Program-made: the position numbers and the translations under genes
Shown: positions 1 to 49,493 of the stretch, in pieces
Numbering within the stretch: the stretch's first letter is position 1
How the letters are laid out: every line of letters starts with the position of its first letter
Notes under the pieces: model-generated
The model's database searches: none
What the model was told of the DNA's origin: nothing
The model's input: the letters and a program-made list of their open reading frames with translations, nothing else
From: Gemmatimonadota bacterium
Lineage (GTDB): Bacteria; Gemmatimonadota; Gemmatimonadetes; Longimicrobiales; Gaopeijiaceae
Assembly: GCA_009838975.1 (NCBI GenBank)
Contig: VXQO01000075.1
Coordinates: forward strand, 1 to 49,493
DNA: 49,493 bases
Reading direction: 5' to 3'

Positions 1-2
1 CC

Positions 3-992
3 CCGCGCCCCCTCAACATCCTCATCCTGGGCGGCACGGGATTCATCGGCCCCCACCAGGTGCGCTACGCCATGTACCGCGGCCACCAGGTCAGCATCTT
101 CAACCGCGGCCGATCCGCCCCCGACCTCTTCCCCGGCGTGGAGACGCTGATCGGCGACCGCGACGGCCAGATCGACGCCCTGCGCGGGCGCACCTGGGAC
201 GCCGTCATCGACAACAGCGGCTACGTGCCCCGGCACGTGCGCGACACGGCCGAACTCCTCCAGGACTCGGTGGGCCGGTACCTCTTCACTTCGACCGGAT
301 CGGTCTACACCTTCGACCAGGACGAGATCACCGAGGACGGCGAGCTTCTCCCCATCGAAGACCCCGAAAGCGAGGACGTGGACCGCTACTACGGCCCCCT
401 CAAGATCCTCTGCGAGAACGCCGTCACCGACACCTTCAGGGAACGCGGCACCGTCTTCCGCCTGCACGTCGTGGCAGGCCCCGGCGACACGACCGACCGC
501 TTCACCTACTGGCCCGTCCGCATCGACCACGGCGGCGAGGTCATCGCGCCCGGCAGCCCCGACACCCCCGTACAGTACATCGACGTGCGCGACCTGGCCG
601 AGTTCATGATCCTGGCCCTCGAGCGCGACATCGGCGGCACCTTCAATACCGCCGGCCCCGCGCTCGACCCCACCTCGATGGCCGAGTTCCTCTACGGAGT
701 GCGCGCGATCACCAGCGCCCAGCTAGGCTTCACCTGGGTCGACGAGCAGTTCCTGATCGACAGGGAGGCCCGCTTCCAGCTGTGGTATCCCCCGGACAAC
801 GGTCCGTTGCGCGGCATTTCACGGGTACGGTCCCACAAGGCCGTCGCCGCCGGCCTCAAATTCCGGCCGCTGGCGGTCACCGCGCTCGACACGCTGGATT
901 GGTTCAACACCCAGTCCGAAGAGCGGCGCAACCAGCTGCAGCTCAACCTGGACCGTGACCGGCAGATCCTGGAGGAGTGGAAGGCGCGGTAG
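3..992 (+). CDS. NAD-dependent epimerase/dehydratase family protein (5' partial)
   Basis: Extended short-chain dehydrogenase/reductase fold. The reading frame is open from the left edge and begins with a beta strand followed by GGTGFIG at about residues 10-16, the dinucleotide-binding loop, so the true start lies just outside the window. A YYGPLK stretch stands where the catalytic YxxxK of this family is expected. The substrate cannot be told from sequence; sugar-nucleotide epimerases and isoflavone-reductase-like proteins share this pattern. It ends at a TAG 71 bases before the stop of the convergent DUF885 gene. Family call is firm, function is not. Confidence 0.85.
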   Translation, partial: PRPLNILILGGTGFIGPHQVRYAMYRGHQVSIFNRGRSAPDLFPGVETLIGDRDGQIDALRGRTWDAVIDNSGYVPRHVRDTAELLQDSVGRYLFTSTGSVYTFDQDEITEDGELLPIEDPESEDVDRYYGPLKILCENAVTDTFRERGTVFRLHVVAGPGDTTDRFTYWPVRIDHGGEVIAPGSPDTPVQYIDVRDLAEFMILALERDIGGTFNTAGPALDPTSMAEFLYGVRAITSAQLGFTWVDEQFLIDREARFQLWYPPDNGPLRGISRVRSHKAVAAGLKFRPLAVTALDTLDWFNTQSEERRNQLQLNLDRDRQILEEWKAR

Positions 993-1004
993 GGCCGAGT
1001 CACA

Positions 1005-1050
1005 TGTAAGCCGTAGTTGACATTATGTCGACTGTGCTTGACATTCTCCC
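1005..1050 (+). repeat. Terminal-inverted-repeat-like motif (possible IS end footprint)
   Basis: A 46-base stretch starting TGTAAGCCG and containing two copies of TTGACATT spaced 21 bases apart (1017-1024 and 1038-1045). A related stretch lies on the minus strand at 28464-28509 (about 32 of 46 positions identical by eye) and a shorter match starts at 33700. Multiple short repeats behind a TGT terminus resemble ends of IS21-type elements, but no transposase is nearby. Identity as an IS end is inference. Confidence 0.3.
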
Positions 1051-1062
1051 GCGATCCCGCCC

Positions 1063-2886
1063 CTACATCGGGTCCCCATAAAACCGCCACGCCGCCCGAA
1101 AGTCCCTGGACGGCGCCTCGCCCAGAAGCCGCGCCCGCACCATCTCGATGGGCATGCGGCCACCCCGCAGAATCGTGTCGTGGAACTCGCGCTCGGTCAT
1201 CTCGCCGCCGCCGACCAGCTGCTCCTGCAGCGTGCGGATCTGCAGGCCGCCCAGCATGTACGCGGCCTGATACAGCGGCGAATAGTTCCCGTTGAAGGAG
1301 CGGCGCACCTCGGCTGTCGCGTTCGCGGGCTCGTGACCCACGCGCTCGACCAGGAAGGCGATCGCCTCGTCGGGCGTCATCTCGCCCAGGTGAAAGCTCA
1401 GCGAGAAGATGATCCGCGCGGCCCGGTGCATTCGCCAGAAGAGCATCCCGATCCGGTCCTCGGGCGTCGACGGGAACCCCATGTCCCACAGCCGCATCTC
1501 CCAGTAGAGCGCCCATCCCTCGCCCCAGAACGGCGTGCGGAAGAGGTTGCGGTGCGAGTTGTATCGGTCGGTCATGAAGCCCTGCAGGTGATGCCCGGGG
1601 ATCAGCTCGTGGTGAACCGTCGCGCGCGCGAAGTGGATGTTGTTCCCGCGCATGCTCATGCGCTTCTCGTCGTGCGTCATCTCGTCGGTCGGGAACGAGA
1701 CGCGGATGACCTCGCCGCCCAGGAAGAACGGGGCCACGCGCTGACGCTCGGGTGACATCATCTCCAGTTGCCACACTTCATTCGCCAGCGGTGGAAGCGT
1801 CAGCAGGTCACGCTCCTCGAGGAAGTCGACCGCCTCCTGCGCCAGCTCCACGATCAGTTCGGGCTGCCGGCCAGGCTCCACGTGCAGCGTCTTCACGTGC
1901 TCCAGCGCCGCCCGCCAGTCATCCCCGTACCCCAGGTCCCGCGACGCCTCCAGCATGCGCGCGTCGCACCACGCGAACTCGCGCTCGGCGATCGCGATCA
2001 GCTCCTCGGGCGTGTACGGGATCATCTCGTAGATCAGGTCCGCCTCCATGCCGTCGCGCCCGATCGGGTCGCCCACGATCGGCTCCTCCGCGCCCTCCGG
2101 CCAACCGACAATCCGCTCGCGCAGCGTCAGCAGGTAGCGGTCCAGCGCCTCGTCGGCCTCCCCGTACGGCTGCTGGGCCCACCACGTGAAGAGCGGGTCG
2201 TAGCCCTCGTAGTGGCGGTACCAGGCGCCAAGAGCATTCCTGTAGGAATCGAGGAGCCGCACGGCCCGCAGCCCCGTGATCGGCGTCGGGGTTGGCAGCC
2301 CGGCCCCGCCCAGGCCAGCCCCCCCGGCTGCTGCCCCGGACCGCACCGCGCGGTCGGCTTCGTCCACCGCTACGGCCAGCGCGGCCAGGCTCCCCGCGAT
2401 CTGCTGCCCGTCGACCTCCCTGCGCGAATGGCGAATGTCCAGCAACGCTACGATCTCGTCCGCGAACGGGAGCAGGGGGAGCACTTCGGCGACCATCCGC
2501 CCCTCCCGCGCGAGCAACTCCTGGCGATAGCGCACCTCGCTGCTCAGCAGGACGTGGTCGATGCTGCCCTCCACGTCCTCCGGGGCCACCTGGAGCGCAT
2601 CGAGCTCCCTCGTCCACCCCGCCAGAAAACCACGCATGCGTTCGTGGCGCGCTGCCGAGTACGGAATGTCCCCCCACCGCCGCTCCAGCACTGCCAGGTC
2701 GGCGCTGAACCGTTCCACGACCTGTGCCAGGCCGGATTCCTGGAAGGCGGCGACATCCTCGAGGCCCGGGGTGGACGAGCCGGCCTGTCCCGACGTGCTT
2801 CCCGCCGTGACCGCCAGCGATGCCACCGTCCACGGGGCCACCATGATCGAAAAACGACGAAGCGGTCCAAGGCGACTTGTTTTCAC
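1063..2886 (-). CDS. DUF885 family protein, exported metallohydrolase-like
   Basis: About 607 aa. It carries HELIPGHH near residue 425 and GEGWALYWE shortly after, the two signature motifs of DUF885, a family with metallopeptidase-like zinc-binding sequences. The start chosen is GTG at 2886: a good ribosome site (GGAGGG) lies just upstream, and the protein then begins with a basic stretch and a hydrophobic segment, consistent with export. Longer open frame upstream overlaps the divergent RtcB gene and lacks family similarity, so I excluded it. Substrate is unknown; such proteins are abundant in Gemmatimonadota-like genomes. Confidence 0.85.
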   Translation of the reverse strand: MKTSRLGPLRRFSIMVAPWTVASLAVTAGSTSGQAGSSTPGLEDVAAFQESGLAQVVERFSADLAVLERRWGDIPYSAARHERMRGFLAGWTRELDALQVAPEDVEGSIDHVLLSSEVRYRQELLAREGRMVAEVLPLLPFADEIVALLDIRHSRREVDGQQIAGSLAALAVAVDEADRAVRSGAAAGGAGLGGAGLPTPTPITGLRAVRLLDSYRNALGAWYRHYEGYDPLFTWWAQQPYGEADEALDRYLLTLRERIVGWPEGAEEPIVGDPIGRDGMEADLIYEMIPYTPEELIAIAEREFAWCDARMLEASRDLGYGDDWRAALEHVKTLHVEPGRQPELIVELAQEAVDFLEERDLLTLPPLANEVWQLEMMSPERQRVAPFFLGGEVIRVSFPTDEMTHDEKRMSMRGNNIHFARATVHHELIPGHHLQGFMTDRYNSHRNLFRTPFWGEGWALYWEMRLWDMGFPSTPEDRIGMLFWRMHRAARIIFSLSFHLGEMTPDEAIAFLVERVGHEPANATAEVRRSFNGNYSPLYQAAYMLGGLQIRTLQEQLVGGGEMTEREFHDTILRGGRMPIEMVRARLLGEAPSRDFRAAWRFYGDPM

Positions 2887-2974
2887 GGATCCCTCCTCTG
2901 GAAGTACATTGGACGCCCCCTGGGGGCGCGCTCCTGCGACCCTCGTGACGACCGTCCACTTGGACTCTGGACCC

Positions 2975-4183
2975 ATGCAGGTATTCGGGCAACACGAAGC
3001 GCAGACGCTGGGCCAGCTCGCGCGCGTCGCCCAGCGAGCCGAGCACGCCGCCCTCATGGCGGACGGCCATCTGGGATACGTCATGCCGATCGGGGGCGTG
3101 GCGGCGTATCGCAACCGGGTCAGCGTCGCGGGTGTGGGGTTCGACATCGCATGCGGCAACGCCGCGATCCGGACCGACCTGCGGCTGGACGACCTCCGAG
3201 ACCGGCCCGGCGGGCTCCGGCGCGGCCTGGAACGCATCGGCGACCACATCGGCTCCGAGCTGGCATTCGGGGTCGGCGGCACCAACAGGTCACCCGATGC
3301 GCCCTCGGACCACCCGCTGTTCGAGGACTCGGCCTGGGAAGCCGTCCCGGGCAAGCACCGCCGCGCTCTGCGAGACAAGGCCCGCAAGCAGCTGGGCACG
3401 GTGGGGTCGGGCAACCACTACGTGGACGTCTTCGCCGACGAACAGGAGCACATCTGGGTCGGCGTGCATTTCGGTTCACGTGGCTTCGGCCACACCGTCG
3501 CCTCGTCGTTTCTCGCGATCGGCCAGGGGGCCGAATGGGGCACGCGCGTCCGCGAGGCGGAAGTCATCCTCAACCTCGACGCGCCCGTCGGGCACGACTA
3601 TTGGCAGCTCATGAACCTGGCCGGGCGGTACGCGTACGCGGGCCGCGAGTGGGCGGTGCGGAAGGCCGTCGAGATCATTGAAGGACACGAGGTCGAACTG
3701 GTTCACAACCACCACAACTTCGCCTGGAAAGAGGAGCACTTCGGACGGAACTTCGTCGTGGTGCGGAAGGGCGCAACGCCGGCTTTCCCCGGGCAGAAGG
3801 GCTTCGTGGGGGGCTCCATGGGCGACGACGCGGTCATCCTCGAAGGGACGCGCGCCGCCAAACCGGACTCACCGACCGCCGAGCTTCAGGCGACGGCCCT
3901 CTACTCGACCGTCCACGGCGCGGGCCGGGTAATGAGCCGCACCGCCGCACGGGGAAAGCGTCACCGCCGGACGGGCAAGGTGCTCAAACGCGGGAAGGTG
4001 TCCCGCGAGATGATGCACGACTGGGTCGACCGCAAAGGTGTGGTGCTGCGCGGCGGCGGCACGGACGAGAGCCCCCACGTGTATCGAAGGCTGCCCGATG
4101 TGCTGGCCGCCCAGGGGAACACGGTCAAAGTGCTACACACACTCCGGCCGCTGGTGGTGGTCATGGCGGGCGGGGGCCGGTAG
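2975..4183 (+). CDS. rtcB: RtcB family RNA-splicing ligase-like protein
   Basis: RtcB enzymes join RNA 2',3'-cyclic phosphate or 3'-phosphate ends to 5'-OH ends using GTP and Mn2+. Visible motifs are GVGFDIACGN (metal ligands D57 and C60), HFGSRGFGH, HNHHNFAW and STVHGAGRVMSR, whose histidine near residue 314 is the expected guanylylation site. Length, 402 aa, suits the short RtcB-like branch. Start chosen at ATG 2975, where family similarity begins; GTG 2945 is an alternative. Divergent from the DUF885 gene and overlapping the convergent tag gene by 23 bases. It could repair damaged tRNA or other cleaved RNA; the island contains several candidate RNases, but a link is speculative. Confidence 0.88.
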   Translation: MQVFGQHEAQTLGQLARVAQRAEHAALMADGHLGYVMPIGGVAAYRNRVSVAGVGFDIACGNAAIRTDLRLDDLRDRPGGLRRGLERIGDHIGSELAFGVGGTNRSPDAPSDHPLFEDSAWEAVPGKHRRALRDKARKQLGTVGSGNHYVDVFADEQEHIWVGVHFGSRGFGHTVASSFLAIGQGAEWGTRVREAEVILNLDAPVGHDYWQLMNLAGRYAYAGREWAVRKAVEIIEGHEVELVHNHHNFAWKEEHFGRNFVVVRKGATPAFPGQKGFVGGSMGDDAVILEGTRAAKPDSPTAELQATALYSTVHGAGRVMSRTAARGKRHRRTGKVLKRGKVSREMMHDWVDRKGVVLRGGGTDESPHVYRRLPDVLAAQGNTVKVLHTLRPLVVVMAGGGR

Positions 4184-4772
4184 GTGGTGGACATGGCCGT
4201 GCCGCCCCGCCACACTCCGCCCAGCGAAAACACGACACGAGGTGATCGTTCACCATTCCGGCCGCTTGCATGAAGGCGTAGCAGATCGTCGGGCCGACAA
4301 AGCGGAATCCGCGCCGCTTCAGCTCCCTGCTCATCGCCTGTGACGCGGGAGTAGACGCAGGGACTTCATCGAGCCGATGCCACTCGTTGTTGATCTGCAT
4401 CCCTCCAGTAAAGCTCCAGAGTAAGTCGGCGAAGCCCTCGCCGGATTCGCGCAGATCCAGCCACGCCCGGGCGTTGCCGACGGCGGCATGGACCTTGAGC
4501 CGGTTCCGCACGATCCCTTCGTCCGCAAGGAGCGCGGCGACCTTCCGGTCGCCATAGCGGGCCATGCGCTCCGGATCGAAGCCATCGAACGCGCGCCGGT
4601 AGCCCTCGCGCTTCTTCAGGATCGTGTACCAGCTCAGGCCCGCTTGCGCCCCTTCGAGCAGGAGCTGCTCGAAGAGCTGGAGATCGTCCCGAACCGGGAC
4701 ACCCCACTCTTCGTCGTGATAGGCGATGTAGAGTGGATCGTCGTTCACCCAATCACAGCGAATTCGGTCCAT
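4161..4772 (-). CDS. tag: DNA-3-methyladenine glycosylase I
   Basis: Base-excision repair enzyme that removes 3-methyladenine from alkylated DNA. Begins with CDWVNDDPLYIAYHDEEWG, followed by LEGAQAGLSWYTILKKRE and, near the end, VGPTICYAFMQAAGMVNDH, all hallmarks of Tag, including the Cys/His zinc ligands (an early Cys, and a late His with a following Cys). 203 aa compared with about 187 in E. coli; the extra C-terminal residues are proline-rich. ATG 4772 is preceded by GGAGG at correct spacing. Its 3' end overlaps the convergent RtcB gene. Confidence 0.93.
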   Translation of the reverse strand: MDRIRCDWVNDDPLYIAYHDEEWGVPVRDDLQLFEQLLLEGAQAGLSWYTILKKREGYRRAFDGFDPERMARYGDRKVAALLADEGIVRNRLKVHAAVGNARAWLDLRESGEGFADLLWSFTGGMQINNEWHRLDEVPASTPASQAMSRELKRRGFRFVGPTICYAFMQAAGMVNDHLVSCFRWAECGGAARPCPPPTGPRPP

Positions 4773-4815
4773 CCAAGGCCTCCGGGAAGGGCAGGGATTG
4801 CGTCTTTCGGAGCAG

Positions 4816-5547
4816 TCAGCTCCGCGAGAACTGCCGCCGATAGCGGCGAGTCCAAACCGCGATCGCCGGAAGGCCGATTATCGTCGGGAGCATCCAGGGC
4901 AACATGATCATCGGGCCGGCCAGGTCGTAGGAGAAGAAGCGCTGGGCCCCGAAGACCGCGAATGCGGTGTGGAACGCGATGCCGCCACCGATCATCGATC
5001 CCAGGTGAGAGTACAGCCAGCCCATAGGTTCCGCGCCCGGATTACGCATGCGACGCAGCATGTTGGAGCCGGCAACGATACCTACCGGACTCAGCCCGAG
5101 CAGCACGGGCGAGACGGCGGACCAGACCGCGACGGCCAGCACCACGACCAGGGTGCTGCTCGCGATGCACGTCCACGCAAGCGCCTCGTGGAACGGAGTG
5201 CGAAGCGACTCCGGGGCTCTGCGCGTGGCCAGCACCCGGATGCCCTGCCGGACATTCGCGAACGTGACCACGCCGAGGTAGCCGAGGAAGACTGCAATGC
5301 CGTAGAGCTCCGGGTCCTCCGCGAGACCCATGCCCTGACCCATGTACGACACGATTCTGCCGGCCGCCGCGGTCACCGCCGACAGGGTCACGACGTAGGC
5401 CGAGTACGCGTAGACGCGACCTGCCTGCACGTGCAGGCGGCCACCCTTGCGGGCGAACACCGGTACCCAGAACGCGGCGAGTCCCACGAATCCCGTTGCG
5501 ACGTGGACCAGGACGACTGCGTCGAACAGGAGGGTGCTGGTGTTCAT
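4816..5547 (-). CDS. DUF2306-like multi-pass membrane protein
   Basis: 243 aa, with about six to seven hydrophobic segments and an N-terminal stretch reading VLVHVATGFVGLAAFW, then a KGGRLHVQAGRVYAY loop. This His-rich pattern (H..TGF, then H...GR) is typical of DUF2306/cytochrome-b561-like membrane proteins; function unknown. Start taken at ATG 5547 because GGAGGAGAC lies directly upstream; a longer frame from 5571 has no ribosome site. It starts 43 bases downstream of tag on the same strand side but is transcribed first (tag follows it by 43 bases), so the two may share a transcript. Confidence 0.65.
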   Translation of the reverse strand: MNTSTLLFDAVVLVHVATGFVGLAAFWVPVFARKGGRLHVQAGRVYAYSAYVVTLSAVTAAAGRIVSYMGQGMGLAEDPELYGIAVFLGYLGVVTFANVRQGIRVLATRRAPESLRTPFHEALAWTCIASSTLVVVLAVAVWSAVSPVLLGLSPVGIVAGSNMLRRMRNPGAEPMGWLYSHLGSMIGGGIAFHTAFAVFGAQRFFSYDLAGPMIMLPWMLPTIIGLPAIAVWTRRYRRQFSRS

Positions 5548-5953
5548 CGTGTCTCCTCCAGAGTGCGGCACTCGCCGGTGTCGTCGCCGGGAGGCGCCAT
5601 CGTCAGCCGACGATCGAATCGCATCTCACCATCCCGAGCACGGTCCGCTCCGTCGCCTTGTCGGACTCGACGCCGGCGTTCTCCCTGTCGGAGTTCCGCC
5701 GCGCATTCTCGAACATTCGCGGCCCTCGCCACCGAAGCAGGGTTGTCCACGGCAGCCGTCCGTGCGATTCGACCTGTGTTGCGAGCGATCCGGGCTGTTT
5801 CCATCTTTGGACCATCCGACACGCGAAACGCCGTGCTCTACGCCTCATGTGGTCTTCGCGCCGTCGCGCGTGAGGCTGGCAATCTCCGAACCGATCCGCG
5901 CTGCCCGCGCTGAGCGATGCTGAGGGGCCGGAGCCCATGAACGATGCGCCTGT
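5548..5953. other. Intergenic region, no gene seen
   Basis: About 400 bases between the divergent DUF2306-like gene and the NCS2/TRAP operon. Frames here are open but lack ribosome sites, recognisable motifs or coherent composition. It must contain both divergent promoters; I see no convincing consensus boxes or hairpin. Confidence 0.5.
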
Positions 5954-7717
5954 ATGAGACCTGACCAGAGCCTTCGCTACCAAGCCAACGAGTCGCTACG
6001 GCCGCTGGTCGGTGTTGGGCTCGGATCGCAGCTGGCCCTGCTCTCGGTGCATTCCGCGGTGCTACTCCCCACCATCGTCTTCGGGGCCGCCAATGCCGGG
6101 GATTTCCTCATGTGGGCGATCTTCGGCGGCATGCTGGCGTGCGGCATCATCACCGCAGTGCAGGCAGTCCGGCCGGGACAGATCGGCGCCGGATACCAGA
6201 TGCTCCACGGGTGCTCCGCGCCGTTCATCGCGGTATGTGTTGCGGCTCTGGATCAAGGGGGGCCGCCGCTGCTGGCGACTCTGGTCTTCGCGTCGGGGAT
6301 GGTGCATGTGGCATTGTCCCGGCAGCTCGCCCTGTTGCACCGCGTCTTCACCCCGGTGGTGACGGGCACGGTCATCATGCTCCTGCCGGTCACCATCATG
6401 CCCATTGTGTTGCGCATGCTGAACGAGGTGCCGGCCGGTGCCCCGGCCGCGGCCGTCCCTCTGAGCGCGTGTGTGACGATTGCCGTGGCCACCGGGATTC
6501 ACCTGACGGGATCACCCCGACTTCGCCTGTGGGCCCCGTTGGTCGGGCTCGCAGCCGGGTCCGCCGTGGCCACGTTGATGGGGATTTCCGAGTTCGGGGG
6601 CGTGGCCGAGGCGGCGTGGGTCGGATTGCCCGAAGGCCGTCCCCCGGGGCTGGACCTTGGTTTCGGCCCAGCCTTCTGGGCGCTGCTGCCGAGCTTCGTT
6701 TTCATAGCGCTTGTCGGGACCACCAAGGCGGTAGGGGTAGCCGTCGCAACCCAGCGTGTATCCTGGCGAACCCCTCGCGCAGTGGATTTTCGCTCCGTAC
6801 AGGGCGCCGTGGCGGCGGAGGGCGGCGGCAACATCCTTGCAAGCCTGGCGGGTGGGCTCCCCAACACGCTCCACCCCACGCCGATCGCCACGATCGAGAC
6901 CACTGGAGTGGCGTCTCGCAGCGTGGGTCTGTTCGCCGGGCTTGCCCTGATCGCCCTGGCCTGCTTCCCCAAGCTGGTGGCCGTGATCGTCGCAATTCCG
7001 GACGCTGTCGTGGCCGCCGTGATCATCGTCACCCTGTGCACGCTCTTCGTGGTCGGCATGCGCGAGGTGGTTACCGGGAGTCGGAGCAATCCGCGGTCCG
7101 GACTCATCGCGGGGCTCGCGGTCTGGGCAGGCATCGCCATTGAGTTCGACCTGGTCTTCCCGGACTTCTTCAACGACTTCGCCGGTGGACTCCTGAACAA
7201 CGGAATGACCGCAGGCGGCATGCTCGCCATCCTGCTTGTGGGCCTGACGATGCCACGCGCAGCGCGGTTCAGGGGTAGACTCGACGTACGCGAACTGCCG
7301 GCCATCAACGAGTTCATTCGCAGGTTCGCACGCGGCGCTGGCCTGGAGGCGTTGATCGGCCGGATGGAGGCCGCCGCCGAGGAGACCCTGCTGATGCTGG
7401 TGGAGCCTCGCGGTACGGAGAAGGAAAAAGAGGACGACGCGGCGCGAAGCCGGCGCGCACTCCTGCTTACGGCTTCACGAGAAAAAGGGCACGCCGTCCT
7501 GCAATTCAAGGCAACTGCCGCGGGACAGGAGGAGCTGAACCTTCAGGATCGGCTGGCCTGGCTCGGAGATGAGACCGGGAGCGAACTCGAGGAGCAGGCA
7601 ATCTCGCTGCGGCTGCTCCGGCATCTGGCTTCGTCCGTCCGGCACCAGCAATACCACAATGTGGACATTGTCACCCTGAAGGTTGCCGCGGGTCGGCCGG
7701 AGGGTTCGAGGCGTTGA
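5954..7717 (+). CDS. NCS2 (nucleobase/xanthine-type) permease with HATPase-like C-terminal extension
   Basis: Residues 1 to about 440 are a polytopic NCS2/solute carrier 23-type permease: LLSVHSAVLLPTIVFGAA, GAGYQMLHGCSAPF and the helix region LPNTLHPTPIATIETTGVAS. The substrate class is nucleobase-like; the precise one is unknown. Residues about 450-587 are soluble and not part of the transporter: MEAAAEETLLMLVEP resembles the N-box helix of RsbW/SpoIIAB-like HATPase domains, and LRLLRHLASSVRHQQY near the end resembles their C-terminal LxLVRxLAxxxxY helix, but the glycine boxes are weak. It is the first gene of an operon with TRAP genes, ending one base before the DctP start codon. Confidence 0.8.
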   Translation: MRPDQSLRYQANESLRPLVGVGLGSQLALLSVHSAVLLPTIVFGAANAGDFLMWAIFGGMLACGIITAVQAVRPGQIGAGYQMLHGCSAPFIAVCVAALDQGGPPLLATLVFASGMVHVALSRQLALLHRVFTPVVTGTVIMLLPVTIMPIVLRMLNEVPAGAPAAAVPLSACVTIAVATGIHLTGSPRLRLWAPLVGLAAGSAVATLMGISEFGGVAEAAWVGLPEGRPPGLDLGFGPAFWALLPSFVFIALVGTTKAVGVAVATQRVSWRTPRAVDFRSVQGAVAAEGGGNILASLAGGLPNTLHPTPIATIETTGVASRSVGLFAGLALIALACFPKLVAVIVAIPDAVVAAVIIVTLCTLFVVGMREVVTGSRSNPRSGLIAGLAVWAGIAIEFDLVFPDFFNDFAGGLLNNGMTAGGMLAILLVGLTMPRAARFRGRLDVRELPAINEFIRRFARGAGLEALIGRMEAAAEETLLMLVEPRGTEKEKEDDAARSRRALLLTASREKGHAVLQFKATAAGQEELNLQDRLAWLGDETGSELEEQAISLRLLRHLASSVRHQQYHNVDIVTLKVAAGRPEGSRR

Positions 7718-7718
7718 G

Positions 7719-8744
7719 ATGCTGAGACTGCCACGAATGGGTATCGCGGCGGTGACTCCCGTCCTGCTCGCCGGGCTCTCTGCCTGCTCTCCCGTCCCGC
7801 AGGGCGATGGCAACGAGGGGGGGAGAAAGTCTCTGATCCTGGCGCACCCGTTGCCCCCGCTCGCTCCCCCCAGAACCGGAGTCATCGTTCCGTTCGCTCA
7901 ACGGCTGGCGGAAGTGTCCGGCGGCAGGCTCACGGTGGAAGAGTACATGGGGGGTGCCATCGGCAGCGATGCCCGCAGGTACTACCCCATGTTGCTCGAG
8001 GGGGTGGCGGACATAGCCCTGGTAGTTCCGGGATACACGGCCACAACGTTCCCCAGAACGGCGTTGAGCACATTTCCAGGCGTGTGCGACAGCCCAGTCG
8101 ACTGTACGGCCGCCCTGCAACGTGGCCTTGCGGTCCTGGAGGACGACTACAACGCGAGGATCCTGGCGATGTGGTCCCCCGGTCCGCCGGTGCTCCTCAC
8201 CCGCGACAGGCCAGTGCGCAGGGTGGAGGATATTCGCGGCCTCAAGTTGCGCGTGCCATCGGCGATCGAGATGCCCTTCCTGGAGGCCCTGGGAGCGACG
8301 CCGCTGCAGCAGCCGGTCACGGAAGTCTACCAGAGTCTCCAGACAGGCGTGATCGACGGAATCGTGATACCGGCGGGGGGCATACCCGCCTTTCGGTTGA
8401 ACGAGGTGGCCTCGTTTCTCACTACCTGGATGCCTCTTTCCGCAACTCCGGTTACGCTGCTGATGAACCGAGGCGCCTACGACCTCCTCACGCCGCAGGA
8501 ACGGAGATGGGTGGACGAGGCATCGGGTGCCCGGCTGTCGGAGTCCGGGGGTCAGGCCTTCGAACTCGCCACTGCCCGCGGTCTGGGGTTCGCCCGTGAA
8601 TCGGGCATCGAGATCATCGATCTCTCCGACAGCGAAAAAGCGCGATTCCTGGGAGCGGTCGGGGACGTCTACGAAGCGGAACTCTCCCGCAGGATCGGTG
8701 ATGCGACGGTGGCCGAAATTCTTGCCGAGTTGAGCGGTAGTTGA
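7719..8744 (+). CDS. TRAP transporter substrate-binding lipoprotein (DctP family)
   Basis: 341 aa periplasmic binding protein. Signal peptide ends in a lipobox LSAC, so it is probably membrane-anchored by lipidation. Family features: KSLILAHPLPP start of the mature domain, FAQRLAEVSGGRLTVEEY, then ADIALVVPGY, VRRVEDIRGLKLRVPS and LEALGATPLQQPVTEVYQSLQTGVIDGI, the conserved DctP core with the substrate-contacting Arg in KLRVP. ATG 7719 follows the NCS2 stop by one base. Ligand unknown; organic acids are usual. Followed without gap by DctQ and DctM. Confidence 0.92.
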   Translation: MLRLPRMGIAAVTPVLLAGLSACSPVPQGDGNEGGRKSLILAHPLPPLAPPRTGVIVPFAQRLAEVSGGRLTVEEYMGGAIGSDARRYYPMLLEGVADIALVVPGYTATTFPRTALSTFPGVCDSPVDCTAALQRGLAVLEDDYNARILAMWSPGPPVLLTRDRPVRRVEDIRGLKLRVPSAIEMPFLEALGATPLQQPVTEVYQSLQTGVIDGIVIPAGGIPAFRLNEVASFLTTWMPLSATPVTLLMNRGAYDLLTPQERRWVDEASGARLSESGGQAFELATARGLGFARESGIEIIDLSDSEKARFLGAVGDVYEAELSRRIGDATVAEILAELSGS

Positions 8745-9286
8745 GGGCCTTCCGGCTGGAGCCCGGTCGGGATCGCAGTCGCGTCCTGCGGGTGCTTCAA
8801 AGGGGTGTGATCGCCACCTGCGCCGTCGCCGGAGGCGGGGCGCTGCTGCTGCTCGTGGGTCTGACCGTGGCCGAGGTCGTGGCGCGCCATCTCTTCCAGG
8901 CTCCCTTACCGGGCGTGGAGGATGTCGCCTCCATGGGGCTGACGGTGCTCGTTGCGGCCGCGGTGGTTTGCGCGGCCCAGAACCAGGCACATGTGTCGGT
9001 CGACCTCATCGGACGCGTGGCCGGCGGTGTCTTCGCCCGCGTGACCGATGTGCCCGCAAGGCTCGTGGGGGCGATCGCCGCCGCGCTCGCGGCGTTCGCC
9101 CTTTTCGCCAAGGGCGGCTGCGGGACCGAGTGCGGCGAGGTCACCGGAACGATCGCCATCGTGCACACGCCGTTCTACTACGCGCTGGGTGTGTCGATGG
9201 CGACATGCTCACTGTTGCTTGCGTACCAACTCATTCGCCGAACCGCTGCGCCTAACGCGGACGAACGGCGAGGCCCGGGCGACTGA
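8741..9286 (+). CDS. TRAP transporter small permease (DctQ family)
   Basis: 181 aa, four hydrophobic segments, including LTVAEVVARHLFQAPLPGVE, the helix and loop typical of DctQ. The start is TTG at 8741, overlapping the DctP stop codon by four bases (TTGA), which suggests translational coupling. It partners with the large permease whose ATG overlaps its own stop. An interior loop is cysteine-rich (GGCGTECGE), which is unusual but may only reflect a periplasmic disulphide. Confidence 0.88.
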   Translation: MRAFRLEPGRDRSRVLRVLQRGVIATCAVAGGGALLLLVGLTVAEVVARHLFQAPLPGVEDVASMGLTVLVAAAVVCAAQNQAHVSVDLIGRVAGGVFARVTDVPARLVGAIAAALAAFALFAKGGCGTECGEVTGTIAIVHTPFYYALGVSMATCSLLLAYQLIRRTAAPNADERRGPGD

Positions 9287-10596
9287 TGGACGGGTCCGTG
9301 GCTGCTCTGCTCGGCATCGCCCTGATGCTCGTCCTCATCCTGATGCGGGTGTCGGTAGGGCTGTCAATGCTCATCGCGGCCGCGGCCGCCATCGCCCTGA
9401 TCCAGCCTCAGGCCGTTCTGGCCGTCATCGCGGGGGAGACCTTCTCCGTGTCGTCGCGGTACACGCTGATCATCATCCCCCTCTTCATGTTGATGGGGAA
9501 TCTGACCGTCGTCTCGGGAATGAGCCGGGATCTGTACCTCGCAGCCAACCGTTGGCTTGGCCGCGTCAGAGGCGGCCTGGCCGCGGCGACGGTCATCGCC
9601 TGCGCAGGCTTCTCGGCGCTCTCCGGGTCTTCGCTCGCGGCCGCGATGACCATGGGGCGCGTCGCGTTGCCCGAGATGCGGCGTTTCAACTACGACACGT
9701 CCCTGGCAGCGGGAGCCGTCGCCGCGGGAGGGACTCTCGGCATCCTCATTCCACCTTCGGCCGGGCTGGTCTTCTACGGCATCCTGACCGAGCAGAGCAT
9801 CAGTCGCCTTTTCATGGCCGGGTTGCTGCCCGGAATACTGCTGACGGCGATCTTCGTCATGACCGTCGTCATCATCGCAACTCTTCACCCCGACAGGGCC
9901 CCCCGGGCAGGTCGGACCGCCACCATCGCACTCGGACAGCGCACCCGCCGGCCCACCGGGGCCTACTGGATCCTGGGACTGGCCGCTGTGACGCTAGGAG
10001 GGATTTACGCCGGAGTCTTCTCTGCCCTGGAGGCATCCGGCGTGGGCGCGTTCCTGACCTTGCTGGTGGCACTGGGGCGCCGCTCACTGACCCGCAATGC
10101 CCTCGGAGAGTGCCTGCTCTCGACGCTGAGGGCGTGTGGCACCGTGTTCCTGATCCTGATCGGCGCCTACGTCTTCAAGGTGTTCCTGGGCTACACCCGG
10201 ACACCGCTCGCCATGGCCGGTTGGGTTGGCGAGCAGGGATGGTCGGGGCCCCAGGTGGTTGCGGTGGTGCTCGCCATGTTCATCGTGCTGGGCACGTTCC
10301 TGGACGGATTCGCAATCCTCGTTCTGATGACCCCGTTGGTTCAGCCGATTCTCACGTCACTGGGCGTCGACATGATCTGGTTCGGCGTCATGCTTGTGAT
10401 CACCCTCGAGATGGCGCTGATCTCGCCGCCAGTCGGCCTGAACACCTTTGTGGTGAAGACCGTGGCCCCGGATATCCCTATCCGTTCGATCTTTCGCGGC
10501 ATCATACCCTTCTGGTTCGCGATGCTGGCGCTGCTGGTGCTGCTCGCGCTCGTGCCCGGGCTCGTCACGTTCCTGCCTCAGGCGATGTTGGGATAG
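9286..10596 (+). CDS. TRAP transporter large permease (DctM family)
   Basis: 436 aa, about 12 membrane segments. Matches the DctM family throughout: IPLFMLMGNLTVVSGMSRDL, FSALSGSSLAAAMTMGRVALPEM, GTLGILIPPSAGLVFYGILTEQSI and LISPPVGLNTFVVK near the C-terminus. It forms the Na+-driven channel component acting with DctP and DctQ. Start ATG 9286 overlaps the last base of the DctQ stop (TGATG). Last gene of the operon; a small GACCC/GGGTC inverted repeat follows at 10649-10662 before the convergent DUF1330 gene. Confidence 0.93.
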   Translation: MDGSVAALLGIALMLVLILMRVSVGLSMLIAAAAAIALIQPQAVLAVIAGETFSVSSRYTLIIIPLFMLMGNLTVVSGMSRDLYLAANRWLGRVRGGLAAATVIACAGFSALSGSSLAAAMTMGRVALPEMRRFNYDTSLAAGAVAAGGTLGILIPPSAGLVFYGILTEQSISRLFMAGLLPGILLTAIFVMTVVIIATLHPDRAPRAGRTATIALGQRTRRPTGAYWILGLAAVTLGGIYAGVFSALEASGVGAFLTLLVALGRRSLTRNALGECLLSTLRACGTVFLILIGAYVFKVFLGYTRTPLAMAGWVGEQGWSGPQVVAVVLAMFIVLGTFLDGFAILVLMTPLVQPILTSLGVDMIWFGVMLVITLEMALISPPVGLNTFVVKTVAPDIPIRSIFRGIIPFWFAMLALLVLLALVPGLVTFLPQAMLG

Positions 10597-10660
10597 CGGT
10601 TGCCGCTCGATGCCGCGCGGGCTTTGCCCACGGGCTGCTGAACCGCCGGACCCTTGTGGG

Positions 10661-10948
10661 TCAGGCGTCGTCTCCCAGCAGAATGGCGTGGAACGTGCAG
10701 CATTCGGACGTAGCGTCTCGAAGGTTCCGGCGTTCCTCACTCTCGTAGAAGCCCCGGGCCGACTCGCTATCGGGAAACCGTTGAACCACGACTCTGCTGG
10801 GGCATTCGCCCTCCAATGCAGTGCACTCGCTGCTGCCGACCTCGATTTCTCCGCCCCACTTCCTGAACAGGGGCATCGCTGCAGCCAGGAATTCTTCATA
10901 CTTGTCGCGATCGTGCACATGAACGTCCGTTACGACGTAAGCCGACAT
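10661..10948 (-). CDS. DUF1330 family protein
   Basis: 95 aa, single dimeric alpha/beta-barrel-like domain. The sequence MSAYVVTDVHVHDRDKYEEF followed by KWGGEIEVGSSE and VVVQRFPDSESARGFYES is the DUF1330 pattern (VxDxxxYxxY... GGxxxxRG... FPSxExAxxFY). Biochemical role unknown. Convergent with dctM and upstream of nothing on the same strand, so a lone gene. ATG 10948 is preceded by GGAAAGGGAG. Confidence 0.85.
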   Translation of the reverse strand: MSAYVVTDVHVHDRDKYEEFLAAAMPLFRKWGGEIEVGSSECTALEGECPSRVVVQRFPDSESARGFYESEERRNLRDATSECCTFHAILLGDDA

Positions 10949-11053
10949 CTGTTTCTCCCTTTCCGGAATGATGGGCGCGCGACGATCAAGTCGCTTCCGC
11001 CCACGGCACCGCCAGCGTAAACGACTCGAGAGGGGTCGCGCAAGTTATACATG

Positions 11054-13468
11054 TTACCAGTTGTACTCCACCGACATCGACCATTCCCGCGGCCGCCCGT
11101 AGACCAGCTCCACGTACGACCCTCCCGTGTTGAAGGAAGAGTTCCCGGTGACGAGGTAGCGCTCGTCCGTCAGGTTGCGGGCCGCCCACTCCACCTGCCA
11201 ACGTCCGTCACCGATCCGGGCGCGCACCGCCGCGTTCACCAGGCGATAACCATCCTGCAACAAATGCGAGGAGTTGGTCGCATCGTGGTACTGTGATCCC
11301 GTGAACGACCAGTTGAGCCGTGGCGTGAGCACCAGACCGCGTGTGGCGGCTAACGCCCTGGACACACTGACGGAGTAGTTCAAGTTCGGCGTCTTGGCGA
11401 GCCGGTAATCGGGAAGGATCGGGGTCGAATTGTTCAGGACGCTCTCGCTGAGCTCGTCGTACTCGGCGCGGATCGTACCCAGATTGGCCCGAAGGCTCCA
11501 CCCGCCCCCGGGCATCCACGCGGTCTCCACCTCGGCACCGGAGATGTTGGCGGTCCCTCCGTTGAACGTCTTCGGGATGAACGTCTCACGTACGATGATA
11601 TGCATGTCGTCGTAGGTGGCCCGGAACAGCGCGATGTTGAACAGCAGCCTGCCCCCGGCCACTAGCGACTTGAATCCCAGCTCGTAGCTGGAGACCGCCT
11701 CCGGCTCATAGGTGTCGGGGGCCGCGGTCGGGGAATTCGGTTTGTGGCCCGGCGGGGGTGCCGGAAAGCGCCCATTGAACCCGCCGCTCTTGAACCCCTC
11801 GGAGTATCCGACGTAGCCCATCGCGTCGGGCGCGAAATGGTACGCCGCCGTTGCCGTCACCGTGAGCGCGCTGAAGTTCTCGGTGAAATCCCTGCGGGGG
11901 AGCATCCGGTCTCCCGGGCGCATCGGACCCCCTGGCGAACTGAATATGCCCTGAAGCAACGGCCAGGTGGGACCGAAGATGCTGCCCCTGCTCTGCGAGG
12001 CATCGCCAACGGCGTACATGTCGGGGTTAAGGCCCTTCCGGTCCAGTGTGTATCGCCCGCCAGCAGTCAACGACACCCTTTCCGTCACATCGGCGGTAAT
12101 CTGGCCGAACCCGGCTACCGACCGGTTGTCGTAATCGCGTCCGATCACCGACGCGCCCACGGGAATGAGCACATGGCCCACTTCGTATCCGAATTCGCGG
12201 AACAGGTAGAGGCCGGCTTGCCAGTGCAGTCGCCGTCCTGCGGCCAGTCCGCCGATTTGCAGTTCCTGGGTGACCTGCTCATGGTCCCAGTCCTGCTGGT
12301 TGCTCACCATGTTGGCCGGGGTGTTGTCCGCGTCGCGCGAGGTCCTCAGCCGGAATCCGCGGTAACCGGTGAGCGACCTCAACGTACCCCAGTCTCCCAG
12401 CGACCAGGACAGCTCCGCGCTGCTTCCCCAGGAGTCGAGGTCTTCAAAGGCGGGAAACGTGCCCTCCGATATGTACTCGCCCGCAAAGCTGTCCGGCCCA
12501 TAACAGCCCGCCGCGCCGCCGGCCCCGGTCCCCGGAGGAGGAAAGGTCGGCGGACCTGCCCGGGGAAAGTTGGGGTTTATCCTGACCGCCTCGCATTCCG
12601 TTAGAAGGGCATTGCCGAAGGTAGCGAAGGCCTGACGGTCGTTGAGTCCCCCGGAGACCGTGGGCGCACCGTTTTCCCGTAGCCGGGAGTAATCCGCCGT
12701 GACGAACAGCTCGATGTCGTCCGATGGCCGCCACACGAGGGATCCCCGAGCCGCCTGTGCGTTGTCGTTGCCCATGTCGAGTCCGTCGTGGACGCGCGTG
12801 ACGTAGCCGTCCCGGTGGCGGTGGGAAACCGCGGCGCCTCCGTATAGACCCTCCGCGATCCGTCCACTCGCTGCAGCGGTCGTGTACGCCATCCGGTTGC
12901 TCCCGATTCGCTGGCGGATACTGCCGCGCGACTCCTCTTGGGGCCGCGTCGAGTGCACGGACACCGCACCCCCCATCGCGTTTCGTCCGAAGAGCGTGCC
13001 CTGAGGGCCGCGCAGCACTTCAACGCGGCCGATGTCAAGGAGATGCATGAGCGGACCGACCGACCGTGCCATGTAGATTCCGTCCAGATAGACGGCAACT
13101 CCAGGATCCGTGGTGGGGATGTAGTCGGTCTGGCCCACGCCCCGAATGAAGACCTGCGTTGCCGACTTGGCGCCGACGAATGCGGCGGATGAATTGAACG
13201 CGAGGTTGGGCGTGGCGTAGGAGAGCTGATCGGTCGCGTCGACCTGCTGAAGCCGGAGCTCCCTTCCCGACAGCGCTGTTATGGCGATGGGGACCTCCTG
13301 CAGGATCTCCGCCCGGTTCCTGGCCGTGACCACGATGGATTCCAGCACAAACACGCTGTCCGGATCAGGAGGGGGAGGAGGATCCTGCGCGTCGAGGGGC
13401 GCGGCGACAACGGCCAGATGGACGACCACCATGAACGGAGTCTTGCGAACGGCAGCGGGTTTGATCAC
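11054..13468 (-). CDS. TonB-dependent outer-membrane receptor
   Basis: 804 aa. N-terminal export segment ending near AAPLDAQ, then plug domain with SIVVTARNRAE, VPIAITALSG, QVFIRGVGQTDY, VAVYLDGIYMARSVGP and VEVLRGPQGTLFGRNAMGG, followed by a beta barrel ending in an aromatic residue (W), all canonical. It transports an unknown ligand across the outer membrane using TonB energy. Its ATG overlaps the stop of the upstream gene by four bases (ATGA), so it is the third gene in an operon with a substrate-binding lipoprotein and an exported protein with duplicated domains. This arrangement suggests uptake or sensing of one compound. Confidence 0.93.
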   Translation of the reverse strand: MIKPAAVRKTPFMVVVHLAVVAAPLDAQDPPPPPDPDSVFVLESIVVTARNRAEILQEVPIAITALSGRELRLQQVDATDQLSYATPNLAFNSSAAFVGAKSATQVFIRGVGQTDYIPTTDPGVAVYLDGIYMARSVGPLMHLLDIGRVEVLRGPQGTLFGRNAMGGAVSVHSTRPQEESRGSIRQRIGSNRMAYTTAAASGRIAEGLYGGAAVSHRHRDGYVTRVHDGLDMGNDNAQAARGSLVWRPSDDIELFVTADYSRLRENGAPTVSGGLNDRQAFATFGNALLTECEAVRINPNFPRAGPPTFPPPGTGAGGAAGCYGPDSFAGEYISEGTFPAFEDLDSWGSSAELSWSLGDWGTLRSLTGYRGFRLRTSRDADNTPANMVSNQQDWDHEQVTQELQIGGLAAGRRLHWQAGLYLFREFGYEVGHVLIPVGASVIGRDYDNRSVAGFGQITADVTERVSLTAGGRYTLDRKGLNPDMYAVGDASQSRGSIFGPTWPLLQGIFSSPGGPMRPGDRMLPRRDFTENFSALTVTATAAYHFAPDAMGYVGYSEGFKSGGFNGRFPAPPPGHKPNSPTAAPDTYEPEAVSSYELGFKSLVAGGRLLFNIALFRATYDDMHIIVRETFIPKTFNGGTANISGAEVETAWMPGGGWSLRANLGTIRAEYDELSESVLNNSTPILPDYRLAKTPNLNYSVSVSRALAATRGLVLTPRLNWSFTGSQYHDATNSSHLLQDGYRLVNAAVRARIGDGRWQVEWAARNLTDERYLVTGNSSFNTGGSYVELVYGRPREWSMSVEYNW

Positions 13469-15273
13469 GACGAGGCGTCCGCAAGTATGCTGTCAAGAAT
13501 CGAATCCGCGCCGGCTTGCAGCCCGGAACCGATCTGTTGGGCGGCCTCAAGGAGTCCGTTCTCGGACGCAATCAGAGGCAATCTGTGCCGCAACGAGTCG
13601 AAGACGTTCGACTCTCCGTCTCCGAAGGACATGAACTGGCGGGCCAGCGCGACCAGGTTCGGTGCCAATTCAGGGCCTCCCGTTTCGTCCAGAGCCTCGA
13701 TGCTCCTCGCAAGCCGATGAGACGCCGTGATGAAGCGCTCTTCACCTTCCCCGATCAGCGTGGGCTCCGTCATAATGATGGCAATGACCAACCCTGAGAA
13801 AGTGCGAAACAGCGAGTTGTAGGCCGACGCCAGGTGCCAGTAGCGCAAGAACTCCACTTGCGACAACGGGTCTGAACCGGCAATGCCCACGTCCCGGAAC
13901 TCGCTCCTGCCGGTCAGCATGTAGTACAACTGGTTGTCCAGGCTGGAGACTACGGCGGGATCCAGGTGGTAATCGACCAGGCTCCTCAGCTCCGCCCGCC
14001 GCTGCGCGACCGATTGCAAGGCCGCGGCCAGCTCGGGACGGCCGTTCAGAATCCGTTCGGTGACGGAATCCAGTCGGTCGATCTCAGGGTACAGGCGCGC
14101 CAATGCGGCGCCGTAGCCCAGGTCCTCCAACGTGTCCAGCGCCTGGCGCATGCCGGAAATGTGGCCCGCGAGCGCCGCGCGAATCCCCGGAAGATCGGCC
14201 AACGGCGTGTTGGCGGTGGTTTGGCCGGCCGCGTGGCGTGCGGCCGCGGACGCATGCTGCTTTACGGCCAGGACGGCCCGCAGAGCCCTTGCCGTCCCGG
14301 CCGTCGCATCCATGAGTTCCAGTGTGCCAATCGCCTGTTCAAGCGCCGCGTCGGCCTCGCTTCGGAGGGAGGCCGAGACGCTGGCGACCGCAGCGGCAAG
14401 CCTCTCTTCCTGGTCCGTCAGCCGAAAGCGAGTCTTCATGAGATCGATGAGGTTCGCTTCTCCGTACGCGGCATCCAGCAAGTCACGGGCAAGGGAGAGC
14501 AGCCCGGGAGCCAAATGGTCGTGATCGACGTTGGCAAGGCTCTCGATGTTCTCCCGAAGCTGGTACATCGCCATGTGCGCGTTCTCTTCCAGGGTGGCCA
14601 TGAACTCGCTGTCGGGAAGCCGCGTGGTAACTTCCAGCGCGATGTAGCCCTGGTCCACCTGTTGGATCATTAGCGCCAAACGCACGTAGAGCAGCAGGTC
14701 GTCGACCGAGACTGTGCGGGCAGTCCGGGACGCCTGAGCTTCGGCGTCACCGGTGCTGGAAACCATGCTGTAGAACAGATCGTCCTCGCTGACAAGAGCG
14801 GCGGGCAGCAGTTGCCAACTGGTTGCGGCGATGAGTTCCTGGCGGCGGCTCTGCGACTCGTGCAAGATCCGGGCGACCCGCTGCCGACCATCTTCGATCC
14901 GCCGAGCATTGAGCGTCAGGTCGTCGAGCAACCCACGCATGCGGCCTGCGACCTCCTCGTAACCGGCGCTCGCGAGCAGATCGATCTGCCGACGCATCTC
15001 CGTCGCATGGGCGTCAATGGACGCTTTCGACTCCGCCATCGCTTCGGAGGTCGTTTCGGCACGGGTCCGCACGGAGGCGGTGGTGGCCAACGATTCCGCG
15101 CCGCGCGCCACGGCCAGCGCGGCGGCAGTCGCGCGGATGTGGGGAGACACGTCGTCCGCGGAATCCGGGTTCGCGCCCTCCTGCCCGTTCGCAGCGGCTC
15201 CGCAAACGGCGGTTGCGAGAAGGGAAACCGTCGCGACGGCCAATCTGACCGACACGGGCAAGCGTTCCATCAC
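13465..15273 (-). CDS. Exported alpha-helical protein with internal domain duplication
   Basis: 602 aa with an N-terminal signal sequence (hydrophobic stretch ending near AVCGAAANG). No enzyme motif recognised. Two halves resemble each other: LLPAALVSEDDLFYSM corresponds to LDPAVVSSLDNQLYYML, and LAPGLLSLARDLLDAAYGE to LAPNLVALARQFMSFGDGE, about 290 residues apart. Composition is Ala/Leu/Glu-rich and predicted helical, resembling extracytoplasmic sensing regions of kinases and cyclases, but no transmembrane helix after the signal, HAMP or kinase follows. The gene overlaps both neighbours by four bases, so it is co-translated with the ABC-type binding protein and TonB receptor. Confidence 0.7.
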   Translation of the reverse strand: MMERLPVSVRLAVATVSLLATAVCGAAANGQEGANPDSADDVSPHIRATAAALAVARGAESLATTASVRTRAETTSEAMAESKASIDAHATEMRRQIDLLASAGYEEVAGRMRGLLDDLTLNARRIEDGRQRVARILHESQSRRQELIAATSWQLLPAALVSEDDLFYSMVSSTGDAEAQASRTARTVSVDDLLLYVRLALMIQQVDQGYIALEVTTRLPDSEFMATLEENAHMAMYQLRENIESLANVDHDHLAPGLLSLARDLLDAAYGEANLIDLMKTRFRLTDQEERLAAAVASVSASLRSEADAALEQAIGTLELMDATAGTARALRAVLAVKQHASAAARHAAGQTTANTPLADLPGIRAALAGHISGMRQALDTLEDLGYGAALARLYPEIDRLDSVTERILNGRPELAAALQSVAQRRAELRSLVDYHLDPAVVSSLDNQLYYMLTGRSEFRDVGIAGSDPLSQVEFLRYWHLASAYNSLFRTFSGLVIAIIMTEPTLIGEGEERFITASHRLARSIEALDETGGPELAPNLVALARQFMSFGDGESNVFDSLRHRLPLIASENGLLEAAQQIGSGLQAGADSILDSILADASS

Positions 15274-16529
15274 AGCGGCTCGTCGAGACTGGTCACCTGG
15301 ACGAGTCTGCCCTGTTCGTCGATCATCGTCATGATCACTTCGTCAGAGCCCTGATTGTCGCCCGGCCCGTATTGCAGCCTCATGCCGGAAAGATCGATCG
15401 ACTGCGACTCTTGAAGGGCGGCCAGGAAGCAGCCGCGAGTCAGATCTTCGCAGGATTCGAGTCCGAAGATCGCTAGCCGCCCGGCCAAATAGCCCTCAAG
15501 GGAGACGAATCCGGGTTCGGCATCCGCGTCGAACGAGTCGAGCGCGGCGAGGTACTCCGCCACCACCGGCGTGCCGGCATCGTCAGGCGCCGGGACCACC
15601 TGAGTAACGAAGACACCGAGCGCTTCATCCCCGAGTTCGCGCGCCAACGCGTTGCCGCCGACGAACGAGACAGCGAGGAAGATGGGGTCGATGTCGACTC
15701 GCAGCAGGGAAACGGCCCGGGCGACCGGCTGGTAGGCCCCGATCATGATGACGGCCTCGGGATTGGCTGCCGCGATCTGGTACACCGCCGCCTTGACCGC
15801 GGTTGAGTTGCGTTCGTAGTACCAGGTTGCAACGGGTTCGAGTCCGCGCCGATCCAAAGCCTCAAGAACACCGGTCAAACCCGACTGGCCGTAGGAGTCG
15901 TTCTGGTACATGACGGCGACTCTGGTCACGCCCAGATCCACAGTCAGCCGTTCGACCATATGCTCGGTCTCCTGCGCGTACGACGCGCGTAGATTCACCA
16001 CCGACTTCAATTCGGGGTTGCGCAGAAAGCCGGCACCCGTGAATGGCGCCAGAAACGGCACCGCTTCCGAATCGGCCAGCGGGGCGGCGGAACGCGATGT
16101 GGGTGTGCCTACCGCTCCGATCAGCCCGAACACCTGCTCCCTGGCGATCAGATCGCTGGTGTTCGCGTAGGCGAAGCCCGGTTCATACCGGTCATCCATG
16201 GCAACCAGTTCCAGCATGCGGCCGTGTACGCCGCCAGCGGCGTTCCGTTCATTGAATGCCGCTTCAATGCCCATTCGCATGGCTTGGCCCAAGGCTTGCG
16301 CCGGGCCGGAGAATGCGGCGGACTGCCCGAACACGACGCGATCATCGTAAACTCCCGGACTCGCCTGCATATTGTCCGCGGTCGCCGGAGCGACCGAGGC
16401 AGTCTCTGGCGACGGTGCCGCCGAGGGATCGCCTGGTTCCTCCGGCGAACAAGCGGACGCCATGAGGAGTACCGTTCCAGCAGCGAGTGCCGCTAACGCC
16501 GCTCGTGTGGAGGTAAGCCAAGTCGTCAT
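15270..16529 (-). CDS. ABC transporter substrate-binding lipoprotein, branched-chain amino-acid type
   Basis: 419 aa. Signal peptide with lipobox ASAC (MASACSPEEP), then a low-complexity linker and a type I periplasmic binding domain: VVFGQSAAFSGPAQALGQAMRMG, HGRMLELVAMDDRYEP, and VTRVAVMYQNDSYGQSG, the LivJ/Peripla_BP_6 pattern. No ABC permease or ATPase is nearby, so it may act as a sensor subunit or hand ligand to another system. First gene in a three-gene operon. ATG 16529 marks the left edge of the accessory block. Confidence 0.88.
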   Translation of the reverse strand: MTTWLTSTRAALAALAAGTVLLMASACSPEEPGDPSAAPSPETASVAPATADNMQASPGVYDDRVVFGQSAAFSGPAQALGQAMRMGIEAAFNERNAAGGVHGRMLELVAMDDRYEPGFAYANTSDLIAREQVFGLIGAVGTPTSRSAAPLADSEAVPFLAPFTGAGFLRNPELKSVVNLRASYAQETEHMVERLTVDLGVTRVAVMYQNDSYGQSGLTGVLEALDRRGLEPVATWYYERNSTAVKAAVYQIAAANPEAVIMIGAYQPVARAVSLLRVDIDPIFLAVSFVGGNALARELGDEALGVFVTQVVPAPDDAGTPVVAEYLAALDSFDADAEPGFVSLEGYLAGRLAIFGLESCEDLTRGCFLAALQESQSIDLSGMRLQYGPGDNQGSDEVIMTMIDEQGRLVQVTSLDEPL

Positions 16530-16838
16530 GTGGATGCTTGAATCGAGTCGCCCCTGATTCTGCTGTCAAGCTTTCCAGGGTGTCGGGAGAGAATAGAGTG
16601 TCCGATGGCGTAGATCGGCCCAGTCAGTGAGAGTTGGCGGCGGGACCGACCTGAAACGGAAGGCCACCGAGCACGGAGTCGCGGCGATCTGGCAGGATGC
16701 CAGAGAATCGCTGGACTACAGTGTTCGGACGGACTACACGAAAGCCGGCATCACCTACCTGCAGCGGACGACCACCCTGCCCGATGGCGCGCGTGTCCGC
16801 GGGTCGCACTGCGTGACGATCGGCGAACCCCCGGGGAA

Positions 16839-16874
16839 ATCCGGATCACGTTCTAAGATCCGGATCACGTTCTA
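16839..16874 (+). repeat. 19-bp tandem duplication
   Basis: ATCCGGATCACGTTCTA occurs at 16839 and again at 16858, with a 19-base period. Since 19 is not divisible by three it would shift any reading frame, consistent with gene decay here. Confidence 0.85.
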
Positions 16875-17069
16875 TCCGGCGGCCGTCGACCTGGGCTACG
16901 AGGAGTTCGGGCAGTTCGGGGATGCGATTCCATTCGAGGGTGGGAAGCCCAGGAACGTGCTGGCGATGCGATGCGCGACGGATCAGTGGTATTGCCGGCG
17001 GGGAGGGGGGGAGACGAGGGCGGCCATCGCGGTTGCGGTCGCGGTACCGCGCTGGGCCGCTGCCAGTGG

Positions 17070-17160
17070 GGATCGGCGCGGGAGGAGGTTGACCTGGGTC
17101 ACGCGGCGTTGGGCTGGGCGCGGAGGGCTGTGGCCGCGCGGCGCGGCATCTAGGTCGGCG
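17070..17160 (+). repeat. Island leader repeat, copy 1 (partial)
   Basis: Begins GGATCGGCGCG and contains GGAGGTTGACC, then GGGTCACGCGG and a G/C-rich stretch ending near GGTCGG. It aligns by eye with the start of the leader copies at 22564 and 26872. The promoter-bearing second half present in the other copies is not found here. It sits just before the 61-aa gene and SMC-like ATPase module. From 17161 to 17488 I see no convincing gene. Confidence 0.6.
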
Positions 17161-17488
17161 GGCGGTTAGATTCTACAGCTGGCGGTACCTTAGACCGCTC
17201 CGAGGTTGGAAGAGAATGTGAAACCGGCTATGGTAATCCGGGTGTTGGTGCGAACACCGACAGGCGCTTCGCTCCCATAGTGGGCGGAAGAGTTGCAACT
17301 GCCGGGATTTCTCAACAGGCGACGGCGGCAGAAATGCATCGACAATAGACGCGATCAGTGCCAGTAACGGAACGGTCGTCAAGACAAGGTAGCATTGTAG
17401 TGTCAGTCTCACATTCCGGCTCAAGTGGCGTAGTTGGATGGAAGAGACAGTTTGAACCCTTGCATGGATTCGATTGGAGGTTCAGCGA

Positions 17489-17674
17489 ATGGCGAAGGTA
17501 CTGAATGAAATCCTAGATTCATTCTACAAGAAGCTCTTGGAATCCGACACCGTGGATGAGGAAACTATGAGGGAGTTGCGCGCCCTCTTTTCTTCTGGCA
17601 AGAAACCGAAAGCGAACGATTTCGTGGCGATATTCGAGAAGGCGGCGAAGGAGGGCAGCCATGATTCAGATTGA
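17489..17674 (+). CDS. Small 61-aa protein, partner of the SMC-like ATPase
   Basis: Start ATG 17489 is chosen because GGAGG sits at 17476-17480 and the sequence then reads as a compact acidic/basic helical protein (LNEILDSFYKKLLE, then DEETMRELRALFSSGKKPKAND). Its stop overlaps the ATPase start at 17661 by 14 bases, implying co-translation. No family recognised. A small helical gene coupled to a large ATPase suggests a subunit or regulator, but that is inference. Confidence 0.7.
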   Translation: MAKVLNEILDSFYKKLLESDTVDEETMRELRALFSSGKKPKANDFVAIFEKAAKEGSHDSD

Positions 17675-20102
17675 GTCGGTGGTGATTCGGGAACTTAGAG
17701 GAATCCGGGAGCTCGAGATCAAGCCCGACCGAAAGACCTTCGTCGTATCCGGGCCCAACGGATCTGGAAAGAGCGGCGTGGTGGACGCCATAGAGTTCGC
17801 TCTGACTGGCGATATGTCGCGCCTTGCTGGTAAGGGGACACAGGGTCTGAGCGTGAGGAGTCACGGTCCCCACGTGGACCGGCGGCATGATCCTGCCTCG
17901 GCTGAGGTTGAGCTCCAGTTCTACATTCCGGACCTCGACAGAACGGCAGTCCTGACAAGGAACGTGGGGAATCCGAGACATTTCACTCTCGAGCCCGACG
18001 ACTCCCAAGTGCGAGCCCTCGTCCAAGAGGTAGCGGATCATCCGGAAATGACGTTATCGCGTCGGGAGATCATCAAGTACATACTTGCCGAGCCAGGGAC
18101 TCGATCAAAGGAAATCCAGGCGCTTCTGAAGCTCGAGGCAATCGGTCAGACCCGTGCTGTAATGAAGACGATGTCCAACAAGCTCGCCATCGTGGCGCGC
18201 CAAGCGCGGAATGCGGTCGCGGATTCCGAGGAATCGCTCTGTCGTCATCTTGACGTTGCAACATTGGAGCCGGAGGCAGTACTCGAAGCGATCAATCAGC
18301 ACCGCAACATGCTCGGGCTCGTTGAGATCGATGAGTTGCGCCCGGAAACGGACGTGAGCGCTGGCGTCTTGGAAGCGGCTGGCGGCGCAGGATTCAATCA
18401 AGCAGCCGCACTTCGGGATGTGGAATCGCTTCAGAACGCGGTAGCTGGTTTGGCGGCACTGGGTCAAGACGAGGTGGAGATGGTGCTGCGTGACCTCACC
18501 AACTTGGAGGATGATCCGGCCCTTCTCCATGCGGTCACGCGTCGCTCCTTCGTTGAGAGCGGTCTAGGGTTGATCGACGGAGAACAATGTCCGCTGTGCG
18601 ACACCGCGTGGGAAGATGAAGAGGCGCTCGTAACCCATTTGAGAGCGAAGCTCGCAGCGGCGGATGAAGCGGATGCGATCCAGCAACGGCTTCGGAGAAA
18701 CGGAGCCGAGATAGCCAATCAGGCGCACCATCTCTCGGGCCTCGTAGATGCCGTTCACCCTCTCGGTGGGGCCTACGGCGCCGATGGGTTCGGTGGGGAC
18801 CTCGAGACATGGTCGCTGGATCTCAACTCCTTTGCTGCCAAACTGACGACCGTTGACTCGATCGCAGGACAGCGAAACCGAGTGGAAGACGGGTGGAGCC
18901 GCCCACCGGAGTTATTGGAGGACCAGCTTGAAGCCCTCCGAACGTCGATTCTGGCTAAGCCTGATCGGAGCGAGAAGATCGCAGCGCAGACCTTCTTGAC
19001 GCGCGCCCAAGATCGCCTTTCTGCTTGGCAGAGCACGCGGCTCGCGAAGAAGCAGGCGGAAGCGGCGGTCGCGACCGGGAGGGCTGCATACAACACGTAC
19101 TGTGAAGTGGCAGACGATTACCTGCGCGCGCTGTATAGAGCGGTGGAAAACGATTTTAGTTCGCATTATCGGGAGATCAATGCGGAAGACGAAGGTGGAT
19201 TCACAGCACGGCTAGAACCGGCGGAAGGTTCCCTCGATCTGGAAGTAGCCTTTTATGACCAGGGCATGTACCCACCACGCGCCTACCACAGCGAGGGACA
19301 CCAAGACGGGATGGGACTCTGCCTCTACCTAGCGCTTATGCAGCGTCTGCTGGGCAACCGGTTCCGACTTGCCGTGCTCGACGATGTCGTGATGTCCGTA
19401 GATCGCGGGCACCGAAAGGAGATCTGCCGACTGCTGAGGGAACGATTCCCCAATACGCAATTCATCATCACAACCCATGACAGAGTTTGGACGAAGCAAA
19501 TGCAAACCGAGAAGCTCGTCCGGCGCAAGGAGACCATGGTCTTCAATAGGTGGAGCGTCCAAACAGGTCCGATCGTGCAGGAGATGGCAGGGACTTGGGA
19601 TGCCATCGAGTCAGATCTTGACAGGGGTGAGGTAGATGTTGCCGCAGCGCGCTTGCGGCGACACATGGAGTACGTAGCAAGCGAGCTGGCGGAGAGGCTC
19701 GGAGCGCAGCTGCGATTCCGAGGCGACTATTCGTACGACCTGGGGGAGCTACTACCACCGGTTGTCAGCCGCTATGGAAAGCTGCTAAGAAGCGCCGCAA
19801 ACGTAGCACGTAGGTGGGGGAATGAGGAAGCCAAGGAGAAGGTCAAGGGCTTGACGACCGCATGGGCTAACGCACGATCCGCCTATGACGACGAGAACTG
19901 GGTCGTCAACAGGGCTGTTCACTACAACGAGTGGGCAACGTTCACTGCGGCGGAGTTTCGGGAAGTGGTGGAGGCCTTCAAGAGGCTGCTCGCGGAATTG
20001 CAGTGTTCCTCATGCGACTCGTGGCTGGAGGTCACCCCAAGGAAGGGCGCTTCAGAGGTCCTGCAGTGCCGATGTGGGTCTACGATGCTGAAGTTGAGGT
20101 AG
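17661..20102 (+). CDS. SMC/Rad50-like AAA ATPase with C-terminal HEPN-like region and zinc ribbon
   Basis: 813 aa. Walker A GPNGSGKS at 31-38 near the N-terminus; a central region of about 400 residues with a CPLC motif at 310-313 placed like a zinc hook; an ABC-signature-like SEGHQDGM at 544-551; Walker B RLAVLDD at about 569-575; and H-loop TTHD at 604-607. After the ATPase is a helical domain of about 170 residues containing NRAVHYNEW near 750-758, vaguely HEPN-like but without a clear Rx4-6H motif, then paired Cys at 782/785 and 803/805 (zinc ribbon). Architecture resembles DNA-sensing defence ATPases (Septu, Lamassu, RloC kin), but I cannot assign it to one. Confidence 0.8.
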   Translation: MIQIESVVIRELRGIRELEIKPDRKTFVVSGPNGSGKSGVVDAIEFALTGDMSRLAGKGTQGLSVRSHGPHVDRRHDPASAEVELQFYIPDLDRTAVLTRNVGNPRHFTLEPDDSQVRALVQEVADHPEMTLSRREIIKYILAEPGTRSKEIQALLKLEAIGQTRAVMKTMSNKLAIVARQARNAVADSEESLCRHLDVATLEPEAVLEAINQHRNMLGLVEIDELRPETDVSAGVLEAAGGAGFNQAAALRDVESLQNAVAGLAALGQDEVEMVLRDLTNLEDDPALLHAVTRRSFVESGLGLIDGEQCPLCDTAWEDEEALVTHLRAKLAAADEADAIQQRLRRNGAEIANQAHHLSGLVDAVHPLGGAYGADGFGGDLETWSLDLNSFAAKLTTVDSIAGQRNRVEDGWSRPPELLEDQLEALRTSILAKPDRSEKIAAQTFLTRAQDRLSAWQSTRLAKKQAEAAVATGRAAYNTYCEVADDYLRALYRAVENDFSSHYREINAEDEGGFTARLEPAEGSLDLEVAFYDQGMYPPRAYHSEGHQDGMGLCLYLALMQRLLGNRFRLAVLDDVVMSVDRGHRKEICRLLRERFPNTQFIITTHDRVWTKQMQTEKLVRRKETMVFNRWSVQTGPIVQEMAGTWDAIESDLDRGEVDVAAARLRRHMEYVASELAERLGAQLRFRGDYSYDLGELLPPVVSRYGKLLRSAANVARRWGNEEAKEKVKGLTTAWANARSAYDDENWVVNRAVHYNEWATFTAAEFREVVEAFKRLLAELQCSSCDSWLEVTPRKGASEVLQCRCGSTMLKLR

Positions 20103-20187
20103 GGGGAACCCGCTCTACCCACCACCTGCTAGACGTGATCCGAGAATCGGGCAGCTGGGCTTGAAGGGGAGAAAAAGTACGGCACAT

Positions 20188-20403
20188 GTTGACGGGGTCC
20201 CCGGCGGGATTCCAACTGGAGCCGCCCCGCGCCGGCGCGCCGGACGGTTCGGGAAACGGAACCTGAATCGCCCAATTCCCAGCGGTCACTGAGACGTGCG
20301 GTCCGTCGGAAAAGGTACCGTCCCGACGCGCGACCATCTCCTTCAGGTCGAGGCACCCGCGAACCGACCTTCGACCGCCAGGAGCGCGACCGATGATCGC
20401 CCG
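20188..20403 (+). repeat. Island leader repeat, copy 2 (no gene follows)
   Basis: Starts GTTGACGGGGTC and ends with CCGCCAGGAGCGCGACCGATG. It aligns along its length with the leaders at 22564 and 26872 (about 70% by eye, with small gaps), including the region that holds their promoter and ribosome site. Here the promoter boxes are degraded and no DUF4268 frame follows. It separates the SMC-like module from the PIN/protease module. Confidence 0.65.
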
Positions 20404-20425
20404 GACATCCGCTGTTTACCGTACC

Positions 20426-20866
20426 CTATCCCGCTGGACCCGGAAACACCTCGAAACCCATCACAGCGAAATCGCTGTCAAAAGTAAAGATGCGAAGAAT
20501 CCCGAGGCGCTTCATCGCGGCCGCACAAAGGGCATCATGATAACTGATGGCGTGATCTGAATACCGCGTTAGTATGTCCCGCGCTTCCTTTTCGTCGTCC
20601 GGCTCGAAACGATACAAACGAACGCCGTGGCTGCCTCTGAGGAAGTCGAAATGCTCCAGAGCCTTGCCCACGGACGAACCATACCGAACTCGAGTGAATA
20701 CTTCATGAGCCGTGACGTCAAGAGTACACCATACGATATCATTACTATTGGAATAGAAACTCACTGCATCGGCATGGAACTGCTCGATTGGATTGTGAAG
20801 GGCAATGACAGCGGAAGAATCGATCAGCGCCGCTCTCTCATACCACTGACGGATCATTGCTGTCAT
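20426..20866 (-). CDS. PIN-domain toxin-like ribonuclease
   Basis: 146 aa. PIN acidic residues are in place: D16 in ALIDSSAV, E55 in TAHEVFTR, D111 in HDALCAA, and D130/D132 in TFDSDF, which would coordinate Mg2+ for RNA cleavage (VapC-like). ATG 20866 is chosen since family similarity begins there; it overlaps the upstream 77-aa gene by 29 bases. Upstream of this ATG the frame is open but unlike the family. Probably the toxin of a toxin-antitoxin pair, in an operon behind a ClpP-fold protease. Confidence 0.85.
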   Translation of the reverse strand: MTAMIRQWYERAALIDSSAVIALHNPIEQFHADAVSFYSNSNDIVWCTLDVTAHEVFTRVRYGSSVGKALEHFDFLRGSHGVRLYRFEPDDEKEARDILTRYSDHAISYHDALCAAAMKRLGILRIFTFDSDFAVMGFEVFPGPAG

Positions 20867-21071
20867 CGGCGCGCGCAACTGCGCCCCCAGGCGGAACCCC
20901 AGGAACCAGCCGATAGAGTTCTCCGTCGACAACTCTATAGGTGCCTGGCGATAGCCACCCCTCCTCCATTTCTCGCATGTCTCTATTTGGTTCACGTTCG
21001 TCGAACAAGGCCTCTTCCTGTTCCCCAGTAGACAGAGCCATTTGGAATTCAATCAGTTCCATTGACATCAT
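20838..21071 (-). CDS. Small acidic antitoxin-like protein
   Basis: 77 aa, acidic, beginning MMSMELIEFQMALSTGEQEE and with a C-terminal half rich in Gly/Pro/Asp. ATG 21071 has AGGGAG upstream and overlaps the stop of the protease gene (ATGA). It precedes and overlaps the PIN gene, the usual antitoxin position. No DNA-binding motif recognised. Antitoxin role is inferred from position and size. Confidence 0.6.
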   Translation of the reverse strand: MMSMELIEFQMALSTGEQEEALFDEREPNRDMREMEEGWLSPGTYRVVDGELYRLVPGVPPGGAVARADDSNDPSVV

Positions 21072-22177
21072 TTCGTCACTCCCTGTGGCTGTTTGTTGTG
21101 CACCCAGCCCTGTGATTTTACTTCTACCTGTGTTTCTCTTGGCATGCCAGGAACCAGTGGGATGGGTTGCCCTACGGGCACTTGTATTTGAACATTCGCT
21201 GGTGGCTTAGCTACTTGGCGCACAACGCCAGCCGTTTCGAATAGATAGGAGCGCACAGTGCTCTCCAATACCGCTCCGACGAATCTGAACGGAAACTCAG
21301 TATTGCCATTCAGGAGGTTTGCCAAATAGAACTTCCTCCGGAGATTGAATTGGTCCTCATATGCTCGAAGTACGTGGTCCAATGCATCTGAGAGTTCACG
21401 AGAAGCGAATTCGACGCGGTCGCCAAGAATCTCCTTGGCCTCATGTCGATTGATCATGTGAAGATGTGAGAAGAACTGGGTCGTCAATGCCTTCACTATT
21501 TGTTGCACACCCTCCCCGTCGATTGGATGAAGATTGAGTAGGTTCACGGCTAGCTGTTTGATCTGCTGCAATACTCGATTGACATTGCCCAGTGCAAGCG
21601 GATGGACTTCGGTGGTAAGACGTTGCAGGAGCGGAACTGCCTGAACTGGTAAAGACGATGACTCAGTCTCGTCTTCTCTAGTACCATCCAATTGCTCCAG
21701 TATGAAGGAACGATAGGCTCGCACATCCTCTACGCTGATTGCCATGCCAGACGTCGGATTGGCAGGGTCTCTTGGGTTGAATTGGTTGCCCGTGCTAGGA
21801 TCAATCGGACTAAGCTCTGAAAGATTTGTCAGAATAACGCGATTGGCACCGAGCACGACAAGCGTTCCGGAACTATGACAACGGAATGGCACCAGAACTT
21901 CAAAATCGGGGTCGAACTCCCTAACTAGACTCACTAGAGGCCACACGGCGTTGGTATCTCCCCCCCGCGTATAGAGGAGGAGATCTATCCCTTCCAGCGA
22001 ATCACTCTCCTTGAGGACCCGGAACAGGGCTTCCTTCACGTCCGCTTGAAAATGCGTCGAGAGTCCAGGCAGCGCAGGCTCTGATTGGCGATCAAAGTTC
22101 AGGAAGCAAACCAGTCGCCGGCCGGGTCGAAGTTCCTCGACCTTCTGTAGCAGAGGCTTCCTGCCCTCGTAGTTCAT
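21068..22177 (-). CDS. SDH-type (ClpP-fold) serine protease-like protein
   Basis: 369 aa. The core resembles SDH proteinase/SppA-like ClpP-crotonase folds: LLLYTRGGDTNAVWPLVSLV at about 67-84, then CHSSGTLVVLGANRVILTN at 100-118 with the candidate nucleophile Ser102/103, and LSELSPIDPSTGNQF at 119-133. The family is named for degrading serine dehydratase, but many members occur in mobile regions. C-terminal region is Pro/Val-rich. No signal peptide; cytosolic. First gene of an operon with the antitoxin-like and PIN genes, four-base overlap. Confidence 0.75.
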   Translation of the reverse strand: MNYEGRKPLLQKVEELRPGRRLVCFLNFDRQSEPALPGLSTHFQADVKEALFRVLKESDSLEGIDLLLYTRGGDTNAVWPLVSLVREFDPDFEVLVPFRCHSSGTLVVLGANRVILTNLSELSPIDPSTGNQFNPRDPANPTSGMAISVEDVRAYRSFILEQLDGTREDETESSSLPVQAVPLLQRLTTEVHPLALGNVNRVLQQIKQLAVNLLNLHPIDGEGVQQIVKALTTQFFSHLHMINRHEAKEILGDRVEFASRELSDALDHVLRAYEDQFNLRRKFYLANLLNGNTEFPFRFVGAVLESTVRSYLFETAGVVRQVAKPPANVQIQVPVGQPIPLVPGMPRETQVEVKSQGWVHNKQPQGVTK

Positions 22178-22563
22178 TAGCTTTAGTCCCTGTTAATCTG
22201 AAGCGTCATCGATCCCTCACGAGCCAGAGGAAAATGTACCCGGGTGCACGAGTCGCGCAAGGCCCGTTGCTTTGACAACGGCACATGTGGGCTGACCGCG
22301 GGGTCTGATTTCGGAGAGACAACGGCACTGACAAGGAACTTGGATCGTGTAGGTCGCGGATGAACTTGGAAGACATCCTGCCGATCGCGACGATGCCTTC
22401 TCCCGAGGGCATTACGATGTGCCGGGATCGCAGTGAATGCTGGCCGACTAGTCGCCGATTCGTCAAGGCGCGAGAAGCTCGCGAGGGCCGCCATTGCCTA
22501 GGTATTGTATTGGACTACTGGACCTGCCAGAAGACCCTGTCCGCGTCAACTCCTAGCTCCTGT

Positions 22564-22802
22564 GGATCGGCACCCCGGGCGGAGGTTGACCGGGTCACGC
22601 GGGGCAGGGGTGGTCGCGGGGGCGGTCGCCGCCCGGCACGGAGACGTCGGAACGTGCGCGAGGCGGACTCGGCCGCCCAGTTTTCCCATCGGCCATTGAC
22701 ACGTCAGCTGCGTCGCGAACAGTATCGCTCCGGCGCGCGACCACCGCCTTCACGTCAAGGCATGCGCGAATCGAGCTTGAACCGCCAGGAGTGGGACAGA
22801 TG
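22564..22802 (+). repeat. Island leader repeat, copy 3
   Basis: Runs from GGATCGGC through GGAGGTTGACCGGGTC to CCAGGAGTGGGACAGATG. Highly similar to copy 4 at 26872, especially over the promoter and ribosome site (22690-22802), and followed by a decayed DUF4268 gene. It separates the protease/PIN operon from the TIR gene. From 22178 to 22563 I see no real gene; one minus-strand frame near 22206-22466 is open but unrecognised. Confidence 0.75.
22696..22725 (+). promoter_or_regulatory. Putative sigma70-type promoter in leader copy 3
   Basis: TTGACA at 22696-22701 and CAGTAT at 22720-22725, 18 bases apart, both conserved in copy 4 with the same spacing. It lies about 75 bases before the decayed DUF4268 start. 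Inference from consensus and conservation. Confidence 0.5.
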
Positions 22803-23365
22803 ATCGACGAATTCAGCGTGTGGGCCTCCGTGACGTGTGGAGACACGAGGCTCTCGACTTCACCAAATGGTTGGAGGAGAACATCGACGTCCTCAACGAG
22901 GCTACCGACCTTCAGCTCAGCGGTGTCGAACGTGAGCAGGCCGTCGGCGCCTTCAGCGTCGACCTCATTGCCGAAGACCAGGACGGTCGTCCGGTGGTCA
23001 TCGAGAACCAGCTCGAGCAATCACGACCACCTTGGTAAGCTCCTCACGTATCTCGTAGGAATTGAGGCGAGGAAAGCCATCTGGATCGTCGCGGATCCTC
23101 GCCCGGAGCACATGGGTGTGGTCACCTGGTAGAACGAGAGTTCTTCCGCCGACTTCTACCTGCTCAAGCTCGAAGCCATCCGGATCGGTGACTCTGAGCC
23201 CGCCGCACTCTTGACTCAGATCGTAGGGCCGAGTGAGCAAGCACGTAAGGCCGGTGCGACGAAGAAGCAGATGGCTGGGCGAGAACGACAACGCTACCGC
23301 TTCCTCCACGGGTTGCTGCAGCGTGCGAAGGACAAGACCCAGCTGCAGGCGAACAGTCGGCGCCG
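22800..23365 (+). pseudogene. Decayed DUF4268-family gene (N-terminal part)
   Basis: Homologous to the gene at 27107. Relative to it, a one-base deletion near codon 3 and a five-base deletion near 23018 shift the frame, and codon TTG has become TAG at about 23131 (reading VTW-stop). Similarity ends near 23365, so the DUF4268 domain is lost. The conserved piece includes GVEREQAVGAFSVDLIAED and VVIENQLE, the nuclease-like part. Clearly dead; useful as a record of an old duplication. Confidence 0.85.
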
Positions 23366-23524
23366 TCCGAATAAACCGCGACCGTCACAGCCGCAAAGAG
23401 CGTTCCCATCGCCTCAGGCTTCCTGGCCGCGCTCTTCATCCTTGAAACAACGACGTCGAAGTGCGACCTTACAGCGTACGAAGCGGTTTCGTCTCCGTAT
23501 ACTTCACCTCGGGAGGATACAATC

Positions 23525-24361
23525 ATGAAAGTATTCATCAGTTGGTCGGGGCACCCAAGCAAAGAGCTTGGCGAAGCTGTCCGGGACTGGATCCCCAAAG
23601 TGCTTCAACGCGTCAAGCCGTACTTCACTCCGGCAGACATCGACAAGGGAGCACGTTGGTTGACCGATATCGCAAAGGAACTCGAAGAGTCGAAGATCGG
23701 TATCCTTTGCGTGACGCGGGACAACATTCACAGTGATTGGATGCTCTTCGAGGCCGGAGCTCTGTCTAAGAGCTTAGATGATTCTCGTGTTTGTCCAGTA
23801 TTGTTTGGTATCAGCAGCACCGATCTTGCGGGGCCGCTTGAGCATTTTCAAGCGACAGAATTCAAGAAGAAAGACATACGTCAACTGCTTGATGTCATCA
23901 ACGACGCGATCGGCGAGAAGAAGCTGGCATCTGGAACACTTGATGCTGTCTTCGAAAAGTGGTGGCCCGATTTGGAGACGCAGATCGGCCACATCCTCGC
24001 TGAGACGGGCGAGACGGACGAGACGGACGAGCCGATTCGGTCGGACAGGGAATTGCTGGAGGAAGTCCTTGAGCTCAGCAGAAGCATGACGTCACGGCTC
24101 ATGGTGCGTCAAAAGCTATCCCCAGCCGCACTCCGGGATCTGCTTCGTAGTTATATCGCATTACACAATAGCCAGATTAAGAGAGAAGGAGGCTATCAGG
24201 CCACATTAGATTATTTGCAAGACATGCGCAAGCCAGTGTCATATATATTGCGACGGTCCGGGAGAGGAGATAAACACCTAGATAAGTTGTTGAGTGAGTT
24301 CAGAGACCTTTCGTATTCGGTGTCAGAACCGGGTGAAGAGGATGGCGATCTCCCATTCTAG
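23525..24361 (+). CDS. TIR-domain protein (candidate NADase defence effector)
   Basis: 278 aa. The N-terminal TIR domain starts MKVFISWSGHPSKELGEAV, with YFTPADIDKGARW and IGILCVTRDNIHSDW, then FEAGALSK, which contains the candidate catalytic Glu76 (after W72). Bacterial TIR proteins often hydrolyse NAD+ during abortive infection. Residues about 150-278 are an unassigned helical region, perhaps a sensing or oligomerising part. GGGAGG lies just before the ATG. It lies between two DUF4268-related copies and has no cognate partner gene of known type. GC is lower than the flanks (many AT-rich codons near 24150-24260), a sign of transfer. Confidence 0.85.
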   Translation: MKVFISWSGHPSKELGEAVRDWIPKVLQRVKPYFTPADIDKGARWLTDIAKELEESKIGILCVTRDNIHSDWMLFEAGALSKSLDDSRVCPVLFGISSTDLAGPLEHFQATEFKKKDIRQLLDVINDAIGEKKLASGTLDAVFEKWWPDLETQIGHILAETGETDETDEPIRSDRELLEEVLELSRSMTSRLMVRQKLSPAALRDLLRSYIALHNSQIKREGGYQATLDYLQDMRKPVSYILRRSGRGDKHLDKLLSEFRDLSYSVSEPGEEDGDLPF

Positions 24362-24417
24362 AAACTCTGGTGTGGCACCGACCGTATCGGCACCAAGGGC
24401 TACCTGACGCTTCTGAT

Positions 24418-25857
24418 TCATCCGATTCTCCCACTAGCCCGCCGGACTCTCGCCATTTCAAGATCCCGCCGGAATCTCCGCACCACCTCGGTGCTACCCT
24501 TTCCAGCCTCCGCCCCATCCCAGAGCTCCTGCAGGTCTCCACGGCAGAGCACCACGACATCGCCGCGCTCGGCCTTCTCCACCTCCACATCGGACAGCTC
24601 GTCTCGCCGCGCGGCCGTCGCGAGGACCGCGATCACCTCGCTATCAGCAAGCTCCCGACCTGTCTGTTGTGACCGATTGATGAGCTTGCCAATCTTGCCG
24701 CCTGTGTCTATTGGCCCGACCGTGCACTCGATCACGAGAATGACCGAAGATGCCGGGGCGTGAGCGAGGTGATCGACAGCATCGCCCAGCCCTTTTAGCG
24801 CAGAAAGGGGGTCCACATGGAAGCCGAGGAAAAAGAAGAGCAGACCCACGGCCGTCTCGAACTCCCTCGACTTTTCCAGTTTGGCGGGCAGGAGTTGCTC
24901 ACGGAAGCGATGAAGATCAGGGTCGACCGTGTTGTGCGCCTTGATCCGGGTATTGGCGCCCAATAGGGGTACGGTCACCCGGTCAACACACCGGTCTCCG
25001 ACGTGCGTGAACAAGGTGGCGCGGGAGTCACCTCTTCGAATCGGTATGTCCAGCCTCGCGCGGAGTGGGCCTCCGTCCCCCGCCCATTGGCACTCACGGA
25101 GTTCAGACGATCCAGAACGAGGAGGCTGTCCGGCGGCTCCTATCGTCCAGGCAATCCTTGCCTCCTCAACGTAGGCCTCGGCAGCGGCCCTCAGGCCGAC
25201 CGTAATGCACTCGGCCGAAGACGTTGCTACGCCGAGGTCAAGGCGCACCGCCATAGGGGCGACCAACTCGACAACCGTGCAGGTGCGGTGAACTTCGAGC
25301 CCCCGGAGTCTTCCGCAGAATCTGCGCGCCAGGTCCGGCAGCCCATCGTACGGATTCGGCCCGCCACGAATCATGCCGTCCAGTTTCCAGAGGATCGTGA
25401 CCGGCCTGACTCACCACGTCCCAGATCTCGGAGCCGTAGCCAACGAGCGAGTGGCCGCTCCAAAGGTCGTACTCGGCACTGTATGGTGCGGTCCACTCAT
25501 TGAAGTGGCATCTCATGTCCATCCCAAGCTGATCCGACCGGCTGGTGTACCTGACGAAGCGCGGTCGCAGCTTCATCATTCCATCGGCGATTCCACGCAC
25601 CAAGTGGGCAGATCCGCGATGGGCCGAACGACCTGCCAAGCACGGACGTCTGGCCGCGTTACCGGAGGGAACTTCGTGACCGATCGAGGGGCACGATGGT
25701 CGAGGAAACCACGGGTGACCAGGTTCACCCATCGGCGGCCACTGCGGATGGCACAGATGCGTAGATCGACGGATTTCCAGAGGCTGGAGCCTTGCGCCAA
25801 CGCGACAAAGCGCTCCGCCGGTCCCGCATCTGGGGATTGATTGGTCTCCTGGGTCAC
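24418..25857 (-). pseudogene. Frameshifted nuclease-like gene (PD-(D/E)XK-like domain)
   Basis: Three open pieces make one protein of about 480 aa. Likely start GTG 25857 with GGAGG; the first frame runs to 25576, the second covers about 25580 to 25402, and the third, beginning VTILWKLDGMIRGG, runs to 24418. An extra base at 25402 explains the second shift; the first, near 25590, is less certain. The C-terminal piece has FETAVGLLFFFLGF and VILVIECTVGP with acidic residues arranged like restriction-type nucleases, but the ExK lysine is Thr/Val. Probably non-functional, or two sequencing indels. Confidence 0.6.
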
Positions 25858-25932
25858 AGAAGCCTCCAAGGGCCGCACTCGTGGGATGGATGGTGGAACG
25901 GAATCGGCTTCAATCCTGGCCGCCCGGCGGCA

Positions 25933-26611
25933 CTAGGCCGCCAGAAGCCACCTGATGAACGGGCGGCAACCGATCCAGGCCGCCGCCACATGGTCGAGAG
26001 CGTTCGGCATCCGAATCGGCGGGCAGCGACTGTAGGGGAAGGTCGCGCCGACCTGCAGCTCGAGATTCGAAGCCTTGTTTGCGATGACGTGCTGGACCGC
26101 TTCCATCCACTCCGGCTGTCGCTTCACCCCCGACTCCGGGTGTCCCCGGACGGTTCGCAGATCGATGTCCAGGTAGGCATCCCGAAAGCGCGGCCCGTTG
26201 CGCGTGCGCCAATGCCGTTGCTTGAGAATCAAGCGAGGCTCCATGCCCGGGCACTTGGCCATCGCGGGCGCCATGTCCCGCAACACCGGGGACATCAAGT
26301 GAGCCAGCCTCGCGGATCGCAGCCTCGTCCACAACCCGCCCCGGGCCTTGTTCGGCAGGATCACCCTGGCGCATACGGCGTTGTCGGCTACATGCAGCAA
26401 GAGGTGCGGGCTTTCGTTGAATCCGCCCACAGACCCGCGAAACCCGAACACGCTCCAGCCGCCTATGCTCCGTCTTCTCGCCGGATCTGGCCGAATGCGG
26501 AGACGGCTCGCCAAAGTCGGGGCGGCTGCCCAGCAGCGTCATCGCACGTTCGACCTGTTCCTTGGGGTCGACAGCCGGGCTGAACCCCGGGAACTCGACA
26601 GTTGGTCTCAT
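25933..26611 (-). pseudogene. Frameshifted gene of unknown function
   Basis: Start ATG 26611 has GGGGGAA upstream and reads RPTVEFPGFSPAVDPKEQVE; removing one T at 26515 (in a TTT run) joins it to a second open frame that reads FGFRGSVGGFNESPH, then HLMSPVLRDMAPAMAKCPGM and ends at 25933. Joined length is about 225 aa. No family recognised. It lies 75 bases upstream of the frameshifted nuclease-like gene on the same strand, so the pair may have been a two-gene module. Confidence 0.5.
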
Positions 26612-26871
26612 GTGGCATTCCCCCGAATCCTTGCCATGGAAACCCGCCACTCTACGACGCGAAAGGTCCTTTCCGCAAACCCGCATTGCTGCGCCAAGAG
26701 GAGTTCGGACAATTGAAGCGCGCGATCCCAATCGCCGTGGAGAGGCCCTCGGACGCTCCTGCGACGCGACGAGCGCCGGATCGTTGGTTTTTTGCCGGTT
26801 GGAAGGAAGGGGATGCGAGGGTGGGGACGGCTGCTGCGGCCCCGGTGGCAGCGCCGAGACACAGCGCTTTC

Positions 26872-27109
26872 GGATCGGCACGAAGGGAGGTTGACCGGGT
26901 TCCGCGACCGGTGGGCCGTATGCCAAGGGCCCTCGTCGAGCGGCGCCGGCGACGCCGGAACCTGCGGGAAGCGGACTCGATCGTCGGGTTTCCTGGCGGC
27001 CATTGACACGTGACATGCGTCGCAAACAGTATCGCTCCGGCGCGCGGCCGCCGCCCTCAGGTCTAGGCACGCGCAAACCGAGCTTCAAACGCCAGGAGTG
27101 GGACAGATG
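26872..27109 (+). repeat. Island leader repeat, copy 4
   Basis: From GGATCGGCACG through GGAGGTTGACCGGG to CCAGGAGTGGGACAGATG. Carries the same promoter spacing and ribosome site as copy 3 and drives the better-preserved DUF4268 gene. It sits between the frameshifted nuclease-like module and the DUF4268 gene. From 26612 to 26871 I see no gene. Confidence 0.75.
27003..27032 (+). promoter_or_regulatory. Putative sigma70-type promoter in leader copy 4
   Basis: TTGACA at 27003-27008 and CAGTAT at 27027-27032, 18-base spacing as in copy 3. It is the likely start signal for the DUF4268 gene at 27107. Confidence 0.5.
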
Positions 27110-28025
27110 ATCGGACGAATTCAGCGTGTGGGACTCCGCGACGTGTGGAGCCATGAGGCTCTCGACTTCACTCGATGGCTAGAGGAGAACGTCGACGTCC
27201 TCAACGAGGCTACCGACCTCCAGCTCAGCGGTGTCGAACGCGAGCAGGCTGTCGGCGCCTTCAGCGTCGACCTCATTGCCGAAGACGAGGACGGTCGTCC
27301 CGTGGTCATTGAGAACCAGCTCGAGAAGAGCAATCACGACCATCTCGGCAAGCTCCTCACCTATCTCGTGGGAATCGAGGCTAGGAAAGCCATCTGGATC
27401 GTCGCGGACCCTCGCCCCGAGCACGTGGGTGTGGTCACCTGGTTGAATGAGAGTTCTTCCGCCGACTTCTACCTGCTCAAGCTCGAAGCCATCCGGATCG
27501 GTGAATCTGAGCCCGCAGCGCTCCTGACTCAGATCGTGGGACCGAGCGAGGAAGCACGTAAGGCAGGCGCGACGAAGAAGCAGATGGCTGGGCGAGAACG
27601 ACAACGCTACCGCTTCTTCGAGGGGTTACTGCAGCACGCGAAGGAAAGGACCCAGCTGCACGCGAACATCAGCCCCAACAAGGGAAGCTGGGTCGGGGCA
27701 GGGGCAGGCATTGGCGGCGTGGGTTTCAACTACGTGGTTCGCCAGCGTGACGCTCGGGTCGAGTTGTACATCGACACTGGGGACGGCGACAGAAACCCAG
27801 CAGTTTTTCGAGGCGCTCTCACTCAAGAAGGAGAGCATCGAAGCAGTGTTCGGGTTCCCGTTGGTGTGGGACACCAAGGAAGGCCGACGGGGATGCCGGA
27901 TTCAGAAGACCCTCGCCACGGGCGGGTACCGGGATGAAGACGCCTGGGAGGCTGTCTACGAGGACTTGGCCGATGCGATGGCCAGGTTCGAGTCTGCGCT
28001 GAAGCCGCACCTGCAGGGGTTGTAG
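27107..28025 (+). pseudogene. DUF4268-family PD-(D/E)XK nuclease-like gene, single frameshift
   Basis: ATG 27107 follows AGGAG. First frame (230 codons): helix, then AFSVDLIAED and VVIENQLEKSNHDHLGKLL, an Asp...Glu-x-Gln pattern (D55, E69, Q71) typical of the nuclease-like N-terminus of DUF4268 proteins. An extra C at 27797 (CCC run) moves to a second frame reading QQFFEALSLKKESIEAVFG through ALKPHLQGL, completing a DUF4268 domain of normal total length, about 305 aa. Only one lesion, so it may be intact in the organism. A membrane protein gene follows 17 bases later. Confidence 0.8.
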
Positions 28026-28042
28026 CCGGAGGAAGCTGGGCC

Positions 28043-28330
28043 ATGATGTACTCACTGATTACGACTGCTGGCTTGGCCATGGACGTGGCCGGCGTGACGC
28101 TGTTGTTCTTCTACGGAATGCCACCCCGGATCAAGATTCCGAACTTGGAAGATCCCTACAGCATGTTCTGGTACGCGGAGGATTCCTCCGATCAAGGCCC
28201 CCCTCCCGAAGAGGACGTAAAGCGCCTGAACGCCATAAAGCGTCGGAACACGCGGCGGGGCCTATGGGGGTATATCATGGTCGTCTCGGGGTTCGCGCTA
28301 CAAGCAATTGCAAGCTGGATGGTGGTCTAG
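28043..28330 (+). CDS. Small two-helix membrane protein
   Basis: 95 aa: a first hydrophobic segment (about residues 5-25), a charged loop with many Glu/Arg/Lys (PPPEEDVKRLNAIKRRNTRR), and a second segment at the C-terminus ending IASWMVV. Ribosome site GGAGGA sits 9 bases before ATG 28043. It immediately follows the DUF4268 gene and may be co-expressed. No family recognised; small membrane proteins next to defence genes can act as effectors, but nothing proves it here. Confidence 0.7.
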   Translation: MMYSLITTAGLAMDVAGVTLLFFYGMPPRIKIPNLEDPYSMFWYAEDSSDQGPPPEEDVKRLNAIKRRNTRRGLWGYIMVVSGFALQAIASWMVV

Positions 28331-28533
28331 CTAACCAGCGTCCGGTACTTCAGCGGATCCGTCCGGATCATACGGGCGAGCGTGTCGCGGAAGATGTTGG
28401 GGTGCGTCCGATTGTTGTCGGGAATCCGATGGTCGACTGCGGCTGAAATCAGCACCTGAGGCCGGCGGAATGTCAGTCGCAGTTTCCATTGTGTGAACTC
28501 CAGTTTACATCGTGCGACGATGGGCGGCTGCAT
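28327..28533 (-). pseudogene. Short open frame, possible gene remnant
   Basis: About 68 codons, ending IRTDPLKYRTLV then stop. The last 40 residues read like protein (HRIPDNNRTHPNIFRD). It overlaps the IS-end-like motif at 28464-28509 and may be the tail of a lost gene. Unrecognised. The stretch 28534-28731 shows nothing except the ribosome site of the McrB-like gene. Confidence 0.25.
28464..28509 (-). repeat. IS-end-like motif, minus orientation
   Basis: Read on the minus strand it begins TGTAAACTGGAGTTCACA and continues to GACTGACATTCC; it matches the motif at 1005 at about 32 of 46 positions. No transposase adjacent. It lies just before the McrB/McrC-like pair and a shorter match to the 1005 motif lies just after that pair. 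Confidence 0.3.
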
Positions 28534-28731
28534 TGTGGCCGGCCACGCCGCTTGCCAGCCGCTGGCGGCCTAATCAATGTCGAAGGGCAACCGGCCTATC
28601 GGCCACGCGCTGAGAATCACGCGGACGGACGTCATGGATCCTACCACTGAACCAGATCGAAGATGAGGAGAGACCATTGAACGACACGAGTGACCACCTA
28701 GGAACGCAGACGAGATAGTGGAGGTGCAGGA

Positions 28732-31700
28732 ATGAAGGAGCTTTTCCAATGGGTGCCGTGGTTCCGGGAACTGACTGAGGCGGTGGGGGAGGGCCGCCGA
28801 GAGGGCCTCGTTCAGCGGGCGAAGAACGTGGATTGGGCTGGCGGTAAGTGTGCTGTCCTTGATCAAGGTGAGGACATGGCCGACCCGCTGACGTTTTTCT
28901 ACCATCTCGCGGCGGTCGCGGGTGGCACGCCGAAGAAGAGGGAAACCGTCTACGCCAGCGTAGCGAAGGTGTTCGGGCTCGAGAGCGACCTCGACTACAC
29001 TCGCGAGGACGGTTTCATCTTTCCGATTCCGCCGGGATTGGTCGTGCTTTTCAACAACACGGGAGCTGATCCGCGCCTTCTGTGGAAGATGTTCGATCAG
29101 GCGCGCGCCTTCGACGGCACATCGCACCGCGCCGACTACGCCGACACCTTCGCCAGGACGCTGCAGATCAAGGGAGTCGGGGTCCCGAAGCTGACGCAAA
29201 CCCTCTTCCTGATCAATCCGAGGGCCTTTCTGCCCTTTGATGCGATGGCCGTACTGCCTTTGGGTATCGGCAGACTCGCGAAGCCGCCAGCCAAGATGTC
29301 CTGGGACGAGTACGTCGACGAAATGAGGACGATCCGCGCCGCGTTCCCCGGGTGCCACGGCTATGAGGTCAACGTGATCAGCTACCTGTGGACGAGCGGC
29401 CACTATCGGCGCAAAGGCAATCGGTGGTATCAGATCGGCACGAATGAAGACAGGTGGCGGCAGTTCCGGGACAATCACTGGGTTCACCACGGTGGGCAGG
29501 GCGACATCCGCCAGACCGATGAAGGCGAGGTGTTACGAGATCCCAAACAGGATGACCGGTTTGACGAACCCGAACCGGGCGATGTCGTCCTCGTTCACAC
29601 GGGGACACGGGAAGGGCGCGGGATTGGGATCGTGTACCGCAACGACTACGGCGACCAGCCACATCGGAACGACCGGATCCACGTGCTGTGGGTGAACAAG
29701 GAGCAGGCGCCTCTGCCCACCGACCTGCCGACGGTTGCGTTTTCGAGGGCGGACGACGCCTCGTACGAGGCCTTCGCCAAGAGCGACGCGTACTCCGCAA
29801 CCTTGAACTTGTTGGAACCGCTCGAGGCCAAAACGGGAGGATCCGGTTCCGGGGGAAAGAACATCAACACGCTTTACGGGGAGTTCTACCGGCCGTTGGT
29901 GGCGCGGCTGCGCCGGAAGGGTGTGCAACCGGGAGTATGGCGGGGTCGATGGCGATCGTTCCACACCGGATACCCAGGTGCCATCAACGGCACGGGGTTG
30001 GACGACGGAAAGGCGAAGGTATTCCTGTCCTTCAGAGGGGCCGGCAGCGCACAACGTTTCAGGGCGCTGCTTTCCCACCGCAAGGAAATCGATGAGAAAC
30101 TGAAGGAGACCGCCTCGTGGCTTGACGAGAAGCAAGGAAGTTGGAGGAACACCGTCCTGCTGGAAAGGGACAGACCGTTCAGCCTGACAGGTCCTGAGGA
30201 AGACCTGGAGGCGACGCGGGTGTGGATGACAGACAGCCTGCTTGCGCTGAAGAGCGCTGTCCAGCCACACCTGGACCATGTGATGCAGGAGCCCAGCCCT
30301 GAACCTCCGTCGCCCGCCTCCCTGGTTCAACGCCTCACAGATTGCGGCCTCTTGTTCCCGCGCGAACTCGTCGCCAACTACATACTCGCCCTTCAAACCA
30401 AGCGGTTCGTCATACTGACGGGTATCTCGGGAACCGGGAAAACACAGATCGCCAAAGCCTTGGCAGAGCTCTACGGACCCGCACGACAAGCGGTGGTGGG
30501 GAAGATGCCGGAGGACGCATTTGGAATCGAGGTTAATCCCTACCAGTTCAGGTATTCCAGGATAATGATCCCCGTCGCCGTGGCAGCCAATCTCGACCTG
30601 CTTGGCCCGGACGCACCACTATCCAAACGCAAGATCCAAGTGCGCTATCCGGCGGGTCAGGTAGCTCTGACCTACAATCAGAATCGGCAAGGCGCGACAG
30701 CGCTGCTATTTCGAGGCGAGTTCAAGGAGTGGTTCCGCTCAAACGTCAACGCGGGTGACCAAATCTCGCTGCGCGTGCACGAGGGCGAGTCGCCCGACTC
30801 CGATCAACTTGAGATCGGACTTTCCGAGACCGAAACCGTCGAAGCGCCCGTCCGCAACTACGAAGTCGTCCCTGTCCGTCCCGACTGGGTCGACAATCGC
30901 GGGCTACTGGGCTACCTCAACCCTCTGACGAACGAGTACTCGACCACCCCGTTCCTCGACCTCCTCCTCCGAGCCCGTGCCGAAGAACGGAGAGCCGCAG
31001 ACGCGGGAGAGGAGCCCCACCCTTTCTTCGCCATTCTCGACGAGATGAACCTGGCCCGAGTCGAACACTATTTCTCGGATTTCCTGTCGGCGCTGGAATC
31101 GGGCGAGGGTATCCCGCTTCACACGAACGAAACCATCGAGAGTGGGGAGTCCGAGTCAGGCCCGCGGGTTCCGCAAGAATTGAAGGTGCCCGGCAACGTC
31201 CTTTTCACGGGCACCGTGAACGTGGACGAGACGACCTACATGTTCAGTCCAAAGGTGCTCGACCGCGCGTTCACGATCGAGTTCGACCACGTCGACTTGG
31301 AAGGATTTACGACGGGGGACGCCAGTGTCGAGGCGCCCGGGCTGGATCTCGGCGGCGTCGACGCTCTCGATTTCCTGCCGTCCGGCCGGTCGGATGACGT
31401 CGGATGGAAGCCCAGCCGCGACGACTGGGCGGAGTTCAGCCAGGAGACACCCGGACACCACAAGGCCCTGCTCCAACTCCACAGCATCCTGGAACGACAG
31501 CACCGGCATTTCGGATACCGGGTCGCAAACGAGATCGCCCGCTTCGTCAACCTGGCCCGCGAACAAGCCGGCGCGGACGTCTCGGACGCGGCGGTCGACG
31601 CAGCCTTCGACTTGGCGCTCCTGCAGAAGGTCCTCCCGAAGTTCCACGGAACCCAGCAGGAGCTGCAGTCGATTCTCGAAGAGATCTTCCAGTTCGCCGT

Positions 31701-31962
31701 GCACGGCAGCGGCCGCGTTCCAAAGAAGGACCAGAAGGTCGAGCTAGATGACTGGAGAGTGGTCAAGGGCCGCCTAGTGGCCAAGTCCAAGACCCAGTCA
31801 CCCTCCGACGACACCCCTGGAGAGGGAGACGATGCGGACTCCGACGCTGCGGATCCTGCCGACGCCGACGCAAAGACGCCGGCCTACCCGCGCACCGGCG
31901 CGAAGGTCCTAAGAATGCTGCACCGCCTGCGGGACCGCGGCTTCACGTCGTTCATCGAGTGA
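28732..31962 (+). CDS. McrB-like GTPase/ATPase restriction subunit with DUF4268-like region
   Basis: 1076 aa. C-terminal AAA+ motor: Walker A GISGTGKT near 563-570, McrB signature Walker B FFAILDEMNLARVEHYFSDF near 765-785, and NVDETTYMFSPKVLDRAF near 828-845. The N-terminal part is long: a winged/alpha region (to about 230), then a region with RFDEPEPGDVVLVHTG (PUA/EVE-like guess), then residues about 380-517, which I read as a DUF4268-like domain (YGEFYRPLVARLRRKGV, then AQRFRALLSHRKEIDEKL). Type IV restriction enzymes of this kind translocate on modified DNA. GGAGG lies 7 bases before the ATG; the McrC-like gene follows 7 bases after the stop. Confidence 0.85.
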   Translation: MKELFQWVPWFRELTEAVGEGRREGLVQRAKNVDWAGGKCAVLDQGEDMADPLTFFYHLAAVAGGTPKKRETVYASVAKVFGLESDLDYTREDGFIFPIPPGLVVLFNNTGADPRLLWKMFDQARAFDGTSHRADYADTFARTLQIKGVGVPKLTQTLFLINPRAFLPFDAMAVLPLGIGRLAKPPAKMSWDEYVDEMRTIRAAFPGCHGYEVNVISYLWTSGHYRRKGNRWYQIGTNEDRWRQFRDNHWVHHGGQGDIRQTDEGEVLRDPKQDDRFDEPEPGDVVLVHTGTREGRGIGIVYRNDYGDQPHRNDRIHVLWVNKEQAPLPTDLPTVAFSRADDASYEAFAKSDAYSATLNLLEPLEAKTGGSGSGGKNINTLYGEFYRPLVARLRRKGVQPGVWRGRWRSFHTGYPGAINGTGLDDGKAKVFLSFRGAGSAQRFRALLSHRKEIDEKLKETASWLDEKQGSWRNTVLLERDRPFSLTGPEEDLEATRVWMTDSLLALKSAVQPHLDHVMQEPSPEPPSPASLVQRLTDCGLLFPRELVANYILALQTKRFVILTGISGTGKTQIAKALAELYGPARQAVVGKMPEDAFGIEVNPYQFRYSRIMIPVAVAANLDLLGPDAPLSKRKIQVRYPAGQVALTYNQNRQGATALLFRGEFKEWFRSNVNAGDQISLRVHEGESPDSDQLEIGLSETETVEAPVRNYEVVPVRPDWVDNRGLLGYLNPLTNEYSTTPFLDLLLRARAEERRAADAGEEPHPFFAILDEMNLARVEHYFSDFLSALESGEGIPLHTNETIESGESESGPRVPQELKVPGNVLFTGTVNVDETTYMFSPKVLDRAFTIEFDHVDLEGFTTGDASVEAPGLDLGGVDALDFLPSGRSDDVGWKPSRDDWAEFSQETPGHHKALLQLHSILERQHRHFGYRVANEIARFVNLAREQAGADVSDAAVDAAFDLALLQKVLPKFHGTQQELQSILEEIFQFAVHGSGRVPKKDQKVELDDWRVVKGRLVAKSKTQSPSDDTPGEGDDADSDAADPADADAKTPAYPRTGAKVLRMLHRLRDRGFTSFIE

Positions 31963-31969
31963 GCGACCC

Positions 31970-33691
31970 GTGAACGGTTCCGCCGAAATCGAACGGACTT
32001 CGCGAGTCATCGTCCACGCGTATCGCTCGCGCGAGTCAGCCGAGAAAACAGACCACGGTTACCGCTTGCAGAGTGAAAGGCGGTGGGTCGTCGAAGGGGA
32101 CGATCAGGCCCTCACGCAGATAGCGAATCAGCTGCCGAAGGCGAATCGGACGTGGCTGGGAAAACAGCGAAACGCCCTCATCCTCAACCTCGTCAACTCG
32201 GTCGGCACCCTCGAACTACCCCACCTCGGGACCCTAGATCTGGTCTCGCGCAAGTTCGACGAAGACCAGTTCGACGCCATGCTCCGCGACCTGACCGAAT
32301 CGGCCACTACCCTCCCGTTCTCAGCCAACGAAGCCGCCGCCGGCCGCTACTCCGTCAGCACCGTCCCCCGCGACGAGGTCCTCTACCACGCTTTCGTCTA
32401 CCTGCGCTACATCCTCTCGGACAGAGCGCCGGAGGAAGTACGCCTGCTTCCGGCCCTCGAGATGATCGTCAGGGAGCCGCACCGCCTGTGGCGCAGCCAC
32501 CGCCGCGACGTCCGCATCGAAGCCATGACGCGAGTGGACGCGCACACTCCACTCGATCTCGTGACCCGGCCCGGGATGTCCGTGGTGGGGTCGTCACTCT
32601 CACCCTCCGGAGCGAGGCTCGCCGAGCGACTGCGCTGGCGTCTCCCGGAATTCGTTTCGGAGCGGAAGATCAGGTCGACAACCGATACCGCCGAGAACCG
32701 GTTTGTGAAGGCCTTCATCGGGCAGGCGCGGACGATCATCGGTCGCATGCGGTCCGCGGTGAGCTCCCCGGAGCCCGACGCGTTCCGGCGGAACCTGCTG
32801 CGGGATTGCGATCGCATGGAGTCGTCGCTGATGCCGATCGCGCGGCACAGCATGTGGGAAGAGGTCGGACGAATGGTGCGGATCCCCTTTTCGTCCACCG
32901 TGCTTCAGCGACGGCAGGGGTATCGCCGCGTGCTCCAGCACTTCTCCCGGATTCGCCTTGATCCGACGATTCCGCTCGACAGGGACGGCATGCGCGACCT
33001 ACTCGAGCTCAAGAACATCGCGCTTCTGTACGAGCTTTGGACCTTCTTCCGGGTGGTTGACGAGATTTCGGCGGTGCTGGGGAGGCCGCCGGTGCGATCG
33101 GGGCGGCTGGCCACCGGTCCCTTCCAGACCGCTTTCCCAGCTGGCGGGACCTACGAATGGGATCCGGGCGTGCGCCTGGTGTACAATCAGCGCTTCTCCA
33201 GGTCATGGAAGAGACAGCGGCACTCCTACTCCGTGCCCCTGATTCCCGACATCGCTCTCCGGGTCCCCGACGGGCCGAAGGCTCGCCTCCACCTGTTCGA
33301 CGCGAAGTTCCGGGTCCAGGCGCTCACCGACGTGGGATTTGCCGCGGACGATAAGGACGCCGACGACGACAAGATCAGAGAGCGGGCGGGCTCGTTCAAG
33401 CGTGCGGATATCTACAAGATGCACGCCTACCGCGACGCGATTCCGGAAGCGCGGTCGGTGTGGGTCCTTTACCCGGGTGGGGAGTTTCGGTTCTTTGGCA
33501 TCCCGGGCCGTGGCGTTCCGGTTGGGCACCCGGCCGTTTCTTCCCCCGAGGAGTTGCCCGAGAAGCTCATGGGGGTCGGCGCGATTCCGCTTGTCCCGGT
33601 CGTTGGGGTAGGTGACGGCCACGGGCCAGGAACGGCAGCGGCGAATAGCGGCGTGTTGCGAGCAACGTTGGAGCGGATGCTCCAGCAGTAG
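31970..33691 (+). CDS. McrC-like nuclease partner, DUF2357/PD-(D/E)XK
   Basis: 573 aa. N-terminal DUF2357-like region (RLRWRLPEFVSERKI, then TAENRFVKAFI), and a C-terminal PD-(D/E)XK nuclease: SVPLIPDIALRVPD with the Asp near 427, then LHLFDAKFRVQ with the D-x-K near 443-445. Such proteins stand in for McrC beside McrB-like ATPases. Start is GTG 31970, 7 bases after the McrB stop. The two genes would form a type IV restriction system cutting modified phage DNA. No frame damage seen. Confidence 0.83.
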   Translation: MNGSAEIERTSRVIVHAYRSRESAEKTDHGYRLQSERRWVVEGDDQALTQIANQLPKANRTWLGKQRNALILNLVNSVGTLELPHLGTLDLVSRKFDEDQFDAMLRDLTESATTLPFSANEAAAGRYSVSTVPRDEVLYHAFVYLRYILSDRAPEEVRLLPALEMIVREPHRLWRSHRRDVRIEAMTRVDAHTPLDLVTRPGMSVVGSSLSPSGARLAERLRWRLPEFVSERKIRSTTDTAENRFVKAFIGQARTIIGRMRSAVSSPEPDAFRRNLLRDCDRMESSLMPIARHSMWEEVGRMVRIPFSSTVLQRRQGYRRVLQHFSRIRLDPTIPLDRDGMRDLLELKNIALLYELWTFFRVVDEISAVLGRPPVRSGRLATGPFQTAFPAGGTYEWDPGVRLVYNQRFSRSWKRQRHSYSVPLIPDIALRVPDGPKARLHLFDAKFRVQALTDVGFAADDKDADDDKIRERAGSFKRADIYKMHAYRDAIPEARSVWVLYPGGEFRFFGIPGRGVPVGHPAVSSPEELPEKLMGVGAIPLVPVVGVGDGHGPGTAAANSGVLRATLERMLQQ

Positions 33692-33699
33692 AGCAGAAT

Positions 33700-33729
33700 T
33701 GTAAACCGCACCATACATTGGGTGAACTA
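33700..33729 (+). repeat. IS-end-like motif, plus orientation
   Basis: Starts TGTAAACCG and continues CACCATACATTGGGTGAACT, 9 bases after the McrC-like stop. It matches the first 29 bases of the 1005 motif at about 19 positions. Weak alone; notable because it faces away from the McrB/McrC-like pair, mirroring the motif at 28464. From 33730 to 33969 I see no gene. Confidence 0.25.
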
Positions 33730-33969
33730 GAGTAGATCTTTCGGAGCGTTGGCCGTCGGCTTGGGCGCCACGAATCGGGTGGAAATCGGCTCATCCCATG
33801 AACAGCGACGATCGAACCGGAATCAGCACAGTCAGATTCCGAGATCGCGGAACAGCTCCTCGGCGCGATCGAAACGCTGACCCTTAGTCATCCTTCTAGG
33901 GGATCCAGGGCACTGGTTGTCGTGGAGTACAGAAGATCAGGAATTCGGCAAGTGTGCGGTGCCTAGCTC

Positions 33970-34365
33970 CTACAGCTCCCGACTGACGGTTCGTACAATG
34001 CCGCCTACCCTCCTTACCAGTTTCTCGGAATCTGTAGGTGTTAGCACTTGTTGCGGCTCTTCAAAGGTGCCATCTGACCTAAGCGTCGGATAGAGGAGTT
34101 TGTTCCTGAGCGCCTCAAGCTTAACGGCCATCGAACCGATGGACCTATGCGCCCTAGAGCGTTTGGAACGAACGCCGAATTCACGTAGTTTGCTTCGGTG
34201 AGAGTGCGGAACGGTGCGGCCGATGTTCCGGAGCCATGCCGCTCCTATAGACTCGAATGCATGATAGGCTGCGAAAGCACTGGCTTCATGCACGGTACTG
34301 TCTATCTCATTGGCTGCCACTTGATATCGATGAGCTATCCCTTTGTACTGTTCTGGGTCAGGCAT
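33970..34365 (-). CDS. HEPN-like small protein
   Basis: 131 aa, all-helical by composition. ASAFAAYHAFESIGAAWL and TVPHSHRSKLREF resemble the first helices of HEPN domains, and LRNKLLYPT resembles the RN...YP variant motif (AbiV/DUF86 style) in place of a strict Rx4-6H. ATG 34365 overlaps the stop of the upstream gene by 8 bases, so translation is coupled. Could be the RNase toxin of a two-gene unit. Assignment is by pattern only. Confidence 0.55.
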   Translation of the reverse strand: MPDPEQYKGIAHRYQVAANEIDSTVHEASAFAAYHAFESIGAAWLRNIGRTVPHSHRSKLREFGVRSKRSRAHRSIGSMAVKLEALRNKLLYPTLRSDGTFEEPQQVLTPTDSEKLVRRVGGIVRTVSREL

Positions 34366-34837
34366 CACGACTCCAAGATAGCGCAAGGGTTTCGGTCATG
34401 AGCCACAGAGGATTCTCCACCTCGTGAACAATCTCCCTGAAGCTCTCAGTTATCAGAAACACAGATGGGAATACGCCTGTTTGCAAAAACACCGGTCCGA
34501 GTGCGTCGGACAGCCGCTCGAGCTCTTGAAAGGGGTGTACATCCGAGATCGTCGCGATCACCGGGACGAACCACCGGCTTCTGGAGCGTCGCTGTTGTGT
34601 GCCGGAATCCAGAAACATGATGTCATACCAGTTCTCGGACCATGCCACCTTGGTTGCGTCCATTGCCTGGTACAGAAACGCTTTCTCGCTACGAGGAAGC
34701 ACTTCTATACGGCTTTCCCGGGGTCGCTCGTGGCCGAGATCTGGGGCGAGGTCCCTAGGAAGGAAACGGCTCCATGGCAGCTTCAACCCCCGATACCGAG
34801 GGATTCTGTCGTCCGCGAGAGGGCCCGTGTCGATCAT
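34358..34837 (-). CDS. Protein of unknown function, upstream partner of HEPN-like gene
   Basis: 159 aa. Contains WYDIMFLDSGTQ and a C-terminal stretch VFLITESFREIVHEVENP that faintly resembles the tail of MNT-type nucleotidyltransferase antitoxins, but no GSxARG...D active site is visible. In a HEPN pair the partner is usually such an antitoxin. Start ATG 34837 has a weak AGAAG site. I cannot name a family. Confidence 0.5.
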   Translation of the reverse strand: MIDTGPLADDRIPRYRGLKLPWSRFLPRDLAPDLGHERPRESRIEVLPRSEKAFLYQAMDATKVAWSENWYDIMFLDSGTQQRRSRSRWFVPVIATISDVHPFQELERLSDALGPVFLQTGVFPSVFLITESFREIVHEVENPLWLMTETLALSWSRDA

Positions 34838-34984
34838 TGTAGTGCTTCTACTTTCTCGGATAGTCCGCAGGCGGGGAAAGGCAAGTTGTGGAGGTGACTA
34901 CATAATGACCCCCGATCACTCGGATTGGAACCCCCGCCAGCGACAAGGGCGCAAATGAGGCCGACACCAAGGGCACAGACCCTC

Positions 34985-35662
34985 TTAGCGCTGTACGGTC
35001 CGCGCTGTCGATTCCAGAGCATGCCGATCACTCTGGAGTGAGCGAGTAGGAGCGCTAGAGATACCTGCTGTAGTGACATCCTCACTCCATCCTCCCCTAG
35101 GCCGGCCAAGGACAGAAGGCTCGACGGCGGGCGTGAGAAGCCGTTCGTCGACCAAGCGGGCCGGAAGTTGTCGGTGGTGGCCCAGTCCACCGGCGAGGTC
35201 CGCGTTGTAATGGACTTCGTCGGCGTCCTCCGTGGCCCGAACCACACGCTCGGCGGACGGGTCATCGTCCGGGGGGGGACCACCTCACTCTCGAAACTGC
35301 TCCTCATCGTACCATTCGAGGTGCTCACGCCCCGGGCGATGCTCAGCCCTCCCGGGCACCCACAGCTTCTTCCCATTGAAGTGCACCTTAGGTGAAGTGA
35401 AGTTGACGTTTCTTGCGGTTGCACTACTAGGCCCGCAAGAAAAACTACGCATCGTGGTGAGCGCGGGCACTCCGGCAACCGGCATGCCGAGGATCGCCTC
35501 CGGGGATTCGGGACAGCAGCCTTGCTCCGATGTTACTTTACGGTGGAGGTTGAGGTTGAGCAGGCCATCTCCGTCATTGCTTGGGAGCCACTCGATCCGG
35601 GTGGCAGCATGCTGCAGACCGTCAGCAAGAGAGATTCTGGAGCAATAGCTCAATGAGCCCAC
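34985..35662 (-). pseudogene. Possible broken gene, one frame interrupted by TGA
   Basis: The frame beginning near 35662 (RIEWLPSNDGDGLLNLNL, then KVHFNGKKLWVPGR) stops with TGA at 35285, and the same frame stays open downstream to 34985 (DPSAERVVRATEDADEVHYN). A single stop could have split one gene of about 225 codons. No family recognised; it could also be chance. 34838-34984 shows nothing. Confidence 0.3.
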
Positions 35663-35790
35663 ACAATTCGATGCTGCACGGCCGAGTGGATACCGAGATC
35701 ATGTGGCAGCCGGCGGGGACGGTCACACGCAATCGAATGACTGCGGCGGTGCCGGAGGCGCTGATCCGTCGGCTCAGGGCCGAGGCGTAG
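35653..35790 (+). CDS. Small 45-aa protein (doubtful)
   Basis: ATG 35653 follows GGAG; encodes MSPHNSMLHGRVDTEIM to the end at RRLRAEA, stopping three bases before the next start codon. Position and short linkage favour a real leader gene for the zinc-ribbon protein. It overlaps the doubtful minus-strand frame. No family recognised. Confidence 0.4.
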   Translation: MSPHNSMLHGRVDTEIMWQPAGTVTRNRMTAAVPEALIRRLRAEA

Positions 35791-35793
35791 CGA

Positions 35794-36615
35794 ATGTCGA
35801 AGTGGTGTCCGGAGTGTGATGGGGAGCTCCATGACCGCACGGCCGAGGAAGGTGCGGGCGCTTGGGTGTGCGATAGCTGCGAGAACGCCTATTGCCCAAA
35901 ATGTCGTGAAGAAGTCGAGCTAAGGTGTTCTGATGTCACGGGCATTTGCAAATGGCTATGTGAGTGCTGCCGGGCTGGTATTCCGAGTCTGGGCGGAAGT
36001 GTGAGAGGTATCTACGCCGTAAGGGGGAACGGCGAGGACAAGGGGTATTTCGATTGGCCGTGGTTGCCCGAAGCGCCAGAGGATTGCGAATTGCTGGCTG
36101 TGGTTCGTTTGCCCGGTGACGCCGATATTGCCCCGATCATGCGGCAGCTTCCATCGAAAGGGATTTGGGGGCTGTGGATGTTCTCAGTCGACATCTCGTC
36201 GCGGGAGATTCTCATGGTCGATGGTGTGTGCTACAGTGCTACCGACGTGCTTCGGGGGCAGGCGCCCAAGACTGTTGAAGTCCTGTGGAGACGCCGACCG
36301 TCAGTGGGAGCCGACAATCCGCAATGTCCCGACTGCGGAGCGATTATGGACGATGAGTCCGTCGTCGGGCTGTGCTATGGCTGTCGCTTTAGGCAATCGG
36401 GCATCGGGAGAGTGCGGGCAGTCTATCGTCATCGAGAAGTGCACGCGTGGGAGGTCATGGACCTTGTACCCTTCCAAGACCTTCCCGAAGAGTACGAGAT
36501 CGTAGCAGTTGTCCGGATATGCCGAGAGGCGCTAGCCTTCTTCACGTCGTCGCCGATGTGGGGTGGTTGGAATCTCGACGAGGTCGAGATCATCTGGCGT
36601 ATGGGAGCGTCGTAG
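35794..36615 (+). CDS. Zinc-ribbon protein with duplicated halves, unknown function
   Basis: 273 aa. Cys pairs CPEC, CDSC, CPKC and CECC in the first 60 residues and CPDC with CYGC near 190-205 suggest several zinc ribbons. Each ribbon block is followed by a similar domain: GSVRGIYAVRGN with ELLAVVRLP in the first half, GRVRAVYRHREV with EIVAVVRIC in the second, and WGLW versus WGGW further on. I read this as an internal duplication. No known family. Isolated between modules; nucleic-acid binding is plausible but unproven. Confidence 0.6.
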   Translation: MSKWCPECDGELHDRTAEEGAGAWVCDSCENAYCPKCREEVELRCSDVTGICKWLCECCRAGIPSLGGSVRGIYAVRGNGEDKGYFDWPWLPEAPEDCELLAVVRLPGDADIAPIMRQLPSKGIWGLWMFSVDISSREILMVDGVCYSATDVLRGQAPKTVEVLWRRRPSVGADNPQCPDCGAIMDDESVVGLCYGCRFRQSGIGRVRAVYRHREVHAWEVMDLVPFQDLPEEYEIVAVVRICREALAFFTSSPMWGGWNLDEVEIIWRMGAS

Positions 36616-36660
36616 GTCCTCGTCCCCGACGGTCTATTGCGAGGTTCGCAGACCGGCCCG

Positions 36661-37062
36661 CTACATCAGGTCATTGGGCCGACGACCTGATCCCGCGGAA
36701 GCCCCGCGTCCGGAAGCCATCAGCCAGAACGGAGTCAAGATCGCCGCGTAGAACTGACGTCGGCGAGCCCGGGTGTCAGGCGAATACCATGCTTGTACAC
36801 TGGCCAGAGTGCGGCAAATGTCTTGGCGTTGCGCGATGCCCGCATGCACGTCCCGCACCACCCACTCCAGGAGGTCATTGACCGTATTGGTGAGCATCGC
36901 GTAGCCGAATGCCCGAGTCTCCCTCACTCGTCTCCGAGCGCCGCTATTCCGCGGCGCAGTGGCTCTGCAACCAGCTAGGGCTCCAGAGTAATGAGCTACA
37001 GGTGGACGGTAGCCCAGAAAGACCGATGGTTCGCCGGTTGCGGGTTGTCGCCGTTGGTGCAC
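36661..37062 (-). CDS. Doubtful small gene after DUF499 gene
   Basis: Frame of 133 codons beginning 3 bases after the DUF499 stop. The middle (NTVNDLLEWVVRDVHAGIAQ) reads like a helical protein, while both ends are Arg/Gly/Ala-rich. No ribosome site of note and no family. The competing plus-strand frames are also open. May be nothing; otherwise the last gene of the helicase-methylase operon. Confidence 0.25.
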   Translation of the reverse strand: MHQRRQPATGEPSVFLGYRPPVAHYSGALAGCRATAPRNSGARRRVRETRAFGYAMLTNTVNDLLEWVVRDVHAGIAQRQDICRTLASVQAWYSPDTRARRRQFYAAILTPFWLMASGRGASAGSGRRPNDLM

Positions 37063-37065
37063 ACA

Positions 37066-39906
37066 TCACTGTTCGATCTCGAGCGTCAACCCAAGCTGCC
37101 TCGCCGCTTCCTTCATGGTCTTGAGCGCCGCATCGTTCTCGTTCAACGCAGCTCCCTCAAGGAGCACCATTTCGAACTGCACACCGAGCCTCAGCCTCTT
37201 CAGCTTCATCCGCACGGCAGGGCCGACAAAGCAACGGAAAAGCTCGCCCCAGTTCTCGACTGGAATCGCACCGCGGACGACGAAGCGCCGCACGGTCCCC
37301 TTGGCACCGGTATCCCCCGCCGTCGATGTGTCACTGCCTTCCCGGGTGGCCGTGCCAGCATCCGTGCTCGCTGCTGCCGTCCCTTCCCCCGAAGCACCGT
37401 CGCCGCCGGCAGTCTTCTCGCCGTCCTGGGCCTTCGCGGGTTCAGGATCGAACGGCGGGATGACCCAAAGGCCGTCTTCGCTAGCGTCGAGTGGTATCGA
37501 CTGCTTGCAATGCCGGCTCAGGAGGGCTGAGATGCTTCCACCGCGCCCGATTCCCACAAGCCCGTCAGCGCAGGCTTGGCTCAGTCCAGCAGTCACGGCC
37601 TCCCTCGTCGCAATCATCGGCTTGTCGCTGAACCGTAAGAAAGCCTGGACCGCGTCTCGAAGGCGCAGCCCCCCTTCCTTCGGAATCATACCAGTGTTCT
37701 CTAGGGTAACCGGGCCGACCCGTCGGAGAATCCACTCCTCGTCCTCCACCAGAGTCTTCCACATGTAGGCGAGATGTTCGTGGAACTTCCGCCGCGCATC
37801 CGGAAGGGAACATGATTCCACCACCTGTCCGCGCACTCGAAGGGCAACCGTATATGCGGACCCAAGCGCCTCCAGCGCTGCTCGGCGACCATCGTATAGA
37901 CGCTTCTCAAGGTCCCTACGCTGCTCTTCGTCCAGCTGATCCCAATAGTCCGCGCGCACGTTTTCCAAAGCTGACTGCTCGCGATGGGCTTGCCGCAATC
38001 TGGTGAGACCCCGCTTGGTTCCCACCATGAAAAGGAGCGTGTTACGGTAAAGGCGATCCTTCCCACCGCACCGCGTGCTAATGGACGTCACGTGCTCCTG
38101 GATGGCGGCTTTCGCGCCGTCGTTCTCATCCCAAGCTAACGACGGCGGGAGGATTAGCAGCGTAATCGCCTTCTGCTCAGGCAAGTCCTCCGCAGGATTG
38201 ACGACGACGCGCCACGTCGCCCCGGCCACGGCAGCTCCAGGTGACTCAGCCCGGAGGTTCTTGATGATCTCTTCGCTGAAGTTCTCCTTCACACTCTGTT
38301 GGCGATACTGAACGACTAACTTGTTGAGCGTCGGCTTGGTGCCGAACCAATACCGCTTGCCCAAGCTGCCTGCGGCCGCCATGTGAAGATAAAAGCAGCG
38401 GTTTTCCAGTTCCAACAGTGCTCCGTCGGCGTAGTTCCAGTTCAGGCCCTGCCGTGAGCAGGCAAGCTTCAGGTCCTTAGAGCTGAATCCGCTCCGGCCG
38501 CCCTGGCCGCCAAACGAACCAAGCAGTATTGCCGACGCCATTCCCTCTCCGATGCCTTCGCGCCGGTAGTCGCCGCCCCGTTCCTCATCGAAGATGCCTG
38601 AGTTAGATCTCTCACCGATGACGTCGGCAGCGGCGACGGACTGGTACGCCGGTCCCCACAGGCGCGTCAGCGCAGCCTGAACCGCGTCCACGGACCAGCG
38701 GACGTGGCACGGCTGGATCAGGTGCTGCGTCTGTGTATTCCCACGGCGGCGATTCCAGAGATCGCCCACGATACTTGCCAGCAACCGTAGCACACCCCTT
38801 GTTCGCTGAAAGTCCGGATGACTTCCCCAACGCGTGTAAAGCGCATCGATGAGTAGGGGATGGAAGGGATAGGCCCGCATCAACTGTACGCGGTATCTGT
38901 TCTTCGTAGCGCCCGAAGGCACCTCACCGGAGTGGGACGCGTACATGTTCTGATAGACTTCAGCGACCGTCTCGGGGTAGTCCGGCTCGTGCTGGGGCGC
39001 GATCGAGTCGAACAAGCGGGAGCGCACGACATCGTAGATCTCCTCGTCCGCGACCGGCTTAACGTCCGCCCCAAGGCGCTGGAAGCGCTTTTCCAGAGTC
39101 ACGAAAGCCTCTTGGCCTTTCTCGCTCTGCGCGACCTCGAACTTACTTGCTGGCAGGGTGGCGACCACGACCGCGCCGGGCACTTGCTGTACGGCCTCTG
39201 TCAGCTGCTGGACGAAGGAGACCGTCTGATCGGCTAGACTCGTGTGTCCAACCGGCACTGCAGCCGCTCCTACACAATAGTCGGCCAGCTCGTCCAGAAG
39301 AATCAGACATGGTGACGCAGCTTGCAGGATCTCGAAGAAGAGCCCTTGGGGAACTCGCTGGCTCTCGTCGTTCGCCCGCACGCGTTCATATAGAGCCTTC
39401 CCGCCGAGCTGATACGCCAATTCTCCCCACAACGTGTGCAGGTGAACTCCGTCGGCGACCCTACGTCCCTGGGTCGCATCACACGTTTGGTTCGTGAAGA
39501 CCGCGACACCCTTTACCGTCTCGGGAAGCCGTCCGCCGATGGCTTTCCGAAGGTCCTCGGCGTGAAGCGAACCATTCAGGTGATCCGCGTGCCTCGCTAG
39601 ATGCCAAAGAGCCACCAGAGTATGTGTCTTACCGCCCCCAAAGCCCGTCTGCAGACTGATGATGCGGTCGCCGGTTTCGCCTCCGCGACGCAGCGCCCTT
39701 GCGACCCGACTCAGAACCGTAGACAGTCCGGTCGTCAGGTAGGTCTTTCGAAAGAACTCGTCAGGATCGACGTAAACCTCAGGAGCGCTGCCCCGCACCA
39801 CAGCCCAGAGGTTGGCGGCGAAAACGGCCTCGGCGAGGCGTCCCACACGAATGTCCTCGTGAGGTGTCGCGACCGCGTACCAAGGTTTGAGTATTTCACT
39901 TGTCAA
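37066..39906 (-). CDS. DUF499 family ATPase, defence-associated
   Basis: 946 aa AAA-type ATPase (COG1483/DUF499). Walker A GFGGGKTHTLVALWHLA near residue 88, Walker B CLILLDELADY near 197-207. A long C-terminal part includes a linker rich in Thr/Gly/Ala/Asp (about 840-890), then a final globular domain. Start is TTG 39906, preceded by GGAGGGTGA; it lies 6 bases after the end of the DUF1156 reading frame. DUF499 proteins occur beside DUF1156 methylases and SNF2 helicases in anti-phage gene clusters. Confidence 0.88.
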   Translation of the reverse strand: MTSEILKPWYAVATPHEDIRVGRLAEAVFAANLWAVVRGSAPEVYVDPDEFFRKTYLTTGLSTVLSRVARALRRGGETGDRIISLQTGFGGGKTHTLVALWHLARHADHLNGSLHAEDLRKAIGGRLPETVKGVAVFTNQTCDATQGRRVADGVHLHTLWGELAYQLGGKALYERVRANDESQRVPQGLFFEILQAASPCLILLDELADYCVGAAAVPVGHTSLADQTVSFVQQLTEAVQQVPGAVVVATLPASKFEVAQSEKGQEAFVTLEKRFQRLGADVKPVADEEIYDVVRSRLFDSIAPQHEPDYPETVAEVYQNMYASHSGEVPSGATKNRYRVQLMRAYPFHPLLIDALYTRWGSHPDFQRTRGVLRLLASIVGDLWNRRRGNTQTQHLIQPCHVRWSVDAVQAALTRLWGPAYQSVAAADVIGERSNSGIFDEERGGDYRREGIGEGMASAILLGSFGGQGGRSGFSSKDLKLACSRQGLNWNYADGALLELENRCFYLHMAAAGSLGKRYWFGTKPTLNKLVVQYRQQSVKENFSEEIIKNLRAESPGAAVAGATWRVVVNPAEDLPEQKAITLLILPPSLAWDENDGAKAAIQEHVTSISTRCGGKDRLYRNTLLFMVGTKRGLTRLRQAHREQSALENVRADYWDQLDEEQRRDLEKRLYDGRRAALEALGSAYTVALRVRGQVVESCSLPDARRKFHEHLAYMWKTLVEDEEWILRRVGPVTLENTGMIPKEGGLRLRDAVQAFLRFSDKPMIATREAVTAGLSQACADGLVGIGRGGSISALLSRHCKQSIPLDASEDGLWVIPPFDPEPAKAQDGEKTAGGDGASGEGTAAASTDAGTATREGSDTSTAGDTGAKGTVRRFVVRGAIPVENWGELFRCFVGPAVRMKLKRLRLGVQFEMVLLEGAALNENDAALKTMKEAARQLGLTLEIEQ

Positions 39907-39912
39907 TGCCGC

Positions 39913-40242
39913 TCACCCTCCTTCGCCGAAGAACAGATCTCTCTGTGCGGTTCCGTACGCCGCACTCTTCCCTTCCGATCGTAGTGTCTGGCGTTCGCCA
40001 AGCAATGCGCTCACCAGTTTCCAATCGTCCAAATCGCGAGGGAGCACCTCGAACAATGCCTGCGCCAGTTTCCAGAACGGATCATCCTCCAAAAGGTCAC
40101 GTCGGGCGAGGTATTCGACTAGGTCCCTACGCTTTTCCTCCTTCCAAAGGAGCATGCTGCGATGTAGCGCGTCGATGTGTGGTGGGTTCCGATCCATGCC
40201 GAGGCCACGGCGGCCCGCTCGATCCTCAAGAACGGCAAGCGC
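39913..40242 (-). pseudogene. Out-of-frame C-terminal piece of the DUF1156 methylase
   Basis: Reads ALAVLEDRAGRRGLGMDRNP, then HIDALHRSMLLWKEEKRRDL and FWKLAQALFEVLPRDLDDW, the usual C-terminal helical region of DUF1156 proteins. It joins to the main frame by skipping one base at 40243. An internal ATG at 40197 could in principle allow separate translation. Stop at 39913, 6 bases before the DUF499 TTG. Confidence 0.75.
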
Positions 40243-42889
40243 ACTTGGAGCCGTCCACAACGAACATCCCGTGCCCTCGGGCCACTTCCATCGCATGGTC
40301 TTGGTCGCCCCCGATCTGGACCACCAGACGCGCATCGTCCCAAGCCTGCTCCGCCGCACCGTAAAGGTTCGCCCATACATAGTAAACCGTGGAGAGATTG
40401 TCGCCACGAAACTCGCCTGCTATAGCATCGCGCGCCGCCTCCTTGGCGACATCCAGTAGCTCCGGAATCCCAACCACTGTTCCATCCGCCTTCTCCACGC
40501 GTTCGTACTTGCCAAAAACGCCCACTGCCGGACCATAACACGCGACGATGAGGTCAGCGCCTCGGAAGCCGTAAGACCAGAAGCGCTTTAGGGAACGCCC
40601 AACGACCTCCACGATCTCGCTGCGAACTAGCTTGAAGGAGGCAGCGCTCCCAACGATGCGTGGCCGGCAGGCGACGGTCACGGATGTCTCAAGGGAAGCG
40701 GTCCCCAACGCGAGGGCTGTCTTCGGCATTTCCGTCGCGATCGGCCAAGTCGCGTCGGGAGATAGACCCGCTTCGAAAAGCGCCGAAATTAGCGCTGTCC
40801 AAGCATCAGTAGACTGGTGCGCGAACATAACAATCACCAATTGGGGCTCTTCGACAAGGCGCAGCGCTTCGCCAAAACTCGCCGTCAAAAGCCTTCGATA
40901 GTGGGTACGGGCACGCTCCTCACACCCATCATGGCGGTGTTTGAGGCTGGTCGCTTCGTCCGCCTTGGGTGTCAGTGGCGTCGCGAATGCTTCGGGGAAA
41001 AGCGGCCCTACGCTCCGCTTGAGCCAGACGTAGAAGAAATCGGAGAGGTCGCCATAGGCGATGGCATCGTCGTACGGTGGATCTGTCACGACGCAGTTGG
41101 CAATTCCCGATCCGAGCGGCAGTGACGAAGCATTCCCGAGAAGCACGGTCGGGACCGCAATGTTCGATCCATTCGCCACGCGCTCGTGTTCGACAACCTT
41201 CAGCATGTAGCGCAGTTGAGTGGACGCCGTTCCTGAGCTGTCGGCAAGCGGATTCACTTCCGCGTAGTCCCAGATCATCGGAACCGCCTGTCCCCCAAAA
41301 GGCGTCTTGATGATCCGGCTCGCAGGAGCCCATCGGCACACGTTGGCGGCGAAGGATGCGATCCGATCGAGCCATAGCCCGAGATACAGCCCGAGGGCGA
41401 GGCGATAGCCAGTGTCAGGCACAGCCTTCTCCATCGCCTGCAGCGCCTGGTGCAGAGAAGCAACAAAGGTCTGCATGGCTACCAGCTGGCGTTGGTTGAA
41501 GAGCGAGCCCCAGGTCTTCATTCCGTACAAGTGAACCCGAATGCCGGTGGAGTTCGATACGCCTTCCATCGCGTCGTCTGAATTCACCTCGGGCAGGATC
41601 AGCTCCTGCGGCCTTTCGACTCCAAGGGCGGACGCCTCTCGAAAGGCCGCGAGGTCGTCATCCTCGACAGGTCGGAAGTCCTTCCCAGCTGTGTCTTCCA
41701 CTACAACGCAGACCATCTGCTCACTCATGTGACCAGCGCGCCCGGCGGCGCGGATCTCCGCCTCAGACGTTGGCTGATCACAGTATGGGCAGACCGCAGG
41801 ACCACGCACGCGCTTGGTTCCCCGCGTTTTCTTGATCGCTTTGCCCTTGGCGATTCCGAACGAGATTTCCGTGTTCTGCTTGTCGACATTCAGCGTGAGG
41901 GCGACTTTTGTGCCCCTGCTGCTCACGACAAGACTGCGCAGCAACGGTATCTGCCCCTGGCACGAGGGATTGGAACAGGGTGTCGTCCTTGCCCAAAGAT
42001 ACGCGAGGGTCGGACGGCCATCCTTCCCCGCGGGATATAGATGCTTGATCCTCTGCCGTACCCGCTCTAGGACCCAGTTCGCCCACTTCTCGATGTCATG
42101 GACGAGGACATTGGGAACCAGAACATCTCGCTCGACCCGGCTGCGGCCGAACTCTTCGACCAGCACCTTTCGCTTGCCTGGCTTGCCATATTCCTGTGGA
42201 AACTCGCAGGTTGCCCGCAAGATTAGGTGGGCGACGGGGTTATAGTCGTTGCCGATCGCCTGGCACCCTAGCCTGCCGGCTTCTAGTGGGATCGCTCCGC
42301 CGCCAGCGAAGGGATCCAACACAGTCGGGACATCGCCGCTATGGGCAACTCCTACAAGCTCCCGGGCAATGCGGAGGACCGCCAATCCCTGGGGGCTTCC
42401 TGGATCAGAAACCTCCCACTTCACCAAGGAACGGTCGTCAAGCAGTTGCTTCGGTGGGGCGGGGGTCTCGCGCTTCCCCGCGTCGAACGCCAGCGACTCC
42501 GGCGACCACTTGGCGATGAACATCAGCAGCCGGTGTCGCAGTGTGTCTGGGATGCCCTCATAGGGCCGGTATGGGTCCTCGTCACGATGGATTTCTCGGC
42601 CACGACGGTAGTGCTTCAGCGCCGTCGGCACATGCGTCTTGAGAAGCCGTCCCACAGCCCTCCGGAAGTCCGCCGGGCACTGCGGATGGTCGGGATCGGG
42701 CACGAGTGACGCGAATACCACTGCGCGTGATGCAGGTAAGGGCCGACGAGCCCACCAGATATGCAGGTGGCTGATGTGGGCGTGGTGAATGTTCTTGTCC
42801 CGCACACTCTCGGCGGAGATCTCCCGAATGGGGAGCGCCACCTCGATCAAGCGCGGGCAAACGCCGGTGTCGTTCGTTGTCCCGATCAC
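40226..42889 (-). CDS. DUF1156 DNA methylase, main part (frameshift near the end)
   Basis: COG1743-type DNA methyltransferase. N-terminus: LIEVALPIREISAESVRDK and HLHIWWARRPLPASRAVVFA; SAM-binding DPFAGGGAIPLEAGRLG near 190; zinc ribbons CSNPSC and CPYC; catalytic DPPYDDAI near 601. Start is GTG 42889, overlapping the TGA of the UvrD remnant (GTGA) with GGGGGGAG upstream. The frame goes wrong after FVVDGSK: one extra base at 40243 would restore continuity with the downstream piece at 39913. Probably methylates self DNA in the operon, so loss of its tail may matter. Confidence 0.85.
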   Translation of the reverse strand: MIGTTNDTGVCPRLIEVALPIREISAESVRDKNIHHAHISHLHIWWARRPLPASRAVVFASLVPDPDHPQCPADFRRAVGRLLKTHVPTALKHYRRGREIHRDEDPYRPYEGIPDTLRHRLLMFIAKWSPESLAFDAGKRETPAPPKQLLDDRSLVKWEVSDPGSPQGLAVLRIARELVGVAHSGDVPTVLDPFAGGGAIPLEAGRLGCQAIGNDYNPVAHLILRATCEFPQEYGKPGKRKVLVEEFGRSRVERDVLVPNVLVHDIEKWANWVLERVRQRIKHLYPAGKDGRPTLAYLWARTTPCSNPSCQGQIPLLRSLVVSSRGTKVALTLNVDKQNTEISFGIAKGKAIKKTRGTKRVRGPAVCPYCDQPTSEAEIRAAGRAGHMSEQMVCVVVEDTAGKDFRPVEDDDLAAFREASALGVERPQELILPEVNSDDAMEGVSNSTGIRVHLYGMKTWGSLFNQRQLVAMQTFVASLHQALQAMEKAVPDTGYRLALGLYLGLWLDRIASFAANVCRWAPASRIIKTPFGGQAVPMIWDYAEVNPLADSSGTASTQLRYMLKVVEHERVANGSNIAVPTVLLGNASSLPLGSGIANCVVTDPPYDDAIAYGDLSDFFYVWLKRSVGPLFPEAFATPLTPKADEATSLKHRHDGCEERARTHYRRLLTASFGEALRLVEEPQLVIVMFAHQSTDAWTALISALFEAGLSPDATWPIATEMPKTALALGTASLETSVTVACRPRIVGSAASFKLVRSEIVEVVGRSLKRFWSYGFRGADLIVACYGPAVGVFGKYERVEKADGTVVGIPELLDVAKEAARDAIAGEFRGDNLSTVYYVWANLYGAAEQAWDDARLVVQIGGDQDHAMEVARGHGMFVVDGSKCACRS

Positions 42890-43218
42890 ACCGCCACTCC
42901 CCCCACAATGTCCGAACCCACTAAGGGAGCGGGCCGACCCGGACCGAGCTCGTCGAGAAACCTCGAAGCGATGGTGGGGCAGTGCCACGGATTCCTACCG
43001 CAGACCTCCGCGCCCATTGTGAGCGTGAGAGTGCAAACCAACATCTGGTCGGCAATTGTCCCCTCTGGCAGCAAGCGGGCCACCCGTCGCATCAGCGCGA
43101 ACGTCTTGCCGGTTCCGCGACCGGCCAAGACACGTATCGATGTGTGGTCCAGACCTGCGATGTTCCGTGCCGGACCGGCCAGGCCGTCATCCCACCTGAA
43201 TGCGGCGTCGCTATTCAT
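42886..43218 (-). pseudogene. UvrD-like helicase remnant (internally deleted)
   Basis: 110 codons. The first 65 read as the N-terminus of a UvrD/Rep-type helicase: FRWDDGLAGPARNIAG, then IRVLAGRGTGKTFALMRRV (Walker A; Gly-Arg replaces the usual Gly-Pro) and MLVCTLT. Everything after, including all other helicase motifs, is gone; about 40 C-terminal codons follow. Both ends keep operon coupling: ATG overlaps the SNF2 stop by 8 bases and TGA overlaps the methylase GTG. That points to a deletion inside an ancestral gene of normal size. It may still make a short peptide. Confidence 0.7.
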
Positions 43219-43735
43219 CGGCCTTGCTCTCCAGCCTCTCTTGGATCTCCACTTCCTGGCCTCGGCGCGCCCAGTCGTTCTCCTCGACGAGGTACTGAAT
43301 CTGCCGGTACAGCATCTCCGGGGTCAGCTTTGGGATCGGATCCTGAATCGTCCGTAGTCGCGGCCGCTCTCCCTTGCAGTGGGTGACCACGTAGAGCCAA
43401 GCGCGCTTGCCAAGCTGGTTCAGCTTGTCCAACTCGGGACTGGTAAGGATGATTATCCCGGACTGTGCACGACCCTTGACCTCGATGAATCTCTTCTCGC
43501 CGTCTTGACCCTCGGAACGGATGTCGTAGTGCTCTCCGTCTCGGCTTACATCTGTTGGCAGCCAGCCTCGACTGCGCTCGTAACGCATGGCCACATCCAT
43601 GGCGATGGCCTCGACTTTGTCGTCCCGGTGCATTGGAAAACCCTTTGACGGCCGGCCGTCCCCTTCTTCCAGCGTCGCCACGGGAACCGGAGCAATTATA
43701 GCCTCCGTAACGAGATCGGGGAGGTTGGCAGACAG
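43211..43735 (-). pseudogene. Out-of-frame DUF3883 C-terminal piece of the SNF2 helicase
   Basis: Reads LSANLPDLVTEAIIAPVPV, then AMRYERSRGWLPTDVSRDGE, HYDIRSEG, FIEVKGRAQSG and IILTSPELDKLNQLG, the DUF3883 domain with its nuclease-like D...ExK arrangement (Asp in YDIRS, EVK). Found at the C-terminus of DrmD-like helicases. Joined to the main frame by skipping one base at 43736. The stop at 43211 overlaps the start of the UvrD remnant. Confidence 0.8.
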
Positions 43736-46700
43736 CTTTAAGCATAAGTTCCAGCTCCTTCAGGCGTTCCACCTTCCGAGCCCCAAGCTCCTCGATGCGT
43801 CCCCGAAGGCGCTCACGTTCTTCCTCGTTGTCATCTCCGAATAGCTGCGCTTGTTGGAGATCATTCAACTCCTCCTGGAGCTCGAGGATAAGGTCCGTGA
43901 ATGCCGTGTTCAGATACTGGCGCCGGAGATCGCACTCCTCTGACCGAGCGGCTCTGACGTGTTCGAGCTGCCGCTCGGTAATCTGTTCATAGGCCCATGC
44001 CTGGACGTCCTCGGCCGCCTTCGGAGCGACTTCGGGCGTCAGGATGTCGGCCTCGGGAGCTGTACAGTTCAACAGGTAGGATGGCGATGTTGCGCGGAGG
44101 CCAAGGTGGTCCAGCACAACGACCGCCAACCGCTCGTGGGCCGATACGTTGCGATCTTCCTGGCGCCATGGACGACGCTCATCATCGATCGTCGAGCGCA
44201 CCAGCCAGACCCGCTGTGGTGTGGCGATATTGGGGTCTAACAGAACGGCTCCTCTTGCGAACGCTTCCCGCGCCTCAGAAATGGTCCACTCGATCAGAGT
44301 ATCGAACAGAGCGTTGCCAGGTCCCATGAGTTTCGTGCGCTCCGGAATGCGAATCGCGCTGGCGACGCTGACGAGTTGCTTGTCGAATACGAAAGGCGTT
44401 TCGAATCCGACGGGTAACGGCTGCCGACGTTCCCGGGCGCATTCAAGCAAGACGGTGGGCGTCGCGCCCAGGTGCCATACGGGAAAGTGATCGTCCTTAC
44501 GGATGGTGCCCCCGCACGCTGTCCACGCGCGTTCGAAGAAACGGTGTATGAACAACGGTTGCAGTCGCCGCTCATCGGATGCGTCGCGGAGTTCACGGGC
44601 CGAGTGCAAATCGAGGCGCGAGGCCAGAGATGTCTTTTTCTGCAGGGCCACAAGCCGCTCGGCCCGCTCCGTCGATGCCGAGGAAAGGGCCACGTCCGTC
44701 TTCTCGGCGCCCTGCATGTCGTCGTCTGAGTCGATGGCCCCTTCGATGAGTCTCACCAGCGGCACGGCTTCCAACCAATCGTCGATCACATCGTAGACCC
44801 GATCCGATCCCATCTGTTCGCGCATGATGTCCATCTTCGAGAGAACCTTCTCGATAACTGATCCTTCCCGGGTATTCTGAGCCACCAAGTTGTAGACCCA
44901 CACGTCATCTGTCTGTCCGTAGCGATGGATCCGCCCCATCCGCTGTTCCAACCTGTTTGGATTCCAAGGGATGTCCCAGTTAATCAGGTAGCGGCAGAAC
45001 TGGAGGTTAATGCCTTCGCCCGCAGCATCTGTCGCCACCATGATCTTGGCGCGGGTTCGAAACTCGCGCTGGGCTCGCTTGCGCGAGTCCACGTCCATGC
45101 CACCGTGGATTGTGGCAACCGAGTAACCCTTTTCCTCGAGGCGTGCCGTAAGGCTGTTTAGTGTGTCCTTGTGTTCAGTGAAGATCAGTAGCTTCTCATC
45201 ATCCCTACGAATGACATCAGAGGAATCCAAGACGGCGAGCAGCTCGCCAAACTTTGCTTCCTGATGGTGCTTCAGGCTGTCGGCGAACTCGAAGAGCCGT
45301 TCGACCTCGTCACGCTCCTCCTCGACCTTGGCGGGATCATCTGTCAGGACCTGTCGAAAGATCCGCTGGTCGATGCGTTCCCGTTCCTCTTCGGTCAGAT
45401 CCTCGTATTCCGTGATATCGCGAGGATCGCTGGGGTCGAGGTCTCCCCGAAACAGTCGCTTCTTCTCTGCGTCTGAACGGTTTGGATCTCTAAGAATCGA
45501 GAGGACCTCGGTGAGGGCCTGCAGCCGACGACCCAATGTCTTCGTAATGGCGTAAAGACTGCTGGTCAGACGACGCTGCATGACCATGAGGGTCAACTCA
45601 ACGTTGCGGTTTTTCTTCGCTTTGGCCTCCTTGCGCTTTGAGCGGACGTAGCTCGTTACTTCATCGTAGAGGGCTTTTTCTTCTGGCGTGAGGTCGTAGC
45701 CTGTGGTCTTTGTGTGCCGGTCCTTGAAGAGCGGCCGGTTGTCCCAATCGACCATCTCCTCCTTCAGGCGGCGGAGAAAAAAGCGGTTCCTGGCGTTGCT
45801 GATCGGATGCTCACCTTCCAAGTCTTCGACGCTCGGCGTTACGTTCGTCGGTGTCTGCTGTCTAACACGCTCGGCAACGTGTTCGTCTTTCTGAAAGAGA
45901 TCTTCGTCAAGCAGCAGAAGGAGACGGCGGAAGGTGTCTTTTCTTCCTCGGTGAGGAGTCGCCGTGAGGAAGAGCAGATGATCGGTCTGGTTGGTGAGTG
46001 CCTTGACCGCCTTGTAACGCTCGCTTTCCTCCAGCTTCGTGCCGTACTCGTACGCGGAGAGCTTGTGCGCCTCGTCCACTACCACAAGATCCCACTGCGT
46101 CGCGGAGACAGCGTTGAGGCATCCTTCATTTCGCGCGAGAAAATCAATGGATGTAACGAAGATCCCGTGGTCGTAGCGAGCGAACTGGCCTGGTTCGGCG
46201 TCGAAGGATGCGCGGTTTACCAGTCGCGTATGAAGGCCGAATTTCTCTTGGAGTTCTTCCTCTGCCCACTGCTTTGTCAAGCCTCCCGGAGTGATAATGA
46301 GGATCTTCTGAATCGCGCCTCGGAAGAGCAGCTCCTTGATTAGGAGTGCGGCCATGATCGTTTTGCCGGCGCCGGTGTCGTCGGCGAGCAAGAAACGGAT
46401 TCTCGGCAGAGGGAGAAGATAGCGGTATACGGCCTCGACCTGGTGCGGTAGCGGGTCCACAATACTGGAGTTGACAGCGAAGAGGGGGTCAAATTCGTGC
46501 GCTATACGGATGCGCTCCGCCTCTGCTCCGAGCAGGAAGTTCTTCGAGTCTCCGTCAAATGTATGCTGCTGACCCCGGACCTTGACCAGCGCCGCGAGGT
46601 CTTCGGTACCCAGCGGTCTCTTCATCATCCGTCGTGACTGAAGCCCCACACCCTCCACAAGTAGCTTGCCGCCAAACGGAGCGACGCGCTGAATCTCGAC

Positions 46701-46787
46701 AAGCTCAGAAGACTCAAGCCCTTCGACAACGTCGCCGATACGCAGGTTGTTATCGCCTTGCGCCATCTTCGAATCCTGCTGGCTCAT
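43215..46787 (-). CDS. SNF2-family helicase, defence-associated (frameshift before DUF3883)
   Basis: Superfamily 2 SNF2/DrmD-like motor. Motifs: DDTGAGKTIMAALLIKELL (I), VVVDEAHKL (II), FLTATPHRG (III), and C-terminal VATDAAGEGINLQ with MGRIHRYGQTDDVWVYN (V/VI). A coiled region follows to LKELELMLK. There, one extra base at 43736 throws the frame off; the true continuation is at 43735 down to 43211, so residues after about 1017 of this frame are junk. First gene of the helicase-methylase-ATPase operon; ATG 46787 has AGGAG, rather far upstream. Confidence 0.88.
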   Translation of the reverse strand: MSQQDSKMAQGDNNLRIGDVVEGLESSELVEIQRVAPFGGKLLVEGVGLQSRRMMKRPLGTEDLAALVKVRGQQHTFDGDSKNFLLGAEAERIRIAHEFDPLFAVNSSIVDPLPHQVEAVYRYLLPLPRIRFLLADDTGAGKTIMAALLIKELLFRGAIQKILIITPGGLTKQWAEEELQEKFGLHTRLVNRASFDAEPGQFARYDHGIFVTSIDFLARNEGCLNAVSATQWDLVVVDEAHKLSAYEYGTKLEESERYKAVKALTNQTDHLLFLTATPHRGRKDTFRRLLLLLDEDLFQKDEHVAERVRQQTPTNVTPSVEDLEGEHPISNARNRFFLRRLKEEMVDWDNRPLFKDRHTKTTGYDLTPEEKALYDEVTSYVRSKRKEAKAKKNRNVELTLMVMQRRLTSSLYAITKTLGRRLQALTEVLSILRDPNRSDAEKKRLFRGDLDPSDPRDITEYEDLTEEERERIDQRIFRQVLTDDPAKVEEERDEVERLFEFADSLKHHQEAKFGELLAVLDSSDVIRRDDEKLLIFTEHKDTLNSLTARLEEKGYSVATIHGGMDVDSRKRAQREFRTRAKIMVATDAAGEGINLQFCRYLINWDIPWNPNRLEQRMGRIHRYGQTDDVWVYNLVAQNTREGSVIEKVLSKMDIMREQMGSDRVYDVIDDWLEAVPLVRLIEGAIDSDDDMQGAEKTDVALSSASTERAERLVALQKKTSLASRLDLHSARELRDASDERRLQPLFIHRFFERAWTACGGTIRKDDHFPVWHLGATPTVLLECARERRQPLPVGFETPFVFDKQLVSVASAIRIPERTKLMGPGNALFDTLIEWTISEAREAFARGAVLLDPNIATPQRVWLVRSTIDDERRPWRQEDRNVSAHERLAVVVLDHLGLRATSPSYLLNCTAPEADILTPEVAPKAAEDVQAWAYEQITERQLEHVRAARSEECDLRRQYLNTAFTDLILELQEELNDLQQAQLFGDDNEEERERLRGRIEELGARKVERLKELELMLKAVCQPPRSRYGGYNCSGSRGDAGRRGRPAVKGFSNAPGRQSRGHRHGCGHALRAQSRLAANRCKPRRRALRHPFRGSRRREEIHRGQGSCTVRDNHPYQSRVGQAEPAWQARLALRGHPLQGRAAATTDDSGSDPKADPGDAVPADSVPRRGERLGAPRPGSGDPREAGEQGR

Positions 46788-46994
46788 ACTTGTGACTCAC
46801 TCCTCTCGGTGCTGACCAATGGCTTCACTCTTTCGCCTTCCGGTTGGCCGGCTGCCGTCTTTCGGTCTATCCAAGAATCGATTGCGGTTCGACAAAACGC
46901 GATTCGCCACTAGAGCGGCGAGCGCCCCCGTCCGGGTGACATCGTACATCGTCTTGTCCACCTTGAGGAGGTCTGGTCACGCACCCCACCCCCC
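46788..46994. other. Intergenic region at right island edge, no gene seen
   Basis: 207 bases between the defence operon and the BNR-repeat gene, both on the minus strand, so it should hold the operon promoter and the end of the upstream transcript. I found no tRNA, integrase site, clear hairpin or direct repeat shared with the left edge near 16.55 kb. Confidence 0.45.
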
Positions 46995-49493
46995 TCACGA
47001 CACCATACCCCCATCTCCACCCGGCACGATCTCCTCCATGTCGAGATCGCGCAACACCTCATTCACCTCCACCAGTTCAGCCCCCCACACGGCTTCCATC
47101 CTCGCAATCAACCCCCTCAACCGCTCCACCATAATCTCGAACACCGCATACATCCCGCTCCCCGGCCGCCCATCCCCCCTCTCCGACATCGACAACAGAT
47201 TCGCCAGCCGGTTATTCACCTTGATCGGGAAGTTCAGGGGGTCCTGGTTCGACCGGTTCCGCACCTGGTAGATCTCGCCCTCCACCGCCGACGCGGCCGT
47301 CCGCAGGCGCTCCGCCGCCGCGATCAGCGTTTCATCATCGTCGGCCGCGGCCAGGCGGTCGTCCAGCTGCGCCTTCACGTCGCGGATCGCGATCACGGCC
47401 GAGTTCGCCGCATCCACCTGGTCGCGGATCCGGACCCCGAACTCGTATTGGGCCTGCAGGTCCTCGACCGTGACGTCGGTGATCCAGGGATGCGGCACCA
47501 CCTCGACCTGGGCGGTCTCCGTCGCCGCGCCCATCGTCAGGCGCACGGTGTACGTCCCCGGCGGCACCGCGGGCGCCATCGTGCGGACGCCCCAGAGGAT
47601 CATGCCGGGGAACGTGGCGGCGGGGTCGGTGCGCAGATCCCACCGCACCCGTTGCAGCCCGGACCCGGTGGGGAGCGCCGGCCCGGCCCACCGGTCCCGC
47701 TCCTCGCCCTCTTCCGCAGGCTCGAAGGTGCGCACCACGTCGCCGGTCGCGTCGATGATTTCCAGCGTGGCATCGGCCGCGCTCCCGCCCCCCTCCCCCA
47801 CCCACCAGGACACGACCACGCCATTCGCGGACCGGTACGCCGGGGCCGGGGTGAACAGGACCAGGTCGCGGTCGGTCGTGGTCGCGTCGAGCTGGCGCAG
47901 CGGGGCGATGTTGTCGAGCGACCAGAAGCCGCGGCCGTGGCTGGCCATGGCCAGTTCGTCGTGCTCGGGAATCACGTCGGTGATGGGGATGTCGGGAAGG
48001 CCGGGGTTGAGCTCCTGCCACGAGGCGCCGTCGTCGAACGAGATGTAGACGCCGTGGTTGGTTCCGGCGTAGAGCAGCCCTTCGCGGGCGGGGTCCTCGC
48101 GGATCGAGTTGACGTAGGCGTCGTCGCGCATGCCGTTCGTGATCCGGGTCCAGCTCTGGCCGAAGTCCTGCGTTTTCCAGATGTGCGGGCGGAAGTCGTC
48201 GAGCAGGGCGCGGCGGGCCGACACGTAGGCCTTGGCGTCGTCGAAGGACGAGGCGTCGATCAGGCTGACGCGGCCGAAGTCGGGCATGTCGGGGGGCGTC
48301 ACGTCGGTCCAGTTGGCACCGCCGTCGGTGGTGACGTGCACGAGTCCGTCGTCCGATCCGGTCCAGATGATGTCGGTGTCGCGCTTGCCGGGCCCGACCG
48401 AGAAGATGGTCGCGTAGACCTCGGGGCCGTTCATGTCGCCCGTGATGGGGCCGCCGGAGTGGCCGAGCGTCATGGGGTCGGCGCGGGTCAGGTCGGGGCT
48501 CAGCGCCTCCCAGTTGGTGCCGCCGTCGGTGGTGCGCCAGAGCCGGTTGGACGAGGCGTAAAGGATATTCGGATCGACGGGCGAGAAAATGATCGGAAAG
48601 GTCCACTGCCAGCGCTCGACCATGTCGCTGGCGGGCTCGCCGGAGTAGAACCAGGGGTAGGGATTGACCTCGCGCGAGGTGCCCAGGCGGCGGTTGAACC
48701 TGTCGAGGTAGCGGCCGTTGTTGGTGCCCGAGAAGAAGACGTCGAGGTCCTTCGGATCGGGCGCGATGTAGCCGGGCTCGCCGCCGCCGGCCCGGTAGTG
48801 GACATCCATGGAGCCGGCGGTGATCGCGGGGGCGCGGGCGGCTGTGGGGACGCCGGCGTGGTGGTGGGCGTCGGAGGGGTCGCGGTCGGCTGCGTCGTCG
48901 TCGGTGTCCCCGTTGTCCGCGGACGCGGCCCAGGCCTGCTCGAAGCGCTGCGCGTTCCAGTCGGACGGCAGGCAGAGCGTGCTGTTGTCCTGCTGCGAGC
49001 CGCAGATGTGCCACGGGATGTGGGCGGTCGTGACGCCGTGGTAGAACTGCGCGGTGGAAAACTCCTGGTCGGTCCACTCGCTGCCGGTTGTGAAGCTGAC
49101 CGCGCCGCCGCCGTCATTGGCGACCACGACGTGCGCGGGGTCGTCGGGGTCGATCCAGAAGTCGTGGAAGTCGCCGTGGGTGCCGTTGTTGATGACTTCG
49201 TACGTCGCGCCGCCGTCGGTCGAGCGAAAGAACGACGTGTTCTGCACGTAGACGACGTCCTCGTCGTGATGGTCGGCGTACACGTGCGTGTAGTAGAACG
49301 CGCGCTGCCGGATCCGCCGCTCGTCGTTGATGAGCTCCCAGCTGTCGCCCCCGTCGTCGCTGCGGAAGAGCCCGCCGTCGTCGTGCTCGAAGAGGGCGTA
49401 GACGCGGTTGGAGTTCGCGGTCGACACGGCCAGGCCGATCTTGCCGACGACGCCTTCCGCCGGCATGCCGGGGTTGCGGGTGATCTCGGTCCA
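46995..49493 (-). CDS. BNR/sortilin-like beta-propeller protein (5' partial)
   Basis: At least 833 aa; the frame is open through the right edge (WTEITRNPGMPAEGVVG), so the N-terminus lies outside. Repeats of the BNR/VPS10 Asp-box type: RSDDGGDSWELIN, TTDGGTNWEAL, TTDGGANWTDVTP and SFDDGASWQELNPGLP. The last 300 residues form a different domain with a coiled stretch and a Pro/Gly-rich end. Such secreted or outer-surface propeller proteins are numerous in Gemmatimonadota-like genomes; biochemical role unknown. First core gene beyond the defence island. Confidence 0.85.
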   Translation of the reverse strand, partial: WTEITRNPGMPAEGVVGKIGLAVSTANSNRVYALFEHDDGGLFRSDDGGDSWELINDERRIRQRAFYYTHVYADHHDEDVVYVQNTSFFRSTDGGATYEVINNGTHGDFHDFWIDPDDPAHVVVANDGGGAVSFTTGSEWTDQEFSTAQFYHGVTTAHIPWHICGSQQDNSTLCLPSDWNAQRFEQAWAASADNGDTDDDAADRDPSDAHHHAGVPTAARAPAITAGSMDVHYRAGGGEPGYIAPDPKDLDVFFSGTNNGRYLDRFNRRLGTSREVNPYPWFYSGEPASDMVERWQWTFPIIFSPVDPNILYASSNRLWRTTDGGTNWEALSPDLTRADPMTLGHSGGPITGDMNGPEVYATIFSVGPGKRDTDIIWTGSDDGLVHVTTDGGANWTDVTPPDMPDFGRVSLIDASSFDDAKAYVSARRALLDDFRPHIWKTQDFGQSWTRITNGMRDDAYVNSIREDPAREGLLYAGTNHGVYISFDDGASWQELNPGLPDIPITDVIPEHDELAMASHGRGFWSLDNIAPLRQLDATTTDRDLVLFTPAPAYRSANGVVVSWWVGEGGGSAADATLEIIDATGDVVRTFEPAEEGEERDRWAGPALPTGSGLQRVRWDLRTDPAATFPGMILWGVRTMAPAVPPGTYTVRLTMGAATETAQVEVVPHPWITDVTVEDLQAQYEFGVRIRDQVDAANSAVIAIRDVKAQLDDRLAAADDDETLIAAAERLRTAASAVEGEIYQVRNRSNQDPLNFPIKVNNRLANLLSMSERGDGRPGSGMYAVFEIMVERLRGLIARMEAVWGAELVEVNEVLRDLDMEEIVPGGDGGMVS

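What the first reader, a model, noticed from the sequence alone, without database searches (positions are those of the whole stretch)
17489..20102. Two-gene SMC-like ATPase unit with hook-like CPLC, HEPN-like tail and zinc ribbon
A 61-aa helical protein is translationally coupled to an 813-aa Rad50-like ATPase. Beyond the ATPase there is a 170-residue helical domain with NRAVHYNEW and a terminal zinc ribbon. This is not a Septu, Lamassu, Gabija or PARIS layout that I can recognise, and it lies in a defence island. It could be a compact DNA- or RNP-sensing suicide system with the toxin built into the ATPase tail.
Basis: partly seen in the sequence, partly recalled or inferred. Interest (0 to 1): 0.66.

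Follow-up and report, generated by a model that had tools for sequence, protein, structure and literature searches.

The report
Two-gene Rad50-like suicide nuclease module
A tiny gene and a large DNA-sensing motor gene with a built-in, probably RNA-cutting tail form an undescribed pair that recurs in defence islands and plasmids across bacteria and salt-loving archaea, and probably acts as a self-harm alarm against viruses or plasmids.

Summary
A 61-aa ORF (17489-17674) overlaps an 813-aa ATPase (17661-20102) with a Rad50-type head, a CPLC hook, a helical tail and a C-x2-C/C-x-C zinc ribbon. No Pfam, NCBIfam or PADLOC model covers the whole protein. The pair is real and widespread. A GTDB scan confirmed 248 relatives. 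In all 80 examined the small gene, or a recognisable remnant, lies directly upstream, usually with an ATGA overlap.

In 56 non-redundant ATPases the tail keeps R666-x3-E670...N750-x3-H754 and four Cys without exception. Arg-x3-Glu...His is the mutationally proven catalytic triad of the anticodon nucleases RloC and PrrC. Profile alignment places R, E, N and H on their RloC counterparts, and HEPN folds head the structural re-ranking of the tail model.

Best reading: an RloC-like, DNA-triggered suicide RNase built on a separate, LmuB-like ATPase lineage, with an obligate small partner. It is not a member of RloC (spacing and profile differ, extra gene) or of Lamassu (no LmuA). Neighbours are strongly defence-enriched. 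Activity, trigger and RNA target are inferred. I found no description in the papers held; key papers were not held.

The parts
17476..17480 (+). GGAGG ribosome-binding site of the small gene
   Evidence: sequence
17489..17674 (+). 61-aa helical partner protein, obligately linked
   Evidence: present or recognisable in 80/80 relatives; median 58 aa; dN/dS about 0.10
17648..17654 (+). AAGGAGG ribosome-binding site of the ATPase gene, inside the small gene
   Evidence: sequence
17661..20102 (+). 813-aa ABC-type (Rad50/SMC-like) ATPase with hook, helical nuclease-like tail and zinc ribbon
17751..17774 (+). Walker A GPNGSGKS (res 31-38)
   Evidence: G31, N33, G34, G36, K37, S38 invariant in 56
18588..18599 (+). 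CPLC hook (res 310-313) at the coiled-coil apex
   Evidence: C310, P311, C313 56/56; model
19290..19307 (+). ABC signature SEGHQD (res 544-549)
   Evidence: 56/56
19377..19385 (+). Walker B LDD (res 573-575); Asp in place of catalytic Glu
   Evidence: D574, D575 56/56
19581..20003 (+). HEPN-like helical tail domain (res 641-781)
19656..19670 (+). R666-x3-E670, first part of the RloC/PrrC-type triad
   Evidence: triad defined in PMC2610378
19908..19922 (+). N750-x3-H754, remainder of the triad (inside NRAVHYNEW)
20004..20075 (+). zinc ribbon C782-x2-C785...C803-x-C805
   Evidence: 56/56, also kept in distant clade B

Best explanation
An autonomous two-gene anti-invader module that works like the anticodon nuclease RloC. 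The Rad50-like head with its short hooked coiled coil watches for invader DNA (ends, hairpins or replication intermediates). ATP-driven engagement releases a C-terminal HEPN-type RNase with an Arg-Glu-His triad (R666, E670, H754, helped by N750), which cuts RNA, most likely tRNA, and halts translation in the infected cell. The zinc ribbon probably helps bind the RNA or fix the domain. The co-translated 58-61-aa protein is a stoichiometric subunit of the ATPase part that keeps the complex off or sets its trigger. Shown computationally: the two-gene linkage, the invariant residues, the Rad50-type head, the HEPN-type fold ranking, the defence and mobile context, purifying selection. Inferred: RNase activity, tRNA target, DNA trigger, role of the small protein.
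For: Tail: R666, E670, N750, H754 and C782/785/803/805 are invariant in 56 non-redundant proteins; R666 and E670 are the only invariant charged residues in the 202-residue tail. RloC/PrrC triad Arg-x3-Glu-...-His, each Ala mutant of RloC dead, hook mutants hyperactive (PMC2610378); [quoted passage not shown] hhalign of residues 586-781 against RloC-type tails: probability 80%, running from the end of the ABC domain into the helix with R on R and E on E; the reversed-tail control gives 0.2-0.4%. Separately VNRAVHYN aligns to VNAGSHHA with N on N and H on H (weak alone). VIA rows 1-4 for the tail are HEPN or HEPN-related. Head: Rad50 Z 27.4, Lamassu LmuB 9hqx Foldseek E 1.9e-11. Context: 192 PADLOC families matched in 110 flank ORFs against 20 in 110 control ORFs; frequent on plasmids; only one other close copy in 395 genomes of the phylum; phyla intermixed in the tree.
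Against: No activity was tested. HEPN Z scores are modest for a helix bundle, and no Pfam HEPN model matches. E670-to-H754 spacing is 83 residues against 36-52 in RloC. I had no coordinates to check that R666, E670 and H754 meet in space. Two haloarchaeal copies lack the tail yet keep the pair.
Confidence: 0.55

Rival explanations
1. The tail is a non-catalytic HEPN-like RNA- or protein-binding domain with a zinc ribbon; the pair is an SMC/Rad50-like DNA-binding or DNA-looping complex that blocks invader DNA without a built-in nuclease.
For: No canonical Rx4-6H; R-less HEPN families exist (PMC3710099); tail-less haloarchaeal copies keep the pair.
Against: All three RloC/PrrC triad positions are invariant in 56 proteins and the tail is under purifying selection; non-catalytic domains seldom keep an intact triad.
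Confidence: 0.2
2. Plasmid-stabilising or conflict toxin-antitoxin pair, with the small protein as antitoxin for the tail.
For: Small gene first and translationally coupled; many copies on plasmids.
Against: The small gene is retained where the tail is absent (L010, L272), so its partner is probably the ATPase; the large conserved hooked ATPase exceeds what a toxin-antitoxin pair needs.
Confidence: 0.1
3. A Lamassu offshoot: an LmuB-like sensor whose effector is supplied by another gene.
For: PADLOC LmuB model matches 56/56 (best 1.3e-29); LmuB fold match.
Against: No LmuA and no recurrent third gene in 33 loci; Walker B is DD, not the E-to-Q of LmuB (PMC10586767); an extra tail is present.
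Confidence: 0.08
4. Housekeeping DNA-repair ATPase.
For: Rad50/SMC/RecF profile matches.
Against: Patchy presence, plasmid carriage, defence neighbours, inter-phylum mixing.
Confidence: 0.07

Closest known systems
RloC (and PrrC) anticodon nucleases
   Same: ABC head, CxxC hook on a coiled-coil insert (RloC), C-terminal helical domain with Arg-x3-Glu...His; [VI]N-x2-[SV]H motif in many RloC-type proteins
   Different: ATPase fits SMC_N (71 bits), not AAA_13 (18.6, cut-off 36); SEGHQD signature; E-to-H gap 83 instead of 36-52; extra zinc ribbon; obligate small partner gene
Lamassu (LmuACB, ABC-3C)
   Same: LmuB-like SMC/Rad50 ATPase with hook; defence context; a small subunit
   Different: no LmuA effector gene; effector-like domain fused to the ATPase; Walker B E-to-D instead of E-to-Q; small protein about 58 aa with no family match
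HEPN RNases with Rx4-6H (clade B relatives of this family)
   Same: fold type, conserved helix-2 Glu and catalytic-position His
   Different: catalytic Arg sits on helix 2 (R666) in the window clade; clade B has RNxxGxH and Gly at 666
Rad50/SbcC
   Same: head fold (Z 27.4) and CPxC hook
   Different: no Mre11/SbcD partner next to it; much shorter coiled coil; nuclease-like tail
Septu, Gabija, PARIS ATPases
   Same: ABC-type head, partial PADLOC matches
   Different: no HNH (PtuB), TOPRIM or UvrD partner; hook and tail present

Membership tests
RloC | Rad50-like ABC head with CxxC zinc-hook coiled-coil insert | tested here: met
   C310-x2-C313 56/56, Rad50 Z 27.4
RloC | Arg-x3-Glu-x36-52-His triad | tested here: not met
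   R666-x3-E670 and H754 invariant, but the gap is 83 residues
RloC | AAA_13-type ATPase profile | tested here: not met
   AAA_13 18.6 bits against cut-off 36; SMC_N 71.3
RloC | stand-alone single gene | tested here: not met
   small partner gene in 80/80 loci
RloC | anticodon nuclease activity | not testable with these tools
   needs biochemistry
HEPN superfamily | HEPN helical fold | tested here: inconclusive
   VIA rows 1-4 are HEPN or HEPN-related, Z 5.4-6.0; Foldseek alone gave none with E<=0.001
HEPN superfamily | Rx4-6H motif | tested here: not met
   V/I/L-N-x3-H in the window clade; RNxxGxH only in clade B. PrrC/RloC are accepted HEPN with the Arg-x3-Glu...His triad
HEPN superfamily | conserved acidic residue in helix 2 | tested here: met
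   E670 in all 56 of clade A and in the clade B rows
Lamassu | LmuB-like SMC/Rad50 ATPase | tested here: met
   (partial profile coverage)
Lamassu | LmuA effector gene in the operon | tested here: not met
   none adjacent in the window; no recurrent neighbour in 33 loci
Lamassu | Walker B Glu-to-Gln | tested here: not met
   D575 in 56/56
Septu | PtuA ATPase with HNH PtuB partner | tested here: not met
   no HNH gene adjacent; PtuA hits partial
Rad50-Mre11 / SbcCD | linked Mre11/SbcD nuclease gene | tested here: not met
   none adjacent in the window; Metallophos hits in only 2 of 110 flank ORFs
APECO1_4465 ABC-HEPN family | sequence relationship | not tested
   reference sequence not available here; no match in 50,697 phage records, though that family is reported in prophages (PMC3710099)

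The most novel reading that the evidence does not exclude
A new defence family in which homologous ABC-HEPN proteins carry the catalytic Arg at either of two places: on helix 2 as in RloC/PrrC (window clade, R666-x3-E) or in the canonical RNxxGxH motif (clade B, Gly at 666). This would link the PrrC/RloC and canonical HEPN active sites by Arg relocation, and would add an obligate 58-aa subunit unknown in either.
Probability: 0.35. Interest if true: 0.75.

Novelty: new variant of a known kind. Interest (0 to 1): 0.62.

Why it matters
It would add a widespread two-gene defence module (at least 248 relatives in GTDB genomes; also haloarchaeal plasmids) to the small set of DNA-damage-sensing suicide RNases, and give a testable explanation of how a Rad50-type sensor was wired to an RNase at least twice. 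The two-clade Arg placement makes the relation of the PrrC/RloC active site to canonical HEPN directly testable by mutagenesis.

Tried and rejected
Pfam on 56 tails and on clade B tails: no HEPN model. PDB sequence profile of the tail: nothing. Foldseek of the tail: only generic bundles; VIA on the same list put HEPN first. hhalign of tails against PF05168, HEPN_RiboL-PSP and Abi_C: no signal for the window clade, at best 7.6% for clade B against Abi_C. Canonical Rx4-6H reading rejected for the window clade. Repeated Arg/Gly-666 switching rejected: the tree shows one split only, with long branches. Phage origin: no hit in phage records; one full-length copy in an IMG/VR contig (L104). First genome-contig scan with the single protein found nothing; the alignment scan succeeded. 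A third conserved operon gene was sought and not found. Krishnan 2020 and Haudiquet 2025 were not held, so prior mention cannot be excluded.

Full report
Observation. The window holds a 61-aa ORF (17489-17674) whose end overlaps the start of an 813-aa ATPase (17661-20102); both have good ribosome-binding sites. The window lies on contig C130 of a 4.5-Mb genome; the nearest relative of this protein is in a Gemmatimonadota bin (63% identity).

The head is Rad50/SMC-like. Pfam gives SMC_N 71 bits and AAA_23 46 bits. The AF2 model (mean pLDDT 86) gives Rad50 as best structural match (3qku, Z 27.4, 337 aligned, rmsd 5.8), and Salmonella Lamassu LmuB among Foldseek hits (E 1.9e-11). PADLOC's nearest models are LmuB (65 bits) and Mad3 (63 bits), both partial. 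The coiled coil is short and carries CPLC at its apex; C310 and C313 are invariant. Walker B reads LDD, so the catalytic Glu is Asp throughout.

The pair is a family. tblastn found 19 plasmid records in which one place covers at least 80% of the protein, mainly alphaproteobacterial (38-47%) and haloarchaeal (25-30%); in the annotated loci of those close relatives a 53-70-aa gene lies directly upstream. A GTDB scan with an alignment confirmed 248 relatives; 80 were kept, from Pseudomonadota, Actinomycetota, Acidobacteriota, Planctomycetota, Verrucomicrobiota, Chloroflexota, Bacteroidota, Bacillota, Spirochaetota, Omnitrophota and candidate phyla. The small ORF ends at the ATGA overlap in 71 of 80 and nearby in 6 more. 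The remaining three hold recognisable but masked, stop-containing or frameshifted small genes. The small proteins share a pattern (IxxxFLxxL...LxxLL...PKADDLVxIF) but only 25% mean identity; their pairwise identities track those of the ATPase (Spearman 0.68).

The tail. In 56 non-redundant proteins the invariant tail residues are W631, G636, P637, W646, R666, E670, W719, W747, N750, H754, F766 and the four ribbon Cys. The AF2 tail model (pLDDT 82) gave no Foldseek hit with E<=0.001. On re-alignment the top four rows were 2q00/2jpu (a Sulfolobus protein that I recall as belonging to the HEPN-related PaREP1 family), 2hsb (HEPN, AF_0298) and 1wty (which I recall as a HEPN-type nucleotidyltransferase partner), Z 5.4-6.0; MntA-HepT and Csm6 followed lower. 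These Z values are low for a helix bundle, so fold membership is supported, not proven.

The active site. The tail lacks Rx4-6H. Arg-x3-Glu...His is, however, the catalytic triad of PrrC (R320, E324, H356) and RloC (R692, E696, H737); every Ala mutant of RloC's triad lost activity, and hook Cys mutants were hyperactive (PMC2610378). RloC is activated by linear DNA (PMC3874168). RloC-type proteins collected here carry a helix with R-x3-E (LRRxLE in several) and often [VI]NxxSH. hhalign of window-clade residues 586-781 against them gave 80% probability, continuing from the shared ABC end into the helix with R666 on Arg and E670 on Glu; tail-only and helix-only alignments gave 8-36%, the reversed control 0.2-0.4%. 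The NxxxH alignment came out in register but is weak alone. Much of the 80% rests on the shared ABC end.

Two clades. Distant relatives (Streptomyces L012, Hymenobacter L011, Fibrella L200, Bacteroidota L184/L185, same-order L192) have RNxxGxH, the same Glu, and Gly at 666; all window-clade sequences inspected plus L008, L009, L013 and L183 have R666 and no Arg at the motif's Arg position. The tree places this on one split with very long branches, so it is one event at most and the alignment there is uncertain. Small upstream ORFs occur in most of these distant relatives too.

Tail-less copies. Halomontanus (L010) and Natrinema (L272) proteins are about 655 aa and stop after the head, yet keep a 58-aa partner gene. 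The small protein therefore probably serves the ATPase part rather than acting only as an antitoxin for the tail.

Context. In 33 loci, 110 flank ORFs matched 192 PADLOC families (methylases, restriction enzymes, PD-Lambda-5, Druantia, Menshen, DRT, AbiE and others) against 20 for 110 control ORFs drawn from five of the genomes that carry the pair, mostly general helicase or regulator models. Integrases and resolvases recur. No family appeared in more than three of the 110, so there is no conserved third gene. The control comes from fewer genomes, and family counts overlap, so the contrast is qualitative. In Halorhabdus the pair sits between BREX-5 pglX and pglZ. Of 395 genomes in the phylum only one other held a close copy. 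Several ATPase frames are broken (L040, L051, L067, L097), as expected for a costly gene or for assembly errors.

Conclusion. The pair works, most likely, like RloC: DNA-triggered release of a suicide RNase. It is not filed as RloC or Lamassu because tested defining features fail. The RNase step, the tRNA target, the trigger and the small protein's role are inference.

Noticed in passing
window 37066-46787 (-): Complete Hma-type (DUF499-centred) set: HmaC-like ATPase, HmaB-like methylase, HmaA-like helicase; the helicase end looks frameshifted at low coordinates.
   Followed up: partly
window 23525-24361 (+): TIR-TM defence protein (PADLOC E 5e-79).
   Followed up: no
window 27098-27937 (+) and 22820-23038 (+): PDC-S11 candidate defence gene and an apparent truncated second copy of it about 4.3 kb upstream.
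   Followed up: no
window 28732-33691 (+): PDC-M26A AAA gene (weak DUF4268-like stretch, P-loop) followed by a 573-aa ORF without a PADLOC match; McrBC-like layout.
   Followed up: no
window 20426-22177 (-): PIN-domain gene and a Clp-like SDH serine protease gene directly downstream of the pair on the opposite strand.
   Followed up: no
L010, L272: Haloarchaeal tail-less ATPases that keep the small gene: a natural separation of sensor from effector.
   Followed up: partly
L008: The pair is inserted between BREX-5 pglX and pglZ in Halorhabdus tiamatea.
   Followed up: no
L184, L185, L192: Clade B operons: upstream of the small ORF lies the end of what looks like a helicase-type protein (pattern recognised by eye), possibly a three-gene variant.
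   Followed up: partly
L104: Full-length copy in an IMG/VR contig of 50.6 kb, possibly a prophage or misclassified plasmid.
   Followed up: no
L025, L095, L040, L051, L067, L097: Copies with in-frame stops or frameshifts in the small gene (L025, L095) or ATPase (the rest); could be inactivation or assembly error.
   Followed up: no
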